Source of the DNA: Actinomyces weissii
GTDB lineage: Bacteria > Actinomycetota > Actinomycetes > Actinomycetales > Actinomycetaceae
Reading direction: 5' to 3'
DNA: 64,000 nt
Assembly (NCBI RefSeq): GCF_016598775.1
Contig: NZ_CP066802.1
Coordinates: 1,736,001 to 1,800,000 of the forward strand
Part shown: piece after piece, positions 1-64,000 of the stretch
Layout of the letters: each line of letters begins with the position of its first letter
Numbering within the stretch: position 1 is the first letter of the stretch
Position numbers and translations under genes: made by a program
The notes under the pieces: model-generated
Told to the model about the DNA's origin: nothing
What the model saw: the letters and a program-made list of their open reading frames with translations, nothing else
Database searches by the model: none

Positions 1-176
1 GCCGCGCCGCCAAGGAGGAGGGCCTGCTGGTGGGCATCTCCTCCGGCGCGGCCCTGGCCGCCGCCGCCCAGCTGGCCCAGCGTCCGGAGCTGGCGGGCAG
101 GACCATCCTGACGGTGCTGCCGGACACCGGTGAGCGCTACCTGTCCACCGCGCTCTTCGCCGAGTACCTGAACTGA
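1..176 (+). CDS. cysK: Cysteine synthase, C-terminal end (partial)
   Basis: The window opens inside this gene; only the last 57 or so residues are present, read in the frame that ends with TGA at 174-176. The visible tail contains [15 protein letters not shown] and [15 protein letters not shown], which match the C-terminal end of O-acetylserine sulfhydrylase. That PLP enzyme makes cysteine from O-acetylserine and sulfide. The next gene encodes serine O-acetyltransferase, which supplies its substrate, and the cysK-cysE order is common. A strong hairpin follows the stop, so cysE may be partly separately controlled. The N-terminal part, including the PLP lysine, lies outside the window. Confidence 0.9.
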
Positions 177-188
177 GCCACGGCTCTC

Positions 189-236
189 ACACCGGCGGCC
201 ACCTCCCGGGAACAGGCGGGCGGCCGCCGGTGTTTG
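189..236 (+). terminator. Hairpin after cysK
   Basis: A perfect 12-bp stem (189-200 with 222-233, ACACCGGCGGCC) encloses a 21-nt loop and is followed by TTG. It lies 12 nt after the cysK stop codon. It may terminate or attenuate transcription before cysE. Confidence 0.6.
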
Positions 237-306
237 CAAGGCCGGGAGCGCGGCGCACCGGCCGTGCCCCACGGCACCGCGCCGGCGTCGTCCCGCAGGA
301 GAACCC

Positions 307-882
307 ATGCACGATTCTGACCACACTGTCCTGGACCTGATCCGCGAGGACCTGGCCACCGCCCGCCGCCGGGACCCGGCGGCCCGCTCCAGCCTTGAGG
401 TGGCCCTGCTGTACCCCGGCGTGCACGCCCTGTGGGCCCACCGGGCGGCGCACAAGCTCTGGCACAAGGGCTTCCGCTTCACGGCGCGGGCCCTGTCCCA
501 GGCGGCCCGGAACCTCACCGGGGTGGAGATCCACCCGGCGGCCTCGATCGGCCGGCGCTGCTTCATTGACCACGGCATGGGGGTGGTCATCGGGGAGACG
601 GCGGAGGTCGGCGAGGACGTGCTGCTGTTCCACGGCGTGACGCTGGGCGGGGTGTCCATGAGCCCCGGCAAGCGCCACCCCACGATCGGCAACCGCGTGC
701 AGATCGGGGCCGGGGCCAAGGTGCTGGGGCCGGTGACGGTGGAGGACGGGGCGAGCGTCGGCGCGAACGCCGTGCTGGTCAAGAACCTGCCTGCGGACCA
801 CGTGGGCGTCGGGGTGCCCGCGCGGGCGCGCAGCCGCCACACCGACCCCGAGCTGCTGCTGGACCCCACCGCCTACATCTGA
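307..882 (+). CDS. cysE: Serine O-acetyltransferase
   Basis: This 191-residue protein should acetylate L-serine with acetyl-CoA, the first step of cysteine synthesis, to feed the cysK product just upstream. The N-terminal half is helical (ALLYPGVHALWAHRAAHKLW). The C-terminal half is a left-handed beta-helix of hexapeptide repeats, with the family hallmarks IDHGMGVVIGETAEVG and FHGVTLGG. The length fits the short bacterial CysE type. The ATG at 307 is preceded by AGGAGA at a good distance. A 22-bp-period repeat begins only 10 nt after the stop codon. Confidence 0.95.
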   Translation: MHDSDHTVLDLIREDLATARRRDPAARSSLEVALLYPGVHALWAHRAAHKLWHKGFRFTARALSQAARNLTGVEIHPAASIGRRCFIDHGMGVVIGETAEVGEDVLLFHGVTLGGVSMSPGKRHPTIGNRVQIGAGAKVLGPVTVEDGASVGANAVLVKNLPADHVGVGVPARARSRHTDPELLLDPTAYI

Positions 883-892
883 CCCCACCTCC

Positions 893-940
893 CGCGAGAC
901 CGGGACATATGGCTCGCGAGACCGGTAAGGGGAACCTTAC
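893..940 (+). repeat. Repeat element copy A (22-bp units plus short palindrome)
   Basis: One 22-bp unit (893-914: CGCGAGACCGGG followed by ACATATG and GCT) is followed by a second, partial unit, CGCGAGACCGG at 915-925. The element ends in a palindrome, GTAAGG-GGAA-CCTTAC (925-940). It starts 10 nt after the cysE stop. The same arrangement recurs at 2631-2678 and, inverted, at 3311-3380. Confidence 0.85.
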
Positions 941-1274
941 TTACTGGGGTGGTGAGCTTGCGTGACCAATGGAGTGGGGCGCGGTGACGACGGCAGGACG
1001 CCACAACAGAGCCGCAGGGAGCAAGCGCGTGGTGCACGCGCGGGCAGAGCGGAACCGCTACGCCAGTGACAAGCGCCCCCACCGTCGCTGCCGCCGGTAC
1101 GCCCGGGCGGGACCTACCCGGCGTCCCCGCCCACACTCCTCCCCCACGTCCCCCACTCCCCCACGGGAACCGTTTGCGTCAGCCAGCCCGACGCCGCAGC
1201 CCCGGCCCCGCCGGAACCGTGTGCGGCAGACGCACCTAGGCCGTCGCCCCGAGCGCGAGCCGCCGCAGGCAGGC
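941..1274. other. Gene-poor gap between cysE and the hydrolase
   Basis: I see no supportable gene here. Together with repeat copy A it forms a 392-bp gap between two genes pointing towards each other. Its open frames have no recognisable motif and look like decayed or non-coding sequence rich in CCCCAC and CCGG words. Confidence 0.6.
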
Positions 1275-2588
1275 TCAACGCAGCCGCGTGCCGCCCGCGA
1301 GCGCACGCAGGTGCCGGAATACCTCTCCCCCACTGGCACGCGCCCCGTTGTGCTCCCACTCGCTAGTAACCCAGGTGCGCATTCCAGGGAGCAGCGAGGC
1401 GGTCTCCAGGGAGGTGCTCATGGGCACGAACAGGTCCCGGACGTAGACGGCGGCGGCCCCCGGAGTGCCAGCGGCACGCAAGGCGTCGACGTCGTAGATG
1501 CGGGGCCACTCGTGGACCGCCAGGATCTCGGCCACCTCCAGCCAGGGGCGCAGCAGCGGGTCCTCGCGCAGGGCGGCACGGGTGACGTGCTCGCCGGTCA
1601 GGAGGGTGGGGTCGGCGTCGTAGCTGCTGGGGCGGGTGCGCTCGGCGGCCCAGCCGGTGGTCCCGCCGTCGGCCCAGCAGGACTCGTGGATGACGGCGTA
1701 CAGGGGGTTGCGGCCACTGAAAGGCAGGCAGCGTTCCAGGTCGTACCGGAAGGCGGCAGAGTCCAGGGACAGCTCCAGGAGGTGGTGCAGGGCGTCGAGG
1801 CCGCCGCTGGCGCCCAGCTGGGCGCCCAGGCCGCGCAGCCGCTCGGGGCTGACGGGGACGCCGTGGGCGGTGGTGACCTCACCGCGCGCGGCCGCCTCCA
1901 TCAGGGCAGCCATCCGGTCACGGTCCTGGGGGTAGCGGGCGTAGAGCTCTGCCGTCTTGGCCTGTGCCGCCTGGTAGGTGAGGACGTAGACCTCGTCGAT
2001 GCTGTGGCCGACGGCGGGCAGGCCGCCAGTCAGGTAGGCGGTCTCGACGGCGTCGGCGTGAGTGGACAGGTAGCGGGTGACGCAGAACCCGCCGAAGGAC
2101 TGGCCCAGCAGGCTCCAGCGCTCCAGCCCGAGCGCGCGCCGCAGGTCCTCGCAGTCCTCCACGATCTCGTCGGCACGCAGGTGGGTGAGCAGGCGGGCGG
2201 TCCCGGCGGCACTGCCTCCGACCTCAGGCTGGCTGACTGGGGTGGAGCGCCCGGTGCCCCGCTGGTCCAGGAGGATGACGCGGTGGTGCTCCAGGAGCGC
2301 GCCGAGCCAGCCGAGCCCGGCGTCGGCGCTGGGGCGGGGGGACTCGAATCCGGGGCCGCCCTGGAGGAACAGCAGCGGGGGCTTGGCCAGGGGGTCGTTC
2401 CCGCCACCGGGCTCCGCCAGGGCTACCTCCCGCGCGTAGACGGTGATGGTGCGGCTGCCGTCCGGGAGCGTGTCGCCCTGGCCGGAGCGGTCCAGGGGGA
2501 CGGTCAGGTGCAGGTCGCGGGTCAGGAGCCCGGCGGTGCTGGCCGACCAGGGGCTGGCGTGCAGGGCAGAGGCTTCAGATGCGGTCAC
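1275..2588 (-). CDS. Alpha/beta hydrolase, proline iminopeptidase-like (S33)
   Basis: The 437-residue product looks like a cytoplasmic S33-family serine hydrolase of the proline iminopeptidase type. The sequence shows the oxyanion-hole motif LFLQGGPGFESP (about residues 73-84), LLDQRGTGRSTP (106-117), the nucleophile elbow GQSFGG with Ser164, and a late WEHNG that supplies the catalytic His. Substrate is not predictable; family members remove N-terminal proline or act on other peptides and esters. I chose GTG at 2588 because the homologous sequence begins there and a TAGGGT box lies 7 nt upstream (2596-2601), as for a leaderless mRNA. The frame stays open back to 2891 but runs through the repeat and has no family similarity. 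The gene is flanked by directly oriented repeat copies. Confidence 0.85.
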   Translation of the reverse strand: MTASEASALHASPWSASTAGLLTRDLHLTVPLDRSGQGDTLPDGSRTITVYAREVALAEPGGGNDPLAKPPLLFLQGGPGFESPRPSADAGLGWLGALLEHHRVILLDQRGTGRSTPVSQPEVGGSAAGTARLLTHLRADEIVEDCEDLRRALGLERWSLLGQSFGGFCVTRYLSTHADAVETAYLTGGLPAVGHSIDEVYVLTYQAAQAKTAELYARYPQDRDRMAALMEAAARGEVTTAHGVPVSPERLRGLGAQLGASGGLDALHHLLELSLDSAAFRYDLERCLPFSGRNPLYAVIHESCWADGGTTGWAAERTRPSSYDADPTLLTGEHVTRAALREDPLLRPWLEVAEILAVHEWPRIYDVDALRAAGTPGAAAVYVRDLFVPMSTSLETASLLPGMRTWVTSEWEHNGARASGGEVFRHLRALAGGTRLR

Positions 2589-2630
2589 GACCCACACCCT
2601 ATGCGCTCCCCACCCAACCCCCTTGTTTGC

Positions 2631-2678
2631 CGCGAGACCGGGACATATGTACCGCGAGACCGGTAAGGGTGCCCTAAG
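2631..2678 (+). repeat. Repeat element copy B
   Basis: A 22-bp unit (2631-2652) that differs from copy A only in its last three bases (TAC instead of GCT) is followed by CGCGAGACCGGTAAGG (2653-2668). The closing palindrome is degenerate here (AGGG-TG-CCCT). It is in the same orientation as copy A, 43 nt upstream of the hydrolase start codon. Confidence 0.85.
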
Positions 2679-3310
2679 ATCATGTGGTCGCGGTGTCCTG
2701 CACGAGCGGTGCCCTGTGAGCCAGGCACCTGCAGAGGACACCAACGCCCGCCTGGGTACCCAAGCGGCAAAAGCACATTCGGCCGGTTGGCCATGGACCC
2801 GCTCCTGCGCCACATGGTCGCGCAGGGCCTTGTTGCACACACCAGAGCAGGCCCGTCTGAGGGCGCTACAGGGGACTTCCCCTACGATCACGCGGTTCCA
2901 TCTGCAGCAGCCCGCTCCTTGGCCACCCCCGGACCCCCGCTAGATGTGCGACGGCGACCTCGATGCACACCCAGCGCAGTCGTCATGAACATACTGAGAA
3001 CCAGAACCGTTGAAATCCCTGTGGTCCGACAGCAGGCAAGCAGTCCCGTGCGCACAACCCGCACCATCCAGGACGCCCAGGCCCACCACGCGTCCCTGGC
3101 GACGCCGTCACCCAGCACCACCCGCAGCACCAAGACCACCCAAGCCCCTTGCGTGCCCCGACGACGTCGCCACCAACCGCGCCCGCGCCACCCAGGGCAC
3201 GAGGGCCCACCACCTACACGCCCCCTCTCCACCAAGCACGCCTGCGGCGGGAGCGCCACCGACGTAGGCAGCCGTCCCCCGCCCACCAACCACCCCCAGC
3301 TATCCACAAC

Positions 3311-3380
3311 TAAGGCTACCCTTACCGATCTCGCGAGCCATATGTCCCGGTCTCGCGAGCCATATGTCCCGGTCTCGCGG
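3311..3380 (-). repeat. Repeat element copy C, two full units, inverted
   Basis: Read on the minus strand there are two complete 22-bp units (3379-3358 and 3357-3336) and a terminal unit CGCGAGATCGGTAAGG. The palindrome TAAGG-GTAG-CCTTA (3311-3324) closes the element. It begins 15 nt after the stop codon of the Nei-type glycosylase and is oriented like that gene, as copy A is with cysE. Confidence 0.85.
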
Positions 3381-3395
3381 CAAGCAACGGGGGAG

Positions 3396-4370
3396 TTAGT
3401 GGGACTGGCAGCGGGGGCACCAGAACAGGGCGCGCCCCGCGACCTCAGCCCGCCGCACCCGGGCCCCACAGCGCAGGCAGGGCCGCCCCTCCCGGTGGTA
3501 GACGTACCAGCGGCCCGCCTCCTGGTCCTCCGGCGGCAGCGGCACGGGCACGTCGTCAGCGTCCACGGTGGTGATGAGCCCGGTCTCCACGCCGTCCCGC
3601 ATCAGGGGCACCAGGTCGTCCCAGACGGCCCGCAGCCGCTGCTCGCTCACGGCGCTGCCGGGGCGCGCGGGGGCCACGCCGCAGCGGAACAGCACCTCGG
3701 CCCGGTAGATATTGCCCACCCCGGCCAGCACCGACTGGTCCATCAGCAGCTCGCCGACGCTCTTGCGACGCCGCCGTGCCGCCGCCACGAAGACAGCCCG
3801 CTCCCCGTCCTCACGCAACGGGTCCGGCCCCAGGCGACGGCGCACCGCCGCCACCCCCTCGCTGTCCAGCAGCTCGCAGGCGGCGGGGCCGGTCAGGTCG
3901 GCGCAGCCGTGCTCCCCCAGGAGCCGCAGGCGCACCGCCCCACGGGGAGCGGGCGGCTCCCACTCCCCCACCGACGGCGCCTGCGCACCCGGCCCGTCCG
4001 GGTCCGCTGCCACGGAGCCCTCACCTCGGGCCACGGCCTGCTCGCCGCGCTCACCGACCCGACGCCGGGGCGCGCCGATGGCGTGCGGGGCCTGGAAGGC
4101 GGCGTCGCCGTCGAAGGTCCAGGAGCCGTAGAGCCCCAGGTGCACGCGCAGCCAGGTGACCTCCGGGGACTCAAGCGGCACGTCGGCCTGGGGCGCGAAG
4201 GGCACGAACAGGTGCTTGCCGTGCGCGTGGGCCCCCAGCAGCACCTGACCGTCCAGGCGCGCGGCCCCGCTGGCAAAGCGCCCTTGCGGGGAGGACGCCT
4301 GGAGGCGCTGTCCGCTCCACAGCTCGGCCAGCGCCTTGGCCAGCCGGTGGATGGTGTGGCCCTCAGGCAC
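3396..4370 (-). CDS. nei: Fpg/Nei-family DNA glycosylase
   Basis: This 324-residue enzyme should remove oxidised bases from DNA and cut the abasic site (base excision repair). The N-terminus reads MPEGHT; Pro2 is the Schiff-base nucleophile and Glu3 the partner acid, and the PEGHT form marks the Nei/endonuclease VIII branch, close to mycobacterial Nei2. Other hallmarks are SPQGRFA, the Lys in AHAHGKHLF, DQSVLAGVGNIYRAE, and a C-terminal zinc finger (CLRCG ... CPRC). It is longer than the usual 250-270 residues because of an insertion rich in Gly, Pro and charged residues around residues 95-140. The start is GTG at 4370, fixed by the need for Pro2. It lies 3 nt after rpiB and is probably cotranscribed with it. 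Confidence 0.92.
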   Translation of the reverse strand: MPEGHTIHRLAKALAELWSGQRLQASSPQGRFASGAARLDGQVLLGAHAHGKHLFVPFAPQADVPLESPEVTWLRVHLGLYGSWTFDGDAAFQAPHAIGAPRRRVGERGEQAVARGEGSVAADPDGPGAQAPSVGEWEPPAPRGAVRLRLLGEHGCADLTGPAACELLDSEGVAAVRRRLGPDPLREDGERAVFVAAARRRRKSVGELLMDQSVLAGVGNIYRAEVLFRCGVAPARPGSAVSEQRLRAVWDDLVPLMRDGVETGLITTVDADDVPVPLPPEDQEAGRWYVYHREGRPCLRCGARVRRAEVAGRALFWCPRCQSH

Positions 4371-4373
4371 CGG

Positions 4374-4826
4374 TCAGCGGCGCTCCGCCTCGAAGGCGGC
4401 GATCTGGCTGATGCGCCGCACGTGGCGCTCGTCGCCGCTGAAGGGCTCGGCAATAAACAGGTCCACCAGGTGGAAGCAGTAGTCCAGGTCGTGCTGGCGG
4501 AACCCGATGGAGATGACGTTGGCGTCGTTGTGCGCGCGAGCCAGGCGGGCGGTGTCCTCGTTCCACACGAGGGCGGCGCGCACCCCGTCCACCTTGTTCG
4601 CGGCGATCTGCTCGCCGTTGCCGGAGCCGCCGATCACCACACCCAGGCTGCCGGGGTCGGCCACCACGCCCTTGCCGCAGTCGATGCAGAAGGAGGGGTA
4701 GTCGTCCAGGGGCTCGTACTCGTGGGCCCCGTGGTCGATGACCTCGTGCCCAGCGTCCTGCAGGTGCTTGACGAGCTCGTTCTTGAGCTCGAAGCCCGCG
4801 TGGTCGGTGGCGATATGGATGCGCAT
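4374..4826 (-). CDS. rpiB: Ribose-5-phosphate isomerase B
   Basis: This 150-residue enzyme interconverts ribose 5-phosphate and ribulose 5-phosphate in the pentose phosphate pathway. It starts MRIHIATDHAGFELK and carries IGGSGNGEQIAANK. The E. coli-type catalytic cysteine is absent; as in mycobacterial RpiB, the Glu of this loop (Glu72) is expected to be the base. RNDANVIS-like and DERHVRRI segments complete the fold. The ATG at 4826 follows AGGAC closely. The gene for the Nei-type glycosylase begins 3 nt downstream, so the two form an operon. Confidence 0.95.
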   Translation of the reverse strand: MRIHIATDHAGFELKNELVKHLQDAGHEVIDHGAHEYEPLDDYPSFCIDCGKGVVADPGSLGVVIGGSGNGEQIAANKVDGVRAALVWNEDTARLARAHNDANVISIGFRQHDLDYCFHLVDLFIAEPFSGDERHVRRISQIAAFEAERR

Positions 4827-4865
4827 GTCCTGAATTGTGCCTCAGCAGCGGCCGTGGGCCTAACC

Positions 4866-5057
4866 TCACCAGAGCCTCCGGCTCTGGGCCCGGGCAGGGC
4901 CTTGAGCGGGCCGGTGGCAGGAGGCCCAGCGCTTGAGGGTGGGCCACGAGACCTGGAACCGGGCGGCAGCATCGGAGACCGGCACACCCGGATCAACCAC
5001 GGGGCGAGCCACGGTCGGACGCCGCTCGGGGCTTGGTGCTGCGTCAGCGTGGGCCGC
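4866..5057 (-). pseudogene. IS481-family transposase N-terminal remnant
   Basis: The minus strand encodes about 63 residues resembling the N-terminal helix-turn-helix of IS481-type transposases: AHADAAPSPERRPTVARPVV, then VSDAAARFQVSWPTLKRWAS. The family reads roughly HANA-LTP-R-LAR-VV and VARAAE-F-VSW-TA-RWA. The frame stops soon after and no DDE catalytic domain follows, so this is a fragment. No inverted repeats or target duplication are visible. It lies in the 475-bp gap between rpiB and the M13 peptidase gene; the rest of that gap (4827-4865, 5058-5301) shows no gene. Confidence 0.6.
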
Positions 5058-5289
5058 AGGAGGGCCTGCCTGGCTGGAGCGCTGCCGTCGCCAGCAGGAC
5101 GCGCCCCGCCCCAGGCCCAGGACTTCACGCACAGCAGGCTCGAAGTGTCCGGATCTATGACAAACGACGTCGGGCAGCGCGGAGCCTCACCGTCGATCCG
5201 CATGATTCCACGGTCCTCACAGGGCCGGGCCGAGTCAGCAGCGGTCTTTGTCATCGTTCTGGACACCTGGCCGCCGCAGACCTTTCGGC

Positions 5290-5295
5290 TAGCGT
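5290..5295 (+). promoter_or_regulatory. -10 box for a leaderless M13 peptidase mRNA
   Basis: TAGCGT at 5290-5295 fits TANNNT and ends exactly 6 nt before the ATG at 5302. No Shine-Dalgarno sequence is present. The same geometry occurs before prfB, the LysR gene and the phosphotransferase gene. Confidence 0.45.
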
Positions 5296-5301
5296 GTGCT
5301 C

Positions 5302-7437
5302 ATGACTGAAACCTCACCCTCCGCCCCCGCCCCGGTCCTCGCTGGCGTGCTGGAGACCGCCGCCCAGGACCTGTCCGTGCGCCCGCAGGACGACCTGTTC
5401 CGCCACGTCAACGGAGCCTGGCTGGCGACGGCGCAGATCCCCGCTGATCGGCCCGCCACCGGTGCCTTCACCCAGCTGCGTGACGAGGCCGAGCTGGCCT
5501 GCCGCCAGATCGTGGAGGAGTGTGCCGGGCAGGTCTCCTCCGGCGCCGCCGCAGACGGTAGCGAGCAGGCCAAGATCGGGGCGCTCTACGCGACCTTCAT
5601 GGACGAGGCCCGGATCGAGGCCCTGGGGGCTGAGCCGCTGCGGGCTGAGCTGGAGCCGGTGCTGCGGGCGGCCTCCAAGGAGGAGCTGGCTCGCCTGCTG
5701 GGAGCACGCCTGGCGATCGGCTTCACCGGCCCGGTGAGCGTGGGGGTGGAGGTGGACCTCAACGACCCGGAGCGCTACACCACCTGGATGGGCCAGTCCG
5801 GCCTGGCGCTGCCTGACGAGTCCTACTACCGGGAGGAGTCCCAGGCGGAGCTGCGGCAGGCTTATGTGGAGCACGTGGCGGCCATGCTGCGCCTGGCGGG
5901 GGTGGTCGGTGACTTGGCCACGGGTGACGCCCCGGGGTCCAGGGAGGCTGGCACGGCTCCCGACGTCGACGCGGCCACCGCTGTGGCCCAGCGGGTCATG
6001 GCGGTGGAGACGGCGCTGGCGGCCGGGCACTGGGACCGGGTGCGTCTGCGGGACATTGAGCAGATGAACAACCCGATGACCTGGGCGGAGGCGGCTACCG
6101 GCTCCTTCCCCTGGCTGCAGTGGCTGAAGGGTGTGGAGCAGGCGGTGCGGGGGGCTGACTGCGAGCGGGGCACCTTCCTGGAGGAGCTGATCGTGGGGCA
6201 GCCGGACTACCTGCCGCACATGGGCCAGGTGTGGGAGAGCACCAGCTTGGAGGACCTGCGCGCCTGGGTGGTGTGGCACGTGGTGCACGTGCGGGCCTCC
6301 TTGCTGTCCAGCGCCTTCGTGGAGGAGAACTTCGCCTTCTACGGCAAGCGCCTGCAGGGCACTGACGAGCTGCGGCCCCGATGGAAGCGCGGGGTGGGGC
6401 TGGTGGAGTCCTGCCTGGGTGAGGCGGTGGGGCGCATCTACGTGGAGCGGCACTTCCCGGCGTCGCACAAGGACGCTATGGAGGTGCTGGTGGCAGACCT
6501 GATCGAGGCCTACCGGCAGTCGATCAGCACCCTGGACTGGATGAGCCAGGAGACCCGCGGCAAGGCCCTGGAGAAGCTGTCCCTGTTCACCCCGAAGATC
6601 GGCTACCCCAAGAAGTTCCGGGACTACTCGGCGGTGACGGTCACGGCGGGCGACCTGCTGGCCAGCGTGCGCAGCGTGGAGCAGGTGGAGCTGGCTCGGG
6701 AGGTCAACCGGCTGGGCGGGCCGGTAGACCGCGATGAGTGGCACATGACGCCGCAGACGGTGAACGCCTACTACAACCCGACCATGAACGAGATCGTGTT
6801 CCCGGCGGCGATCCTGCAGCCGCCCTTCTTCGACCCGCAGGCGGACGCCGCCGTGAACTACGCGGGGATAGGCGCGGTTATCGGGCACGAGATCGGGCAC
6901 GGCTTTGACGACCAGGGCTCCACCTTTGACGGCACCGGGAAGGTCACTGACTGGTGGACCGAGGCGGACCGGGAGGCCTTCAAGGAGCGCACAGGCGCGC
7001 TGATCGCCCAGTACGACGCCTACAGCCCTGCCTCCCTGGTGGCTCGTGCCGCCAAAGAGGGGGACGCCTCCAAGGCTCCGCACGTCAACGGCTCGCTGAC
7101 GATCGGGGAGAACATCGGTGACCTGGGGGGCCTGGGGATCGCGCTCAAGGCCTACCGGCTGGCCCTGGCCCGGGAGGGCCTGGAGTCGGAGGCGCAGGCT
7201 CCCGTCATTGACGGCCTGAGCGCCATGCAGCGTTTCTTCTTCTCCTGGGCGCGCATCTGGCGGGGCAAGAACCGTGACGACTACGCCGAGCTGCTGCTGA
7301 CGATCGACCCGCACTCACCTGCGGAGTTCCGGTGCAACGGGATCGTGCGGAACCTGGACGCCTTCTACGAGGCCTTTGACGTCCACGAGGGAGACGCCTT
7401 GTGGCTGGCCCCCCAGGAGCGCGTCAGCATCTGGTAG
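5302..7437 (+). CDS. M13-family zinc metallopeptidase (neprilysin/PepO-like)
   Basis: The 711-residue protein is a full-length M13 endopeptidase. The zinc site is GHEIGHGFDDQGSTFDG with His529, Glu530 and His533, and the third ligand is Glu603 in ENIGDLGG. The substrate-binding NAYYNPTMNEIVFPAAIL and the C-terminal CNGIVRN motif are present. There is no signal peptide or membrane anchor, so it is probably cytoplasmic, as in PepO of Gram-positive bacteria, and would cleave small to medium peptides. I chose ATG 5302 over the in-frame GTG at 5296 because of the TAGCGT box. It stands alone between a gene-poor gap and a strong terminator. Confidence 0.93.
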   Translation: MTETSPSAPAPVLAGVLETAAQDLSVRPQDDLFRHVNGAWLATAQIPADRPATGAFTQLRDEAELACRQIVEECAGQVSSGAAADGSEQAKIGALYATFMDEARIEALGAEPLRAELEPVLRAASKEELARLLGARLAIGFTGPVSVGVEVDLNDPERYTTWMGQSGLALPDESYYREESQAELRQAYVEHVAAMLRLAGVVGDLATGDAPGSREAGTAPDVDAATAVAQRVMAVETALAAGHWDRVRLRDIEQMNNPMTWAEAATGSFPWLQWLKGVEQAVRGADCERGTFLEELIVGQPDYLPHMGQVWESTSLEDLRAWVVWHVVHVRASLLSSAFVEENFAFYGKRLQGTDELRPRWKRGVGLVESCLGEAVGRIYVERHFPASHKDAMEVLVADLIEAYRQSISTLDWMSQETRGKALEKLSLFTPKIGYPKKFRDYSAVTVTAGDLLASVRSVEQVELAREVNRLGGPVDRDEWHMTPQTVNAYYNPTMNEIVFPAAILQPPFFDPQADAAVNYAGIGAVIGHEIGHGFDDQGSTFDGTGKVTDWWTEADREAFKERTGALIAQYDAYSPASLVARAAKEGDASKAPHVNGSLTIGENIGDLGGLGIALKAYRLALAREGLESEAQAPVIDGLSAMQRFFFSWARIWRGKNRDDYAELLLTIDPHSPAEFRCNGIVRNLDAFYEAFDVHEGDALWLAPQERVSIW

Positions 7438-7497
7438 CACCGCGAGGAGCCCACGCTGGCAGACCTCCGGCAGGTGCTTGGCAGGAGATGCCGGACA

Positions 7498-7550
7498 CCC
7501 CTGGCAGGTGATGGAGACTGTGTCCCCCGACCTGCCAGGGGCACTTTTCT
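7498..7550 (+). terminator. Terminator after the M13 peptidase
   Basis: A perfect 12-bp stem (7498-7509 with 7530-7541, CCCCTGGCAGGT) with a 20-nt loop is followed by CACTTTTCT. It lies 60 nt after the stop codon. The trailing T-run makes it a classical intrinsic terminator. Confidence 0.8.
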
Positions 7551-7825
7551 GGCTGCGCAGCCTGAGGATGAGGTGGGAGCTTAATGAGCAATCACCAGCA
7601 CGTTCTCTCGATTTCCGAGATATAGAGGACGCTTCTTTGTGTTTCTCTCACAAAACATCCGCACCTCTGTGGCTGATGTGACTGGTGCGACTTACGTGTT
7701 TTTTAACAAGTCTGTTACCTCCATGACGCGGCACACACTCATCCTTGTGCCCTCTCACCCCGTGGGAAAGAATGGCGACGTCAAAGGCACCCCTAGCCTT
7801 CCCTGAGATACACATGGAGGACACC
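7551..7825 (+). promoter_or_regulatory. AT-richer upstream region of the surface-protein gene
   Basis: This stretch, especially 7580-7740, is much richer in A and T than its surroundings and contains no supportable gene. It includes the palindrome TAACA-AGTC-TGTTA (7704-7717) just after a T-run, a candidate operator or promoter part. With the terminator region it accounts for the 388-bp gap. Confidence 0.35.
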
Positions 7826-8818
7826 ATGCGTCTTGGACGCCCCCTCGCTCTCACTGCCGCAGTCGTGCTGGCTGCTGGCATCACCTCCCCCGCTTACGCA
7901 GACAGCGTCACCCCGCCCGCCCCCGGTGGCGGCGCTCCCAGCTTCGACCTGGACGACGTCAGCGACCACATCGACCCCAACAGCAGCTACACCTTCACCG
8001 GCAAGGGATGCATCAGCAAGGACATGCCCGGCACGGTCCGGGTCGCCATCGGTGACGCGCAGGACAACGCCACCCTCGTGGGCGACGTCAAGGCCAACGC
8101 TGACGGCACCTGGAGCCTGACCGTGAACATGGCCGACGCGATCAAGAAGTCCGGCGGCGACGCCAAGACCGACCCGTGGTACGTGTTCGCCCAGTGCCAG
8201 CACTACAACGGCCCCCAAAGCCAGGTCGAGGAGGAGAGCTTCTACCTGACCAAGGCCGACGGCAAGGTCCACACGGAGTCGGACTCCGAGCACAAGGTCA
8301 CGATGCTCAAGGCCACCGGCACCGGGTTCAACCCCGGTGACCAGCTCACCTTCATGCTCACCCCCTCTGACGAGCAGGGCAAGGTCGCTGACGACGCCGC
8401 TGGCATCACCCTGGCCTCCGGGACCGTCGGCGCCGACGGCTCCTACGAGCTCATGCTGCCCGTTCCGAGCAACGTCCCAGACGGCTACTTCGTCATCTCC
8501 CTCAAGGCCGGCAGCGGCGAGTCCGGCACCTTCAAGGCTGTCTACAAGGGCATGAACGGCCAGCTCTACTACGTGAAGGGCCTGGATGACGCCTCCGGCA
8601 ACGGCGGTGCCGACATGGACAAGGGCGACGACAAGGACAAGGGCGCCCAGCAGCAGCAGCAGCAGCCCCCGGCCAAGAACGTCGCCGACAAGCAGCCCGC
8701 CAAGCCTGCCACGCAGAAGGAGCTGGCCAAGACCGGTGTGGCTGCCCCCGCCGTCGCGCTGCTCGCTCTGGGGATGGCTGGCTCCGGCGCGGTCGCCCTC
8801 AAGCGTCGCAAGGCCTGA
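7826..8818 (+). CDS. Secreted cell-wall-anchored surface protein (LAKTG sortase substrate)
   Basis: The 330-residue product has a signal peptide (MRLGRPLALTAAVVLAAGIT then SPAYA, cleavage probably after Ala at about 25). It ends in a sorting signal: LAKTG, a hydrophobic stretch (APAVALLALGMAGSGAVAL) and the basic tail KRRKA. LAxTG is the motif attributed to class E sortases of high-GC Gram-positives. The middle seems to hold two Ig-like beta domains (roughly 30-150 and 155-255), each with the words FTGKGC or ATGTGFNPGDQLTF, followed by a Gln-, Lys- and Pro-rich wall-spanning stalk with a run of six Gln. Two cysteines (GCISKD, AQCQH) could form a disulfide. ATG 7826 follows GGAGG. Function on the surface is unknown. 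Confidence 0.85.
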   Translation: MRLGRPLALTAAVVLAAGITSPAYADSVTPPAPGGGAPSFDLDDVSDHIDPNSSYTFTGKGCISKDMPGTVRVAIGDAQDNATLVGDVKANADGTWSLTVNMADAIKKSGGDAKTDPWYVFAQCQHYNGPQSQVEEESFYLTKADGKVHTESDSEHKVTMLKATGTGFNPGDQLTFMLTPSDEQGKVADDAAGITLASGTVGADGSYELMLPVPSNVPDGYFVISLKAGSGESGTFKAVYKGMNGQLYYVKGLDDASGNGGADMDKGDDKDKGAQQQQQQPPAKNVADKQPAKPATQKELAKTGVAAPAVALLALGMAGSGAVALKRRKA

Positions 8819-8877
8819 CACTCCTAGCCTCCTAGACCGAGGGCCACAGGCTTATCGAACCTAGGTAGACCCAGTTG

Positions 8878-8914
8878 TCCGGGTGGTCCCGCTGCTGCAG
8901 CGGGACCACCCGGA
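8878..8914 (+). terminator. 17-bp perfect hairpin after the surface-protein gene
   Basis: TCCGGGTGGTCCCGCTG (8878-8894) pairs perfectly with 8898-8914 across a 3-nt loop. No T-run follows, which is common for actinobacterial terminators. It lies 59 nt after the stop. Confidence 0.75.
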
Positions 8915-8962
8915 TACTTGTGTCCCCACGGCAGCTGTACCGCGTGCCAGGAAAGGACCCCA

Positions 8963-10012
8963 TTGAACGAGCAAGAACCCGCACGAGAAGCGCACGAGAG
9001 CACCGGCCACCCCTCCGCCAGCCAGCCGCTGTGCAACCGGGTCACCGCCTGCTACCGCCGTCACCGCGCCGCCACCCTGCTGTGCGCCTTGCTGGCCGTG
9101 CTGCTGGTGGCCGTCGGCACTGACCTGGCGGTGCTGCTCTCCCGGACTGAGCGCTATCCGCTAGCGGCCCCAGCCCAGTCCGGACCTGCCCCGGAGACCT
9201 GGCTGATAGTCGGCACGGACTCGCGTGAGGACGTGCCGGAGGGCCCCGGCCTCCCCTTCGGCACAGTGGAGGAGGCTGGAGAAGGCAAGCGGGCGGACGT
9301 GCTCGCCCTGCTGCAGACCCAGGGCTCCAAGGTCACGGTCCTCCTGCTGCCCCGCGACCTGATCATCGGCCCCTCCTTATTCGAGGAGGAGCGCCTGGCC
9401 ACCAGCTTCCTGGCTGGTCCCCAGAACACCGCGGACCTGCTGTGCGGGAGCCTGGGCGTGCCCGTGCACCACCTGGTCACCGTCAGCATGGCCCAGTTCG
9501 CCAGCATCGTGGACTCCCTGGGCGGCATCGACATAGACGTCGCTGAGCCCGTGCAGGACGTCATGGCCGGGCTCAGCCTCCCCCAGGCCGGCCGGGTGCA
9601 CCTGGACGGCGTCACCGCCTTGGCCCTGGTCCGCTCCCGCCACCCGCAGGTACTCCGGGACGGTACCTGGGTGACCTTGTCGGAGGCCGAGGGAGCCCAC
9701 CGCCGCACCCTCGCCAGCGGCCTGGTCATGCGTGAGGTCATGCACAGGCTCCGCGAGCGCACCCGCTCCCCGCTGGCCGCCCGCTCCTTGGCGCACACGG
9801 TGGCGGGCAACACCGGCCTGGACCAGGACACCGGTCTGCCGGACCTGCTGGGCCTGGCGCGGGCCGTGACCGGCGCGGAGCAGATCGACGTCGTGGACGT
9901 GCCTGCGCAGGTCGTCAACGACACCTTCGTGGCACCGCCCACCGCGGAGACCTACCGGGTCCTGGAGGAGCACGGCTACCAGCAGGCCGCCTGCACCCCC
10001 GCGGGCGGCTAG
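8963..10012 (+). CDS. LytR-CpsA-Psr (LCP) family protein
   Basis: The 349-residue protein has a cytoplasmic N-terminus, one membrane segment (about residues 33-55, TLLCALLAVLLVAVG) and an extracytoplasmic LCP domain. LCP enzymes transfer lipid-linked glycopolymers such as teichoic acids or arabinogalactan onto the cell wall. The core motifs are present: WLIVGTDSRED, an Arg-Ala-Asp in place of the usual Arg-Ser-Asp, and VLLLPRDLII with the conserved Arg-Asp, then GGIDIDV and the late VRSRH. I chose TTG 8963 because AGGAAAGGA lies 5 nt upstream; a GTG at 8918 is in frame but would put the preceding hairpin against the start. Its position after a cell-wall-anchored protein fits a role in envelope building. 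Confidence 0.82.
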   Translation: MNEQEPAREAHESTGHPSASQPLCNRVTACYRRHRAATLLCALLAVLLVAVGTDLAVLLSRTERYPLAAPAQSGPAPETWLIVGTDSREDVPEGPGLPFGTVEEAGEGKRADVLALLQTQGSKVTVLLLPRDLIIGPSLFEEERLATSFLAGPQNTADLLCGSLGVPVHHLVTVSMAQFASIVDSLGGIDIDVAEPVQDVMAGLSLPQAGRVHLDGVTALALVRSRHPQVLRDGTWVTLSEAEGAHRRTLASGLVMREVMHRLRERTRSPLAARSLAHTVAGNTGLDQDTGLPDLLGLARAVTGAEQIDVVDVPAQVVNDTFVAPPTAETYRVLEEHGYQQAACTPAGG

Positions 10013-10062
10013 CCGCGAACCTTTACGCCCGGCCGCCTGCTGGTGAGAGGATGGCTCCCTGA

Positions 10063-10095
10063 CGGGCAGCCTCCCTCTGGCAAGCAGGCTGCCCG
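10063..10095 (+). terminator. Hairpin after the LCP gene
   Basis: CGGGCAGCCT at 10063-10072 pairs with 10086-10095 across a 13-nt loop. It sits between the LCP gene and pepN. No clear T-run follows. Confidence 0.45.
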
Positions 10096-10149
10096 CCCTC
10101 CCGGCGGCCCGGCCGCCAGCCATGCCCCTGCGCCATCTAAGGAGCCCAG

Positions 10150-12726
10150 ATGCCCGGTCAGAACCTGACCCGCACGGAGGCGGCCGAACGCGCCGCCGTC
10201 GTTACTACTGAGCAGTACGAGGTCGTCCTGGACCTCACCCGTGGTGAGGAGGTGTTCGGTTCTGTCACCACCATCCGTTTCCGGGCAGTTCCTGGCTCCA
10301 GCAGCTTCGTGGACCTGATCGCGCCGCAGGTCCGTTCCATCACCCTCAACGGCCAGTCCCTGGACCCGGCCGCCGTCTACGCCGACTCGCGCATCGCCCT
10401 GACGGGCCTGGCTGCAGAGAACACGCTGGTGGTGGACGCCGACTGCGCCTACATGCACACCGGTGAGGGCCTGCACCGTTTCACCGACCCGGCAGACGGC
10501 CAGACCTACCTGTACTCGCAGTTCGAGGTGCCGGACGCCCGCCGGGTCTACCCCTGCTTCGAGCAGCCGGACCTGAAGGCCTCCTTCACCTTCACGGTCA
10601 CGGCCCCGCAGGGCTGGACGGTGTTCTCCAACTCCCCCACGCCTGAGCCCCAGGCGGTCACCGGCAGCGACGGCGCCCCGGCCTCACGCTTCGCTTTCGC
10701 CCCCACCCAGCCGATGAGCACCTACGTCACCGCGATCGTGGCGGGCCCCTACGTGGGGCGCACGGACGTCTACACCGCCCCGGACGGCCGCAGCATCCCC
10801 CTGGGCACCTACTGCCGGGCCTCCCTGCTGGAGCACATGGACTCCGAGGAGATCCTGGACCTGACCAAGCGGGGCTTCGCCTTCTACGAGGAGCTGTTCG
10901 CCACCCCCTACGCCTTTGAGAAGTACGACCAGGTCTTCGTGCCTGAGTTCAACGCCGGGGCCATGGAGAACGCGGGCTGCGTGACGCACCGTGACGACTA
11001 CATCTTCCGCTCCCGGCCGGTGGAGGCCCGGGTGGAGCGGCGGGCGGTCACGATCCTGCACGAGCTGGCACACATGTGGTTCGGTGACATGGTCACCATG
11101 AAGTGGTGGAACGACCTGTGGCTCAACGAGTCCTTCGCCGAGTACACCTCCACCCTGGCCACGGCGGAGGCCACGCGCTTCACGCAGGCCTGGACCACCT
11201 TCCAGGCCGCGGAGAAGGCCTGGGCCTACAACCAGGACCAGCTCTCCTCCACCCACCCGATCGCCGCCGAGATCAACGACCTGCACGACGTGGAGGTCAA
11301 CTTTGACGGCATCACCTACGCCAAGGGCGCCTCGGTGCTCTCCGCCCTGGTGGCCTACGTGGGCCGGGAGAACTTCTTCCGGGGCATCGCCCGCTACCTG
11401 GCCAAGCACGCCTACGCCAACGCGACCCTGGCGGACCTGCTCACCGAGCTGGAGGCCACCAGCGGGCGGGACCTGCAGGCCTGGACCAGGGTGTGGCTGC
11501 AGGAGGCCGGGGTCACCACCTTGCGGACCCGGGTAAGCACCGACGACGCCGGGGTGGTCACCAACCTGGAGGTGCTGCAGGAGGTGCCGGAGGGCTCCCC
11601 CGCGTCCCTGCGCCCCCACCGTCTGGCGGTGGGCTGCTACGACCTGGTGGACGGGGCCATGACCCGTACCGCCCGGGTGGAGATCGACCTGGACGGCGCA
11701 GTGGCGCAGGTGCCCGAGCTGGTGGGCCGCCCGCGCCCGGCCGTGATCGTGCTCAACGACGACGACCTGACCTACGCCAAGGTCCGGCTGGACGAGGCCT
11801 CGCTGCGGGCGGGACTGGAGCACGTGGCCGCCTTCGCGGACTCCCTGCCGCGCTCCCTGGTGCTGGCCTCCGCCTGGGACATGGTGCGTGACGGCGAGCT
11901 GGCGGCGGTGGACTACCTGCCCTCGGTCCTGGAGGCCCTGCAGGTGGAGGAGCACTCCACGGTGCTGCGCATCCTGCTGGGGCAGCTGTCCACCTGCCTG
12001 GGTGCCTACCTGCCGCAGGCTGAGCGCCCCGAGAGCTTTGTGGCCACGGCGGACGCGCTGCTGCAGCTGCTGGCGGCGGCTGCGCCCGGCTCTGACAAGC
12101 AGCTGCAGCTGGCGCAGGCCCTGGCGGGCACGGCCAGCACCCCGGCCCAGCTGGACGCCGTCGCCGCCATGCTGGACGGCAGCCGGGTCCCGCAGGGACT
12201 GGTGGTGGACCAGGACCTGCGTTGGGAGCTGTTGACGGGGCTGGTGGCCGCCGGGCGCCTGGGTGAGGCGGAGATCGCGGCGGAGGCCGAGCGGGACGTG
12301 ACCACCACCGGGCGGGAGCGTGCGGCGCAGGCCCGGGCGGCGGTGCCCACGGCGGAGGCCAAGGCGGCCGCCTGGAGCGCCCTGGTGGAGGACGCCAGCA
12401 TCCCCAACGAGACGCAGGTCAAGATGCTGCGGGGCTTCGCCGCCTGCGCCCGCCAGCCGCAGCTGCTGGCGCCTTACGTGGCGGCCTACCCGGGGGTGGT
12501 GGACCAGATCTGGGAGTCGCGCACCTTCCACATGGCGGAGAACCTGCTGGCCTCCTTGTGGAGCTGCGTGCCGGTGGGGCTGCCTGGGGTTGACGCCGAG
12601 GGCGTGCTGCGCGGCTGGCTGGAGTCTCACCCCCAGGCGCCTGCGGCGCTGCGGCGGATCGTGGCGGAGAACCTGGACGACGTGCTGCGGGTGGCGCGCG
12701 TGCAGGCCACCAAGCCGGTCCTGTGA
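10150..12726 (+). CDS. pepN: Aminopeptidase N (M1 family)
   Basis: This 858-residue cytoplasmic zinc aminopeptidase removes N-terminal residues from peptides. The M1 signature is complete: the exopeptidase motif GAMEN (residues 270-274), HELAH with His304, Glu305 and His308, and the third zinc ligand Glu327 in NESFAEY. The N-terminal beta domain (YEVVLDLTRG, FRAVPGSSSFVDL) and the C-terminal ERAP1-like helical domain are both present, and the length is usual for actinobacterial PepN. ATG 10150 follows AAGGAG with good spacing. It is flanked by hairpins on both sides and appears monocistronic. Confidence 0.95.
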   Translation: MPGQNLTRTEAAERAAVVTTEQYEVVLDLTRGEEVFGSVTTIRFRAVPGSSSFVDLIAPQVRSITLNGQSLDPAAVYADSRIALTGLAAENTLVVDADCAYMHTGEGLHRFTDPADGQTYLYSQFEVPDARRVYPCFEQPDLKASFTFTVTAPQGWTVFSNSPTPEPQAVTGSDGAPASRFAFAPTQPMSTYVTAIVAGPYVGRTDVYTAPDGRSIPLGTYCRASLLEHMDSEEILDLTKRGFAFYEELFATPYAFEKYDQVFVPEFNAGAMENAGCVTHRDDYIFRSRPVEARVERRAVTILHELAHMWFGDMVTMKWWNDLWLNESFAEYTSTLATAEATRFTQAWTTFQAAEKAWAYNQDQLSSTHPIAAEINDLHDVEVNFDGITYAKGASVLSALVAYVGRENFFRGIARYLAKHAYANATLADLLTELEATSGRDLQAWTRVWLQEAGVTTLRTRVSTDDAGVVTNLEVLQEVPEGSPASLRPHRLAVGCYDLVDGAMTRTARVEIDLDGAVAQVPELVGRPRPAVIVLNDDDLTYAKVRLDEASLRAGLEHVAAFADSLPRSLVLASAWDMVRDGELAAVDYLPSVLEALQVEEHSTVLRILLGQLSTCLGAYLPQAERPESFVATADALLQLLAAAAPGSDKQLQLAQALAGTASTPAQLDAVAAMLDGSRVPQGLVVDQDLRWELLTGLVAAGRLGEAEIAAEAERDVTTTGRERAAQARAAVPTAEAKAAAWSALVEDASIPNETQVKMLRGFAACARQPQLLAPYVAAYPGVVDQIWESRTFHMAENLLASLWSCVPVGLPGVDAEGVLRGWLESHPQAPAALRRIVAENLDDVLRVARVQATKPVL

Positions 12727-12733
12727 GGCGGTA

Positions 12734-12765
12734 GGTCTGGGCCTGGTGGCTGCCGGGCCCAGACC
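12734..12765 (+). terminator. Hairpin after pepN
   Basis: GGTCTGGGCC (12734-12743) pairs with 12756-12765. It lies 8 nt after the pepN stop codon and precedes a second, stronger hairpin. Confidence 0.5.
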
Positions 12766-12850
12766 ATCGTCCGACGCCGGGCCCGGCTGCTGTCCCGCAA
12801 GGCGACGGCGGCGTCCGTCCAGGGAGGGCTGGCAGGCCGGGTAGGCAAGA

Positions 12851-12888
12851 ACCGGGGCCTCGGCACCACTTGGTGCCGAGGCCCCGGT
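12851..12888. terminator. Two-way terminator between pepN and PTS EIIC
   Basis: An 18-bp perfect inverted repeat (12851-12868 with 12871-12888, ACCGGGGCCTCGGCACCA) separates two convergent genes. The symmetry lets it work from both sides. Confidence 0.75.
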
Positions 12889-12911
12889 CTGTCAGGACTG
12901 GATGCGGGTGC

Positions 12912-14351
<1,440 letters not shown>

Positions 14352-14426
14352 ATGGGGTTCACGCAGCCACCTTGCTGCGGTCAAGGGAAGCCGACCGGCT
14401 GGACGGCGACGCTGGTCAGGTGAGGT

Positions 14427-14442
14427 AGAGGTCTGGACCAGC
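14427..14442. promoter_or_regulatory. DasR/NagR-box-like operator upstream of EIIC
   Basis: AGAGGTCTGGACCAGC matches the known actinobacterial dre consensus ACTGGTCTAGACCAGT at 12 of 16 positions. It ends 75 nt before the EIIC start, exactly the distance of the second site from the EIIB start. A consensus TTGACA lies upstream on the minus strand (14473-14478), though I see no well-spaced -10 box. Confidence 0.55.
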
Positions 14443-14562
14443 GCGGATAGAAAAACCCATCCCGCTGGTACCTGTCAAGCAACGACGCCGCGTTTCGCTC
14501 ATGATCTACCAGATCGTGCTGCACAATGGGACCACGGTCCCTACCACTGGCGGCAACCAGGT

Positions 14563-14578
14563 CGCTATGTAGACCAGT
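14563..14578. promoter_or_regulatory. Half operator in front of the GntR gene
   Basis: AGACCAGT (14571-14578) is a perfect right half of the dre consensus, while the left half is poorly conserved (10 of 16 overall). It lies 39 nt before the GntR start and could serve autoregulation. Confidence 0.35.
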
Positions 14579-14617
14579 AGAAGACCACCACAGCCCGTCA
14601 CAGCCCAGCCACCCGCC

Positions 14618-15391
14618 ATGCCTCCTTCCCGCGCCAAGTACGTACAGGTCCGCGAGCACCTCCTGAGCGAGGTGCGGTCCAGGCTGTCCCCGGGCAGCCC
14701 CATCCCCTCCGAGCGGGAGCTGTGCAGGCAGTTCCGGGTCTCCCGCATGACCGTGCGCCAGGCCATTGACACGCTCGTGGTCGACGGCGTGCTGGAACGC
14801 CACCAGGGCAAGGGCACATTCGTGGCCCGGCCCAAGGTGGACCTGCAGGTGCGGCTGACCTCCTTCACCCAGGAGATGCGTCGTCGGGGCATGCAGCCCG
14901 GTTCCGTGTTCCTGCTGGCCGAGACCGTCCCGGCCACCGCGGAGGTGGCTAAGCACCTAGAGCTCCCCGACGGCACCCCGGTACACCACCTGCGACGGCT
15001 GCTGACGGCTGACTCCACCCCTATGGCCATCGAGGAGAACTGGGTGCCTGCCAGCGCCCTGCCCGTACTCCTGTCAGGCCCCCTGAGCTTCTCGGTGTAC
15101 GAGCGCCTGACGGAGGCGGGACTGGCTCCCAGCTGGGGCGAGGACCTGATCGAGGCGCACTCCGCCACCATCGAGGAGTCAACCCTGCTGGGCGTGCGCG
15201 AGGGCGCGCCCACCCTGTACATCACCCGCCGGGCCTTCCACGACCACCAGGTGGTGGACTACTCCCACTCGATCTACCGCGCGGACCGTTACGCGCTGTG
15301 GGTGCCCGTGGCGGTGCCCGCTCCCACGGTCTCCCGCCGTCCCGGCAAGGCACCCGCAGCCCCGGACGAGCACCCGGCGGCCGCAGGCTGA
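14618..15391 (+). CDS. GntR-family regulator, DasR/NagR-like (HutC subfamily)
   Basis: The 257-residue protein has an N-terminal winged helix (KYVQVREHLLSEV, IPSERELCRQFRVSRMTVRQ, HQGKGTFVARP, about residues 5-72) and a C-terminal UTRA effector domain (about 90-235) with FTQEMRRRGMQPGS. This architecture and its place between split PTS genes indicate a DasR/NagR-type repressor of amino-sugar uptake, which in relatives is released by GlcN-6-P or GlcNAc-6-P. It is transcribed away from EIIC and towards EIIB-EIIA. ATG 14618 is the first codon of the conserved domain; no clear ribosome-binding site precedes it. The effector is inferred, not shown. Confidence 0.88.
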   Translation: MPPSRAKYVQVREHLLSEVRSRLSPGSPIPSERELCRQFRVSRMTVRQAIDTLVVDGVLERHQGKGTFVARPKVDLQVRLTSFTQEMRRRGMQPGSVFLLAETVPATAEVAKHLELPDGTPVHHLRRLLTADSTPMAIEENWVPASALPVLLSGPLSFSVYERLTEAGLAPSWGEDLIEAHSATIEESTLLGVREGAPTLYITRRAFHDHQVVDYSHSIYRADRYALWVPVAVPAPTVSRRPGKAPAAPDEHPAAAG

Positions 15392-15465
15392 GCCCTACCC
15401 GCCACGGACCCGCCCTACCCGTCCCAGCCGCCGCCACCCGCCTGGAACGACCGGCGTGAAGGTGC

Positions 15466-15493
15466 TGGACAGTCCCGCTCAGCCAGGTACTAT
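15466..15493 (+). promoter_or_regulatory. Promoter of the EIIB-EIIA transcript
   Basis: TGGACA (15466-15471) and TACTAT (15488-15493) are 16 bp apart. The likely transcription start falls inside the operator-like palindrome at 15498-15513, as expected for repression. Confidence 0.5.
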
Positions 15494-15497
15494 TTCC

Positions 15498-15513
15498 ACT
15501 GGTATGGACCACT
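15498..15513. promoter_or_regulatory. DasR/NagR-box-like operator upstream of EIIB
   Basis: ACTGGTATGGACCACT matches ACTGGTCTAGACCAGT at 13 of 16 positions. It lies 75 nt before the EIIB start codon and right after the -10 box. It is the best of the three sites in this region. Confidence 0.65.
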
Positions 15514-15588
15514 GCTGCTCTACCGGGCAAGGTGGCCCGCCACTAGCCAAGCACCTCCGGCACCGCCGGAAACCATCAGGAGGCCACC

Positions 15589-15819
15589 ATGTCCCAGGCG
15601 CAGAAGATCGTTGACGCCCTAGGCGGATTCGACAACATCACCGAGATCGAGCCCTGCATCACCCGCCTGCGCTGCGAGCTGGAGGACTCCAGCATCGTGG
15701 ACGAGGCCGCCCTCAAGGCCGCCGGCGCCCACGGCGTGCTCAAGGTCGGTGACTCCGTGCAGGTGATCGTGGGTCCCAATGCCGACACCATCGCTGAGGA
15801 CATTGAGGACCTGCGGTGA
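15589..15819 (+). CDS. PTS EIIB, glucose/GlcNAc type
   Basis: The 76-residue protein is a free-standing EIIB domain. Cys23 in EPCITRLRCEL is the phosphocysteine, and the CITRLR motif is typical of the glucose/GlcNAc family. It takes phosphate from EIIA and passes it to the sugar bound by EIIC. ATG 15589 follows AGGAGG closely. Its stop codon overlaps the GTG start of the EIIA gene, so both are cotranslated. In many bacteria this domain is fused to EIIC; here it is separate. Confidence 0.92.
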   Translation: MSQAQKIVDALGGFDNITEIEPCITRLRCELEDSSIVDEAALKAAGAHGVLKVGDSVQVIVGPNADTIAEDIEDLR

Positions 15820-16271
15820 CCCTTACCGTCTCCGCCCCCCTGGCGGGCAGGCTGATTGCGGTAGAGGACGTCCCTGACCCCGTGTTCTCAGGCAAGTTCG
15901 TGGGACCCGGCGTGGCCGTGGACCCTGACCGCGCTGAACAGGTCACGGCCGTGGCCCCTATCAGCGGCAAGGTCGCCAAGGTGCACCCCCACGCCTTCGT
16001 GATCGTCTCCGACGGCGCCCAGGGCATTCTCGTGCACCTGGGCCTGGACACCGTGCAGCTCGCCGGTAAGGGCTTTGAGGTGCTGGTGCAGGAGGGGGCG
16101 CAGGTCCAGGCCGGGGACCCGGTGGTCACCTGGAGCCCGGCCCAGGTCGAGCAGGGCGGGCGCAACCCCATCGTCCCGGTTATCGCCCTGGAGGCTGACG
16201 AGGCTGCCCTGGTGCTGTCCCAGCCCGGCGCAGAGGTGACCGTCGGCCAGACGCTCATGACCGTCAAGTGA
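15816..16271 (+). CDS. PTS EIIA, glucose (Crr) type
   Basis: The 151-residue protein is an EIIA-Glc-like phosphocarrier. The active histidine is His74 in GILVHLGLDTV, and the second conserved one is His59 in HPHAFVIVS. It accepts phosphate from HPr and gives it to EIIB. The GTG start at 15816 overlaps the TGA of EIIB. Enzyme I is encoded nearby at 18834, but no HPr gene is in the window. Confidence 0.92.
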   Translation: MTLTVSAPLAGRLIAVEDVPDPVFSGKFVGPGVAVDPDRAEQVTAVAPISGKVAKVHPHAFVIVSDGAQGILVHLGLDTVQLAGKGFEVLVQEGAQVQAGDPVVTWSPAQVEQGGRNPIVPVIALEADEAALVLSQPGAEVTVGQTLMTVK

Positions 16272-16298
16272 TCCTGGCACTGCCGCCAGGTCACTGAT

Positions 16299-16344
16299 AA
16301 AGGTGGTGGCCCGGTCCCCGTCGGGGGACCGGGCCACCACCTTT
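16299..16344. terminator. Two-way terminator between EIIA and malQ
   Basis: This is a perfect 21-bp inverted repeat (16299-16319 with 16324-16344) with a GTCG tetraloop. A-runs and T-runs flank the stem on either side, so it can serve both convergent genes. It is the longest perfect hairpin in the window. A smaller hairpin (CCTGGC/GCCAGG, 16273-16290) precedes it. Confidence 0.85.
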
Positions 16345-16362
16345 GTACCGGCTGCTCCGGCC

Positions 16363-18528
16363 TCAGGCCTGACGCTGGGCCAGCTCGTCACGCACCGCGG
16401 CCAGCAGGCTCCCCAGCCTCACCGAGCTCGGCAGGTCCTCCACCAGAACCACCTCACCGGAGCCGTCCGCCAGCGGCACGCACCAGTTGGGGTACTCACG
16501 GTCGGTTCCCGGCTGGTTCTGGGTACGGCGCTCACCGACGCCGTCCACCAGGGACACCCCGATCAGGGCGGAGGGCGTGCGCACCACGTAGCGGTAGAGG
16601 CCCTCCACGACCTCCCGCTCCGTGGGCTCCTCACCCAGCAGAGCGTGCTCCCGCAGGCGCGCCGTCATCCGGTCACGCTCCACCCGGGCCTCGGCCCGCA
16701 CCTGCTCCACCGGCTCCGTCAGCAGCCCCAGGCGCTCCCGCAGCTCCACGTGCTCGTCAGCCAGGTAGCCGGCGGTCGGCGGCAGGTCGTGGGTGTTCAC
16801 GGTGGACAGGGCCAGCCTGCGGTAGGCCTGCGGCTGCAGGGGCCAGCCGTCACCCTGCTTCTCGAACCACAGCACGGAGGTGCCCAGCACCCCCCGGCTG
16901 GCCAGGTACTCGCGCGCCCAGGGCTCTACGGTGCCCAGGTCCTCACCGATGACCACCGCGCCCGCACGGTAGGCCTCCAGCAGCAGCACCCCGACCATGG
17001 CCTCATGGTCGTAGCGTACGTAGGCCCCCTGGTCGGCCCCCATGCCCTCGGGGATCCACCACAGGCGGAACAGGCCGATGATGTGGTCCACCCGCAGGGC
17101 GCCAGCGTGCCGCAGGACGGTGCGGGCCATGTCCCGCAGCGGCTGGAAGGCGTGCTCAGCCAGGTAGACCGGGCTCCACGGCGGCTGGGACCAGTTCTGC
17201 CCGAGCTGGTTGTACATGTCCGGCGGGGCCCCCACCTGCATGCCCGGGGCGAAGGCGTCCGGCATGGACCACACGTCGGCGCCGCGCGGGTGCACACCGA
17301 CAGCCAGGTCGTCCATGATTCCCAGGGCCATGCCGGAGGCCAGGGCCTGACTCTGGGCGCGCTCCAGCTGCTCGTCAACCACCCACTGCATCCAGGCGTA
17401 GAACTCGATCCGGTCGGCCAGGGACCGGGCCTCGTTGGCCACGTGGGCCGAGGCGGGGTCCAGCAGGTTCTGGGGCCAGGTGGCCAGGTCCCCGTACTTC
17501 TCGGTCAGGGCGCACCACAGCGCGAAACGCTCCAGGCCCTCCCCCTGCTCGGCACGGAAGCGCTCAAAGTCCCGCTGCCGGGCCCGGGAACGGCCCGCCG
17601 CGAAGATGACCTCCAGGGCCTCCCGCTTGGCCTTCCAGACCTCGTCACGGTCGATCGGGGTGGTCTGCAGATTGTGCTCGCGCACCTCCTCCAGGGCCCA
17701 CTGCACCAGGGAGCGGCGCGGGCCGGAGAGCCGTGAGACCTCCAGGATGTTCTCCGGCCGGATGTAGACGGGGTTCACGAAACGGCGGGTGACCGGCAGG
17801 TAGGGCGAGGGCGTCATCGGGCCGGCCGGCTCGGCGGCGTGCAGCGGGTTGATGAGCAGGAAGTCCGCGCCCTCGTCCCCCAGGAAGCCGGCCAGCTCGG
17901 TGAGGTCATCCGTGTCACCGATCCCCCAGGAGCCTCGGGAGCGCACCGAGTACAGCTGGGCCATCACGCCCCAGCCCCCCTCCCCCAGGGCCTGGGGGAT
18001 CTCCAGGCGGTCGGGGGTAACCGCCAGGGGAGCGGTGACCGTGCGGGCCGGCTCAGTGCCCCTGGCCCGGATCTCCGCGACCATGCTGTGCCAGCCCAGC
18101 GGCAGGTCCGTGGGCAGCTCGAAGGAGGCGCGCCCGGTGAGCACACCGTCAACCTCCCGGGCCGGGGTCCAGTCGTCAGTCTGCTTGAGCCAGCGCTCGC
18201 CGCCGTCCTCCAGCACGATCCGCACCGAGACGTCGGCGCCGTCAGGCACGTGGACCCGCACGGTCTCGCTCTTGCCGCTGCGGGTGACCGTGCAGGGTGG
18301 TAGGGCGTGGCGCCAGGGCTCGATCTCCACCTCCTTGAGGGCGGCGGCGATCTCCTCCTCGGTACTGGCAGGCACCCCCAGGGCGGCGAGGACCGCCTCC
18401 AGGGTCTGGCGCGAAGGGGAGGCCAGGTTCCCGTGGAAGTCCCAGTACTCGGTGGAGACCCCGTGCAGGTCGGCTAGGCGTAGCAGGCGGTCACTGGGCG
18501 GTTGGGCGGCTACGGTGGACTGGGACAT
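16363..18528 (-). CDS. malQ: 4-alpha-glucanotransferase (amylomaltase)
   Basis: The 721-residue cytoplasmic GH77 enzyme rearranges alpha-1,4-glucans, using maltose and maltodextrins. The catalytic segments are visible: ALRVDHIIGLFRLWWIPEG (nucleophile Asp), VIGEDLGTVEP (acid/base Glu) and NTHDLPPTAGY (third acidic residue). The long N-terminal extension (about residues 1-160, with beta-sandwich-like sequence) is typical of actinobacterial MalQ. I chose ATG 18528; the frame extends to 18708 but has no family similarity there. The gene diverges from ptsI. Confidence 0.93.
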   Translation of the reverse strand: MSQSTVAAQPPSDRLLRLADLHGVSTEYWDFHGNLASPSRQTLEAVLAALGVPASTEEEIAAALKEVEIEPWRHALPPCTVTRSGKSETVRVHVPDGADVSVRIVLEDGGERWLKQTDDWTPAREVDGVLTGRASFELPTDLPLGWHSMVAEIRARGTEPARTVTAPLAVTPDRLEIPQALGEGGWGVMAQLYSVRSRGSWGIGDTDDLTELAGFLGDEGADFLLINPLHAAEPAGPMTPSPYLPVTRRFVNPVYIRPENILEVSRLSGPRRSLVQWALEEVREHNLQTTPIDRDEVWKAKREALEVIFAAGRSRARQRDFERFRAEQGEGLERFALWCALTEKYGDLATWPQNLLDPASAHVANEARSLADRIEFYAWMQWVVDEQLERAQSQALASGMALGIMDDLAVGVHPRGADVWSMPDAFAPGMQVGAPPDMYNQLGQNWSQPPWSPVYLAEHAFQPLRDMARTVLRHAGALRVDHIIGLFRLWWIPEGMGADQGAYVRYDHEAMVGVLLLEAYRAGAVVIGEDLGTVEPWAREYLASRGVLGTSVLWFEKQGDGWPLQPQAYRRLALSTVNTHDLPPTAGYLADEHVELRERLGLLTEPVEQVRAEARVERDRMTARLREHALLGEEPTEREVVEGLYRYVVRTPSALIGVSLVDGVGERRTQNQPGTDREYPNWCVPLADGSGEVVLVEDLPSSVRLGSLLAAVRDELAQRQA

Positions 18529-18833
18529 CGCGGTGAGGCCTCGTTGCTCTCGCGCGCGGCGCGCGCTGGGTGGACGGGAAGGGCGGGCGGTCTCGGGAGG
18601 GCCGCATCCAGGTCCTAGCATGCCGTCCCGTGCAGCGGATTGCACATTGCCACCCGGTACATCAGCGATGTGTCCTTGAAAACCTTGCAAGATCTTTCGG
18701 GAACGCACCAGGTCGGGACTGCGGCGCCCTCCGCCGTTCTCCCCTTGGCGGAACAGGCACCGGGCGCCACGTCGCCAGGCACAATTGGGCGCGACACCTG
18801 CTTGTCCATCCGCAGCCGACCCAAGGAGCTCCT
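18529..18833. promoter_or_regulatory. Divergent promoter region of malQ and ptsI
   Basis: No gene lies in these 305 bp. Around 18671-18700 there is a locally AT-rich segment with the 8-bp palindrome CTTGCAAG (18684-18691), which could be part of an operator for a LacI-type sugar regulator. That assignment is only an inference. AAGGAG before ptsI is at 18823-18828. Confidence 0.3.
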
Positions 18834-20531
18834 ATGGCCGCCGCCCAGCAGTCCCCCGTCCAGCTCAGCGGAATCGGCGTGAGCCCTGGCCTGGTGGCGG
18901 CCCCTGTGGCCCGCATGGCCCCCGGTGTACCAGAGCCCGCGTTGGAGGTGCTAGACCCAGCCCGGGACCTGGAGCGGGAGTGCGAGCGGATCACCGCCGC
19001 CGCCCAGGAGGTCAAGAAGGGGCTGGAGCTGTCAGCCCTGCAGGCCAAGGGCGAGGGCCGGACCCTGCTGGAGACCACGGCGCAGATGGCGGCAGACCCG
19101 ACCCTGACCTCCTCCGCCCAGGCCATGGTCCGCGAGCGCCGCCTGGTGCCTGAGCGGGCCGTCTGGGAGGCGGCTGGCACCCTGGCCGCGATGCTGGAGT
19201 CCCTGGGCGGCTACATGGCCGAGCGCACCAGGGACGTCGCGGACGTGCGTGACCGCATCGTGGCGGTCCTCACCGGCTCCCCCATGCCCGGGATCCCCAG
19301 CCTGCCCGAGCCCTTCGTGCTGGTGGCGGAGGACCTGGCCCCTGCGGACACTGCCCTGCTGGACCCGGAGAAGGTGGTCGCCTTCGTCACCTCCGAGGGC
19401 GGCCCCACCTCACACACCGCGATCCTGGCCCGGGCCCTGGGCATGCCCGCGATCGTGGGCACGGGCAGCGAGGTCACGGACCAGCTGCACGAGGGCGAGA
19501 TCATCCTCGTGGACGGCACCAAGGGCCTGATCACCTTGTCACCCACCGAGGAGCAGCTGCGACACGCCAAGGAGCTGGCCAGCCGGGTGCGGGTCTTCAA
19601 CGGTGACGGCGGGACCATGGACGGCCACGTGGTGCAGCTGCTGGCGAATGTGGGTGACGGTGCCGCCGCCCGCTCGGCGGCGGAGGCCAACGCTATGGGT
19701 GTGGGCCTGTTCCGCACCGAGTTCTGCTTCCTGGACCAGCCGCTGGAGCCCACCGTGGAGCAGCAGGTGGCGGCCTACACCGAGGTGCTGGCTGCCTTCC
19801 CCGGCAAGAAGGTGGTGGTGCGGACCCTGGACGCGGGCGCGGACAAGCCCCTGCCCTTCCTCACTGACGCCACTGAGGCCAACCCGGCGCTGGGCGTGCG
19901 CGCCTACCGCACCACCCGTCGCGACCCGGAGGTGCTGGACCACCAGCTTGAGGCCCTGGCCCAGGCACAGGCCGCCACGGAGGCCCAGGTGTGGGTCATG
20001 GCCCCCATGATCTCCACCGTGGAGGAGGCTCAGTCCTTCGCGGAGAAGGCCCGCGCGCACGGCCTGTCCACCGCCGGGATGATGATCGAGGTACCCTCGG
20101 CGGCGGTTATGGCCGACAAGATGTTCGAGTACGCGGACTTTGCCTCGGTGGGCACCAATGACCTCACCCAGTACGTGATGGCCGCGGACCGGTTGCTGTC
20201 CTCCCTGGCGGACCTGTCCACCTCCTGGCAGCCGGCCGTGCTACGCCTGATCAAGCAGGCCTGTGACGGTGCCGCCCCTAAGGGCCGCCCGGTGGGGGTC
20301 TGTGGTGAGGCGGCGGCTGACCCGGCCCTGGCCGTGGTGCTGGTCGGCTGCGGGGTGGCTAGCCTGTCCATGACGGCCCGGGCCCTGCCGGACGTCGACG
20401 CCGTGCTCAAGTCGGTGACCCTGGCGCAGTGCCGTGAGCTCGCGGCGCTAGCCCTGGACGCCGCGACCGCGGAGGATGCCCGGGCGGCGGTGCGCGCCCA
20501 GCTGCCGGTCCTGGAGGAACTGGGGCTGTGA
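18834..20531 (+). CDS. ptsI: PTS enzyme I (phosphoenolpyruvate-protein phosphotransferase)
   Basis: The 565-residue cytoplasmic protein starts the PTS phosphate relay by taking phosphate from PEP and giving it to HPr. His194 in GGPTSHTAILAR is the phosphorylated residue. The C-terminal PEP-binding barrel shows GVGLFRTEFCFLD, RTLDAGADKPLPF and the signature VGTNDLTQYVMAADR near residues 440-455. ATG 18834 follows AAGGAG; the frame is open from 18570 but without similarity. The tesB gene overlaps its end. No ptsH is present in the window, so HPr must come from elsewhere. Confidence 0.95.
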   Translation: MAAAQQSPVQLSGIGVSPGLVAAPVARMAPGVPEPALEVLDPARDLERECERITAAAQEVKKGLELSALQAKGEGRTLLETTAQMAADPTLTSSAQAMVRERRLVPERAVWEAAGTLAAMLESLGGYMAERTRDVADVRDRIVAVLTGSPMPGIPSLPEPFVLVAEDLAPADTALLDPEKVVAFVTSEGGPTSHTAILARALGMPAIVGTGSEVTDQLHEGEIILVDGTKGLITLSPTEEQLRHAKELASRVRVFNGDGGTMDGHVVQLLANVGDGAAARSAAEANAMGVGLFRTEFCFLDQPLEPTVEQQVAAYTEVLAAFPGKKVVVRTLDAGADKPLPFLTDATEANPALGVRAYRTTRRDPEVLDHQLEALAQAQAATEAQVWVMAPMISTVEEAQSFAEKARAHGLSTAGMMIEVPSAAVMADKMFEYADFASVGTNDLTQYVMAADRLLSSLADLSTSWQPAVLRLIKQACDGAAPKGRPVGVCGEAAADPALAVVLVGCGVASLSMTARALPDVDAVLKSVTLAQCRELAALALDAATAEDARAAVRAQLPVLEELGL

Positions 20532-21487
20532 CCGCCCCCTACCCGGTACCGATCGCCTCCGAGGAGCCGCTCGGGGCGGTGACCCGGGTGCTGGCCCTGG
20601 AGGCTCAGGCACAGCCGGACGCCTTCACCGGCACCTGCCTGCCCCAGCTGTCGGGCCGCATCTACGGCGGCCAGGTGGTGGCCCAGGGCCTGCTGGCAGC
20701 CGCCGCCACCATGGTTGATGACGGCGACGGCGTGCGTCTGCCGCACTCGGTGCACGCGTACTTCATGCGGGGCGGCAAGCCGGAGAGCCCTGTCGGCTTC
20801 GAGGTGGAGCGCATGCACGACGGACGCTCCTTCTCCCAGCGCCGCACCACGGCCACGCAGTACGGCCGGCCGATCCTGACCATGGTCTCCTCCTTCCAGG
20901 AGCAGCAGCCCGGTGCCGACGTGCAGCTGCCTGCACCGTCGGTGCCGGGGCCGCAGGAGGTGCCCAGTGCACTGGAGCTGTTCCGCACGGTGGACCACCC
21001 GGTGGCCAAGTACCTGGGGCGTACTGCCGCCTTCGACCTGCGGCACGTGGAGGGCAACGTCTACCTGCGCCCCGCTGCTGACCGCCTGGGCAGGCAGCAC
21101 CTGTGGGTGCGGGCGCGCGGGGCGGTGCCCGCCGCCACCAGCCAGACCGTCCACCGGGCGCTGCTGACCTACGTGTGCGACCAGGTGATGCTGGAGCCGG
21201 CCCTGCGCAGCCAGGGACTGAGCTGGCGCAGCGAGGGGATGAGCCTGGCCACCCTGGACCACGCCCAGTGGTTCCACCGGGACGTGGACGTCTCCCAGTG
21301 GCTCCTGTTCGTGCAGGACTCCCCCAGCTCCCAAGGAGGCCGGGCCATGGCCCGGGCCCAGGTCTTTGACTCAGAGGGCCTGCTCGTCTCCACCATTGCC
21401 CAGGAGGGCATGATCCGGGTGCCGGACGCCCAGCACTCCGGTGGCAGCGGCTCCTGGAGCGTCCGCATGGACGGCGAGGGCCGCTGA
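20528..21487 (+). CDS. tesB: Acyl-CoA thioesterase II
   Basis: The 319-residue protein has the double hot-dog fold of TesB, which hydrolyses acyl-CoA to free acid and CoA. Family motifs are GRIYGGQVVAQ, VHAYFMRGGKPESP, DGRSFSQRRTTATQ, the catalytic Asp in YVCDQVML, Thr in SLATLDHAQWFH and Gln in STIAQEGMIR. The GTG start overlaps the ptsI stop (GTGA), so it is translated as part of the ptsI transcript. This pairing has no obvious metabolic link. Confidence 0.93.
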   Translation: MTAPYPVPIASEEPLGAVTRVLALEAQAQPDAFTGTCLPQLSGRIYGGQVVAQGLLAAAATMVDDGDGVRLPHSVHAYFMRGGKPESPVGFEVERMHDGRSFSQRRTTATQYGRPILTMVSSFQEQQPGADVQLPAPSVPGPQEVPSALELFRTVDHPVAKYLGRTAAFDLRHVEGNVYLRPAADRLGRQHLWVRARGAVPAATSQTVHRALLTYVCDQVMLEPALRSQGLSWRSEGMSLATLDHAQWFHRDVDVSQWLLFVQDSPSSQGGRAMARAQVFDSEGLLVSTIAQEGMIRVPDAQHSGGSGSWSVRMDGEGR

Positions 21488-21606
21488 GCCCTGGGGCTTG
21501 GGGACCTCAGCCCGGAGTCCGGAGCCCGTAGCCCGGCGGCCCCCGCCACGCCTCGGACGGCCCCTGGTACCACGCGTAGGCAGGGCCCCGCCGTCGCCCC
21601 TAAGAA

Positions 21607-21640
21607 GGGTCTGCCCCACCACAGGTAGCGGGGCAGGCCC
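21607..21640. terminator. Hairpin between tesB and the PH-like membrane protein
   Basis: GGGTCTGCCCC (21607-21617) pairs with GGGGCAGGCCC (21630-21640), with one G-T pair and a 12-nt loop. It separates two convergent genes and could serve both. Confidence 0.55.
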
Positions 21641-21662
21641 TCAGGCAGCAGCCGCGCCGGTC

Positions 21663-22358
21663 TCAGACCTGGCTGCCCGGCTGCCCCGGGTAGGGGTCCT
21701 GACGGTGGTGCGCAGCGTCCAGCTGGACGGGCTGCTGCGAGCCCACCTGCGGCGCCTGGGCCGCACCAGGCACGTAGCCGCCGTTCTGCTGCAAGGCCAT
21801 CTGCTGCTGGAAGGCCATCTGCTGCAAGGTCAGCTGCTGAGCCCGGAGGGTCTGGGCCTCCTGGTTGTGGATAGCGCTCTGGTCAGCGAAGACCCGCGCC
21901 TGCAGCTCGGAGCAGAAGGCCGCGAGCCGCTTGCGCTCGATCACCGCGACCTCGATAGCAGTCACCATCCCGGCATGGTTCTGCACCAGCAGCACTGACG
22001 GGAACACCGTCACGATCATCAGCAGACCCAGCACGATCATGAGCAGGCACGGCAGGATCCAGTCCGTGATCATCGCGAATCCGAGTATCAGGAGGATGAT
22101 CGCCAGCAGAGCGCGCCCCAGGCGGAAGTGGCTGGATACGGACACGGAGGCGATGCTGCTGAGCGGGATGGAGCTCTCATTGGCTCCCAGGGGGATCAGT
22201 CCCAGCAGGGTGTTGGGGTCCTTGAACACGAACCGGGTGCTTGAGCACATCAGCTGAGCCTTGAGATACGGCAGGACGACCGACTCCGTGAAACGGTCGC
22301 CGTAGACGTTCTGCTCACCGGGGGCAAGCATGAAGTCGGTACTGTTCTGGACACTCAT
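21663..22358 (-). CDS. PH-domain-like membrane protein with Gln-rich tail
   Basis: The function of this 231-residue protein is unknown. Residues 1-75 (GEQNVYGDRF, STRFVFKD, IPLSSIASVSVS) look like a bacterial pleckstrin-like/GRAM-type beta domain. Two adjacent membrane segments follow (about 83-125, LLAIILLILGFAMI and LLMIVLGLLMIVTV). Then comes a short helix, AIEVAVIERKRLAAFCSELQ, and a C-terminal tail rich in Gln, Ala and Pro with LQQMAFQQQMALQQ repeats. ATG 22358 follows GAAGAGG. It is a single gene facing tesB. Confidence 0.7.
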   Translation of the reverse strand: MSVQNSTDFMLAPGEQNVYGDRFTESVVLPYLKAQLMCSSTRFVFKDPNTLLGLIPLGANESSIPLSSIASVSVSSHFRLGRALLAIILLILGFAMITDWILPCLLMIVLGLLMIVTVFPSVLLVQNHAGMVTAIEVAVIERKRLAAFCSELQARVFADQSAIHNQEAQTLRAQQLTLQQMAFQQQMALQQNGGYVPGAAQAPQVGSQQPVQLDAAHHRQDPYPGQPGSQV

Positions 22359-22659
22359 TCGTGGAAACCTCTTCAGGGAGCAGGAGATCAGGACGCCACC
22401 CATCCTATAGCCTGTGAGCCACCAGACATCCTCTAGCCATGCACGGGCCACCAGCCCGCTGCCTGCCCAGACCCTCCCCGCTTACGGCCTGCGGCGCGGC
22501 ACAGGACGCAGCGTGCAGCGGCTCACGGGGCTGGGCCTCGTGGCCCTCGCGGCGCTCCCGTAGGCTTGGCCCCAGTGCGCGGGCCACCCGGGGCCGTGAC
22601 AGCCCCGCCGTCGCCGCGCAGCAGCACCCGCTCCTCCACACGAAAGGCGCACAGCAGAA
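22359..22659. other. Divergent gap upstream of ettA
   Basis: These 301 bp between two divergent genes should hold both promoters. I see no gene and no strong promoter; TAGGCT at 22560-22565 is a possible -10 box for ettA. Confidence 0.3.
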
Positions 22660-24342
22660 GTGGCTGAGTACATCTACCAGATGATCAAGGCGCGTAAGGC
22701 GCACGGGGACAAGGTGATCCTCGACGACGTGACCATGGCCTTCTACCCGGGCGCGAAGATCGGTATGGTCGGCCCCAACGGCGCGGGCAAGTCCTCAATC
22801 CTCAAGATCATGGCCGGGCTAGACCAGCCTTCCAACGGTGAGGCCCGCCTGACCCCCGGCTACAGCGTCGGCATCCTGCTGCAGGAGCCGCCGCTCAACG
22901 AGGACAAGACGGTCCTGGGCAACGTCGAGGAGGGCGTGGCCGAGATCAAGGGCAAGCTGGACCGCTTCAACGAGATCTCCGCCGCCATGGCGGACCCGGA
23001 CGCGGACTTCGACGCCCTGATGGAGGAGATGGGCAGGCTCCAGGACGAGCTGGACGCCGCAGGCGCCTGGGACCTGGACTCCCAGCTGGAGCAGGCCATG
23101 GACGCGCTGCGCTGCCCCCCGCCGGACGCGGAGGTCAAGCACCTCTCCGGTGGTGAGCGCCGCCGGGTGGCCCTGTGCAAGCTGCTGCTGGAGGCCCCAG
23201 ACCTGCTGCTGCTGGACGAGCCCACCAACCACCTGGACGCCGAGTCCGTGCTCTGGCTGGAGCAGCACCTGAGCACCTACAAGGGCGCCGTGATCGCCGT
23301 CACCCACGACCGCTACTTCCTGGACCACGTGGCCCAGTGGATCGCGGAGGTGGACCGCGGCCACCTATACCCCTACGAGGGCAACTACTCCACCTACCTG
23401 GAGACCAAGGAGAAGCGCCTGGCGGTCCAGGGCAAGAAGGACGCCAAGCTCGCCAAGCGCCTCAAGGAGGAGCTGGAGTGGGTGCGCTCCTCCGCCAAGG
23501 GCCGCCAGACCAAGTCCAAGGCCCGTCTGGCCCGCTACGAGGAGATGGCGGCCGAGGCCGAGCGGACCCGCAAGCTGGACTTCGAGGAGATCCAGATCCC
23601 GCCGGGCCCCCGCCTGGGCAACATCGTGCTGGAGGCCAGCCACCTGACCAAGGGCTTCGACGGGCGCACCCTGATCGACGACCTGTCCTTCACGCTGCCG
23701 CGCAACGGCATCGTGGGGATCGTGGGCCCCAACGGCGTCGGCAAGACCACCCTGTTCAAGACCATCGTGGGCCTGGAGGAGCTAGACAGCGGCGAGCTCA
23801 AGATCGGCCAGACGGTCAAGCTGTCCTACGTGGACCAGACCCGGGCGGGTATCGACCCGAGCAAGACCCTGTGGGAGGTCGTCTCCGACGGCCTGGACTA
23901 CATCAAGGTCGGCAACGTGGAGATGCCCTCGCGCGCCTACGTGGCGGCCTTCGGTTTCAAGGGCCCCGACCAGCAGAAGCCCGCCGGGGTGCTCTCCGGT
24001 GGTGAGCGCAACCGCCTGAACCTGGCGCTGACCCTCAAGCAGGGCGGCAACCTGATCCTGCTGGACGAGCCCACCAACGACCTGGACACCGAGACCCTGG
24101 GCTCGCTGGAGAACGCCCTGCTGGAGTTCCCCGGCTGCGCCGTGGTCATCACCCACGACCGCTGGTTCCTGGACCGGGTGGCCACGCACATCCTGGCTTG
24201 GGAGGGGGACGAGGAGAACCCGGCCAAGTGGTACTGGTTCGAGGGGAACTTCGCCTCCTACGAGGAGAACAAGGTCAAGCGTCTAGGTGCTGAGGCCGCC
24301 CGCCCCCACCGCGTCACCTACCGCAAGCTAACCCGGGACTGA
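22660..24342 (+). CDS. ettA: ABC-F translation factor EttA
   Basis: The 560-residue protein has two ABC ATPase domains and no membrane segments. In E. coli EttA binds the ribosomal E site and gates elongation according to ATP/ADP. Seen here: Walker [10 protein letters not shown] and GPNGVGKTT, signatures [11 protein letters not shown] and [11 protein letters not shown], Walker [16 protein letters not shown] and [15 protein letters not shown]. The inter-domain linker [20 protein letters not shown] and the start AEYIYQM are EttA-specific. It starts with GTG at 22660. Both Walker B glutamates are intact, unlike the nucleoside ABC ATPase in this window. Confidence 0.95.
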
Positions 24343-24366
24343 GCAGCGCCGTCAGCCACGTAGATA

Positions 24367-24416
24367 GGGCTGTGCCCGCCGCAACCTCACTGGTGCGGCG
24401 GGCACAGCCCCTTTTC
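24367..24416. terminator. Two-way terminator between ettA and prfB
   Basis: A perfect 17-bp stem (24367-24383 with 24394-24410, GGGCTGTGCCCGCCGCA) with a 10-nt loop is followed by CTTTTC on the plus strand. Confidence 0.8.
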
Positions 24417-24458
24417 AGTCTGCGTGTCTGCCAGCCTGGCTGGCAGGCCGCAAGCGCC

Positions 24459-25580
24459 TCAGCCCTCCGCCTGCTCCTGCTGCTTGCGCCAGCGGATGCC
24501 CGCGTCGATGAAGCCGTCGATGTCGCCGTCGAAGACCGCCTCCGGGTTACCCACCTCGTGGCTGGTGCGCAGGTCCTTGACCATCTGGTAGGGGTTGAGC
24601 ACGTAGTTGCGCATCTGGTCCCCCCAGGAGGCCTTGACGTCCCCGGCCAGCTCCTTCTTCTTGGCGTCCTCCTCCTGCTTCTTGAGCAGCAGCAGGCGGG
24701 ACTGGAGCACGCGCATGGCGGCGGCCCGGTTCTGGATCTGGGACTTCTCGTCCTGCATGGATACCACCAGGCCGGTGGGCAGGTGGGTGATGCGCACGGC
24801 CGAGTCGGTGGTGTTCACGGACTGCCCGCCGGGCCCGGAGGAGCGGAAGACGTCGACGCGGATGTCGGTCTCGGGGATGTCGATGTGGTCGGTGGACTCG
24901 ATCAGCGGGATGACCTCCACGGCCGCGAAGGAGGTCTGGCGGCGGCCCTGGTTGTCGAAGGGGCTGATGCGCACCAGGCGGTGGGTGCCGCCCTCCACGG
25001 AGAGCGTGCCGTAGGCGTAGGGGGCGTGCACCTCAAAGGTCACGGACTTCAGCCCCGCCTCCTCGGCGTAGGAGGTGTCCAGCACCTTGACGGCGTAGTC
25101 GTGGCGCTCGGCCCAGCGCAGGTACATGCGCAGCAGCATCTCGGCGAAGTCGGCGGCGTCCACGCCCCCGGCCCCCGAGCGGATGGTGACGACGGCGTCG
25201 CGCTGGTCGTACTCGCCGCTGAGCAGCGTGCGGATCTCCAGCTCGGCCAGGTCCTTGGATATGGCCTGCAGGTCAGACTCGGCCTCCGCCAGGAGCTCGG
25301 CGGCGTCCTCGCCCTCCTCCTCGGCGGCCATCTCCACCATGGCCTCCAGGTCGTCGATGCGCCCGCCCAGGTCCTCCACACGCTTTAGGTCGGCCTGGGC
25401 GTGGGACAGGGCGGAGGTGACCACCTGGGCGGCGTCGGGGTCGTCCCACAGGTCAGGGGCGGCGGCCTTCTCGGAGAGCTCGGCGATGCGGGCACGCAGC
25501 GCCTGCGGGTCGGTCACCGCGGCGATGGAGGCGTAGGTGTGTCGGAGTCGTTCGATCTCTGCGGGAAAGTCAGTGGCCAC
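24459..25580 (-). CDS. prfB: Peptide chain release factor 2
   Basis: The 373-residue protein terminates translation at UGA and UAA. It has the RF2-specific tripeptide SPF (residues 206-208) and the catalytic GGQ (251-253) in [17 protein letters not shown]. There is no in-frame UGA or frameshift site near the start, so the autoregulatory frameshift of E. coli is absent, as expected in actinobacteria. I chose GTG 25580 because TATGCT lies exactly 6 nt upstream (25587-25592), as for a leaderless mRNA. The frame runs on to 26312 through the neighbouring gene, without meaning. Confidence 0.95.
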
Positions 25581-25586
25581 GGGCCG

Positions 25587-25592
25587 AGCATA
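25587..25592 (-). promoter_or_regulatory. -10 box for leaderless prfB
   Basis: Read on the minus strand this is TATGCT, 6 nt before the GTG start of prfB. No ribosome-binding site is present. Confidence 0.5.
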
Positions 25593-25717
25593 CCCGCCGG
25601 GGCGGTCCTGCCGCCGCGCCGGGGCCCTGGCACCGTGAAAGGAGGCTGGTGCTGTGAGGCACAGCCAGGGACCAGGTAAGCGACCTGGCAAAGGAGCTGG
25701 CACGGTGGGGCACAGCG

Positions 25718-25757
25718 CTGCCCGGGAGCGGCAGCCTGCTGGCACGCTCCCGGGCAG
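25718..25757 (-). terminator. Terminator at the end of the nucleoside cluster
   Basis: CTGCCCGGGAGCG (25718-25730) pairs perfectly with 25745-25757 across a 14-nt loop. It lies 17 nt after the stop of the phosphosugar mutase, the last gene of the cluster. Confidence 0.7.
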
Positions 25758-25774
25758 CCTGTAGGGGTCTCGGC

Positions 25775-27457
25775 TCAGATGCCGATGGCGGCGGCGAACT
25801 CGCTCTTGATGGTCTCCAGCCGCTGGCGGGCCTGCTCCCAGGGCACCAGAGCGCCCTCCGCCACCGGCAGCACCACCTCCAGGTAGCACTTGAGCTTGGG
25901 CTCCGTGCCGGAGGGCCGGGCGATGACCCGGTCGTCGGCCGCAGTGAGCACCATGACGGCGTTGGTGCCCGGCAGCCCGTCCCAGCCCTGTGACAGGTCG
26001 GTCACGGAGGTGACCGGGGAACCGGCCAGGGTGGCGGGCGGGTGCTGGCGCAGCCGCTCCATGCCCTGGGCGATCAGCTCCAGGTTCTCCACCCGGAAGG
26101 TCAGGGGCATGGTCTGGTACAGGCCGTAGGTGCGGGCCAGGCGCTCCAGCTCCTCCCCCACGGTGCGCCCCTGATCCTTGAGATCGGCGACCATGGAGGC
26201 CGCCACCACGGCGGTGGCGATGCCGTCCTTGTCCCGGGCGTGCTCCGGGTCGGGGCAGTAGCCGATGGCCTCCTCGTAGCCGAAGAACAGCCCCGGGGTG
26301 CGGGCGATCCACTTGAAGCCGGTCAGGGTGTGACGGTACTCCAGCCCGTGGCCCTGGGCGATGCGCTCCAGCAGGCGGCTGGAGACGATCGAGTTGGCCA
26401 GCACCGCCCCCTGGGGGGCGCGGGCCGCCAGGTACTCCCCCAGCAGGGAGCCGATCTCGTCCCCGGAGAGCTGGCGCCAGCCCTTGGGGGCGGCCGCGTC
26501 CGGCACCGCCAGGGCGCAGCGGTCCGCGTCCGGGTCCACGGCGATCAGCAGGTCGGCCCCCTGGGCGTCGGCCTGGGCGATAGCCAGGTCCAGGGCGCCC
26601 GGCTCCTCCGGGTTGGGGAAGGACACGGTCGGGAAGTCCGGGTCCGGCTCGGCCTGCTCAGCCACCGGCTGGACCTGGGGGAAGCCCGCCTCGTGCAGCA
26701 CCTGCTCGGCCAGGGCCGCCCCCACGCCGTGCATGGCGGTGAGGGTGATCTTCAGGTCCGCCTTGGCGCTGCTGCCGGAGGCCAGGCGGCTGGCCGCCTG
26801 TACGTAGTCTGCCCGCGGGTCCACCTGCTCGATGCGGGCCTCGTCCTGCGGCACCTGGTCGGCTGGCGGGGTGGCGGCGATCGCGGCGGCGATCTGGCCG
26901 TCGTAGGGCGGGACGATCTGGGCGCCCTGCCCGGCGTCGGTGACCACGGAGCCCCCCAGGTAGACCTTGTAGCCGTTGTCCTGGGCCGGGTTGTGGGAGG
27001 CGGTGACCATGATGCCTGCGTCGGCGTCCAGGTGGCGCACGGCGAAGGAGGTCAGCGGGGTCGGGTTCATGACCGGCAGGGCCAGGGCGTGGCAGCCGGC
27101 GGCGGAGACGACACGGGCGGCGGCGCGGGCGAAGTCCACGGAGCCGTGGCGGGCGTCGCAGCCGATCACCACCCGGGGCACGCGCGTGGTGCTGTCCTTG
27201 AGGAAGGCGCACAGCCCCGCCGTCGCCCGGATGACGACCGCCAGGTTCATGCGGGACTCACCGGGACCGATCTGGCCGCGCAGCCCGGCGGTGCCGAACT
27301 CCAGCGGCCCGGCCATGGCGGCCGCCACCTCCGCCAGGGCCTCGGCGTCCCCGGCGCGGGCGGCCTCCACCGCGGTCTGCAGGGCCACGGCGGTGGACTG
27401 GTCGGGGTCGTGCCCGGCCCACAGCTCGGCCCGGTCCAAAAGCTCCTGCTCACTCAT
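25775..27457 (-). CDS. Phosphohexomutase-family enzyme, probable phosphopentomutase
   Basis: The 560-residue alpha-D-phosphohexomutase has the phosphoserine loop [12 protein letters not shown] with Ser154, the metal loop DPDADRCAL, the sugar loop FGYEEAIGY and the phosphate-binding [12 protein letters not shown]. By sequence it could be a phosphoglucomutase or phosphomannomutase, and its length fits the PGM2-like branch. Its place next to deoC, deoD and deoA, with no deoB in the cluster, suggests that it turns (deoxy)ribose 1-phosphate into the 5-phosphate. This branch includes known phosphopentomutases, but here the role is inferred. ATG 27457 is 1 nt after the deoC stop codon. A terminator follows. 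Confidence 0.85.
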
Positions 27458-27458
27458 C

Positions 27459-28112
27459 TCAGTCCTCCAGCCCAGCCAGGATCGCCTTGGTGGCGGAGAC
27501 CCCCAGGCGGTTTGCCCCCGCCTCGATCATGGCGACGGCGGTGGCGGCGTCATGGATACCACCAGAGGCCTTGACCCCCATGTCCTCCCCCACGGTGGCG
27601 CGCATCAGGGCGACGGCGTGGGTGGAGGCGCCCCCGGCCGGGTGGAATCCGGTGGAGGTCTTCACGAAGTCCGCTCCGGCGGCCTGGGCGGCCTGGCAGG
27701 CCATGACGATCTCCGCGTCCGTCAGGGCCGCCGACTCGATGATGACCTTGAGCACCCGGGGGGCGGGTACGGCGTCGCGCACCGCCTGGATCTCAGCCTG
27801 CAGCTCGGCGGCGCGCCCCTCCTTGACCAGGGCGAGGTTGACGACCATGTCCACCTCGTCCACCCCGTCCTTGACGGCCTGGGCGGCCTCAAAGGCCTTG
27901 ACCTCCGCCTTTACGGCACCGGAGGGGAAGCCCACCACGCAGGCGGTGAGCAGGCCCTCCGGGTGCTCCAGGGGCAGCATGGACGGCGACACGCACACGG
28001 AGCAGGTGCCCAGGGCCGCCCCCTCCTGGACCAGCGCGGCCACGTCGGCGGAGGTCGCCTCGGGCTTTAACAGGGTGTGGTCGATCAGGCGCGCGACCTC
28101 AGTCTTCTTCAT
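27459..28112 (-). CDS. deoC: Deoxyribose-phosphate aldolase
   Basis: The 217-residue cytoplasmic class I aldolase splits 2-deoxyribose 5-phosphate into acetaldehyde and glyceraldehyde 3-phosphate, the last step of deoxynucleoside breakdown. Lys151 in [11 protein letters not shown] forms the Schiff base, and Lys122 (LKVIIES) and Asp88 (DEVDMVVN) are the other active-site residues. It starts [11 protein letters not shown] after a short N-terminus. It sits between deoD and the mutase in the cluster, 1 nt before the latter. Confidence 0.95.
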
Positions 28113-28141
28113 CTTCAGCTCCTAGGTAGTCAGTTCGCTTC

Positions 28142-28849
28142 TCACAGGGCTGCCAGGGGCAGGGCCAGCTCCATCATCTGGGTGAAGGCCGTCTGCCGCT
28201 CCTCGGCGGTGGTCTCGGCCCCGGTCACCAGGGAGTCGGAGACCGTGAAGATGCCCAGGGCCTCCACCCCGGCGTGGGCGGCGGTGGCGTACAGGCCGGC
28301 GGACTCCATCTCCACGGCCAGCACCCCCATCTTCTGCCAGCGCTCGTTGAAGGTGGGGTCGGCGTGGTAGAAGACGTCCGAGGACAGGATGTTGCCCACG
28401 TGGGTGGTCACGCCCTTGGCCTTGGCCTGCTCGCGCACGGCCTCGATCAGGCGGTAGGAGGCGATCGGCGCGTAGGTGCCGGGCAGGCCGTACTGGTCCG
28501 TGAAGCTGGAGTTGGAGCAGGCGGCCTGGCCGATGACCACGTCGTAGAGGTTGACGCCCTCCTGCATGCCTCCGCAGGTACCCACCCGGATCAGCTTCTT
28601 GCAGCCGAACACGTGGATCAGCTCCCAGGCGTACAGGGAGATGGAGGGAATGCCCATGCCGGAGCCCATGACGGACACGGGGGTGCCCTGGTAGGTGCCG
28701 GTGAATCCCAGCATGTTGCGCACGGAGTTGAACTGCTGGACGTCCTCCAGGTAGGTCTCCGCGATGAACTTGGCGCGCAGCGGGTCCCCGGGCAGGAGGA
28801 TCGTCTCGGCGATGGGGGCCTGCGGGTTGATATGCGGTGTTGACTTCAT
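28142..28849 (-). CDS. deoD: Purine nucleoside phosphorylase, DeoD type
   Basis: The roughly 235-residue enzyme cleaves purine (deoxy)nucleosides with phosphate into base and (deoxy)ribose 1-phosphate. Family motifs are LLPGDPLRAKFIAE, MGSGMGIPSISLYAWEL, RVGTCGGMQ, VEMESAGLYATA and TVSDSLVTGAE. Two ATGs and a GTG stand in a row (28855, 28852, 28849); I chose the last because GGAG then lies 5 nt upstream. A 149-bp leader separates it from the regulator gene and may hold an internal promoter. Confidence 0.95.
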   Translation of the reverse strand: MKSTPHINPQAPIAETILLPGDPLRAKFIAETYLEDVQQFNSVRNMLGFTGTYQGTPVSVMGSGMGIPSISLYAWELIHVFGCKKLIRVGTCGGMQEGVNLYDVVIGQAACSNSSFTDQYGLPGTYAPIASYRLIEAVREQAKAKGVTTHVGNILSSDVFYHADPTFNERWQKMGVLAVEMESAGLYATAAHAGVEALGIFTVSDSLVTGAETTAEERQTAFTQMMELALPLAAL

Positions 28850-28998
28850 CATCACTCCGTTTCTGGTTGGTGGGGCGCTGCCTAGGCACAGGCCGGACTC
28901 GGCTGCCGGGCACCACCCCGATGGTATCTCTTTGTCAGTTCAGTGTTTTACATTTGTTCAGCCCTTTGGGTGCCCTCGTGCCGCAGGGGGTCCAGGCG
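28850..28998 (-). promoter_or_regulatory. Possible internal promoter/operator before deoD
   Basis: An AT-rich segment at 28925-28965 reads on the minus strand with two CTGAAC words 16 bp apart and a TACCAT box further on. B. subtilis DeoR, a relative of the regulator encoded just upstream, binds TGAAC-containing repeats, so this could be its operator. Spacing to a -35 box is not convincing. Confidence 0.35.
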
Positions 28999-29955
28999 CT
29001 ACGACGCAGCCTCCGGGCGGCCCTCATCCAACAGCGTCAGGGCCAGGCGCTGGTCCACCACCAGGTGGCTGGACAGGCCCATCTCCAGCGCGGTGGACAC
29101 GGCCCGGGCCTTGCCCTGCCCTCCGGCCACCAGCACCCGTACCGGCCGGGAGGCCAGGTCCTCCAGGGTGATGCCCACTGTACGCTCGTCCAGGTCCTTG
29201 ACCGCCACCTGCCCCGCGCTGCTGAAGAAGCGGGAGCAGGCGTCCCCAACGGCCTCCTGCAGCACGGCCTGGCGGTCCTCCTGGTCCAGCTGACGATGGC
29301 TGAGCAGCAGGCTGTCCGGCGTGACCGCACCCACCGTGAACACCACGGCGTCAGCCTGGGCCCCGGCAGCCAGGACGGCTGCTATGTGCGGGTCCTCCTG
29401 GACGATCTGCCAGGTGGTCACGTCCTGGAAGACCACCGGCAGCGGCAGGTAGAGAGGCACCGCGCTGAAGGCGTCGCAGAAGGCCCGCATGACCTCGAAG
29501 TCGTCGGTGGCCTGCTCGGAGTAGGAGCTGCCGCCCTTGAGCTGCACTATCCGCACGTCCCGCCGCGCAGTGTGCCGCAGCCGGGAGGCGATGGCGCTCA
29601 TGGTCCGCCCCCAGGACACCCCCACGCTCATGCCGTCCCGCACCAGCCCGGTGACCAGCTCGGCCCCTACGCGCCCCAGCTCCTCCAGGAGCTCCGCGTC
29701 GGAGGAGACCGGGGCGTGCACCACTCGCGCCTCCGCCAGGCCGTAGCGCTCCTGGAGGCGGTGCCCCAGCTCTGAGGAGGTCTCACGCGGGTCGTTTATG
29801 ACCACGGTGACGTAACCGGCCTCCTTGCCCCGCTGAAGCAGCTTGGCCACGGTGGGCCGGGACAGGCCCATGGCGACAGCCACCTCCGCCTGGCTCAGAC
29901 CGCGCTCAAAGTAGAGCCGGACGGCGGTGATGGCCTGCTCGTCACGCTTGTCCAT
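28999..29955 (-). CDS. SorC/DeoR-family sugar-binding regulator
   Basis: The 318-residue protein has an N-terminal helix-turn-helix (residues about 17-42, LSQAEVAVAMGLSRPTVAKLLQ) and a C-terminal SorC-type sugar-phosphate-binding domain (SVGVSWGRTM, VQLKGGSSYSE, GAQADAVVFTVGAV). B. subtilis DeoR belongs to this family and is induced by deoxyribose 5-phosphate. Its place inside the deo cluster, between deoA and deoD, makes control of this cluster the likely job. ATG 29955 begins the conserved MDKRDEQAITAVRLYF. Confidence 0.88.
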   Translation of the reverse strand: MDKRDEQAITAVRLYFERGLSQAEVAVAMGLSRPTVAKLLQRGKEAGYVTVVINDPRETSSELGHRLQERYGLAEARVVHAPVSSDAELLEELGRVGAELVTGLVRDGMSVGVSWGRTMSAIASRLRHTARRDVRIVQLKGGSSYSEQATDDFEVMRAFCDAFSAVPLYLPLPVVFQDVTTWQIVQEDPHIAAVLAAGAQADAVVFTVGAVTPDSLLLSHRQLDQEDRQAVLQEAVGDACSRFFSSAGQVAVKDLDERTVGITLEDLASRPVRVLVAGGQGKARAVSTALEMGLSSHLVVDQRLALTLLDEGRPEAAS

Positions 29956-30037
29956 GGGTCCCCCTACTCAGGTCTGCGTCCCGGGCCTCCGGGCGGCACC
30001 GGTGCCGCACTCAGCCGTGGGCCGTCCTGGCTCCAGG

Positions 30038-31321
30038 TCACTCCACGTGGTCCAGCAGCACGCTGCCGCGGGACGGGGCCTTAGTGCCGATCCGGATGCC
30101 GCCCTCCAGGGCCTCCAGGGCCCGGGGGACGCGCCACTCGTCGTCGGTGTGCAAGGTGAGCACCGGCTGGCCCTGACGCAGGACCTGGCCGGGCTTGGCG
30201 TGGATCTCGATCCCTGCCGCCGCCTGGACCGGGTCCTCCTTGACCGCCCGGCCTGCACCCAGCCGCCAGGAGGCCACGCCTACGCAGAGCGCGTCCAGGC
30301 TCTCCAGGACCCCGTCCGCGGTGGCCAGCACCTGGTGGCTGTGCCGGGAGGTGGGCAGGGCCGCGTCCGGGTCACCGCCCTGCTCACGGATCATGGCCCG
30401 CCAGCGGTCCATGGCGCGCCCGTCCTTGAGGGCCGCCTCCACGTCGGCGTCAGGCTGGCCCGCCATCTCCAGCATCTTGCGGGCCAGGGCGAGGGTCAGC
30501 TCGACGACGTCCTGCGGGCCGCCGCCAGCCAGCACCTCCACGGACTCCTCCACCTCCAGGGCGTTGCCGACCTTCAGGCCCAGCGGCGTGGACATGTCGG
30601 TGAGGAAGGCGAAGGTGCGCACCCCGGCGTCCTTGCCCAGGTCCACCATGGCCTGGGCCAGCTCGCGGGCTGAGCTGAGGTCCTTCATGAAGGCCCCGGA
30701 GCCCACCTTGACGTCCAGCACCAGGGAACCGGTGCCCTCGGCGATCTTCTTGGACATGATGGAGGAGGCGATCAGCGGGATACAGTCCACGGTGGAGGTG
30801 ATGTCCCGCAGGGCGTAGAGCTTCTTGTCCGCCGGGGCCAGGCCCGCGCCCGCGGCGCAGACCACGGCGCCACAGCCCTGGCCCAGCTGGTGGAGGATCT
30901 CCTCGTTGGACAGGCTGGCCCGCCATCCGGGGATGGCCTCCAGCTTGTCCAGGGTGCCGCCGGTGTGCCCCAGGCCCCGCCCGGAGAGCTGGGGCACGGC
31001 CACCCCGAAGCAGGCCACCAGGGGGGCCAGCGGCAGGGTGATCTTGTCGCCCACGCCACCGGTGGAGTGCTTGTCGGCGGTGGGGCGGCCGATGCCACTG
31101 AAGTCCATGCGCTCACCGGAGTCGATCATCGCCTGGGTCCACTGGGCGATCTCCTCCCGCTCCATGCCCCGCAGGAAGATGGCCATGGCCAGGGCCGCCA
31201 TCTGCTCGTCCTTGACGGCTCCCCGGGTGTAGGCGTCCACGGTCCAGGCGATCTGCTCCGGGCTGAGCCGACCGCCGTCCCGCTTGGTCCGGATGACGTC
31301 GACGACGTCGAACTGCTCCAT
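30038..31321 (-). CDS. deoA: Thymidine/pyrimidine-nucleoside phosphorylase
   Basis: The 427-residue enzyme phosphorolyses thymidine, and probably uridine and deoxyuridine, to base and (deoxy)ribose 1-phosphate. The signature SGRGLGHTGGTLDKLEAIPG, the phosphate loop DKHSTGGVGDKITLPL and the KKLYALRDITSTV segment are all present. The length is usual. It lies 52 nt after cdd, which makes uridine from cytidine, so the two act in series. Confidence 0.93.
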   Translation of the reverse strand: MEQFDVVDVIRTKRDGGRLSPEQIAWTVDAYTRGAVKDEQMAALAMAIFLRGMEREEIAQWTQAMIDSGERMDFSGIGRPTADKHSTGGVGDKITLPLAPLVACFGVAVPQLSGRGLGHTGGTLDKLEAIPGWRASLSNEEILHQLGQGCGAVVCAAGAGLAPADKKLYALRDITSTVDCIPLIASSIMSKKIAEGTGSLVLDVKVGSGAFMKDLSSARELAQAMVDLGKDAGVRTFAFLTDMSTPLGLKVGNALEVEESVEVLAGGGPQDVVELTLALARKMLEMAGQPDADVEAALKDGRAMDRWRAMIREQGGDPDAALPTSRHSHQVLATADGVLESLDALCVGVASWRLGAGRAVKEDPVQAAAGIEIHAKPGQVLRQGQPVLTLHTDDEWRVPRALEALEGGIRIGTKAPSRGSVLLDHVE

Positions 31322-31373
31322 CTTCTCCCTCTTCCTTCTGGGGCCTAGGCCCGTTACTCGTGTGGCTGGCGTG

Positions 31374-31790
31374 TCAGTGCTGACGGAAGGTACTGGTGGG
31401 GACCAACGTCAGGTCCGTGGGCTCAAAGCCCTCAGGCAGCACCTGGCTCATGGGCATGACGGCCGAAGGCATGCGCACCAGGCACCCGGGGCCGCCGTGC
31501 TCAAGGATCAGCTGGCGGCAGCGCCCGCAGGGGACCACCGGCTCCTCGTTGCCGTTAACGCAGGCCACGGCCACCAGCCGCCCCCCGCCGGAGAGGGCCA
31601 GGGCCCCGACCATGGCGCACTCGGCGCACAGGCCCAGTCCGTAGGAGGCGTTCTCCACGTTGCAGCCCACCACCACCTGCCCGTCGGTGGTGAGCCCGGC
31701 CGCTCCCACCGGGTAGCCGCTGTAGGGGCAGTAGGCGTGACGCATCGCCTCCACGGCGGCCGCGGTAAGCGCCTCCCAGTCGATCTGCAT
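31374..31790 (-). CDS. cdd: Cytidine deaminase
   Basis: The 138-residue zinc enzyme converts cytidine and deoxycytidine to uridine and deoxyuridine. The zinc ligands are Cys55, Cys88 and Cys91 and the catalytic base is Glu57 (CAECA and PCGRC), with the substrate motif GCNVENASY. It belongs to the short homotetrameric class. It sits between the permease genes and deoA in the nucleoside cluster. Confidence 0.95.
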   Translation of the reverse strand: MQIDWEALTAAAVEAMRHAYCPYSGYPVGAAGLTTDGQVVVGCNVENASYGLGLCAECAMVGALALSGGGRLVAVACVNGNEEPVVPCGRCRQLILEHGGPGCLVRMPSAVMPMSQVLPEGFEPTDLTLVPTSTFRQH

Positions 31791-31809
31791 ACCTGTCAGC
31801 TCCTTGTGC

Positions 31810-33087
31810 TCACTTCACGTAGGGGACGTTCTCTGCCGCCGGGGGCCGCGACTTGCCCACGAACCCGGCCACCGCCACGATGGTGACGACGTAGGGGATC
31901 ATGGCCACCAGGTCGGAAGGGATGCTCGGGGCCACGTTGGGCAGCATCCGGGCCACCGCCTGGGCGAAGCCGAACATGAGCGCCGCCCCCATGGCCCCCA
32001 GCGGGTGCCACTTACCCAGGATCATGGCCGCCAGGGCGATGTAGCCGTTGCCGGCGGAGATGTTGTCGGTGAAGGACAGCACCGAGCCGAGGGTGAAGAA
32101 GGCACCACCCAGCCCGGCGAAGGCCGAGCCCAGGATCGTGTTCAGGGCCCGCGTGCGGTTCACGTTGATGCCCACGGTGTCCGCGGCCCGGGGGTGCTCG
32201 CCGCAGGCCCGCAGGCGCAGGCCCCAGCGGGAGCGGAACAGGTAGACGGTCAGGAAGGCGACCGCCAGGTACATCAGGTAGACCAGGATCGTCTGGTTGA
32301 AGAGCATCGGGCCGACCACCGGGATCTCTGAGAGCCCCGGGATCTTGATGGGTGCCAGGGAGAACTGGTTGGTGTTGAGCCTCTCAGGGACCTTCTTCAT
32401 GACCGTCTGGTAGAAGAAGGTGGTCAGGCCCAGGGCCAGCACGTTGAGCACCACGCCGACGATGATCTGGTCCACGCCGTAGCGCACCGCGAACAGGGCC
32501 AGCAGGCATCCCAGCAGCGCGCCCGCCAGGGGCGCCGCCACCAGCCCCATGTAGGGGGTGCGGAAGTAGGAGGCGGCCATGACACCCGCGAAGGCCCCCA
32601 CCAGGAGGTCACCTTCAATGGCGATGTTGACCACGCCCACGCGCTCCGAGACCACGCCGGACAGGGACCCGAAGATCAGGGGCGTGGAGATCGCGATCGT
32701 AGAGACCAGCACCGAGGTCAGGGTCAGGGCCGCAGACGAGCCGGTGGCCGCGAAGACCAGGAAGCCCAGGACCGTGGAGAGGACCGCCAAGGACATGACG
32801 GCGACCTCCACCAGGCGGGGGACCCTGATACGCAGGATGGTGCTGGCCCAGCCCCAGAGGCACAGGACCGTCATAACGATCAGCAGGAACACCAGGATCC
32901 TGGGACCGGAGGTCACGATGTCCGGGATGGCCAGGCTCTGGGACTTGTCACGCAGACGTATCGTCACGTCCCCCTTGGCAGAGTAGGCCATGAAGCCGAG
33001 CAGGACGGTGGCCAGTAGGTAGATGACCGGGATCTTCCAGGCGCGCCTGGTCTGCACCTCGGTGCTCGCAGTGGTGGCGGTAGTCAT
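31810..33087 (-). CDS. Nucleoside ABC transporter permease (NupQ-like)
   Basis: The 425-residue protein has about ten membrane segments and the permease signature of branched-chain/nucleoside importers (SLSGVVSERVGVVNIAIEGD). A short cytoplasmic N-terminus with [17 protein letters not shown] precedes the first helix. It pairs with the permease gene just upstream, which it overlaps by 4 nt. The C-terminal MLPNVAPSIPSDLVAMIPYVVTI is typical of the NupQ/YufQ group. Confidence 0.9.
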   Translation of the reverse strand: MTTATTASTEVQTRRAWKIPVIYLLATVLLGFMAYSAKGDVTIRLRDKSQSLAIPDIVTSGPRILVFLLIVMTVLCLWGWASTILRIRVPRLVEVAVMSLAVLSTVLGFLVFAATGSSAALTLTSVLVSTIAISTPLIFGSLSGVVSERVGVVNIAIEGDLLVGAFAGVMAASYFRTPYMGLVAAPLAGALLGCLLALFAVRYGVDQIIVGVVLNVLALGLTTFFYQTVMKKVPERLNTNQFSLAPIKIPGLSEIPVVGPMLFNQTILVYLMYLAVAFLTVYLFRSRWGLRLRACGEHPRAADTVGINVNRTRALNTILGSAFAGLGGAFFTLGSVLSFTDNISAGNGYIALAAMILGKWHPLGAMGAALMFGFAQAVARMLPNVAPSIPSDLVAMIPYVVTIVAVAGFVGKSRPPAAENVPYVK

Positions 33088-34319
33088 CGGGCCTCTCCCT
33101 TCGGCTCTAAGGAGGCATCGCTGCCCTTGTCGTCAGCAGGCACCTGCCTGGCGGTCCCCGGCTGGACGCCGGTGCTCCCAGCCCCGGCTCCCAGGGCGGC
33201 CAGCTCCTGGCCCAGGCTCAGGCGCCTAGGGGTGGGCAGGCGGAACAGCCACCGCACCAGTGCCGGGGCGGCGATCAGCAGCACGATCACCGACTGCAGG
33301 ATCAGGATCATGTCCACCGGCACCCCCTTGGCCTGCATGGTGTAGCCACCGGCCTTGAAGGCCCCGAAGAGCAGCCCGGAGGCCAGGGTGCCCAGGGGCT
33401 TGTTACGGCCCAGCAGGGCCACGGTGATCGCGTCGAAGCCGATGGACCCGGCCACGCCCCGCGAGACGTAGCCGATGGTGCCCAGAGCCTCGTTGGCGCC
33501 GGCCAGCCCCAGGAAGGCACCGGAGATCGCCATGGTCAAGGTGGTGATCCCACCCACCGGGATGCCGGCGGTGCGGGCGGCGTCCGGGTTGGCTCCTACC
33601 GCCCGCACCTGCAGGCCGATGGTGGAGCGGTCCAGCAGCCACCAGAAGACGACGACGGCCAGCGCGGCCACGAGGATCCCCGCGTGCAGCTTGAAGGGGG
33701 CGGGCAGCAGCTTGATGAAGGCGGCGCTCTCCGCCACGTTAGGCGTCTGGGGCTGCTTGGAGCCAGGCACCTGCCAGGACTCCTGGGACAGTGCGTAGCC
33801 CAGAGCCAGGAAGGCGATGGAGTTGAGCATGATCGTCACGATCACCTCGTTGGCGCCGGTACGGGCCTTGAGCAGCCCGGCCAGCCCGGCGTACAGGGCC
33901 CCGGCGAGCATGGCCATGAGCAAGGCGACCAGGGTGTGCACCACCGGTGGCAGGCTCAGGGAGAATCCCACCCAGACGGCGGCCATGGCCCCCAGGATCA
34001 CCTGCCCCTGCCCGCCGATGTTGAACAGTCCCGCCCGGAAGCCGAAGCCCAGGCCCAGGCCGCCGATGATCAGGGGGATCGCGTAGAACAGCGAGTCCGT
34101 CAAGGGCTTGACCTGTCGCTGCGTGGTGGCGGCGGTCGGGTCGAAGACCGCCCCGCGGAACATGGCGAAGTAGGCCTCCCCCACGGAGGCGCCCGCCATC
34201 ACGATCAGGATCGCCCCAAGTGCGAAGGAGATGAGCACCGCCAGCACCGAGACGAAGGGCTTGGAGCTGAGCAGGTGCCGCAGGACCACCAGGGCCTTGG
34301 CTGCTCTCATCTGGTTCAT
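33084..34319 (-). CDS. Nucleoside ABC transporter permease (NupP-like)
   Basis: The 411-residue membrane protein is the partner permease ([43 protein letters not shown]-like segments). After the last helix there is a hydrophilic tail of about 50 residues rich in Gly, Ala and charge. It overlaps the ATPase gene by 4 nt upstream and the second permease by 4 nt downstream, so translation is probably coupled along the operon. An early stop in the ATPase could therefore also lower its expression. Confidence 0.9.
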
Positions 34320-35890
34320 AGCGCTGTCTCCTGTCCGGGACGCTGCACGCTGGTGGCGTCCGCCGTCGTGGCCTGGGAGGCCAGGGCCTCTTCCTGCGGC
34401 ACCCCGGCCATCATCAGGCCCAGGGCCTCGCGGGAGGTGTCTGCCGGGACCAGGCCGACTATCCGCCCGCGGTACATGACCGCTATCCGGTCCGCCAGGG
34501 CGATCACCTCGTCCAGCTCGGAGGAGATGAGCAGCACCGCCGCGCCCTGGTCACGCACCTCGACGATGCGCTTGTGGATGAACTCGATAGAGCCCACGTC
34601 CACGCCCCGGGTGGGCTGGTTGGCTACCAGCAGCTTGAGGTCCTTGGAGATCTCGCGGGCTACCACGACCTTCTGCTGGTTGCCGCCGGACAGGGAGGAG
34701 ATCGGGTCCTCGATGCTGGTCAGGCGGATGTCGTACTCGTCCCTCTTCTCCTGGGCGTTGCGCGCGATCGCGCCGAGCCTCAGCAGCGGCCCCCGGGAGA
34801 AGGCCGGGCTCTTGAACTGGTCCAGCACCAGGTTCTCGGCGATCGAGAAGCCGGCGATGATGCCGTCAGTGGTGCGGTCCTCCGGGATGAAGCCGATCCC
34901 GGCGGCCAGGGAGCGGGCCGGGTTGGTGCGGGTGATGTCCTGCCCGGCCAGGGTGATGGTGCCTGACTCCGGGGCGTGCAGGCCCAGCACCACCTCCGCC
35001 AGCTCGGTCTGGCCGTTGCCCTGGACGCCGGCGACGGCGACGATCTCACCCCGCCCGACGCTGAGGCTGACGTGGTCCAGCAGCGTGGTGCCGGAGGGGG
35101 ACAGCAGGGAGACGTCCTGGAAGCTCAGGCCGCCGCCGCTGGGGCTGGCGGGGGTCTTCTCCACCCGCATCATGATGGAGCGGCCCACCATCTTGTTGGC
35201 CAGCTCGGCCTCGCTGTCCTGCGGCGAGGCGGTGCCGACGACGGCGCCGCGACGGATCACCGTGATCTCGTCGGCGACGGCGCGCACCTCCCGGAGCTTG
35301 TGGGTGATGAAGACGATGGAGGTGCCCGCCTGGGCCAGCTGGCGCATGATCTCCATGAGCTCATCGGTCTCCTGCGGGGTCAGGACCGCGGTGGGCTAGT
35401 CGAGGATCAGCACCTTGGCGTCGCGGGACAGGGCCTTGACGATCTCCACCCGCTGCTGGGCGCCTACGGGCAGGTCCTCGATCAGGGCGTCGGGGTCCAG
35501 GTCGAAGCCGAAGCGGGCCGAGACCTCCTGGACGGTCCGGCGGGCCTGGGCCACGTCGATCAGCGCGGCCTTGCCCAGGGGCTCGTAGCCCAGGGCGATG
35601 GACTCGGCGACGGTGAACACCGGGATGAGCATGAAGTGCTGGTGGACCATGCCCACCCCGGCGGCGACGGCGTCGCCCGGCCCCCTAAAGACGACCGGCT
35701 GGCCGTCGATGAGGATCTGGCCCTCATCCGGCTGGTGCATGCCGTAGAGGACATTCATCAACGTGGACTTGCCCGCCCCGTTCTCCCCCAGCAGGGCGTG
35801 GATATGCCCTTCCCTGATGGTGAGGTTGATGTTGTCGTTTGCCACGAGGGGACCAAATCTCTTGGTGATCCCTCTGAGTTCCAGTTCCAC
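34316..35890 (-). pseudogene. Nucleoside ABC transporter ATPase interrupted by an amber codon
   Basis: The reading frame from ATG 35890 to 34316 would encode about 524 residues with two ABC domains, as in NupO/YufO. It is cut by TAG at 35398-35396. Domain 1 has Walker A LGENGAGKSTL, the signature LPVGAQQRVEI and Walker B AKVLILD, then the stop, then PTAVLTPQE in the same frame. The lost residue is the catalytic Walker B glutamate (expected GAG; one G-to-T change). Domain 2 has the usual degenerate Walker [20 protein letters not shown] and [11 protein letters not shown], and no other damage. The second part could restart at ATG 35356, but would lack the first ATP site. Possible explanations are a sequencing error, a recent inactivating mutation, or readthrough. 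Confidence 0.85.
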
Positions 35891-35947
35891 GGCCGCCGGC
35901 CCTCCTGCTCACCTAGTGCTGCTTACCGCGTGACGCGGACGAAGGAG

Positions 35948-35987
35948 CCTGAGGGCGTGGCGGAGCCTCCTCCGCCACGCCCTCAGG
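35948..35987 (-). terminator. 18-bp hairpin between the binding protein and the ATPase gene
   Basis: CCTGAGGGCGTGGCGGAG (35948-35965) pairs perfectly with 35970-35987 over a 4-nt loop and lies 6 nt after the binding-protein stop. It is probably a partial terminator or a 3' stabiliser, giving more binding protein than transporter. Confidence 0.65.
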
Positions 35988-35993
35988 TCACGC

Positions 35994-37079
35994 TCACTTG
36001 GGGGTGTTCTGCGACTCGACCTTGAGCTCGCCGCTCTTGATCTGCTCGGTGAGCTTGTCTACCTCGGCCTTGAGCCCCTGGGGGACCTTGGAGTCAAAGT
36101 CGTGGTAAGGGGCGATGGACACGCCGCCGTTGGCCAGGGAGCCGACATAGGGCTCAGAGGTGAACTTGCCCTCCACCGAGTCCTTAATGGCCTGCTCCAC
36201 GGAGGCCCCGATCTCCTTCTTCACGGAGGTCAGGACGATGTCCTTGTAGTCGGGGTTGGCCTCGTACCAGTCGGAGTCCACACCGATGATGTAGGTGTCA
36301 CCGTCCGCCTTGGCGGCGGCGGCGGCTCCCAGGCCCACCGGGCCAGCCACGGGCATGATGATGTCCGCGCCCTGGTCGATGAACTGCTGGGCCTGCTGCT
36401 TGCCCAGGGCCTGGTCGTCGAAGCTGTTGGTGAAGGCCCCGTTCTGGGTGGCCTTGTCCCAGCCGAGGAGCTGGACGCTGGCGCCGTGGGCCTTGTTGTA
36501 GGCGTCCACGCCGTCGGCGAAGCCGTCCATGAAGATGTTGACGGAGGGCAGCGGGATACCTCCGAAGGTCGCGACCTTGCCGCTCTGGGACATGCCAGCA
36601 GCGACGTAGCCGGCCAGGAAGGCGGCCTCAGCGGTGTTGAACAGCAGCGGACGGCCGTTCTCCAGGGTGACCGGCTGGTTGTCCGGGCCAGAGAAGCCGG
36701 AGTCCACCAGGGCGTAGTGCAGGTCCTTGTTGATGTCGGCGTTGGCGTGCAGCGCCTGCTCCAGCTTGAAGCCGACACCGATGATCAGGTTGCAGCCGTC
36801 AGAGACCATGGCCTCCACGTTGGGCTGGAAGTCGGCGTCCGAGGAGGACTCAGCGGTGTTGGTCTTGATGCCGAGGGTGGTCTCCGCGGCCTTGAGCCCC
36901 TGGTAGGCGGACTCGTTGAAGGACTTGTCGTCCCAGCCGCCGGCGTCGGAGATGGCGCAGGCCTTGAAGCTGCTCGCTTCCTTCCTGCCGCCGTCAGTGG
37001 AGGTGCCTCCACCACCGCACCCGGCGAGGGCGAGCGCGGAGATGCTCGCGACCGCAATAATCCTGGAGAGGGTCTTCAT
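35994..37079 (-). CDS. BmpA/PnrA-family nucleoside-binding lipoprotein
   Basis: The 361-residue protein has a lipoprotein signal (MKTLSRIIAVASISALALAG, Cys21 in LAGC). A periplasmic-binding-protein fold of the Bmp family follows, with AISDAGGWDDKSFNESAYQGL, GVGFKLEQAL, TAEAAFLAGYVAAGMS and VAGPVGLGAAAAAK. Relatives such as PnrA bind purine nucleosides. As first gene of the cluster it delivers nucleosides to the ABC transporter encoded next. ATG 37079 follows CCGGAGGA. Confidence 0.93.
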   Translation of the reverse strand: MKTLSRIIAVASISALALAGCGGGGTSTDGGRKEASSFKACAISDAGGWDDKSFNESAYQGLKAAETTLGIKTNTAESSSDADFQPNVEAMVSDGCNLIIGVGFKLEQALHANADINKDLHYALVDSGFSGPDNQPVTLENGRPLLFNTAEAAFLAGYVAAGMSQSGKVATFGGIPLPSVNIFMDGFADGVDAYNKAHGASVQLLGWDKATQNGAFTNSFDDQALGKQQAQQFIDQGADIIMPVAGPVGLGAAAAAKADGDTYIIGVDSDWYEANPDYKDIVLTSVKKEIGASVEQAIKDSVEGKFTSEPYVGSLANGGVSIAPYHDFDSKVPQGLKAEVDKLTEQIKSGELKVESQNTPK

Positions 37080-37099
37080 ATCGTGTTCCTCCGGTTGGT

Positions 37100-37115
37100 T
37101 GTTCGCCCTTGAACA
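37100..37115. promoter_or_regulatory. Candidate operator upstream of the nucleoside cluster
   Basis: TGTTC-GCCCTT-GAACA is a perfect 5-bp inverted repeat with a 6-nt spacer, 20 nt before the BmpA-like gene. It shares the GAACA word with the repeats upstream of deoD and could be bound by the SorC/DeoR regulator. Confidence 0.4.
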
Positions 37116-37177
37116 GGTGGGGGACGCAGCTGGGGTGCTGCCCCGTCAAAGCGATGGACACCCGTCGGGATTAACGA

Positions 37178-37206
37178 ATGTCAATCTGTACTTTGACGCT
37201 TGACAA
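37178..37206 (-). promoter_or_regulatory. Promoter of the nucleoside cluster
   Basis: On the minus strand TTGTCA (37206-37201) and TGACAT (37183-37178) are 17 bp apart in a locally AT-rich stretch. The distance to the first gene is about 100 nt. Confidence 0.45.
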
Positions 37207-37298
37207 ATAGTGTCGTCCGTCCTCCCCGGCCTGTCAAGCCAGCCGGAGACTCCGAGTATGTTCCCCCCACCTGCGAGGCGCCGTGGCCGGGGCGTCTG

Positions 37299-38210
37299 TC
37301 ACCCCAGCTCCAGTGACTCTACCTGGGCCAGCAGCACCTCCAGAACCGCGCGCACCGCTGCGGAGGGGTCCGAGCGGGTCTCCCGGTGGCGCACCACAAG
37401 CTGGCGCGTGCCCAGCCCCGGCAGCCGGGACACCACCACCCCCTCGGGTACGAAGCCCGAGCGCACCGCCAGCTCCGGCAGCAGGGCGTGCCCCAGCCCC
37501 TGGCTGACCATGGCCAGCACCACGTCGTAGTCGTAGGCGACGTGCCGGGTCTCCAGCGGGACCGCGAGCTGCTGGGCCAGCCGGGTCAGGGCGAAGGCAC
37601 CCGCCGTGTGGGGGTCCAGGTCGATCCAGGTCACCCCCGCCAGGTCCGCCAGGCTGCTGGGGGCCGGGCAGCCCGGGGGCACCACCACCAGCCAGGACTC
37701 GTCCAGCAGAGGCAGGTCCGCGGTGGCGCGGGGCGCGGGCGGCAGGGTGTGCTCGTCGCGCTCCAGGAGCACCAGGTCCAGCTCCCCGTGGCGCAGCCGC
37801 TTGAGGGCCGCCCGCTCCTCCACCTCCTCGACCACCAACTCAACCGCCGGGTAGGCGGCCTCCAGGGAGCTTAGGAGCGGCAGCAGCAGGGCCCGGATGG
37901 CGGTGGAGAAGGAGCCGATGCGCACGGTCCCGGCCGGGGCGGCGGCGTCAACGGCGGCCAGCTCCCGGCGGGCGGTCGCCAGCTCCACCTCGATGCGCTC
38001 CGCGGCGTCCGCCAGCACCCGCCCGGCCGGGGTCAGCGTGGCCCCCGCCGGTGTGCGGTTGAGCACGCGCAGACCGGTCTCCTTCTCCAGGAGCTTGATC
38101 TGCTGGCTCACGGCGGAGGGGGTCAGGCGCAGGGAATCCGCTGCCGCCACAACGCCTCCGGCCCGCTGCACGGCCAGCAGCACGTTGATGCGGTGGGGCG
38201 AGATGTTCAC
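37299..38210 (-). CDS. LysR-family regulator (ArgP/LysG-like)
   Basis: The 303-residue protein has a LysR winged helix (residues about 4-62, HRINVLLAVQRAGGVVAAAD, LRLTPSAVSQQIKLLEKETG) and a C-terminal effector domain (IGSFSTAIRALLLPLL, LDLVLLERDEH, VSQGLGHALLPELAV). The target is unknown; the gene diverges from a small membrane protein gene, which may be under its control. GTG 38210 is chosen because TATGCT ends 6 nt upstream (38217-38222) with no ribosome-binding site. An ATG at 38246 is in frame but lies upstream of that box. Confidence 0.87.
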   Translation of the reverse strand: MNISPHRINVLLAVQRAGGVVAAADSLRLTPSAVSQQIKLLEKETGLRVLNRTPAGATLTPAGRVLADAAERIEVELATARRELAAVDAAAPAGTVRIGSFSTAIRALLLPLLSSLEAAYPAVELVVEEVEERAALKRLRHGELDLVLLERDEHTLPPAPRATADLPLLDESWLVVVPPGCPAPSSLADLAGVTWIDLDPHTAGAFALTRLAQQLAVPLETRHVAYDYDVVLAMVSQGLGHALLPELAVRSGFVPEGVVVSRLPGLGTRQLVVRHRETRSDPSAAVRAVLEVLLAQVESLELG

Positions 38211-38216
38211 CCCCCG

Positions 38217-38222
38217 AGCATA
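38217..38222 (-). promoter_or_regulatory. -10 box for the leaderless LysR gene
   Basis: TATGCT on the minus strand lies 6 nt before GTG 38210. This is the same sequence and spacing as before prfB. Confidence 0.45.
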
Positions 38223-38297
38223 GTTCAGTCTCACTACAGGCCACATGAAGGTCTATGTAATTGATCTTCAGGTTGGCGGTGCCCCAGGATGCCGCCT

Positions 38298-38666
38298 GTG
38301 ACTGACGTGGTTGACCTGCTCATCGGTGTCGGCGGCTGGATCGGGGCCGCCGAGTTCCTGCTCGCCTACTTCCTGGTGTCCAAGGGCCGGCTCGCCGGGG
38401 ACTCGCTGCGCTACCAGGCCCTGAACCTGTCCGCCTCCGTGCTGCTGCTGCTCAACTGCGCCCGCACCGGGGCCTGGCCCAGCGCGGTGGCCAACATCTT
38501 CTACGTGCTGGTAGGGCTGAACATCCTCATGACCGTCAAGCGCGCCTACATCGCCCAGCTGGCCCAGAACCAGGTGCAGGCGGCCGCCCAGTGGCGGGTC
38601 AGCGCCTGGTGGCGCCGGTCCCTCAGCGCTGCGCCACTCGGGCGGAGGCCTGGGCCCGCAGCGTGA
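38298..38666 (+). CDS. Small membrane protein, CBU_0592-like
   Basis: The 122-residue protein has three predicted membrane segments (IGVGGWIGAAEFLLAYFLV, YQALNLSASVLLLLN, VANIFYVLVGLNILM), the pattern of the CBU_0592-type integral membrane family of unknown function. A basic tail follows. GTG 38298 has CAGGA 8 nt upstream; ATG 38289 is in frame and adds three residues but has its AGG too close. Its last 44 nt overlap the 3' end of the TadG-like gene on the other strand. Confidence 0.65.
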   Translation: MTDVVDLLIGVGGWIGAAEFLLAYFLVSKGRLAGDSLRYQALNLSASVLLLLNCARTGAWPSAVANIFYVLVGLNILMTVKRAYIAQLAQNQVQAAAQWRVSAWWRRSLSAAPLGRRPGPAA

Positions 38667-39111
38667 AGCCCTCCGCGCCGATCACGCCCCAGGGCAGGAA
38701 GGGCGGCTGGGAACGCCCCCGTAGCTCCACCCGCACGCTGGCCCCGTCAGGGCTGGTGGCCCTGACCACCTCCACACCGGTCAGCCCGCCCTCTGTCCGC
38801 ACCTGCTGCATGTAGGCGTGGACTGCCTGGCTGACCCCCGCGTCGTCCAGCGGCCGGTCCGCGTTGGCCCCCGTGCGCAGGTACTGGTCCTGGTCCACGT
38901 TGGCGACGGCGCTGGCCGCCGCCAGGTCCGCCAGGCCCGTAAGCCGCTTGAGGTCCAGGTAGACGGAGCTGACGGAGGCCACCAGCAGCACCAGGGCCAG
39001 GACGACCGCCAGCAGGCCCGTTCCCAGCAGCAGCACCTGCCCCTCCTCCGCCCGCAGACGCGCCCGCAGCCGCGCCCACAGGCGGCTAGCCGCCTCCCTG
39101 CCCCGGCTCAC
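38623..39111 (-). CDS. TadG-like pilus assembly protein
   Basis: The 162-residue protein has a basic N-terminus, one hydrophobic segment (EEGQVLLLGTGLLAVVLALV, about residues 21-43) and an exported domain with LTGLADLAAASAVANVDQDQY, typical of the TadE/TadG-like pseudopilin family (Rv3654c position). It is the last gene of the Tad cluster. GTG 39111 overlaps the preceding stop (GTGA). Its 3' end overlaps a convergent gene. Confidence 0.78.
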   Translation of the reverse strand: MSRGREAASRLWARLRARLRAEEGQVLLLGTGLLAVVLALVLLVASVSSVYLDLKRLTGLADLAAASAVANVDQDQYLRTGANADRPLDDAGVSQAVHAYMQQVRTEGGLTGVEVVRATSPDGASVRVELRGRSQPPFLPWGVIGAEGFTLRAQASARVAQR

Positions 39112-39557
39112 GGCTGCTCCGGTCCCGCTGGCAGGGACACCTGCTGCACGGCGTCCACCACGAGGACGTCCTGCCCCAGCCCGACCGCGCTGAGCACCGG
39201 CAGATCCACCCCGACCGCCACCCGTACCACCGCCTGTCCACCGGCGCAGCCCGGGCGCTCGCACTCCACCGTGAGCGCCCGGGCGGCCTCGTCGGCGTCG
39301 ACGCGCTGGTCCGTGAGCGCCAGGACCACCGAGCTGCGGGCCAGGTCCAGGCCCTTCTCCCCCGGGTAGCTGATAAGCATCCGTGCCGCCGCCTGCGCCC
39401 CCGCCGTCGTGGCGAAGCTGGCCGCCTGCACCCCGGCCAGGGCCACCACCAAGTAGGCCACCGGCAGCAGCACCGCCACCACCCAGCCGACGAACTCCAC
39501 CTGGGCGTTGCCCGCCTGGTCCCGCAGCCACCGGTCCCACCGGCGCGCGCGGCTCAT
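39108..39557 (-). CDS. TadE-family pilus protein 2
   Basis: The 149-residue protein has a TadE-type N-terminus (GNAQVEFVGWVVAVLLPVAY, with the Glu five residues into the hydrophobic segment typical of pseudopilins). Its C-terminal domain has two cysteines (VECERPGCAGG) that could form a disulfide. The start overlaps the stop of the previous gene and its end overlaps the next start, so three small genes are translationally coupled. Confidence 0.78.
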   Translation of the reverse strand: MSRARRWDRWLRDQAGNAQVEFVGWVVAVLLPVAYLVVALAGVQAASFATTAGAQAAARMLISYPGEKGLDLARSSVVLALTDQRVDADEAARALTVECERPGCAGGQAVVRVAVGVDLPVLSAVGLGQDVLVVDAVQQVSLPAGPEQP

Positions 39558-39985
39558 GGCTGGCGCCCCGCACCGTCGGGGTCGCTGGTCAGCGCTGACT
39601 CGTCGACGGCGTGGGCCCTCACCCGCAGGGTCCCGGCGGGCCCCAGCAGCCCCAGCACCGGCAGCGGCGCGCTGGCCGTGACCTCCACGACCGCCACCCC
39701 GCCCCGGCTCACCCGCCGGACCTCCACCTGCTGCAGGTAGTCGTCTGTCAGGGCCTGGGCGACCAGCTCCGCGACCCGGGCGCGCCCCTCAGCCTCGGAG
39801 CCTCCCAGCAGGGCGGCCCGCCTAGCCCCCTCACCGGCTGCGTCCACCAGGACGTTACGGACGTGCAGTCCCAGGGCCAGCTGGAGCAGTCCCAGCCCCA
39901 GGGCCACCACCAGCACGGAGACCAGCGCGAAGTCCACCGGCGCGGACCCGCGCTCGCCACCCGACGACCGCCGCTCAGATCGCAC
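39554..39985 (-). CDS. TadE-family pilus protein 1
   Basis: The 143-residue protein has the pseudopilin-like segment GSAPVDFALVSVLVVALGLG followed by HVRNVLVDAAGEGARRAALLGG, the TadE pattern found in Rv3655c-like genes. Such proteins may be minor components or assembly factors of a Tad/Flp fibre. Its GTG start lies inside the end of the DUF4244-like gene (11-bp overlap). Confidence 0.8.
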   Translation of the reverse strand: MRSERRSSGGERGSAPVDFALVSVLVVALGLGLLQLALGLHVRNVLVDAAGEGARRAALLGGSEAEGRARVAELVAQALTDDYLQQVEVRRVSRGGVAVVEVTASAPLPVLGLLGPAGTLRVRAHAVDESALTSDPDGAGRQP

Positions 39986-40169
39986 CGGTGACCTTGGACA
40001 TCGCCTGGGTGAACACGTCGGTCAGGGCGGGGCCCGCCACCGCCCACAGGGCCACCACCAGGCCAGCGGTCATCATCGTCACCAGCACCCAGCCGGGCAC
40101 GTCCCCACGCTCCGCCCCCAGCCGGTGGCCCAGCATGCGCAGCCCTTTCCTGAGGTGTGTCAGTACCAT
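39975..40169 (-). CDS. Flp-pilin-like small protein (DUF4244)
   Basis: The 64-residue protein carries a basic leader (RLGAERGDVPGW) followed by one hydrophobic segment (VLVTMMTAGLVVALWAVAG) and a short tail, TDVFTQAMSKVTGAI. This matches the DUF4244 proteins in the Rv3656c position and probably is the main pilin. ATG 40169 has AGGAGGAG 5 nt upstream, the strongest ribosome-binding site of the cluster. Confidence 0.82.
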   Translation of the reverse strand: MVLTHLRKGLRMLGHRLGAERGDVPGWVLVTMMTAGLVVALWAVAGPALTDVFTQAMSKVTGAI

Positions 40170-40240
40170 TGGTCTCCTCCTTGGAGCGGTTTGTCAGGGT
40201 CGGTTTCCAGGTGCACGGGGCACCCGGTGATCTAGAGGCC

Positions 40241-41155
40241 TCACAGCCCCAGGCGCAGCACCAGCAGTCCCGGGAACAGGGCGAACATGACGGTGATCGG
40301 CAGGATCAGGAACACCACCGGCACCATCTGGGCGATCTCCCGGCGGCCGCCCTCCTCGATCAGGTGCCTGCGCGAGGCCTCCCGGGCGTCCGCCGCCTGG
40401 GCCCGCAGCACCTCCGCCAAGGGGGTGCCCCGCTCCAGGGCGGCGGACACCGCGTCAGCCAGGCGCGTGACGCTCAGGGCCCCCACCCGCTTGTCCAGGC
40501 GCCCTATGGCGGCCCCCAGCGTGCTGCCCGCACGCACGTCCGCCAGGGTCAGGGCCAGCTCGTCGATCAGGGCCCCCTGGCCCAGGCCGACGACACGCTC
40601 CATCGCCGCCACCGGCCCCTGCCCGGCGCCGACCACCAGCGCCAGCAGCTCAACCACGTCCGGCAGCTGGGCCTCGATAGCCGCCTGCCGGCGGCTGACC
40701 GTCTGGCTCAGCCACCAGTCGCGGGCCGCCGCCCCCAATCCCGCCGCCACCACGGCCAGGACCGCCACCGCCAGCAGGTTCACCGGACGGACGCTGCGCA
40801 GCAGCAGACCGCCCCCGGCCGCCACAGCCATGGCGGCCCCGGCCCACAGGACCTGCTGGAGCCGTACCTCCTCAACCGTCAGCGTGGTGCCGCTGCGCCC
40901 CAGACGCCGCCGCACTGAGGCCTCCGAGGAGCCGATCGACTCAAAGAACCGCCCCGCCGCACCCACCTGGCTCAGCAAGGCCGCAGAGACCGTGCGCGAG
41001 CCAGGGACCTGCCCAGCCGCAGCCTGGGCCCCACGCCGGAAACGCATGTAGGGGGCCACCCTCTCCGCCAGCCGTGGCCTACGGGCGCGCCAGGCGGACA
41101 GCAACAGCAGCACCCCGATCCCCAGCCCGCCTCCCGCGAGCGCACCCAGGTTCAT
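40241..41155 (-). CDS. tadC: Tad secretion membrane protein TadC
   Basis: The 304-residue protein belongs to the type II secretion F family (TadC). It has membrane segments near the N-terminus, in the middle (VLWAGAAMAVAAGGGLLL, LLAVAVLAVVAAGLG) and at the end (VPVVFLILPITVMFALFPGLLVL), around a T2SSF domain with IEAQLPDVVELLALVVGAG. It forms the inner-membrane platform together with TadB, whose stop codon it overlaps (ATGA). Confidence 0.88.
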   Translation of the reverse strand: MNLGALAGGGLGIGVLLLLSAWRARRPRLAERVAPYMRFRRGAQAAAGQVPGSRTVSAALLSQVGAAGRFFESIGSSEASVRRRLGRSGTTLTVEEVRLQQVLWAGAAMAVAAGGGLLLRSVRPVNLLAVAVLAVVAAGLGAAARDWWLSQTVSRRQAAIEAQLPDVVELLALVVGAGQGPVAAMERVVGLGQGALIDELALTLADVRAGSTLGAAIGRLDKRVGALSVTRLADAVSAALERGTPLAEVLRAQAADAREASRRHLIEEGGRREIAQMVPVVFLILPITVMFALFPGLLVLRLGL

Positions 41156-42003
41156 CGCAGCACCCGTTCTTCCTCCGGCAGGCGCCCCAGACGCAGCATC
41201 AGCCAGTAGGCGAGCACGCTCGCCCCGGCCCCCGCCACCAGCACCAGGGCCCCGGTGGCGCTGGAGTAGGCTGCCGCCGCCTGGGGGCGGGTGGACAGCA
41301 GGGCCAGCACCAGCCAGGGGGCCGCCACCGCGACCTTGGCACCGTTGACCGTCCAGGACTGGCGGGCCTCCAGCTCGCCCCGGGTGCGCATGTCCTCCCG
41401 CAGCATCCGGGCCAGTGCACGCAGCAGGTTCCCTAGCTCCACGCCGCCCACCTCGTGGGCCAGGCGCAGCGCCTCCACGATCCGGTCAGCCACCGGGTCG
41501 GCGAAGCGGTCCTTCAAGCGGTCCAGGCACAGGTCGAAACGGGCGGTGGCGTTGTAGTCGGCCGCGAAGGCGGCGAACTCCGGGCGCACCGCCAGGGGGC
41601 CTTTCTCGCCCAACGCGGAGACCGCCTCCGGCAGGCTCATGCCTGCGCGCGTGCCCGAGACCAGCGTGTCCACCACCTCCGGCCAGACCTCCCGCAGGCT
41701 CGTACGGCGGGAACGTGCCCGCGCGGAGACCGCCCAGTAGGGGGCCAGCCCCGTAATCGTCCCGAATGCCAGGGCCACCGGCCAGGCCCGGGAGAAGCCC
41801 AGGAAGAACAGCCCCACCACCCCGGCCAGGGCCAGCGCCCCCAGCACGAAGGTCGTGGGACTGGTGCGTCCCACGCCCGCCTGTACCAGCAGGTCGGCCA
41901 GGTGCCTGGAGCCCGTCGGACGCCAGCGAGGTACCTCAGTGGTGAGGGACAGCCAGACCAGGAGCAGGCCGCAGCCTGCCAGCACGCCCGCGACCGCCCC
42001 CAT
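41152..42003 (-). CDS. tadB: Tad secretion membrane protein TadB
   Basis: The 283-residue protein is the second F-type platform protein. It contains WPEVVDTLVSGTRAGMSLPEAVSAL and EVGGVELGNLLRALARMLRED, with membrane segments at both ends. The ATG overlaps the tadA stop by one base (TGATG), and its own stop overlaps the tadC start, so the three are coupled. Confidence 0.88.
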   Translation of the reverse strand: MGAVAGVLAGCGLLLVWLSLTTEVPRWRPTGSRHLADLLVQAGVGRTSPTTFVLGALALAGVVGLFFLGFSRAWPVALAFGTITGLAPYWAVSARARSRRTSLREVWPEVVDTLVSGTRAGMSLPEAVSALGEKGPLAVRPEFAAFAADYNATARFDLCLDRLKDRFADPVADRIVEALRLAHEVGGVELGNLLRALARMLREDMRTRGELEARQSWTVNGAKVAVAAPWLVLALLSTRPQAAAAYSSATGALVLVAGAGASVLAYWLMLRLGRLPEEERVLR

Positions 42004-43352
42004 CAGCGGCCCGCCTCTGCGCCGCGCAGCCGGTCACCGGCTTGCCGCCGACGTGCAGGTGCCTCAGGCCAGGCCCCGGGCTGCGGCCCCGGCGTCCAGG
42101 GTGACCACGAGGAAGCCGCGGCGACGCCGTCGCCAGCCAGGAGGGCCGCCAGGTCCGTGCCCGCCCGGGCGTAGCGCTCCGGGTGGGGCGGCTGCCCCTG
42201 CCCGCGCACCAGGCGGCCCTGTGCGTCCCGGTGGAACACCTCCGCCATCTCGATGACGCCCTCCTCCACCCGGCCCGGCACCGCCGCCACCTCCCGGAGG
42301 GTACGGCGGCCGTCGGCGTCGATATCCAGGTGGACCACCAGGTCCACGGCGGTGGCGACGGTGGGGACGATGAAGGCGGAGCCCACGTTCTCCCCGGCCA
42401 GCAGCGGCAGGGTGCACAGCTTGAGCACCGCCTCCCGGGCGGAGTTGGCGTGCAGGGTGGACATGGATGGGATGCCGGAGTTCATGGCGATCAGCAGGTC
42501 CAGGGCCTCCGCCTCCCGCACCTCACCTATCAGGAGCCGGTCGGGCCGCATCCGTAGGGCCTCCTTGACCAGACGGCGCAGCGTGATCTCCCCGACGCCC
42601 TCCAGGTTCGCGGCGCGGGTCTGCATGGCCACGCAGTCTCGGTTGGCCAGGGCCAGCTCAAAGACCTCCTCGCAGGTGATGACCCGCTGGCTGGCCGGGA
42701 TGGCTCCGGCCAGGGCGCGCACCATGGTGGTCTTGCCTGCCTGGGTGGCCCCGGAGACCACGATGTTCAGGCCCGCTCGTACCGAGGCCTCCAGGAAGGC
42801 CGCCACCTGCGGGGTCAGGGAGCCCATCCGGGCCAGGTCACTTAGCCGGGCCGAGCGGGTGGTGTGCTTGCGTATGTTCAGCGCCCAGCTGGCGGAGGTG
42901 ATCGGGGGGATGACCACGTGCAGCCGCTCCCCGGTGGGCAGCTGCGCGTCCACGAAGGGGCAGGACAGGTCCAGGCGCCGCCCGGAGACCCGCAGCATGC
43001 GCTCCACCAGCACCCGCAGCTCCCCCTCCTCCAGCAGGGTGGTAGTCAGCTCAGGGCGCCCGTTGCGGGCCACGAAGACCCGGTCCTCCCCGTTGACCCA
43101 GATCTCCTCCACCGAGTCGTCCACCAGGTAGCGCTGCAGGGAGCCCGCCCCGGCCAGGGAGTCGAAGGCGGCCTGCGCGGCGGCGTCGTAGTCGGCCAGG
43201 GGCGGCACCAGCCCGGCGTCGGCCCGGGACAGGTAGTCCGCCCCCGCCTCCGAGACCAGCGCCTCGAAGGCAGTGGCGTCGTGGAGCGGGTCTACGCCGC
43301 GTCGGCGCACCAGCTCACGCACCTCCGCGCTGAGGATTGCGGCTGCGTCCAA
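42003..43352 (-). CDS. tadA: Tad/CpaF-type secretion ATPase TadA
   Basis: The 449-residue ATPase powers assembly of the Tad/Flp pilus. Walker A is GATQAGKT (201-208); the Asp box region reads VITCEEVFELALAN, and LLIGEVREAEALDLLIAMN and STLHANSARE (His box) follow. The N-terminal domain has IWVNGEDRVFVARNGRPE. About 55 C-terminal residues beyond the family core are Pro-, Ala- and Arg-rich. The start is TTG 43352, with GAGAGG 7 nt upstream. No TadZ/Ssd-like gene or prepilin peptidase gene is nearby. Confidence 0.92.
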   Translation of the reverse strand: MDAAAILSAEVRELVRRRGVDPLHDATAFEALVSEAGADYLSRADAGLVPPLADYDAAAQAAFDSLAGAGSLQRYLVDDSVEEIWVNGEDRVFVARNGRPELTTTLLEEGELRVLVERMLRVSGRRLDLSCPFVDAQLPTGERLHVVIPPITSASWALNIRKHTTRSARLSDLARMGSLTPQVAAFLEASVRAGLNIVVSGATQAGKTTMVRALAGAIPASQRVITCEEVFELALANRDCVAMQTRAANLEGVGEITLRRLVKEALRMRPDRLLIGEVREAEALDLLIAMNSGIPSMSTLHANSAREAVLKLCTLPLLAGENVGSAFIVPTVATAVDLVVHLDIDADGRRTLREVAAVPGRVEEGVIEMAEVFHRDAQGRLVRGQGQPPHPERYARAGTDLAALLAGDGVAAASSWSPWTPGPQPGAWPEAPARRRQAGDRLRGAEAGR

Positions 43353-43871
43353 GATGACCTCTCAGTCAGTGTGCTCAGGGATTGGATTGTCAGGGACAGC
43401 TTGCTAAGGGCGCGTCAGCGCGCCCGTCCCGGTTGCCGGGGCAGGGGTGCCAGCTCCCGGGAAGCAGGTGAAAGGTTATGCCTACTTTCCGGCGCGCGGG
43501 GGCAGGCTGCCAGATCTGTGGATAAATAACTGGCCCTGACGGCGCGCCCTGGCCACGGCTCCTGGCACCAGCCCGGTGCCCGCCACCGCCCCTCCGGCTG
43601 CGGCGCGGACGGCACTAGCGGGTGTCGGATAACGGTTGACGGCATGGCCTACCCTCCGGCTGCGGGCGGCACGCCCCGTAACTGGACTACCGAGCCAAGC
43701 CCGGCGCCTGCCCTACGGCTGCAGGGGCCACAAGCTGGTTACCCTGCGCCGGTTCCTGCAGCAGGCTGCTTCCTGGGGCCGTACAGGCCGACCCGGCTCC
43801 CGTAACATCCGCACACGTTCCTTCTACCGGTGATCTGGCGGTCCTGGCCCGCCCTCGCATACGGTGGACAC
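43353..43871. other. 519-bp gap between tadA and the phosphotransferase gene
   Basis: These divergent genes are separated by a stretch with no gene I can support. It holds a small hairpin GGGCGCG-TCAG-CGCGCCC (43408-43425), a lone DnaA-box-like TGTGGATAA (43515-43523) within a short AT-rich patch, and the word CCGGCTGCGG or a variant three times about 60 bp apart. In Mycobacterium the TadZ/Ssd gene would be expected here; it is absent. Confidence 0.5.
43860..43865 (+). promoter_or_regulatory. -10 box for the leaderless phosphotransferase gene
   Basis: TACGGT ends 6 nt before ATG 43872, and no ribosome-binding site is present. Confidence 0.4.
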
Positions 43872-45449
43872 ATGCCTGACTCCCCCGCGCCGCCGCCCCT
43901 CAACGCAGCGCCTGTGGCTTCAACCGCGCGCAGCAGAGCCGCTGCCAAGCAGCGCTCCGCCCTGTCCCTGGCAGCACTGGCCTCGGTGGCGGTGCCCGGC
44001 CTGGACCCGGCCCGCCTGACCACCCCCCAGAACAGCTCTCCTGAACTGCGGCAGATCGGCGTGGTAGACACTGCGGGCCGCACCTGGGAGGTGCTGGAGC
44101 CCCAGGACGACGCCACCGGCGCCTCCCTGGAGGCTGAGGCCGGGGTGCTGCGGTCCATCGGCCGGGTGGCGGACGACGGGCGGGTCTCCTTCCAGGTGGC
44201 CCGGGTGGCGGGATCGGTGCGTACCGGGGGGACGCACGTCCAGGTGCGCACCTACCTGCCCGGCTCCCCCATAGACCTGCGCAGGCTGCACCCCGGCCCC
44301 GGGCTGTCCTCCGGGCTGGGCCGGGCGCTGGGTGAGCTGCATGAGCTGCCGGTGTCCGTGATAAACGAGGCGGGGCTGCCGTCCTACAGCGCGCAGGAGG
44401 TGCGCCAGCGCTGGGTCCAGCTCCTGGACGAGGCTGAGAGGACCGGGAGGCTGCCTGAGCAGCTGGTACGCCGCTGGCGGCAGGCGCTGCGGCACCCTGC
44501 CCTGTGGCGTTTCCGGCCGGTCGTGGTCCACGGTGACCTGGCTGAGGAGAACGTCCTGGTCGCTGGCGGCGGCGTGGTGGGCATCCGGGGCCTGTCCCAG
44601 GCCCATGTCGGTGACCCGGCGGAGGACCTGGCCTGGGTGTACGCCTCCGTGCCCCTGGAGTGCCTGGACTCGATCGAGAACGGCTACGACATCGCCCGTA
44701 GCGAGGGGGTGGACAAGCACCTGCGGGACCGGGCCGAGCTGGTCAGTGAGCTGGGCCTGGCGCGGTGGCTGCTGCACGGGGTGCGGTCCCAGGACGAGAC
44801 GGTGGTGGAGGACGCCGTCGCCATGCTCGCGGACCTGCTGGAGCAGGTGGGGGACGACCCCCTGGTGGAGGAGATAGAGGCCCACCTGGCCCCGGTGAGC
44901 TCCGCCCGCGTCACCTCCCCCGATGACACCACCTTGGACGTGGCGATGGTCGGTGTGGAGCAGCCTGAGGAGCCAGCGCCTGCCCCGCAGAGGGACGGCG
45001 AGGTCACCGAGACGTTGAGCCAGGTCCCCCCCAGCGGCAGGCAGGCGCCAGTGCAGCAGCACCAGCCGGTTCCCAGCCAGGCTCCCGCCACGGTGCAGCT
45101 CAGTGTGGTGCCTGCCGCCCCCACTGGCACCACGGTCCTGCACAAGGAGAAGGAGCCGCAGGACGATCTAGGCCGTCTGGGGGTGTCCGGCAACGGGCAG
45201 AACCGGCGAACAGGCTCCCGAGCACAGGGAGCGGGCGGGCCGGGTGACGGCGCCGTCACGGAGCCGGTGGGCGTTCCGGTTCCTCCGGCCTCCGGCGGGG
45301 ACGGCCTCCGCTCCCGTCCCTCTGCGCGGCCCGGGGCGGGCACCCGCAGCCGTCTGGGGCAGGCGGCCACGCCTCTGGCCGACAGCACCCTGGGCCTGAT
45401 TGACGACCTCAGTGACGAGGACATCCTCACCTCCTCAACCGTCGAGTAG
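43872..45449 (+). CDS. Phosphotransferase-fold protein, probable pseudokinase, with disordered tail
   Basis: The 525-residue protein has an aminoglycoside-phosphotransferase/choline-kinase-like domain (about residues 55-310). The catalytic loop VVHGDLAEEN is intact (His220, Asp222, Asn227). In the second metal-binding motif, where relatives read IDW followed by AHVGDPAEDLAW, this protein has GIRGLSQAHVGDPAEDLAW, so the metal-binding Asp is Gly240. That argues against normal kinase activity. Residues 360-525 are Gln-, Pro- and Gly-rich and probably disordered. ATG 43872 is chosen by the TACGGT box. It converges on adnB; related genes often lie beside UvrD-like helicase genes in actinobacteria. 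Confidence 0.8.
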   Translation: MPDSPAPPPLNAAPVASTARSRAAAKQRSALSLAALASVAVPGLDPARLTTPQNSSPELRQIGVVDTAGRTWEVLEPQDDATGASLEAEAGVLRSIGRVADDGRVSFQVARVAGSVRTGGTHVQVRTYLPGSPIDLRRLHPGPGLSSGLGRALGELHELPVSVINEAGLPSYSAQEVRQRWVQLLDEAERTGRLPEQLVRRWRQALRHPALWRFRPVVVHGDLAEENVLVAGGGVVGIRGLSQAHVGDPAEDLAWVYASVPLECLDSIENGYDIARSEGVDKHLRDRAELVSELGLARWLLHGVRSQDETVVEDAVAMLADLLEQVGDDPLVEEIEAHLAPVSSARVTSPDDTTLDVAMVGVEQPEEPAPAPQRDGEVTETLSQVPPSGRQAPVQQHQPVPSQAPATVQLSVVPAAPTGTTVLHKEKEPQDDLGRLGVSGNGQNRRTGSRAQGAGGPGDGAVTEPVGVPVPPASGGDGLRSRPSARPGAGTRSRLGQAATPLADSTLGLIDDLSDEDILTSSTVE

Positions 45450-45473
45450 GTCCCGGCGGGTCCTGGGCCGGGA

Positions 45474-48400
45474 TCAGCCACTGAGGCTTAGGGCACGGGT
45501 CAGCTCCTCCAGGGGCACGAGCTGCTGGGCTGAGAGCTCACGCACCTGCCGGGACGGCTCGGCCTGGGCCACGTACACGTAGGCGGCCCGCACGCTCTCC
45601 GGCTCGACCTCCTGCGCCCGGGCCCAGGCGTGGACGTAGACGCTCAGCTGCTCTACCGGGACCTCCTGACGCCCTGTCTTCCAGTCCACGATCAGCCAGC
45701 CCCCGCCGTCCACCTGCTTGAAGACCGCGTCCAGGCGGCAGCGCAGCGTGACCCCGGCCAGGGTGGTCTCCAGCTCCTTCTCCGTGTGCGCCAGCACGTA
45801 GCCCTCCAGCAGGGGCAGGGACTCGACGACCTGCAGCCAGGACTCCACCTGCTGGCGGTCAGCCGGGCTGAGGGTCGGGGGCGCCCCGGCCTCCTGCAGG
45901 CTGAGCAGACCGGCCTGCGCCGCCAGCCGCTGGGCCACCGCCTCGTGGAACACGGTACCCAGGCGGCTGCTCGGGCTGGGCCTGGGGGGCAGGGGACGAC
46001 GCAGCGCCAGCGCGAGCTCGTCCGGCCGCTCCCGCAGGTCGTCGACCTTGGTGGCGGCCAGGTGCGCAGGCAGCCGCACCTGGGGGACCTCCTGCGCCAG
46101 CTGGCTGCGCTCGGCCAGCAGCAGGGCTGCCTCCGTGCACCAGCGCGCCACCCGCAGGTCAGGGGCAGGGGCCCCGGCAGTAGCCGCGTCAGTGTCAGTC
46201 AGGCCGCTACCGGGCCGCCTGGCGCCGGACGGCGTCGCCTCCGTGCACCAGCGCGCCACCCGGGGGGCGGGGGCGGGGGCCTCGACGGTGGCCCGGTTGC
46301 TGCCAGGCAGTGCCGCGCCAGACAGTCCGGCGTCCGGCAGCCCAGTGCCCAGCGGACCAGCTTCCGGTAGCCCAGTGCCAGGCGTTCCGGCAGGGCCTGT
46401 CTCTGCGGGCCGTGTCCGGGCCTGCCTGACCAGCTGGGCGGCCTGCAGCCGAGCCTGTTGCAACCGGCCCTCCCGCGTGTCGGGGCTGGTCTCATGCGGC
46501 CAGGTACCGGTGGCCTGAGAGGCTACCAGCGGGTTCAGGGCCTGCGGGTCGGGCTCCGTCCAGCCGTCACCGTAGGGGGTGACCAGCTCACGGCGTCGCA
46601 GCTCGGCCAGGAAGCGGGACACGGGGCGGGGGCTGCTGGCCCCCTTGGCCAGGTGGGAGCCGGTCAGCAGCAGGTCGTGCCGGGCCCGGGTAAAGGCCAC
46701 GTAGGCCAGGCGCCGCTCCTCCGCCAGGCTGTGCCTGCCCAGCGCCTCCCGGTAGACCGCCAGCTCCTGCTTGAGGTCAGCGGCCTGCTCTGCAGCGGGC
46801 TCCATGCCTCCCAGGGTGAAGGGGGGCAGGGTGTCGGCATCGGCACGCAGGGGGTGGGGCAGCTCCTCCGCGCTGGTCATCCAGCCGGATGTCACCAGGG
46901 TGAGGTCGTCCGTGGGCTTGGCCCGGTAGGAGGGGAACACCTGCTCGTCCAGGCCGCAGACGCACACGGTGTCCCACTCCAGGCCCTTGGAGGCGTGGAC
47001 CGTGAGCACCTGCACCGCACCCGGCTCCGGCTCCACCTCTGGGGCGGCGAATCCAGCCTCCCGCTCCTCAGCGGTGTCCAGCCACTGCAGGAACCCGGTG
47101 AGGGTGGGGGCCTCCATGTCGGCGGTGAACTGCTCCGCGGTGGCACGGAAGGCGTCCAGCGCCCGGCGCCCCAACGGGTTGCCGACGCGGGCGGTGACCT
47201 CGATGTCCAGCCCCAGCGCCCGCTCAGCCAGCACCACCTGCTCCGGCAGGGGCAGGCCCAGGGCCCGCCGGGCGCGCCGGACCGCCCGCCCCAGGGCGAC
47301 GGCGGCCCGTCGGCCCGGCTCGCTGAGACCGGGCGCCGTCGGAGGCTGCTCCTGCTCGTCCAGGCGGGTGAGGTGCTCTACGGCCTCGGCCAGCAGGGGG
47401 TGCTCCGCCTCCTCACTGTCCGGCTGCCAGCCCGGGCTGTGGGAGGTACGGCGCAGGAGGCTGCGGGACAGGCGGTGCAGCGCCTGGAGGTCGCTGGCCC
47501 CGATCTGCCTGCCGGTGAGCAGGCGCACCAGGCGGTCGCCCCGCTCCGGGTCGGCTGCGACCGTGAGCAGGGCGCGCACGTCGGCGACCTCTGGCACGGA
47601 GAGCATCCCGCCCAGGCCCACCACCTCGTAGGGCAGGCCGTGGGCCTCCAGCGCCTGGGCCACGGGCCCCAGCTGCTCCCTTGTCCGGCACAGGACCGCC
47701 ATCTGGGCGGTGGGACCCCAGCGCTCATCCAGGAAGCGGGCGATGTGCTCGGCCTCCTGCAGCGGGTCCTGCAGGAAGGCTCCCGCCACCAGGCCGTCAG
47801 CCAGCCCGGTGCCCGCAGGGCGCTCCACGAGCTCCTGCACGGGTATGTGCTCGGTGCGCGGGTCCCCCGCCTGCGGCTGGTGGTGGCGCAACGGCCCGGA
47901 GGTGACGTTGGCGGCCTGGAGGATGCGCCGGTCGTTGCGCCAGGCAGTGGACAGCTGCAGGACCGGGGTGTGGGTGGCAGCCGGTCCGCCAGCGGCTACG
48001 GCGGCGGTGCCTGCCGGGTTGAACCGGGCGTGGAAGGTGTCCAGGGCCCCGGCGCTGGCTCCCCGCCAGCCGTAGATCGCCTGGTTGGGGTCCCCGACCG
48101 CCGTGACCCCACTGCCCGCGAACAGCGCGGAGAGCAGGCGCAGCTGGGCCACCGAGGTGTCCTGGAACTCGTCCAGGAGCACGGCGGGGTACTGGGCGCG
48201 CAGGGCGTGGACGGCCTCGGGGACCTCCTCGCAGACCCGGCAGGCCAGGGCCACCTGGTCCCCGAAGTCCAGCAGGTTGTGGCGCCGTTTATGGTCCCGG
48301 TAGGCCTGCACCAGCCCCAGCATCTGACGCTGGGTGCGCAGGTTGCCAGGGGCCTTGCCGATGATGCTCTTGAGCCCCCGGACCCCGGCCAGTGCCGTGA

Positions 48401-49070
48401 ACAGCTCCTCCAGGTCGGCCAGCTGCTCCTGCGCCTGCGGGACGCTCAGCAGGTTCTCGGACAGGGCGGCGTCAAGCCGCAGCACCAGGGACGTGGCGGA
48501 GCCCGCCTTGTCCAGAGGCAGCGGCTCGGTGCAGGACTCCACCAGGCCGGAGGCGATCTGCCAGGCGCGGGCCTCGGTTATGAGCACCGAGTCAGGGGCG
48601 GCTCCGATGCGCAGCCCGTGGTCGCGCACAATGCTCCCGGCGAAGGAGTTGTAGGTGGCGATGGTCGGCTCCGGGGCTTCCTGCGCCTGCCCCTCCAGCA
48701 GGCCCGAGGCGGCGAGCTGGGAGAGCCTGGTGGCTACGCGCTGGTCCAGCTCCGCCGTCGCCTTCCGGGTGAAGGTCAGCCCGAGGACCTGCTCCGGGCG
48801 CACCTGGCCGCTGGCCACCAGGTAGACGACCCGCTGGCTCATGGTGGCGGTCTTGCCGGAGCCGGCCCCCGCCACCACCAGCACGGGGCTGAGAGGGTGG
48901 GATATGACCTGGGACTGCTCGGGGGTGGGCGTGTGCACCCCCAGGGCGCGGGCCAGTTGCTCGGGGGTGAGGTCCCGGGAGGCCAGGCCCGGGGACTGGA
49001 GGGAAGGGCTCGGGGACTCGGGATCGAGGCCCGGGGAGGTCAGGCGCTGGGGCTGGGGGGTGGTGCTCAT
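45474..49070 (-). CDS. adnB: AdnB-like helicase-nuclease
   Basis: The 1198-residue protein has a UvrD-type SF1 helicase in front and a RecB-like nuclease at the end. AdnAB processes double-strand breaks in actinobacteria in place of RecBCD. Seen here: Q-motif TPEQSQVI, Walker A GAGSGKT (68-74), LTFTRKATAEL, Walker B VLLDEFQDTS, GDPNQAIYGWRGA, VLTVHASKGLEWDTV and the nuclease motif GGGWLIVDWKTGRQ near residues 1125-1140. A Gly-, Pro- and Ala-rich insertion (about residues 855-965) contains a duplicated APRVARWCTEA-type unit. ATG 49070 overlaps the adnA stop. Confidence 0.88.
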   Translation of the reverse strand: MSTTPQPQRLTSPGLDPESPSPSLQSPGLASRDLTPEQLARALGVHTPTPEQSQVISHPLSPVLVVAGAGSGKTATMSQRVVYLVASGQVRPEQVLGLTFTRKATAELDQRVATRLSQLAASGLLEGQAQEAPEPTIATYNSFAGSIVRDHGLRIGAAPDSVLITEARAWQIASGLVESCTEPLPLDKAGSATSLVLRLDAALSENLLSVPQAQEQLADLEELFTALAGVRGLKSIIGKAPGNLRTQRQMLGLVQAYRDHKRRHNLLDFGDQVALACRVCEEVPEAVHALRAQYPAVLLDEFQDTSVAQLRLLSALFAGSGVTAVGDPNQAIYGWRGASAGALDTFHARFNPAGTAAVAAGGPAATHTPVLQLSTAWRNDRRILQAANVTSGPLRHHQPQAGDPRTEHIPVQELVERPAGTGLADGLVAGAFLQDPLQEAEHIARFLDERWGPTAQMAVLCRTREQLGPVAQALEAHGLPYEVVGLGGMLSVPEVADVRALLTVAADPERGDRLVRLLTGRQIGASDLQALHRLSRSLLRRTSHSPGWQPDSEEAEHPLLAEAVEHLTRLDEQEQPPTAPGLSEPGRRAAVALGRAVRRARRALGLPLPEQVVLAERALGLDIEVTARVGNPLGRRALDAFRATAEQFTADMEAPTLTGFLQWLDTAEEREAGFAAPEVEPEPGAVQVLTVHASKGLEWDTVCVCGLDEQVFPSYRAKPTDDLTLVTSGWMTSAEELPHPLRADADTLPPFTLGGMEPAAEQAADLKQELAVYREALGRHSLAEERRLAYVAFTRARHDLLLTGSHLAKGASSPRPVSRFLAELRRRELVTPYGDGWTEPDPQALNPLVASQATGTWPHETSPDTREGRLQQARLQAAQLVRQARTRPAETGPAGTPGTGLPEAGPLGTGLPDAGLSGAALPGSNRATVEAPAPAPRVARWCTEATPSGARRPGSGLTDTDAATAGAPAPDLRVARWCTEAALLLAERSQLAQEVPQVRLPAHLAATKVDDLRERPDELALALRRPLPPRPSPSSRLGTVFHEAVAQRLAAQAGLLSLQEAGAPPTLSPADRQQVESWLQVVESLPLLEGYVLAHTEKELETTLAGVTLRCRLDAVFKQVDGGGWLIVDWKTGRQEVPVEQLSVYVHAWARAQEVEPESVRAAYVYVAQAEPSRQVRELSAQQLVPLEELTRALSLSG
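46129..46262 (-). repeat. In-frame 26-bp direct repeat inside adnB
   Basis: The same 26 bp (46129-46154 and 46237-46262) occur twice, 108 bp (36 codons) apart. Each encodes RVARWCTEA, so the linker between helicase and nuclease has grown by duplication. Confidence 0.85.
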
Positions 49071-52000
49071 ACGATGGTCCTGCGGCCTTCTGGCTGGATC
49101 GGGCAAGAGTCCTTGACGGAGCAGCTGCGGCACTGCTCCCCGCTGCGTGCCAGCAGGGTGGGTCCGCTGGCGGCCTGCGCGGCCTCCCGCAGCAGCTCGC
49201 GGGCCCAGTCCTGCCCGCTGTCGGGGTCGGGGCTGGGGTCCAGGGCCGCCCCCGGGGGCTCCAAGGCGGGCAGGCCACCGTGACGTTTGCGCGGCTCCTT
49301 GCCCAGCAGCACCAGGGCGGCGCCGTCCACCTCGTAGCCGTTGGCCTCCAGCGCCAGCCGGTAGGTGGCCAGCTGGGGATGGCGGCTGGCCTCGCTGTAG
49401 ACCCGCTGCCCGGTCTTGAGGTCTATGAGGCGGACCTTCCCCTGGGGGGCGGTGCTCGGCCCCGGCAGCCGTTCCAGGCGGTCGATGCGTCCGGACACCC
49501 GCACCGGGACCGGGGCTCCCGGGCTCCCGGCGGCAGGCTCCAGCAGCAGCTCCGCGGTTATCTCCTGCTCCACCAGGGCTGGCTCGAGCACGGACTCCAG
49601 GTAGGTGGCCAGGCGCTCGACCACCTCCCGGGCGTGGTCTGCCGCCACCTGCCCCAGCCAGGTAGCGGGGTAGCCCAGCGTGGGCAGCAGGGTCTCAAAG
49701 CGTTCCAGGAGCCTGTCCCGGCTGAGGCCCTGCTCCTCCTGCTCCTGGGCGAGCTGGTGCACCAGGTCACCCAGCCGTTGCGCTACGGAGGGCGCGTCAC
49801 CGGCGCCGTGCCGTTGCAGGAACCAGCGCAACGGGCACTGGGTTAGGGACTCGACGGCGGAGGGGCTGACCTGCACGACCTGCCCTGCCGCCACCAGCGG
49901 CTCCTGGGAGGTGGGGCCCTGGAGCCCCAGCCACTGCTCCGGGGCGGCTCCGGTCACCCCCTGGTCGGCCAGCTCGGCCAGCAGCTGCGCGGCTGCCTGC
50001 GCCCGCGCCCGCCTGGTGTCGGAGGCCTCCGGGAGGGCGCCGACCAGCAGGTGCTGGCGCAGCTCGGCTACCAGGCCGCGCAGGGTGAGGTCGCCGACGT
50101 CCTCCTGAAGGAGCGGCTGGCCGTCGTCGTCGAGCACGGGCGTGCCTGCTGCCTGGGCGATCTCCAGCAGGAAGGACGAGGGGGCGTGCTCGGCGTCGCT
50201 GACAGCGGTGACCAGCAGCCGACGGCTGGCACGGGTCAGGGCGGCCAGGAGCATGCGCCGCTCATCGCCGCGCACCTGGGCGCGGGCCAGTACCGGGTCC
50301 ACCTGGCTGCGGGGGGTGCCGTCCGCGCCCAGGGGCAGCCGCCCGGTGACGGCGTCCACCAGCAGGCCGGAGCGGGTCAGGGAGTCTCGCAGGCGCAGGT
50401 CCGGCCAGGCGTCACGCTCCAGCCCCATGACCGCCACCAGCTCCCACTGCCCTCCGGCAGCGCTGGCCGGGGTGAGTACCTGCACGCCTTCAGGGCGTAT
50501 GCCTTGGGGGGCCACAGAGTCCGACGGCAGCGCCTCGGCGGCGACCTCGGCCAGGAAGTCCTGGGCCCGGGCCCCGGGGTGCCGCTCCGCCCAGACCTCC
50601 GCGCGCTTGAACAAGGTGGTGACCACGTCGAGGTCGTGCTCGGCAGCCTCCTGCAGCTCGGGGTCCACCCGGCCGTCCTGCGGGCTCGGCCAGACCTTCG
50701 GAGTACCTGCCGAAGCAGTGGCGGCGGGGCCCACGGTCTCGTTGGGCGCTGGCAGGCCCAGGGCGGTGGCCTGCCAGCGGGCGGCGCAGCCGGAGGCCTC
50801 CCAGGCGGCCCACAGCAGGGCCTCCACGTCAGGCCCCGGTGCCGCCGCAGGCTGGCCTCCTGCCTGCGCTCCCCCGCCAGCAGGAGAGGGGACCGGCCCC
50901 TTCCCAGCCACAGAGCTGGCAGCACCCCCCTCAGCCAAGGCGGTAGCGGCCCCCTCCTCCGGCGGGACGAGCGCGGCCCCAAGACCGCCCGCCTGCAACG
51001 TCCCGGCCGCCGGGCCGGTGAGCCTACGCAGGGCCGCGATGATCTGGGCGGCCCGCCAGACCAGGGCCCACTGGTGGCGCAGCGGGGAGCCGACCTGCTC
51101 CTGGGCGAGCCCGGCAGCGGCCTCCGGGCTGCTGACCGTCTCCAGAAGGTACTGGTCTGGGCTGGCCTCGGCTGCTCTTCCCTGGCGCAGATGACGCCGT
51201 AGCCGCCGCAGGTCCAGGCTGCTCAGCCCCACCAGCGGGCTGCCCAGCAGCGCCATGGCCGCCGCGTGCTCGGGCAGGCTGCCCGGTCCCTGCCCGAGCT
51301 GCTGGGCCACGGCCGCCTGGACCACGTCCAGCAGAGCGGCAGCAGCAGGCTCCGAGCGCAGCAGAACCGCTGGCTGAGAGGCCGCCAGGGGGACTCCCCG
51401 CCGTCGTAGCTCCCCCGCGACCACCCGCACCTGCTTGGCGGAGCGCACCACCACGGCCATGCTGCTCCAGGACGTGCCGTGGTGGACGTGCTCCGCGCGC
51501 AGGGTACGGGCCACCTGCGCTGCCTCCTGCACCGGGGAGGAGGCCAGGAGCACGCTGACGCCGTGGGGCGCGCCGTCCTGCGCCGAGCCTGCTGACGGGG
51601 TGCCGGTGCGGAGGGCCACCCCTAGTCCAGCCTGCCCGTCCCGGTCCGGCACCGCCGGTACCTCCGGGACCTCCGGCACGCCCGGGAGGTACTGTCGCAC
51701 CTGGCCTGCTCTCCGGGAAGGTGCAGGGAGGTCCGGCACGTCCGGGAAGGACGCCTGCCGGTAGGCCGGGCTCCCGGTGACCGGAACCCGGGCGGCCTGG
51801 TCCTGCCATACCTTGAGCAGGGCGGCGTTACCTCGGTGCCGGACGCCCAGGACCAGCAGCTGCGCCGCCAGGGTCCTGCGGGACCGGGCCTCCTCCAGCA
51901 GGCTGGGGGAACCGCCCCGGAAGGTCTCCACCGCCACGTCCGGGTCACCGAACACCACCACCTGGGCACGGTGCCCCTGCGTGTCCGGCTGGGCGAGCTG

Positions 52001-52807
52001 GGCCAGCAGCCGGGCGGTGGCAGCGGTGCAGTCCTGGTAGTCGTCCACCAGCACCAGCGCGGGGACCGGCCGGGGCTCCAGGACGCCTTCACGGTCCCAG
52101 TCACGCAGTGCCTCCGCGGCCCGGTCCTGCAGGCGCACGCTGTCCATCTTGCGTACCTGGGAGCGCCGCGCCGCCGAGGCCCGCCCCTGCGCGTCCCAGG
52201 TGCGCAGCAGGGCGGAGACCGGCTCCCACACCGGCACCTGGAGCACCTGCCCGAGCTCACGCAGCTCCTCCGCACCGACCCCCAGCTCCCCCGCCCGGGC
52301 CAGGACGTTGCGCAGCTCGGAGCGCAGAGCCCGGGAGCCCACCGCCTCCGGCGCCAGCCCCGGCCACTCCACGGCCTGGACCATCTGCGCGAGCACGGTG
52401 TCCTCCTCCGTACCGGTAAGCAGGACCGGTGGGGGCAGCGGGTCGGGACGGCGGGTGAGGAAGGTGGTCAGGATGCTCTGCGCCAGGGAGACGGGAGTGC
52501 GCACGCGCACCTCCCCGGCGCCTTTCCCGGCCTGAGCCAGCAGGTGGGCGGCCCGCTGGCGCAGCCGGTCCGCCCGCGCCCGGGTGGGGGCCAGCAGCAC
52601 GGTGTCACGCCCCTGGCCTACCGCCTCCACCAGGGCGTGCAGGGCCAGCTCCGTCTTGCCGGTGCCCGCCGCACCCAGCACCACCAGGTTCCCTCCGCCC
52701 CGCACCGCCTCCAGGACCAGCTGGCCGCAGGAGTCAGGCTGTGGCAGCGGCACCGGCGCCAAGGGCGGCAGCAGCTTGACGACGGGGCTGGCGGGTTGGG
52801 AAGGCAT
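49067..52807 (-). CDS. adnA: AdnA-like helicase-nuclease
   Basis: The 1246-residue protein is the partner subunit, with Walker A GAAGTGKT (45-52), VLVDDYQDCTAATARLL as Walker B and VFGDPDVAVETFRGG. The C-terminal nuclease domain carries VRLIDLKTGQRV. Four cysteines fit an iron-sulfur clamp as in RecB-type 4Fe-4S nucleases: Cys991 in SLTQCPLRWF and CX2CX5C at 1226, 1229 and 1235. A long Ala-, Gly- and Pro-rich linker (about residues 620-675) splits the helicase. ATG 52807 is the first codon before the conserved domain. The gene order adnA-adnB matches Mycobacterium. Confidence 0.87.
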   Translation of the reverse strand: MPSQPASPVVKLLPPLAPVPLPQPDSCGQLVLEAVRGGGNLVVLGAAGTGKTELALHALVEAVGQGRDTVLLAPTRARADRLRQRAAHLLAQAGKGAGEVRVRTPVSLAQSILTTFLTRRPDPLPPPVLLTGTEEDTVLAQMVQAVEWPGLAPEAVGSRALRSELRNVLARAGELGVGAEELRELGQVLQVPVWEPVSALLRTWDAQGRASAARRSQVRKMDSVRLQDRAAEALRDWDREGVLEPRPVPALVLVDDYQDCTAATARLLAQLAQPDTQGHRAQVVVFGDPDVAVETFRGGSPSLLEEARSRRTLAAQLLVLGVRHRGNAALLKVWQDQAARVPVTGSPAYRQASFPDVPDLPAPSRRAGQVRQYLPGVPEVPEVPAVPDRDGQAGLGVALRTGTPSAGSAQDGAPHGVSVLLASSPVQEAAQVARTLRAEHVHHGTSWSSMAVVVRSAKQVRVVAGELRRRGVPLAASQPAVLLRSEPAAAALLDVVQAAVAQQLGQGPGSLPEHAAAMALLGSPLVGLSSLDLRRLRRHLRQGRAAEASPDQYLLETVSSPEAAAGLAQEQVGSPLRHQWALVWRAAQIIAALRRLTGPAAGTLQAGGLGAALVPPEEGAATALAEGGAASSVAGKGPVPSPAGGGAQAGGQPAAAPGPDVEALLWAAWEASGCAARWQATALGLPAPNETVGPAATASAGTPKVWPSPQDGRVDPELQEAAEHDLDVVTTLFKRAEVWAERHPGARAQDFLAEVAAEALPSDSVAPQGIRPEGVQVLTPASAAGGQWELVAVMGLERDAWPDLRLRDSLTRSGLLVDAVTGRLPLGADGTPRSQVDPVLARAQVRGDERRMLLAALTRASRRLLVTAVSDAEHAPSSFLLEIAQAAGTPVLDDDGQPLLQEDVGDLTLRGLVAELRQHLLVGALPEASDTRRARAQAAAQLLAELADQGVTGAAPEQWLGLQGPTSQEPLVAAGQVVQVSPSAVESLTQCPLRWFLQRHGAGDAPSVAQRLGDLVHQLAQEQEEQGLSRDRLLERFETLLPTLGYPATWLGQVAADHAREVVERLATYLESVLEPALVEQEITAELLLEPAAGSPGAPVPVRVSGRIDRLERLPGPSTAPQGKVRLIDLKTGQRVYSEASRHPQLATYRLALEANGYEVDGAALVLLGKEPRKRHGGLPALEPPGAALDPSPDPDSGQDWARELLREAAQAASGPTLLARSGEQCRSCSVKDSCPIQPEGRRTIV

Positions 52808-53306
52808 GGGTCAATGACACCACGAGCCTGTGACACAAACTCGCGCACACCATGCTCGTGCGGACGCGGGTTCCGTGACGAGTTAATCCCGGCGCGAGGG
52901 GCCGACTCGAGCAGCAGCGCTCCTAGCCTGTCTCCGCGAGGTCAGGTCCTGCGCCTGCGAGATCGGCACGGCCCTCATCGGTGACCCACAGGGCCTCGAT
53001 GCGTCAGGTCCTGCGCCCTCGAGGTCGGCACCAGGCTCTGCGCGGGCGCCACAGCTCTTGCCGCGGGCACGGCCCGGCCTTCCTCCGCCGGCCCTGAAGG
53101 CGGGCCGGGCCGCAACCCGCCGCCCTCGACGTCGGCTGCCCACCGAGGGTCCAGAGTTCCCGCAGGCGAGCGTCCGCGCGCTGCGAAACCGGGCCTCGCT
53201 ACCCCCTTCCGTGCCGGTGGCCGCCAGCGTAGAGCCTAGGCTGTTGCGCAACCATGTCCCGCTGCACGCGCCAGCCCAGAACGTGCGGCTTACCTGAGGA
53301 GGCACT
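52808..53306. other. 499-bp divergent gap between adnA and the DUF3107 gene
   Basis: I see no gene here. It contains a pair of 29-bp direct repeats at 52941 and 53003. AGGAGG before the DUF3107 gene lies at 53297-53302. Confidence 0.5.
52941..53031 (+). repeat. Pair of 29-bp near-identical direct repeats
   Basis: The segments 52941-52969 and 53003-53031 match at 26 of 29 positions and are 62 bp apart; both start GTCAGGTCCTGCGCC and end TCGGCAC. A weaker partial copy (CGCCCTCGACGTCGGC) lies at about 53121. The GCGAGATCGG core resembles the terminal unit of the repeat family at 893-3380. Confidence 0.75.
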
Positions 53307-53522
53307 GTGAAGGTCACCATCGGCATCAAGCACGCCAGCCGGGAGCTCACCCTGGAGACCTCCGAGTCCCAGGACGAGGTGCTCTCCCGCCTGAGCGGCG
53401 CAGCCACCGGTGACGTCGTTATGACTGACGACCGGGGCCGCAAGGTGTTCGTCCCGGCAGGCTCCCTGGCCTACGTGGAGCTCGGCGAGGTTGAACCCCG
53501 GCGGGTAGGTTTCGGGCTCTGA
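53307..53522 (+). CDS. DUF3107 family protein
   Basis: The 71-residue protein reads MKVTIGIKHASRELTLETSE followed by a short alpha/beta domain ending in VPAGSLAYVELGE. This is the DUF3107 family, a small cytoplasmic actinobacterial protein of unknown role, often encoded near the adnAB or related DNA-repair genes. The start is GTG 53307 with AGGAGG 4 nt upstream. Confidence 0.88.
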   Translation: MKVTIGIKHASRELTLETSESQDEVLSRLSGAATGDVVMTDDRGRKVFVPAGSLAYVELGEVEPRRVGFGL

Positions 53523-53628
53523 GGCAGACCACCACCTTTTCGTCTCCCCGGTCACAGGCCGGTGAGGAAAGGCACGCCGGAAGGATTTGCTACCGTACAG
53601 AGGAGCGGTCTAGAGTTCTAGGCATCGC

Positions 53629-53702
53629 CGCGGGGTGGAGCAGTTCGGTAGCTCGCCGGGCTCATAACCCGGAGGTCGCAGGTTCGAATCCTGTCCCCGC
53701 CA
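53629..53702 (+). tRNA. Initiator tRNA-Met (CAU)
   Basis: A complete cloverleaf is seen: acceptor CGCGGGG with CCCCGCC, D-stem GAGC/GCTC, anticodon stem CCGGG/CCCGG around CTCATAA, and T-arm GCAGG TTCGAAT CCTGT. The unpaired C1-C72 and the three G-C pairs next to the anticodon loop mark the initiator type. The discriminator base is A53702; CCA is not encoded. Confidence 0.95.
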
Positions 53703-53721
53703 CTGACGCCGTAGCGGCACG

Positions 53722-53752
53722 GAGCCCGGTCCCAGCAGGGGCCGGGCTCTTG
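53722..53752 (+). terminator. Terminator after the initiator tRNA
   Basis: GAGCCCGGTCCC (53722-53733) pairs with GGGGCCGGGCTC (53738-53749), with one G-T pair and an AGCA loop, followed by TTG. Confidence 0.75.
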
Positions 53753-54009
53753 CGCTGCCCGGGCCTTGCTACCCAGGCCTTCTGCCCCGACTTTCTTCCT
53801 GTCGCCCGAGCACTGCCCTGTAGTCGCCTGGACCTACAGCATCCTCCAGGCGCCAACGCAGACGCGAGACGCCCACGAGACCCCGCACGCTCCACCACCC
53901 CAGGGACTACCCGTGCCGCGGCCGCTAAGACTTCCTCCGCCCGGGCGCGCTCCACCACCCCGCCGGACCTACCCGCCAGCGCACACCCTGGCACTGCCCG
54001 CCCGGAAAC

Positions 54010-54132
54010 TGTCACTGGCGGAGGACTAGAGCAGCAGCACCACCCCACCCCGCATCACAGAACGTTGAGATAGCAACCCCGCCTTTGCCACATCATTGCT
54101 AACGAATGACCCCTAAGCCTCCGCCAGTGACA
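54010..54132. mobile_element. MITE-like element with 15-bp terminal inverted repeats
   Basis: TGTCACTGGCGGAGG at 54010-54024 is perfectly repeated in inverse at 54118-54132. The 4 bp outside each end are identical (AAAC at 54006-54009 and 54133-54136), as expected for a target duplication. The 93-bp interior has no coding potential. Confidence 0.55.
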
Positions 54133-54330
54133 AAACGTCGTAGCCCGGCAGAAACCCGACCGAGACCAATCCGCTCCCATGACATAAGACCCACCACCCC
54201 GCCAAACCCGCCCAGAAGGCCCCCCACCCCCTTACCGGCGGTCAATTTGCTACTGGAAACGCAACACTCTTCAGCTCAACCACTCCAGACACACAAGCAC
54301 CAGCCATGAAACCCGCCTAATTGATCTGCG

Positions 54331-54360
54331 TTAGAAACGCCATTTCATATCGGTTATGCT
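54331..54360 (+). promoter_or_regulatory. Promoter of the M6-like gene
   Basis: TTAGAA (54331-54336) and TATGCT (54355-54360) are 18 bp apart in an AT-rich patch, about 30 nt before the start codon. Confidence 0.5.
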
Positions 54361-54390
54361 CCCACAGTCCCCTAGACCCAGGAGCCTGCT

Positions 54391-57300
54391 GTGCACCCGA
54401 GCTCGAGAACAGTCGCCCTGCTCTCCACCATCTCACTGGCAGCCCTCACTACCATCCAGCACCCTGCCGCCCCCTACTCCGTCGCCACCGCCAGCACCGG
54501 GGAGGCCAACGTCGTCGTCGTCGCCAGGTTCAAAGGAGACACGGTCGGAGACCAGCAGACCGGCCTGAACGCCAGGCACCCCATCCACAAGAACCTCAGC
54601 CGCTGGACCCAGCTCAAGGCCCAGTACACCAGCCAGCCGGACCAGATCCTGGCCTCCGTGCTCTCCCTGGACGCCTACATCCGCCACGTCTCCGCCAACC
54701 AGCGCAAGGTCTCCTCCTTCTTCCCCCAGGACGCCAGCGGCCCCTCCGGCCCAGACACCCAGGTGACCTACATAGACCTACCCCGCACCAAGACCCAGTA
54801 CGAGTCCGCCTCCACCGCCTCCACCGAGCCCGCAGGCACCCAGCTGCTCCAGGACGTGGTCGCCGCCCTGGACGCCCTGGACACCCCGGCCTCCGCCCAG
54901 TGGGACACCAACCAGGACCATCAGGTGGACCACCTCTCGGTGCTGGTGCAGGTCTCTGTCAGCGAGCCGGTCACCGCCTCCTCCCCCCTGCTGTGGCCGC
55001 ACCACGGCAGGCTGTCAGCCAGCACCGGCGTAGACGGGCTGGCGGTCAGCGACTACAGCCTGCTCCCCGCCCGCCACACCGAGACCGACAGCCCCGACTA
55101 CACCCTCGGCCTGGGGGACTCCACCGTCAAGCAGGAGTACCTGGGAGTCCTGGGGCTGCCCCCGCTGTACCGCAGCGAGGCTGAGCGGGAGGACCCCACC
55201 GGCCCCGTCGGCCCCTGGGACCCTCGGGCCAAGGCCGCCAACCAGCTGCCGCTGGCCCAGAGCCGGGAGGACCTGGGCTGGACCAGCATCCAGCGCCTGC
55301 CCTCCACCCCCGGCAACCAGACGGTCACTCTCCACAGCTTCGGCTCCGCCGCCGGCCCCCAGGCCGTCAGGATCGCCTCCCCCCTGAACCCGACTGAGTC
55401 CTTCGTGCTGGAGTACCGGCGCAAGAGCGAGTACAAGCCCGGCGCCCCCGCACCCGACCGCAGCCTTCCCCGCTCCGGCCTGCTCGTCTACCGCGTCAAC
55501 CCTGCAGCCGCCAGCACCGGCGCCGCCCGTCCGGGCAAGGAGGGCGTAGGCCGCGACTACCTGTACGTATTCCGCCCCGGGGAGACCGGTGTACTCGACG
55601 CCGCCGGCCGTCTGGCTGAGGCTACCCTGACCGCCCCCAGCGGGCGCTTCGCGGTGGCAGGGCCCCGCTACGGCGTGCGCTCCCGCCTGGGCTCCTCCCA
55701 GCTGTCCGCCGGTATCCAGGCCGACGCGATCGTGGACTCCCTGGGCCGTAACTCCGGCCTGATCGTGGAGGTGCTGGAGCAGGATGACGACTCCCTAACC
55801 TTCAGGCTGAGCGTGCCGGACCTGTCCGGCCAGCCCGCGTGGTCCCTGGTGCAGGCTCCCGCTAGCCTCCCCGCCGGTGCCTTGGCAGCCGACGCCGCCA
55901 GCACGCCGTCAGTCACCAGCTCTCCCGGAGGCGCTGTGGCCGCAGTGGCTAAGCAGCCCGACGGCGCCTACGCAGTCACCGCTTTCTCCGGCGGGGCCTG
56001 GCACGCCCTGGGCGCGCCTGCGCTCGACCCCACCCGGCAGTGGGGAACCCCGGTCCTGTCCTGGGTGGAGGAGCGGCTCTACCTGCTGGCGCCCGACAAC
56101 ACCACGGAGGCCCCCCGGGTGGTCCTGTGGGCCTATGAGGGGTCCCAGTGGACCCAGGTGGCGGAGCAGGCCACCACCGCCCCGACCGACGCGCCGCTGC
56201 TGACCGCCCTGGGCACGGAGCTCTACGCCCTGGCCGGGGGTGAGGGCGGGCAGCCGCAGCTGCTGCGCCTCGTGCCGGGCCAGGGCCTGGAGCCGGTGGG
56301 CCCCCAGCTGCCGGGCCCGCTAGCCAACCCGGTGCTGACCCAGACCGGGGGCGCTCCCACGGTGCTGGCCGGTCAGCCGGACAGCCCCAGGGCGGTGACG
56401 CTGCGGCTGGAGTCTGGTGCCTGGCAGGAGACCCACAGCCTGGAGCAGTCTCCGCACAGCCAGGCGGCAGGCACCTGGGGCAGCGGGCCGGAGGAGCGCT
56501 CACTGGTGGTACGCGCCACCACCGCGGGCGGCGCCTCGGTGGAGCTGCTGGGCCCGGAGGGCCGGGTGCTGCGGAGCGTGCCCGCCACCGGGCTGCCCTC
56601 TGCCCTGAAGCGTGTGCAGGTCATGATCAAGGGCGGGACCGTCTACCTGCTTACCACTTCGGGTCCCGGTGACCTGGTGGAGGTCTACACCTCCCCCCTG
56701 GACCTGGCTGGCTCCTGGGCGCGCCTGGGTGAGGTGGTGGCCTCCTCCGGCAGCCCTGCGGCCCTGGCCGTTACCTCCCAGGAGGTGCTGGTGCTGGCCC
56801 CGGCACCGTCAGGCAGCACGAGCGGCCTGTACCGTTTCCCTGCCGGGGCGGCCCCGGAGGCGCCAGCCGGCGGTGGCCCGGCAACGAGCTCTCCGGCAGG
56901 CAGCGCCAGCCCGGGGCCGCAGGCGGGCCCCGGCACGGCGGCGACGACGTCGCCCACCGGCGGTGAGCAGGTAGCCACAGCGGGCGCCACCAGCACGCCG
57001 GGCCCTGGTGTCCCCGCCCCGGACCACAGCAGCACAGCGCCTTCGGCAGGCCCCTCGGCCCGCCCTTCGGCCCTGCCGGTCCCGAACCCGCGCCCCTCCC
57101 CCACCCGAGGGCAGGCAACCAGCACGCACCTGCCTGAGCCTTCCCCACAGGCGGCCCCGACCCCGGCCAGCCCCCGTCACCCAGGTGCCTCCACCACCGG
57201 CAGCCCCAGCGACGCTCCCGCAGCAGGCGCCAGCAGGATGCCCCGGCCCACACCCTTGGCGCCTACCCGCCCACCCCAGAGCCCCCCGGCAGCCCCGACT

Positions 57301-57945
57301 GCTGCCAGCCCCTCCGTGACGGCCGCCCCGACCGGGAGCGCCCCCACCTGCGCCCACCCCGGCCCCGGGCCGCTGTCCCCAGCCCCTGGAGCCTCAGCGC
57401 CCAGCGACGCCTCTGCCTCCAGCCCGGCCGTCCCACGCTGCGACAACGGCAGCAGGACCACCAGCCCCGCCGTCGGGCCGACGACCACCCCTCTCCCGGC
57501 CTCCGCCCCGGCTCGGCCTACCGGCGGTCCAGCGGTCACGCCCCCACCAGGCCCCAGCGACGCCGCGGAGCCGTCCCCGGCTACCATCCCGGAGCAGGAC
57601 CTGGGGAACGCTGCTGGCAGCGCCACCCCGGAGGCGACGCCGTCGGCCAGTGCCCTGCCGGTACCGCCTGGGACCTTCCCGCTGCCACCCAGCGCCGCCC
57701 CCAGACCACCTGGCAGCAGCATGCAACCGCCTCCCTTGTCAGCCCCGGTGGCGCAGGCTGCCGGAGCCAGATCCCCGCAGCACGGCGGTCTGTTCCTGCC
57801 CGCCGGCCCGCAGCCAGGTGCCGCCGTCGCCCCGGGGACGGGGCTGCGCTTCCACCCGCCTCTGGCCACGCTGGCGGTGCTGGCCGCTACGGGGCTGGGC
57901 GCCTTCTCGCTGCTGCGGGCCCGGCGGGGACGCCACCGCGGCTGA
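54391..57945 (+). CDS. Secreted M6-peptidase-like protein with lost zinc site and mucin-like stalk
   Basis: The 1184-residue protein has a signal peptide (about residues 1-33) and an M6/immune-inhibitor-A-like domain. It shows WDTNQDHQVDHLSVLVQ, GVDGLAVSDYSLLPA and EYLGVLGLPPLYR. Where M6 enzymes read HEFGHVLGLPDLY, this one reads QEYLGVLGLPPLY (Gln248-Gly252), so both zinc histidines are gone. Residues 480-815 contain short repeated segments (RLYLLAPDN, ELYALAGGE, TVYLLTTSG) like a beta-propeller. A Ser-, Thr-, Pro- and Ala-rich stalk runs from about 815 to 1140. A C-terminal membrane segment (LATLAVLAATGLGAFSLL) and the tail RARRGRHRG anchor it; no LPxTG motif is seen. GTG 54391 has AGGAG upstream. 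Confidence 0.8.
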   Translation: MHPSSRTVALLSTISLAALTTIQHPAAPYSVATASTGEANVVVVARFKGDTVGDQQTGLNARHPIHKNLSRWTQLKAQYTSQPDQILASVLSLDAYIRHVSANQRKVSSFFPQDASGPSGPDTQVTYIDLPRTKTQYESASTASTEPAGTQLLQDVVAALDALDTPASAQWDTNQDHQVDHLSVLVQVSVSEPVTASSPLLWPHHGRLSASTGVDGLAVSDYSLLPARHTETDSPDYTLGLGDSTVKQEYLGVLGLPPLYRSEAEREDPTGPVGPWDPRAKAANQLPLAQSREDLGWTSIQRLPSTPGNQTVTLHSFGSAAGPQAVRIASPLNPTESFVLEYRRKSEYKPGAPAPDRSLPRSGLLVYRVNPAAASTGAARPGKEGVGRDYLYVFRPGETGVLDAAGRLAEATLTAPSGRFAVAGPRYGVRSRLGSSQLSAGIQADAIVDSLGRNSGLIVEVLEQDDDSLTFRLSVPDLSGQPAWSLVQAPASLPAGALAADAASTPSVTSSPGGAVAAVAKQPDGAYAVTAFSGGAWHALGAPALDPTRQWGTPVLSWVEERLYLLAPDNTTEAPRVVLWAYEGSQWTQVAEQATTAPTDAPLLTALGTELYALAGGEGGQPQLLRLVPGQGLEPVGPQLPGPLANPVLTQTGGAPTVLAGQPDSPRAVTLRLESGAWQETHSLEQSPHSQAAGTWGSGPEERSLVVRATTAGGASVELLGPEGRVLRSVPATGLPSALKRVQVMIKGGTVYLLTTSGPGDLVEVYTSPLDLAGSWARLGEVVASSGSPAALAVTSQEVLVLAPAPSGSTSGLYRFPAGAAPEAPAGGGPATSSPAGSASPGPQAGPGTAATTSPTGGEQVATAGATSTPGPGVPAPDHSSTAPSAGPSARPSALPVPNPRPSPTRGQATSTHLPEPSPQAAPTPASPRHPGASTTGSPSDAPAAGASRMPRPTPLAPTRPPQSPPAAPTAASPSVTAAPTGSAPTCAHPGPGPLSPAPGASAPSDASASSPAVPRCDNGSRTTSPAVGPTTTPLPASAPARPTGGPAVTPPPGPSDAAEPSPATIPEQDLGNAAGSATPEATPSASALPVPPGTFPLPPSAAPRPPGSSMQPPPLSAPVAQAAGARSPQHGGLFLPAGPQPGAAVAPGTGLRFHPPLATLAVLAATGLGAFSLLRARRGRHRG

Positions 57946-57968
57946 CGCTAGGGCCCCGAGCCGCGCGC

Positions 57969-57985
57969 CGGGCCCACTGGGCCCG
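57969..57985. terminator. Small hairpin between the M6-like and UPF0182 genes
   Basis: CGGGCCC-ACT-GGGCCCG lies between two convergent genes, 24 nt after the M6-like stop. It is shorter than the other terminators in the window. Confidence 0.4.
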
Positions 57986-58171
57986 CCTGTCCCTGCCAGC
58001 AGCAGCCGCACCTGGGCCGGTCCCCAGCGGCTTGCCCGCTTCCCTGCCGAGTCAACACGTACCCAGCCCGGTCCCGTCGCTGACGAGCCCGCGCAAGTAG
58101 CAGAGCCCCGGCCACCCGCACCAGGTAGGTGCAGGCAGCCGGGGCCTACTGGGTAGCCAGCGGCCAGTCCG

Positions 58172-61100
58172 CTACCCGTTCAGGCGCCCGTCAGCCTCCA
58201 GGGCCCGGTTCAAGGCGTCGTTCAAGCGCTTCTGGGCCTCACCGTACTTGGCCCAGTCACCCGCCTTCAGCGCCGCCTCCGAGTCTGTCATAGCGGTCTT
58301 GGCGTCCTGCAGGGCCTTGTCCAGGTCCGCCTGCGGGTCCCCGCTGCCCCCCGGTGCCGGGGCGGTGCCCGCCGGGGTGCTGGGATCCACGGTGGCCTGG
58401 GGCTCCGAGCTGGGCTGCGGGGCCGCGGTGGAGTCGCCACCACCCGCAGGGTCCGTGGGCGGCTTGGAGGTGTCATTGGCCGCTCCCGCGTTGCCGTCCA
58501 CCACCTGTTCACCGGTCGTGGCCCCCGAGTCGCCCCCGAACACCTTGTCCAGGGCCTCGGAGAGCGTGTCCGCGAAGCCGACCTTGTCCCCGAACAGGAC
58601 CAGTACCTTGCGCAGCAGCGGGAAGTGCGTGTCCCCCGAGGACTGCACGTAAACCGGTTGCACGTACAGCAGCCCCCCGCCCACCGGCAGCGTCAGCAGG
58701 TTGCCCTTGATGACCTGGCTCCCCTGCTGGCCGATCAGCGTCAGCACCGGGCTGGCCACCGGGTCGGTGTTGAACTTGTTCTGCACCTGTCCCGGTCCCG
58801 CCACGTTGGAGGAGCGCGGCAGCTCCAGCAGCCGCAGCCTGCCGTAGCCGGGCGCCCGCTTGCCCTTCTCCCCCGTGGCGGTCTCCGAGTCCACCGCCAG
58901 GAACCCGGTCAGCACGTTGCGGTCCGTGTTGCCGCCGATGATGTACACGCTGGACAGGGAGAAGCTGGCCCGCTCCTGGCCCGGCATCTGCAGGGTCAGG
59001 TAGTAGGGGGACTGGGGCGAGTCCCCGTCCTTGGTGGGGTCGTCAGGCACCTTCCAGAAGTCCCCACCGGAGTAGAACTCGGCGGCGTCAGTGACGTGGT
59101 AGCGAGCCAGTACGTCGCGCTGCACCTTGAACAGGTCCTCGGGGTAGCGCATGTGGGCCATCAGGTCCGCGCTCATCTCGCTCATGGGGCTGACCGTGCC
59201 GGGGAAGACCTCCTGCCAGGCCTTGACCAGCGGGTCCTGCTCGTCCCACTGGTAGAGCTTGACCGCGCCGTTGTAGGCGTCCACCACGGCCTTGACGGAG
59301 TTGCGCACGTAGTTGGCCTGGGCGGGAGCCCGCAGCAGGGTGGTGCCGCCGGTGGAGTCGGTGACGGCCTCCGCCAGGGACTCGTGCTGCGAGTAGGGGT
59401 ACTCGTTGGAGGTGGTGTAGCCGTCCACCACCCACACCACGCGCTTGGGGGTGGAGGCGTCGTCGTCGTGGTCCACCACCGCCGGGTAGGGGTTGGCGTC
59501 CAGGGTCAGCCAGGGCGCGACCTTGGCCACGCGGGTGGCGGGGTCGCGGTCGTAGAGGATCTGGGAGCCGGCGTTGACCTGCCCGGAGAACAGGATGTTC
59601 ACCTCACGGAACTTGATCGCGTACAGCAGCTTGTTCCACAGGTTGCCTACGTCGGGGCCTCCGTCTCCCGCGAAGCTGGTGTTGACCTGCCCGTTGGAGG
59701 CGTCGTCCGGGTAGTCCAGCTCGTTCAGGGCGCCGTCGGAGCCACCCACGATCGAGTAGCTGGGCGACTGGCGCCCGAAGTAGATACGCGGCTCGTACTC
59801 CCCCAGGTCACCGCGCGAGGGGATCCCACCCTCCCAGAAGGAGGGGGAGCCGTCCGAGGTGGCCGTGTTGCCGTGGGCGGTGACCACCCCGAAGCCGTGG
59901 GTGTACACGGTGCGGGTGTTGACCCAGGTCTGCTGCTGGGCGTCCAGGCCGTCCAGGTTCAGCTCGCGCACCGCCACGATCGTGTCCCTGCTGCTGCCCC
60001 CGATGTCGTACCGGTCCACGTTCATGGAGGAGGTGAAGGAGTAGTACTGCTTCTGCTGCTGGAGCTGCTGGAAGGTAGGGGCGACGACGTTGGGGTCCAG
60101 CAGGCGGATGGAGGTGGTGGACTCCGCGTCCTCCTTGAGCTGGCCCGCCTCCACGGTGGTGCGGGCGTCATAGGCCTGCTTCTCCACGTCCCCCAGCCCG
60201 TAGGCCGCCAGGGTGGCGTCGATGTTGCGCTGGATGTAAGGGGCCTCCTCCGCCTGGGCGTTGGGCTCCACCACGAACTGCTGCACGACGGCGGGGTAGG
60301 CCCAGCCCACGACCAGCGCGGAGGCCACGCTCACCACCACGCCGATCACCGGCAGGCGCCAGGACTCGGTGCGCAGGGAGTATAGGAAGAGCACGGCGAT
60401 CACCACCGCGATCGCCGCCAGGATCGCCAAGGCGGGAAGCACAGCGTTGACGTCCGTGTAGGCGGCGCCGTCGAACTTGGCGTTGGAGGAGGCCAGGGCC
60501 TCGTAGCGTCCCAGCCAGTAGGAGGCGCCCCGCAGCAGCGAGTACAGGGCCAGCAGGACGGTCAGGTGGAGGCGGGCCTGGCGGGTCACGTGGGGCGAGC
60601 GCGTCAGGCTTATGCCCCCGTACAGGTAGTGGAGGGCCACGCTGACCACCCCGGCCAAGAGCACGGTACGGGTCAGGTAGCCCAGCAGCAGGCGCAGCAG
60701 CGGAAGGTGGAAGATATAGAAGGAGATGTCCAGGCCGAACTGGGGGTCGGTGGTGCCGAACTCGTGCGCGTGCAGCGCCAGCAGGACCTTGCTCCAGTGC
60801 GGCACCAGCTCCCACAGGGCCGCCAGGGTCCCCAGGAGCAGAGGCGCCCCCCAGGAGAACAGCCGCCAGAGCGGATCCACCATCTCCCGGTAGGCGGCCA
60901 GGTTCCGGCTGGACACGTCAGTGGGGTCCTCCATCCGGGCGCGGCGGGCCAGGACCATAGCCGTGCCCACGCTGGCGGCGGTAACCACCAGGCCCACCAG
61001 GAACAGTACCGACATGGTGCCCCAGCGGGTCCACAGCACCCGGGCGAAGCCGATCTGGTTGAACCACAGCACCTCGGTCCAGGTGTCCGCGAAGAATGCC

Positions 61101-61705
61101 AGCACCGTCGCCGCCACCGCGAGGATGCTGATGGTCATGACCAGCGGGCCAGGCAGGCGTGGGGACTGCTCCCCCCGGGCCACGGAGCCAGAGCCCTTAC
61201 GGGGCGGCTGCCCGGAGCCCCGCGCGGGCCGGGCCTGCTGCGCCCGCCCAGCTGCCGGACGCTCGCCCGCGCCTTCAGCGGCAGCCGGACGCCTGCCGCT
61301 CAGCCCGGCGAACAGCTCGTCGGCAGCGGACAGGAACTCCTCGGCGCTGCGTGCCGCCGACAGGCCCTCCCGCGGCTTGTCCTCCCGGTGGCTGTCCTCA
61401 CGACCGTTCCGGGAGGATCCACCAGCCTGTGAGGCCGCGGCGCCCCGGCCCAGCCCGGCGGACCGGCCGGAGCCGTCCTCCTGGGGGCCGTCCGGACGGC
61501 CCACGGGATCGGTCCAGAAACGGCGCGCCGCCCGGAACCGGTCTGGGCCTGTCTCCTCCCCTGCCGGGTCGTCCGCGGGGACGCCGGTGGGCGCACCGTC
61601 GGGGCCACCTTCAGGGTGGCCGGTGCCGTCAGCGCCTGGGGAGCCCGCAGGGGTGGAGCCGGTCGGCTCCTTGTCTGGGGACTCGTCGTCAGGGTGCTTC
61701 TTCAC
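58172..61705 (-). CDS. UPF0182 family large membrane protein
   Basis: The 1177-residue protein belongs to UPF0182 (COG1615), common in actinobacteria and of unknown function. A hydrophilic, acidic, Gly- and Pro-rich N-terminus of about 180 residues is followed by seven or so membrane segments (about 185-500; WFNQIGFARVLWTRWG, LHYLYGGISLTR). A large exported domain follows, with NIDATLAAYGL, YTHGFGVVTAHGN, EPRIYFGRQSPSYSIVGG and MRYPEDLFKVQRDVLARYHV. The C-terminus is again disordered and ends in a helix, ADLDKALQDAKTAMTDSEAAL. I chose GTG 61705 (GGAG 8 nt upstream) over ATG 61759, whose GGGAG is too close. Confidence 0.9.
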   Translation of the reverse strand: MKKHPDDESPDKEPTGSTPAGSPGADGTGHPEGGPDGAPTGVPADDPAGEETGPDRFRAARRFWTDPVGRPDGPQEDGSGRSAGLGRGAAASQAGGSSRNGREDSHREDKPREGLSAARSAEEFLSAADELFAGLSGRRPAAAEGAGERPAAGRAQQARPARGSGQPPRKGSGSVARGEQSPRLPGPLVMTISILAVAATVLAFFADTWTEVLWFNQIGFARVLWTRWGTMSVLFLVGLVVTAASVGTAMVLARRARMEDPTDVSSRNLAAYREMVDPLWRLFSWGAPLLLGTLAALWELVPHWSKVLLALHAHEFGTTDPQFGLDISFYIFHLPLLRLLLGYLTRTVLLAGVVSVALHYLYGGISLTRSPHVTRQARLHLTVLLALYSLLRGASYWLGRYEALASSNAKFDGAAYTDVNAVLPALAILAAIAVVIAVLFLYSLRTESWRLPVIGVVVSVASALVVGWAYPAVVQQFVVEPNAQAEEAPYIQRNIDATLAAYGLGDVEKQAYDARTTVEAGQLKEDAESTTSIRLLDPNVVAPTFQQLQQQKQYYSFTSSMNVDRYDIGGSSRDTIVAVRELNLDGLDAQQQTWVNTRTVYTHGFGVVTAHGNTATSDGSPSFWEGGIPSRGDLGEYEPRIYFGRQSPSYSIVGGSDGALNELDYPDDASNGQVNTSFAGDGGPDVGNLWNKLLYAIKFREVNILFSGQVNAGSQILYDRDPATRVAKVAPWLTLDANPYPAVVDHDDDASTPKRVVWVVDGYTTSNEYPYSQHESLAEAVTDSTGGTTLLRAPAQANYVRNSVKAVVDAYNGAVKLYQWDEQDPLVKAWQEVFPGTVSPMSEMSADLMAHMRYPEDLFKVQRDVLARYHVTDAAEFYSGGDFWKVPDDPTKDGDSPQSPYYLTLQMPGQERASFSLSSVYIIGGNTDRNVLTGFLAVDSETATGEKGKRAPGYGRLRLLELPRSSNVAGPGQVQNKFNTDPVASPVLTLIGQQGSQVIKGNLLTLPVGGGLLYVQPVYVQSSGDTHFPLLRKVLVLFGDKVGFADTLSEALDKVFGGDSGATTGEQVVDGNAGAANDTSKPPTDPAGGGDSTAAPQPSSEPQATVDPSTPAGTAPAPGGSGDPQADLDKALQDAKTAMTDSEAALKAGDWAKYGEAQKRLNDALNRALEADGRLNG

Positions 61706-61816
61706 GTTGACGCTCCATCTTCGGAAAAGCTTGCGCGGGTGCGCGCCTGCTCCGTCCATGCTCCCACACCGTCCGCCCTGCCGGGAAAAGTGTCAGCACG
61801 GTGCGAGGATCAGCCT

Positions 61817-62410
61817 ATGAGCAACTCCCCCACCGCCCCTTCCCCCACGCCCACCGCCGCAGACCAGGCGCCCCGGCCCCTGAGCCGCCAGGAGTCCCTG
61901 GCGCGCACCCTGGTCGAGATCGAGGGCCATGTAGACCAGCTCGGCTGGGACCGGCCGGTGCTGGTCTTCGCCCTGGCCCGCACCCTGGCCGTGCGGGACG
62001 CTGACCCGCAGGTGGCCCGGCTCCTACCGCCGGAGGCCCTGCAGGAGGCGCAGGCCAACCCGGAGGCCCTGACCGCGGTGCTGCAGGAGGACCTGCCGGA
62101 GGCCTCCACCCTGGAGGAGCTACTGGGTGCCCTGGCCTGGCCGGAGCACGTCGAGGGGGCGGCGATCTGCACAGAGTCCACGGTGGTTCCTGCCGCGGTG
62201 GAGCAGGAGGCCCTGGCCCTGGCTGACGAGCAGGAGCGGGCAGAGCTCCTGCGCACGCATCCTGAGCGCCAGGACGTGCGGATCCTGGCCGCGGCGCTGC
62301 GCAGCGGGGACAGCTGGTGCGTCATGCGCAGCCGGGGGCAGGAGGAGCTGCTGCAGGGCGAGTCCCTGGTGCCCCAGCTGGTCACCGGGCTGCACAGCAC
62401 CTTCGCCTGA
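61817..62410 (+). CDS. PPA1309 family protein
   Basis: The 197-residue protein starts with a Pro- and Thr-rich stretch and then reads ESLARTLVEIEGHVDQLGWD, PVLVFALARTLA, WPEHVEGAAICTES and EVRILAAALRSG-like segments. This is the PPA1309 family, small acidic actinobacterial proteins of unknown function that usually lie beside UPF0182 and DUF2342 genes, as here. ATG 61817 follows GAGGAT. Confidence 0.88.
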   Translation: MSNSPTAPSPTPTAADQAPRPLSRQESLARTLVEIEGHVDQLGWDRPVLVFALARTLAVRDADPQVARLLPPEALQEAQANPEALTAVLQEDLPEASTLEELLGALAWPEHVEGAAICTESTVVPAAVEQEALALADEQERAELLRTHPERQDVRILAAALRSGDSWCVMRSRGQEELLQGESLVPQLVTGLHSTFA

Positions 62411-62453
62411 GCCTCCCCGGCCTTTGCCGCCCAGGCACCGGCCCGGTCCTGGC

Positions 62454-62472
62454 CAGCCTGTACCCCAGGCTG
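62454..62472. terminator. Hairpin between the PPA1309 and DUF2342 genes
   Basis: CAGCCTG-TACCC-CAGGCTG lies between the two convergent genes. Confidence 0.4.
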
Positions 62473-62549
62473 CGCCGACGCGCCGACGTCGCCCCCCAGC
62501 CGCCCTGCAGCCTGCTGCCCCGGGCAAATGAGGCGAGCACGGGGCTGTC

Positions 62550-63959
62550 TCAGTGGGACTCGGCGTCCCCCTCATAGCCCAGGGTGCCTTCCAGCAGGGA
62601 CTCCAGGGCCGCGTCCACCTGGGACTCCATGTCCCGGGCGGCGCGGCGCAGGGCCAGGAAGTCCTCGGGAGCGTCCAGGTCCTGGGGGCCGGGGGCGATA
62701 TCCGGGTGCTTCCAGAAGGCGTCCCGCTCACCGACCTCCACCTGCGTGCCCAGGTGCCGCCACAGCTGGGCAGCCTCCCGGGCGCGGCGGGGCCGGAAGG
62801 CCAGCCCCACCAGGCGGGCGAAGACCTGCTCCGCCGTCCCTCCCTGGGCGCGACGGCGGCGCAGCATCTCCTGCAGCTGGAGCGCGTGGGGCAGCTGGGC
62901 CACCACCGCCTGGAAGGTGACCACCTCCACCCAGCCCTCGACCACCGCCAGCAGGGTCTCCAGGCGGGTGAGGGCCTCCTGCTGGGCCGGCGTCTGCTGC
63001 GGGGCGAACATGCCGCCGCGCAGCGCCTCCTGCAGGGCCTGCGGGTCACTGGGGTCCACCTGGCTGACCGCCTCCTGGACGGCACGGTGGTCGATCTTGA
63101 TCGCCCGGGCGTAGGCCTCCACCGCCGCCATGACCTGGCCGCGCAGCCAGGGCACGTGCGCGTACAGGCGGGCCGTGGCCGCCTCCCGCACCGCCAGGAA
63201 CATGCGCACCTCCTCCTCGGGCACGTCCAGCCCCTGCGCGAAGGCCGCCACGGAGGCAGGCACCAGGGCGGTCCCAGGGCGGTGGCACAGGGGCAGGCCG
63301 ATGTCGGTGGCGGAGACGGACTCGGTGGCCAGCTGCCCGATAGCCTGCCCCAGCTGCAGGGCGAAGGCGGTGCCCGCCATCATGCGCATCATGGAGCCCA
63401 GGGCCCCCAGCTGCCTGGTCTGCTCCCCCAGGTGCGCGGGCATCTCCTTGATCTGCTCGACCAGGGCGCTGGTTAGGGCCTCCGTGGCGGCCGTGGCCAC
63501 CGGGGCGCAGACCTCCTTCCAGGCGGGGATGGTGTGCTCCACCCAGTCCGCCCGGCTCCAGGCCTCCCGCACCCCGGGGGCTGGCAGGAAGTCTGTGCAG
63601 GTGTCCAGCCACAGGTCGGCCACGGTCAGGGCCTGGCGCACCTCCTGGGCCTGGGCGGCGGTGACCACCGGGTCCCCGCCGGAGCGGGCCTGCTGCAGGG
63701 CCAGCTCCTGGCCGACCTTCCAGTTCACGGGCTCACCGGCTGAGGAGCTGAGCATCTGCTGCAGCTGGGCACGCAGGGCCAGGACCTGGTTGGGGCTCAT
63801 CCTGGAGAGCTCCTCCAGGCCCCCCATGCTGGCCAGCTGCTCGGCGTCCACCCCGGAGGCTTGCAGGGCGGCGACGGCGTCGGCGGCGGCCTGCTCCCCC
63901 ATCAAGGAGGCCAGCAGGCCACGCAGCCTCTCGAAGGGGTCCTGTGACTCTGCCGACAT
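62550..63959 (-). CDS. DUF2342 zinc-metalloprotease-like protein
   Basis: The 469-residue protein belongs to the DUF2342 family, annotated as putative zinc-dependent metalloproteases or F420-associated hydrolases. Markers are NWKVGQELALQQ, ADLWLDTCTDFLPAPG, REAATARLYAHVPWLRGQV and LLAVVEGWVEVVTFQAV. There is no canonical HEXXH; the Arg-Glu-Ala-Ala and Glu-Gly-Trp-Val segments are the positions where family members keep putative metal ligands, so the activity is uncertain. ATG 63959 is preceded by AGGAGGAG. The neighbouring UPF0182 and PPA1309 genes are usual partners. Confidence 0.85.
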   Translation of the reverse strand: MSAESQDPFERLRGLLASLMGEQAAADAVAALQASGVDAEQLASMGGLEELSRMSPNQVLALRAQLQQMLSSSAGEPVNWKVGQELALQQARSGGDPVVTAAQAQEVRQALTVADLWLDTCTDFLPAPGVREAWSRADWVEHTIPAWKEVCAPVATAATEALTSALVEQIKEMPAHLGEQTRQLGALGSMMRMMAGTAFALQLGQAIGQLATESVSATDIGLPLCHRPGTALVPASVAAFAQGLDVPEEEVRMFLAVREAATARLYAHVPWLRGQVMAAVEAYARAIKIDHRAVQEAVSQVDPSDPQALQEALRGGMFAPQQTPAQQEALTRLETLLAVVEGWVEVVTFQAVVAQLPHALQLQEMLRRRRAQGGTAEQVFARLVGLAFRPRRAREAAQLWRHLGTQVEVGERDAFWKHPDIAPGPQDLDAPEDFLALRRAARDMESQVDAALESLLEGTLGYEGDAESH

Positions 63960-64000
63960 GGCTCCTCCTCACGCTGGCCCAGGGGCCTGGCCGGGTACCT

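What the first reader, a model, noticed from the sequence alone, without database searches (positions are those of the whole stretch)
35396..35398. Amber codon exactly at the catalytic Walker B glutamate of the nucleoside ABC ATPase
The minus strand reads codons for VLILD, then TAG, then PTAVLTPQE in one frame. The expected codon is GAG, so a single G-to-T change explains it. The rest of the 524-codon gene is intact, as are all overlapping operon genes. Either uptake by this operon is dead in this strain, or the ATPase is made as two parts or by readthrough, or the base is a sequencing error. Loss of exactly this residue would, if read through with Gln, give an ATP-trapping variant.
Basis: partly seen in the sequence, partly recalled or inferred. 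Interest (0 to 1): 0.75.

Follow-up and report, generated by a model that had tools for sequence, protein, structure and literature searches.

The report
Private stop codon in nucleoside transporter ATPase
One bacterial genome carries a stop codon inside the gene for the energy-supplying part of a nucleoside uptake pump, so the pump is probably dead there (or the letter is a sequencing error); this is an ordinary kind of gene damage.

Summary
The minus-strand ATPase gene (34316-35890) has an in-frame TAG at 35396-35398 (codon 165), where all 109 relatives aligned have glutamate. The nearest congener, 95% identical, has no stop. The rest of the gene is intact and still looks constrained, so the change is recent or an error. 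The residue is the only catalytic glutamate of the fused ATPase: in all 109 relatives the second domain has glutamine in place of both the Walker A lysine and the Walker B glutamate, and never the Walker B aspartate, as published for B. subtilis NupO. Neither the truncated piece nor a piece restarted at Met179 contains it. RF1 is intact and none of 54 tRNA matches has a CTA anticodon, so readthrough is unsupported. This is the genome's only BMP-family match. Most likely: a recent private loss of nucleoside uptake; main rival: a base-call error. Raw reads would decide. Ordinary, low interest. In passing: this operon's ATPase is closer to that of Trueperella pyogenes than to those of 27 congeners in the tree.

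The parts
35396..35398 (-). In-frame TAG at codon 165, at the Walker B glutamate column
   Evidence: Glu in 109 of 109 aligned relatives
34316..35890 (-). Interrupted gene of the fused (two-domain) ABC ATPase, GTG start, 524 positions plus stop
   Evidence: PF00005 in both pieces
35396..35890 (-). N-terminal open frame, 164 aa: Walker A, Q-loop, signature and Walker B up to Asp164
34316..35356 (-). Downstream open frame from ATG (Met179), 346 aa: H-loop of NBD1 and the degenerate NBD2; AGGAG 12 nt upstream of the ATG
35994..37079 (-). BMP-type substrate-binding lipoprotein, intact
   Evidence: PF02608; the only match of this family in the genome
33084..34319 (-). Permease 1, intact; ATG overlaps the ATPase stop (ATGA); AGGAG 8 nt upstream
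   Evidence: PF02653
31810..33087 (-). Permease 2, intact; ATG overlaps the permease 1 stop (ATGA)
   Evidence: PF02653
31374..31790 (-). Cytidine deaminase
   Evidence: NF004064 and TIGR01354 over cut-off
30038..31321 (-). Thymidine/pyrimidine-nucleoside phosphorylase
   Evidence: NF004490 and TIGR02644 over cut-off
28999..29955 (-). DeoR-like (sugar-binding domain) regulator
   Evidence: PF04198 over cut-off; NF053881 320 bits, below its cut-off of 420
28142..28855 (-). DeoD-type purine-nucleoside phosphorylase
   Evidence: TIGR00107 over cut-off
27459..28112 (-). Deoxyribose-phosphate aldolase DeoC
   Evidence: TIGR00126 over cut-off

Best explanation
A recent nonsense mutation, private to this genome among those examined, truncates the fused ATPase of a BMP-type nucleoside ABC importer. 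Translation stops after Asp164. The 164-residue product lacks the glutamate that activates water for ATP hydrolysis, the D-loop and H-loop of NBD1, and all of NBD2. NBD2 is naturally degenerate, so no catalytic site remains and the importer has no power stroke. Permease translation may also fall, because the permease start overlaps the ATPase stop. The salvage genes stay open. Shown: the stop, its uniqueness among the aligned relatives, the degenerate second site, intact RF1, no CTA-anticodon tRNA found. Inferred: that the base is real, that uptake is lost, and that the substrate is a nucleoside (from the neighbouring genes).
For: Glu in 109 of 109 aligned relatives, stop only in the own copy; no stop in the nearest congener; NBD2 lacks the Walker A Lys and the Walker B Asp and Glu in 109 of 109 (published for NupO, PMC11466899, passages); RF1 intact; none of 54 tRNA matches with CTA anticodon; stops inside are rare elsewhere, 1 of 108 domain matches; the operon is dispensable in the genus, 9 of 49 genomes lacking the ortholog.
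Against: No second lesion and no sign of relaxed selection on the own branch: 7 amino-acid changes plus the stop against 17 synonymous, and 6 against 19 on the neighbour branch. This confines any real loss to about the last fifth of the branch, and it is also what an intact gene with a base error would show. No reads and no second isolate of the species could be examined.
Confidence: 0.68

Rival explanations
1. The base is a sequencing, assembly or culture-passage error, and the gene is intact in the organism.
For: One base only, no second lesion, constraint on the gene unchanged; no reads available.
Against: The genome is one contig, 98.9% complete, 0.3% contaminated; only this 1 of 108 domain matches has a stop inside. 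Of 57 ORFs compared with the neighbour 6 were flagged: 4 read as upstream extensions, 1 is the antisense ORF over this same site, 1 outside the window is unresolved. These make widespread error unlikely but cannot exclude one error.
Confidence: 0.27
2. The TAG is read through at a useful rate, giving some full-length ATPase, perhaps with a non-Glu residue at the catalytic place (an ATP-trapping form).
For: The frame beyond the stop is open and constrained. Stop-codon readthrough is measurable in E. coli, in the order TGA > TAG > TAA (PMC11126739, passages).
Against: No CTA anticodon among 54 tRNA matches, RF1 intact, no relative has a stop here. Any residue but Glu would stop turnover, NBD2 being degenerate.
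Confidence: 0.03
3. The ATPase is made as two chains, the second restarting at Met179, and they assemble into a working enzyme.
For: An ATG lies 39 bases after the stop in the same frame, with AGGAG 12 nt before it. Restart could keep ribosomes on the message for the overlapping permease genes.
Against: Residues 165-178, with the catalytic glutamate and the D-loop, would be in neither chain, and NBD2 cannot replace them. The AGGAG lies in codons conserved for the protein (residues 173-174). None of 109 aligned relatives is split here.
Confidence: 0.02

Closest known systems
Bacillus subtilis NupNOPQ guanosine importer with the fused ATPase NupO (PMC11466899, passages); Lactococcus BmpA-NupABC (recalled)
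   Same: Two ATPase domains in one chain, the second degenerate at the Walker A Lys and the Walker B Asp and Glu; with a BMP-type binding protein and two permeases
   Different: Here a stop codon removes the single catalytic glutamate and everything after it
Recent nonsense pseudogene (strain-level loss of a transporter)
   Same: One premature stop, intact relatives, no compensating decoding found
   Different: Nothing notable except the residue that is hit; not yet confirmed by reads

Membership tests
NupO/NupA-type fused nucleoside ABC ATPase | Two ABC_tran domains in one chain | tested here: met
   PF00005 on both sides of the stop in one frame; as a translated chain it is interrupted
NupO/NupA-type fused nucleoside ABC ATPase | Second domain degenerate at the Walker A Lys and the Walker B Asp and Glu | tested here: met
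   own copy Q294, N424, Q425; 109 of 109 relatives lack all three residues
NupO/NupA-type fused nucleoside ABC ATPase | Operon with a BMP binding protein and two BPD_transp_2 permeases | tested here: met
   PF02608, PF02653, PF02653
NupO/NupA-type fused nucleoside ABC ATPase | Catalytic glutamate in NBD1 | tested here: not met
   TAG in its place
NupO/NupA-type fused nucleoside ABC ATPase | Transports nucleosides | not testable with these tools
   inferred from cdd, nucleoside phosphorylases and deoC beside it; the best NCBIfam models are 'putative B6' transporter models, all below cut-off
Nonsense pseudogene | Premature stop with intact orthologs in near relatives | tested here: met
Nonsense pseudogene | Relaxed selection after the lesion | tested here: inconclusive
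   no relaxation seen; the stop is at most about a fifth of the branch old, if real
Recoded or programmed readthrough gene | Stop conserved in relatives | tested here: not met
   0 of 109 aligned relatives
Recoded or programmed readthrough gene | Suppressor tRNA or missing RF1 | tested here: not met
Split two-chain ATPase | The two parts together hold all catalytic motifs | tested here: not met
   residues 165-178 in neither part if restart is at the first in-frame ATG, GTG or TTG

The most novel reading that the evidence does not exclude
The stop is fixed in the species and partly read through, giving a low level of ATPase with a non-glutamate residue at its only catalytic place. This locks the importer as a nucleoside-binding, non-transporting complex (a sensor or scavenger) while the downstream salvage genes stay expressed.
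Probability: 0.02. Interest if true: 0.6.

Novelty: new member of a known kind. Interest (0 to 1): 0.14.

Why it matters
If real, it predicts that this isolate cannot take up nucleosides through its only BMP-type importer, in a genus where 9 of 49 genomes lack the ortholog. It is also a natural knock-out of the sole consensus ATPase site of a fused, asymmetric ABC ATPase. Beyond that it is routine gene damage, and a caution for metabolic models built from this one genome.

Tried and rejected
Suppressor tRNA: none among 54 matches. Loss of RF1: intact. Split protein: the parts lack residues 165-178. Back-up by another BMP system: none in the genome. CNT nucleoside transporters: no PF07662 match; other nucleoside transporter families were not tested. 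Back-up by the other fused ATPase (37% identical, C1:692005-693456): it sits beside its own permease, a sugar-type binding protein and dehydrogenase-like genes, and its NBD2 keeps DEP (read by eye from the ORF translations, no family search), so it looks like a sugar or inositol system; sharing of ATPases was not tested. Rfam at gathering score over 30000-40000: nothing. Solved structures by sequence: in the 60 of 124 rows shown, general ABC ATPases and none named as a BMP or nucleoside importer. Papers: searches were seen as listings with abstract starts; passages of two papers were read. The 10 listed of 230 held nothing on this case; I make no claim that such a case is not in print. No structure was predicted, as it would not separate the rivals.

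Limits of the counts. The 80 named loci are the best 80 of 560 relatives of a capped list, and may overlap in species with the 29 unnamed congener loci. Five of the 80 show a stop, at alignment column 504 or later, in the tail. One search compared 57 ORFs of G044 with G000; compared genes lie only at about -2 to 49 kb and 100 to 143 kb in window coordinates, and elsewhere in the 224 kb nothing passed. Six were flagged: four read as 5' extensions, one the antisense ORF over this same site, and one (115 aa, in two pieces about 1.7 kb apart, outside the window) unresolved. The antisense ORF displaced the ATPase gene itself in that census. The reverse comparison (59 ORFs of G000 in G044) flagged 5, which I read as 5' extensions or antisense ORFs, not proven one by one. 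Cruder versions were (window only; three flagged places looked at; 62 ORFs, 8 flagged; 59 in reverse, 8 flagged), dropped because antisense ORFs crowd them.

Full report
What is there. The minus strand from GTG 35890 to the stop at 34316-34318 is one frame with a single interruption, TAG at 35396-35398, codon 165. Both halves match ABC_tran (PF00005). The gene lies between a BMP-type binding lipoprotein (PF02608) and two BPD_transp_2 permeases (PF02653), followed by cytidine deaminase and thymidine/pyrimidine-nucleoside phosphorylase, a DeoR-like regulator, DeoD and DeoC. This is a nucleoside uptake and salvage cluster; the substrate is inferred from the neighbours. The best NCBIfam models for the transporter proteins are those of a 'putative B6' ABC family, all scoring well below their cut-offs.

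Is it private? In the genus, 40 of 49 genomes (own included) have the ortholog at 64% identity or more and 9 do not; the nearest, G044, is 95% identical with no stop. A BMP binding protein is matched in 41 of 49. Seven congeners show one TGA; their alignments, which cover residues 1 to 506 or 509, hold no stop, so that TGA lies in the tail. In 110 loci aligned at the column (own, 29 congeners, 80 named relatives), 109 have Glu and only the own copy has a stop. The 80 are the best 80 of 560 in a capped list. Ten further congener orthologs were not fetched; one search lists no stop in them.

Is the gene decaying? With G002 as outgroup, the own branch has 7 amino-acid changes plus the stop against 17 synonymous codon changes, and the G044 branch 6 against 19. 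Pairwise dN/dS to G044 is 0.13, beside 0.18-0.20 for the permeases and 0.14 for the binding protein. If constraint ended when the stop arose, that was within about the last fifth of the branch (upper bounds 0.16-0.19 for a constrained dN/dS of 0.10-0.135; 0.20 when error in the synonymous count is allowed for). So the stop is recent, or it is an error.

Is the assembly poor? Only 1 of 108 matches to three large families has a stop inside, and it is this one. In the parts of 224 kb of G000 that align to the G044 stretches, 57 ORFs were compared and 6 flagged: four read as upstream extensions, one is the antisense ORF over this site, and one outside the window is unresolved. In the reverse direction 5 of 59 were flagged, read as extensions or antisense ORFs. 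The genome is one contig, 98.9% complete and 0.3% contaminated. Widespread error is therefore unlikely, but a single error remains possible.

What would it do? In all 109 relatives NBD2 has Gln at the Walker A lysine and Gln at the Walker B glutamate; the aspartate position is Ser (54), Ala (43), Asn (10) or Cys (2). The first signature is non-canonical (LPVG) and the second canonical (LSGGN). The one consensus site thus pairs NBD1's Walker A and B with NBD2's signature (pairing recalled from ABC structures). A 2024 survey says the same of B. subtilis NupO: one degenerate site, no lysine in the second Walker A, and no Asp or Glu in the second Walker B (PMC11466899, passages). So the TAG removes the only catalytic glutamate and all that follows. 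A restart at Met179 would still lack residues 165-178. The permease 1 start overlaps the ATPase stop (ATGA), but permease 1 has an AGGAG of its own 8 nt upstream, so a fall in permease translation may be partial.

Could it be decoded? RF1 is intact and above cut-off. All 54 tRNA matches were read by ARAGORN and none has anticodon CTA; one odd ARAGORN call in the window, with a four-base anticodon catg, is not among the 54. Readthrough of TAG at some rate is measured in E. coli (PMC11126739, passages), but nothing points to a regulated event here.

Is hitting this residue remarkable? Hardly. In the neighbour's intact copy 103 single-base changes would make a stop; 36 are the same kind of change at Glu codons, and 14 of 103 fall in NBD motifs. 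Any stop in the first half would kill the protein alike.

Context. The ATPase tree puts own, G044 and G002 with Trueperella pyogenes and Actinomyces sp. S6-Spd3 (support 100/100), inside an Arcanobacterium/Trueperella group (100/96) and apart from the 27 other congeners in the tree (54 rows chosen from 110, midpoint root, long-branch warnings for some other rows). This suggests that the operon was replaced horizontally before the stop arose. No species tree was built, so an odd placing of these three genomes in the genus is not excluded.

Verdict. Observation confirmed. Most likely a recent private nonsense mutation that kills the importer (0.68), with a base error second (0.27). A new instance of a known kind; interest low.

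Noticed in passing
window 34316-35890; L081, L082, L083 against L001, L002: The ATPase of own, G044 and G002 is closer to that of Trueperella pyogenes and Actinomyces sp. S6-Spd3 (about 80% identity) than to 27 other congeners (about 65-69%), and groups with them in a tree: likely horizontal replacement of the operon, or odd genus limits.
   Followed up: partly
window 22660-37079: Genes in this block have dS of about 0.1-0.5 to G044, against a median of 0.55 over 57 ORFs and up to 1.4 elsewhere; similar low-dS gene runs lie at about 105-110 kb and 137-141 kb in window coordinates. Gene exchange between species or codon bias.
   Followed up: partly
G000 stretch of 224 kb against G044 stretch of 270 kb: GC 70.9% against 65.7% in largely corresponding stretches of two congeners: an unusually large difference.
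   Followed up: no
window 46464-46554 (+): ARAGORN calls a tRNA-like element with a four-base anticodon (catg); it is not among the 54 RF00005 matches, so probably false.
   Followed up: partly
window 35396-35399: CTAG is its own reverse complement, so the change also puts a TAG into the long antisense ORF on the plus strand (33684-35399), which is longer in G044; that ORF is probably not a gene.
   Followed up: partly
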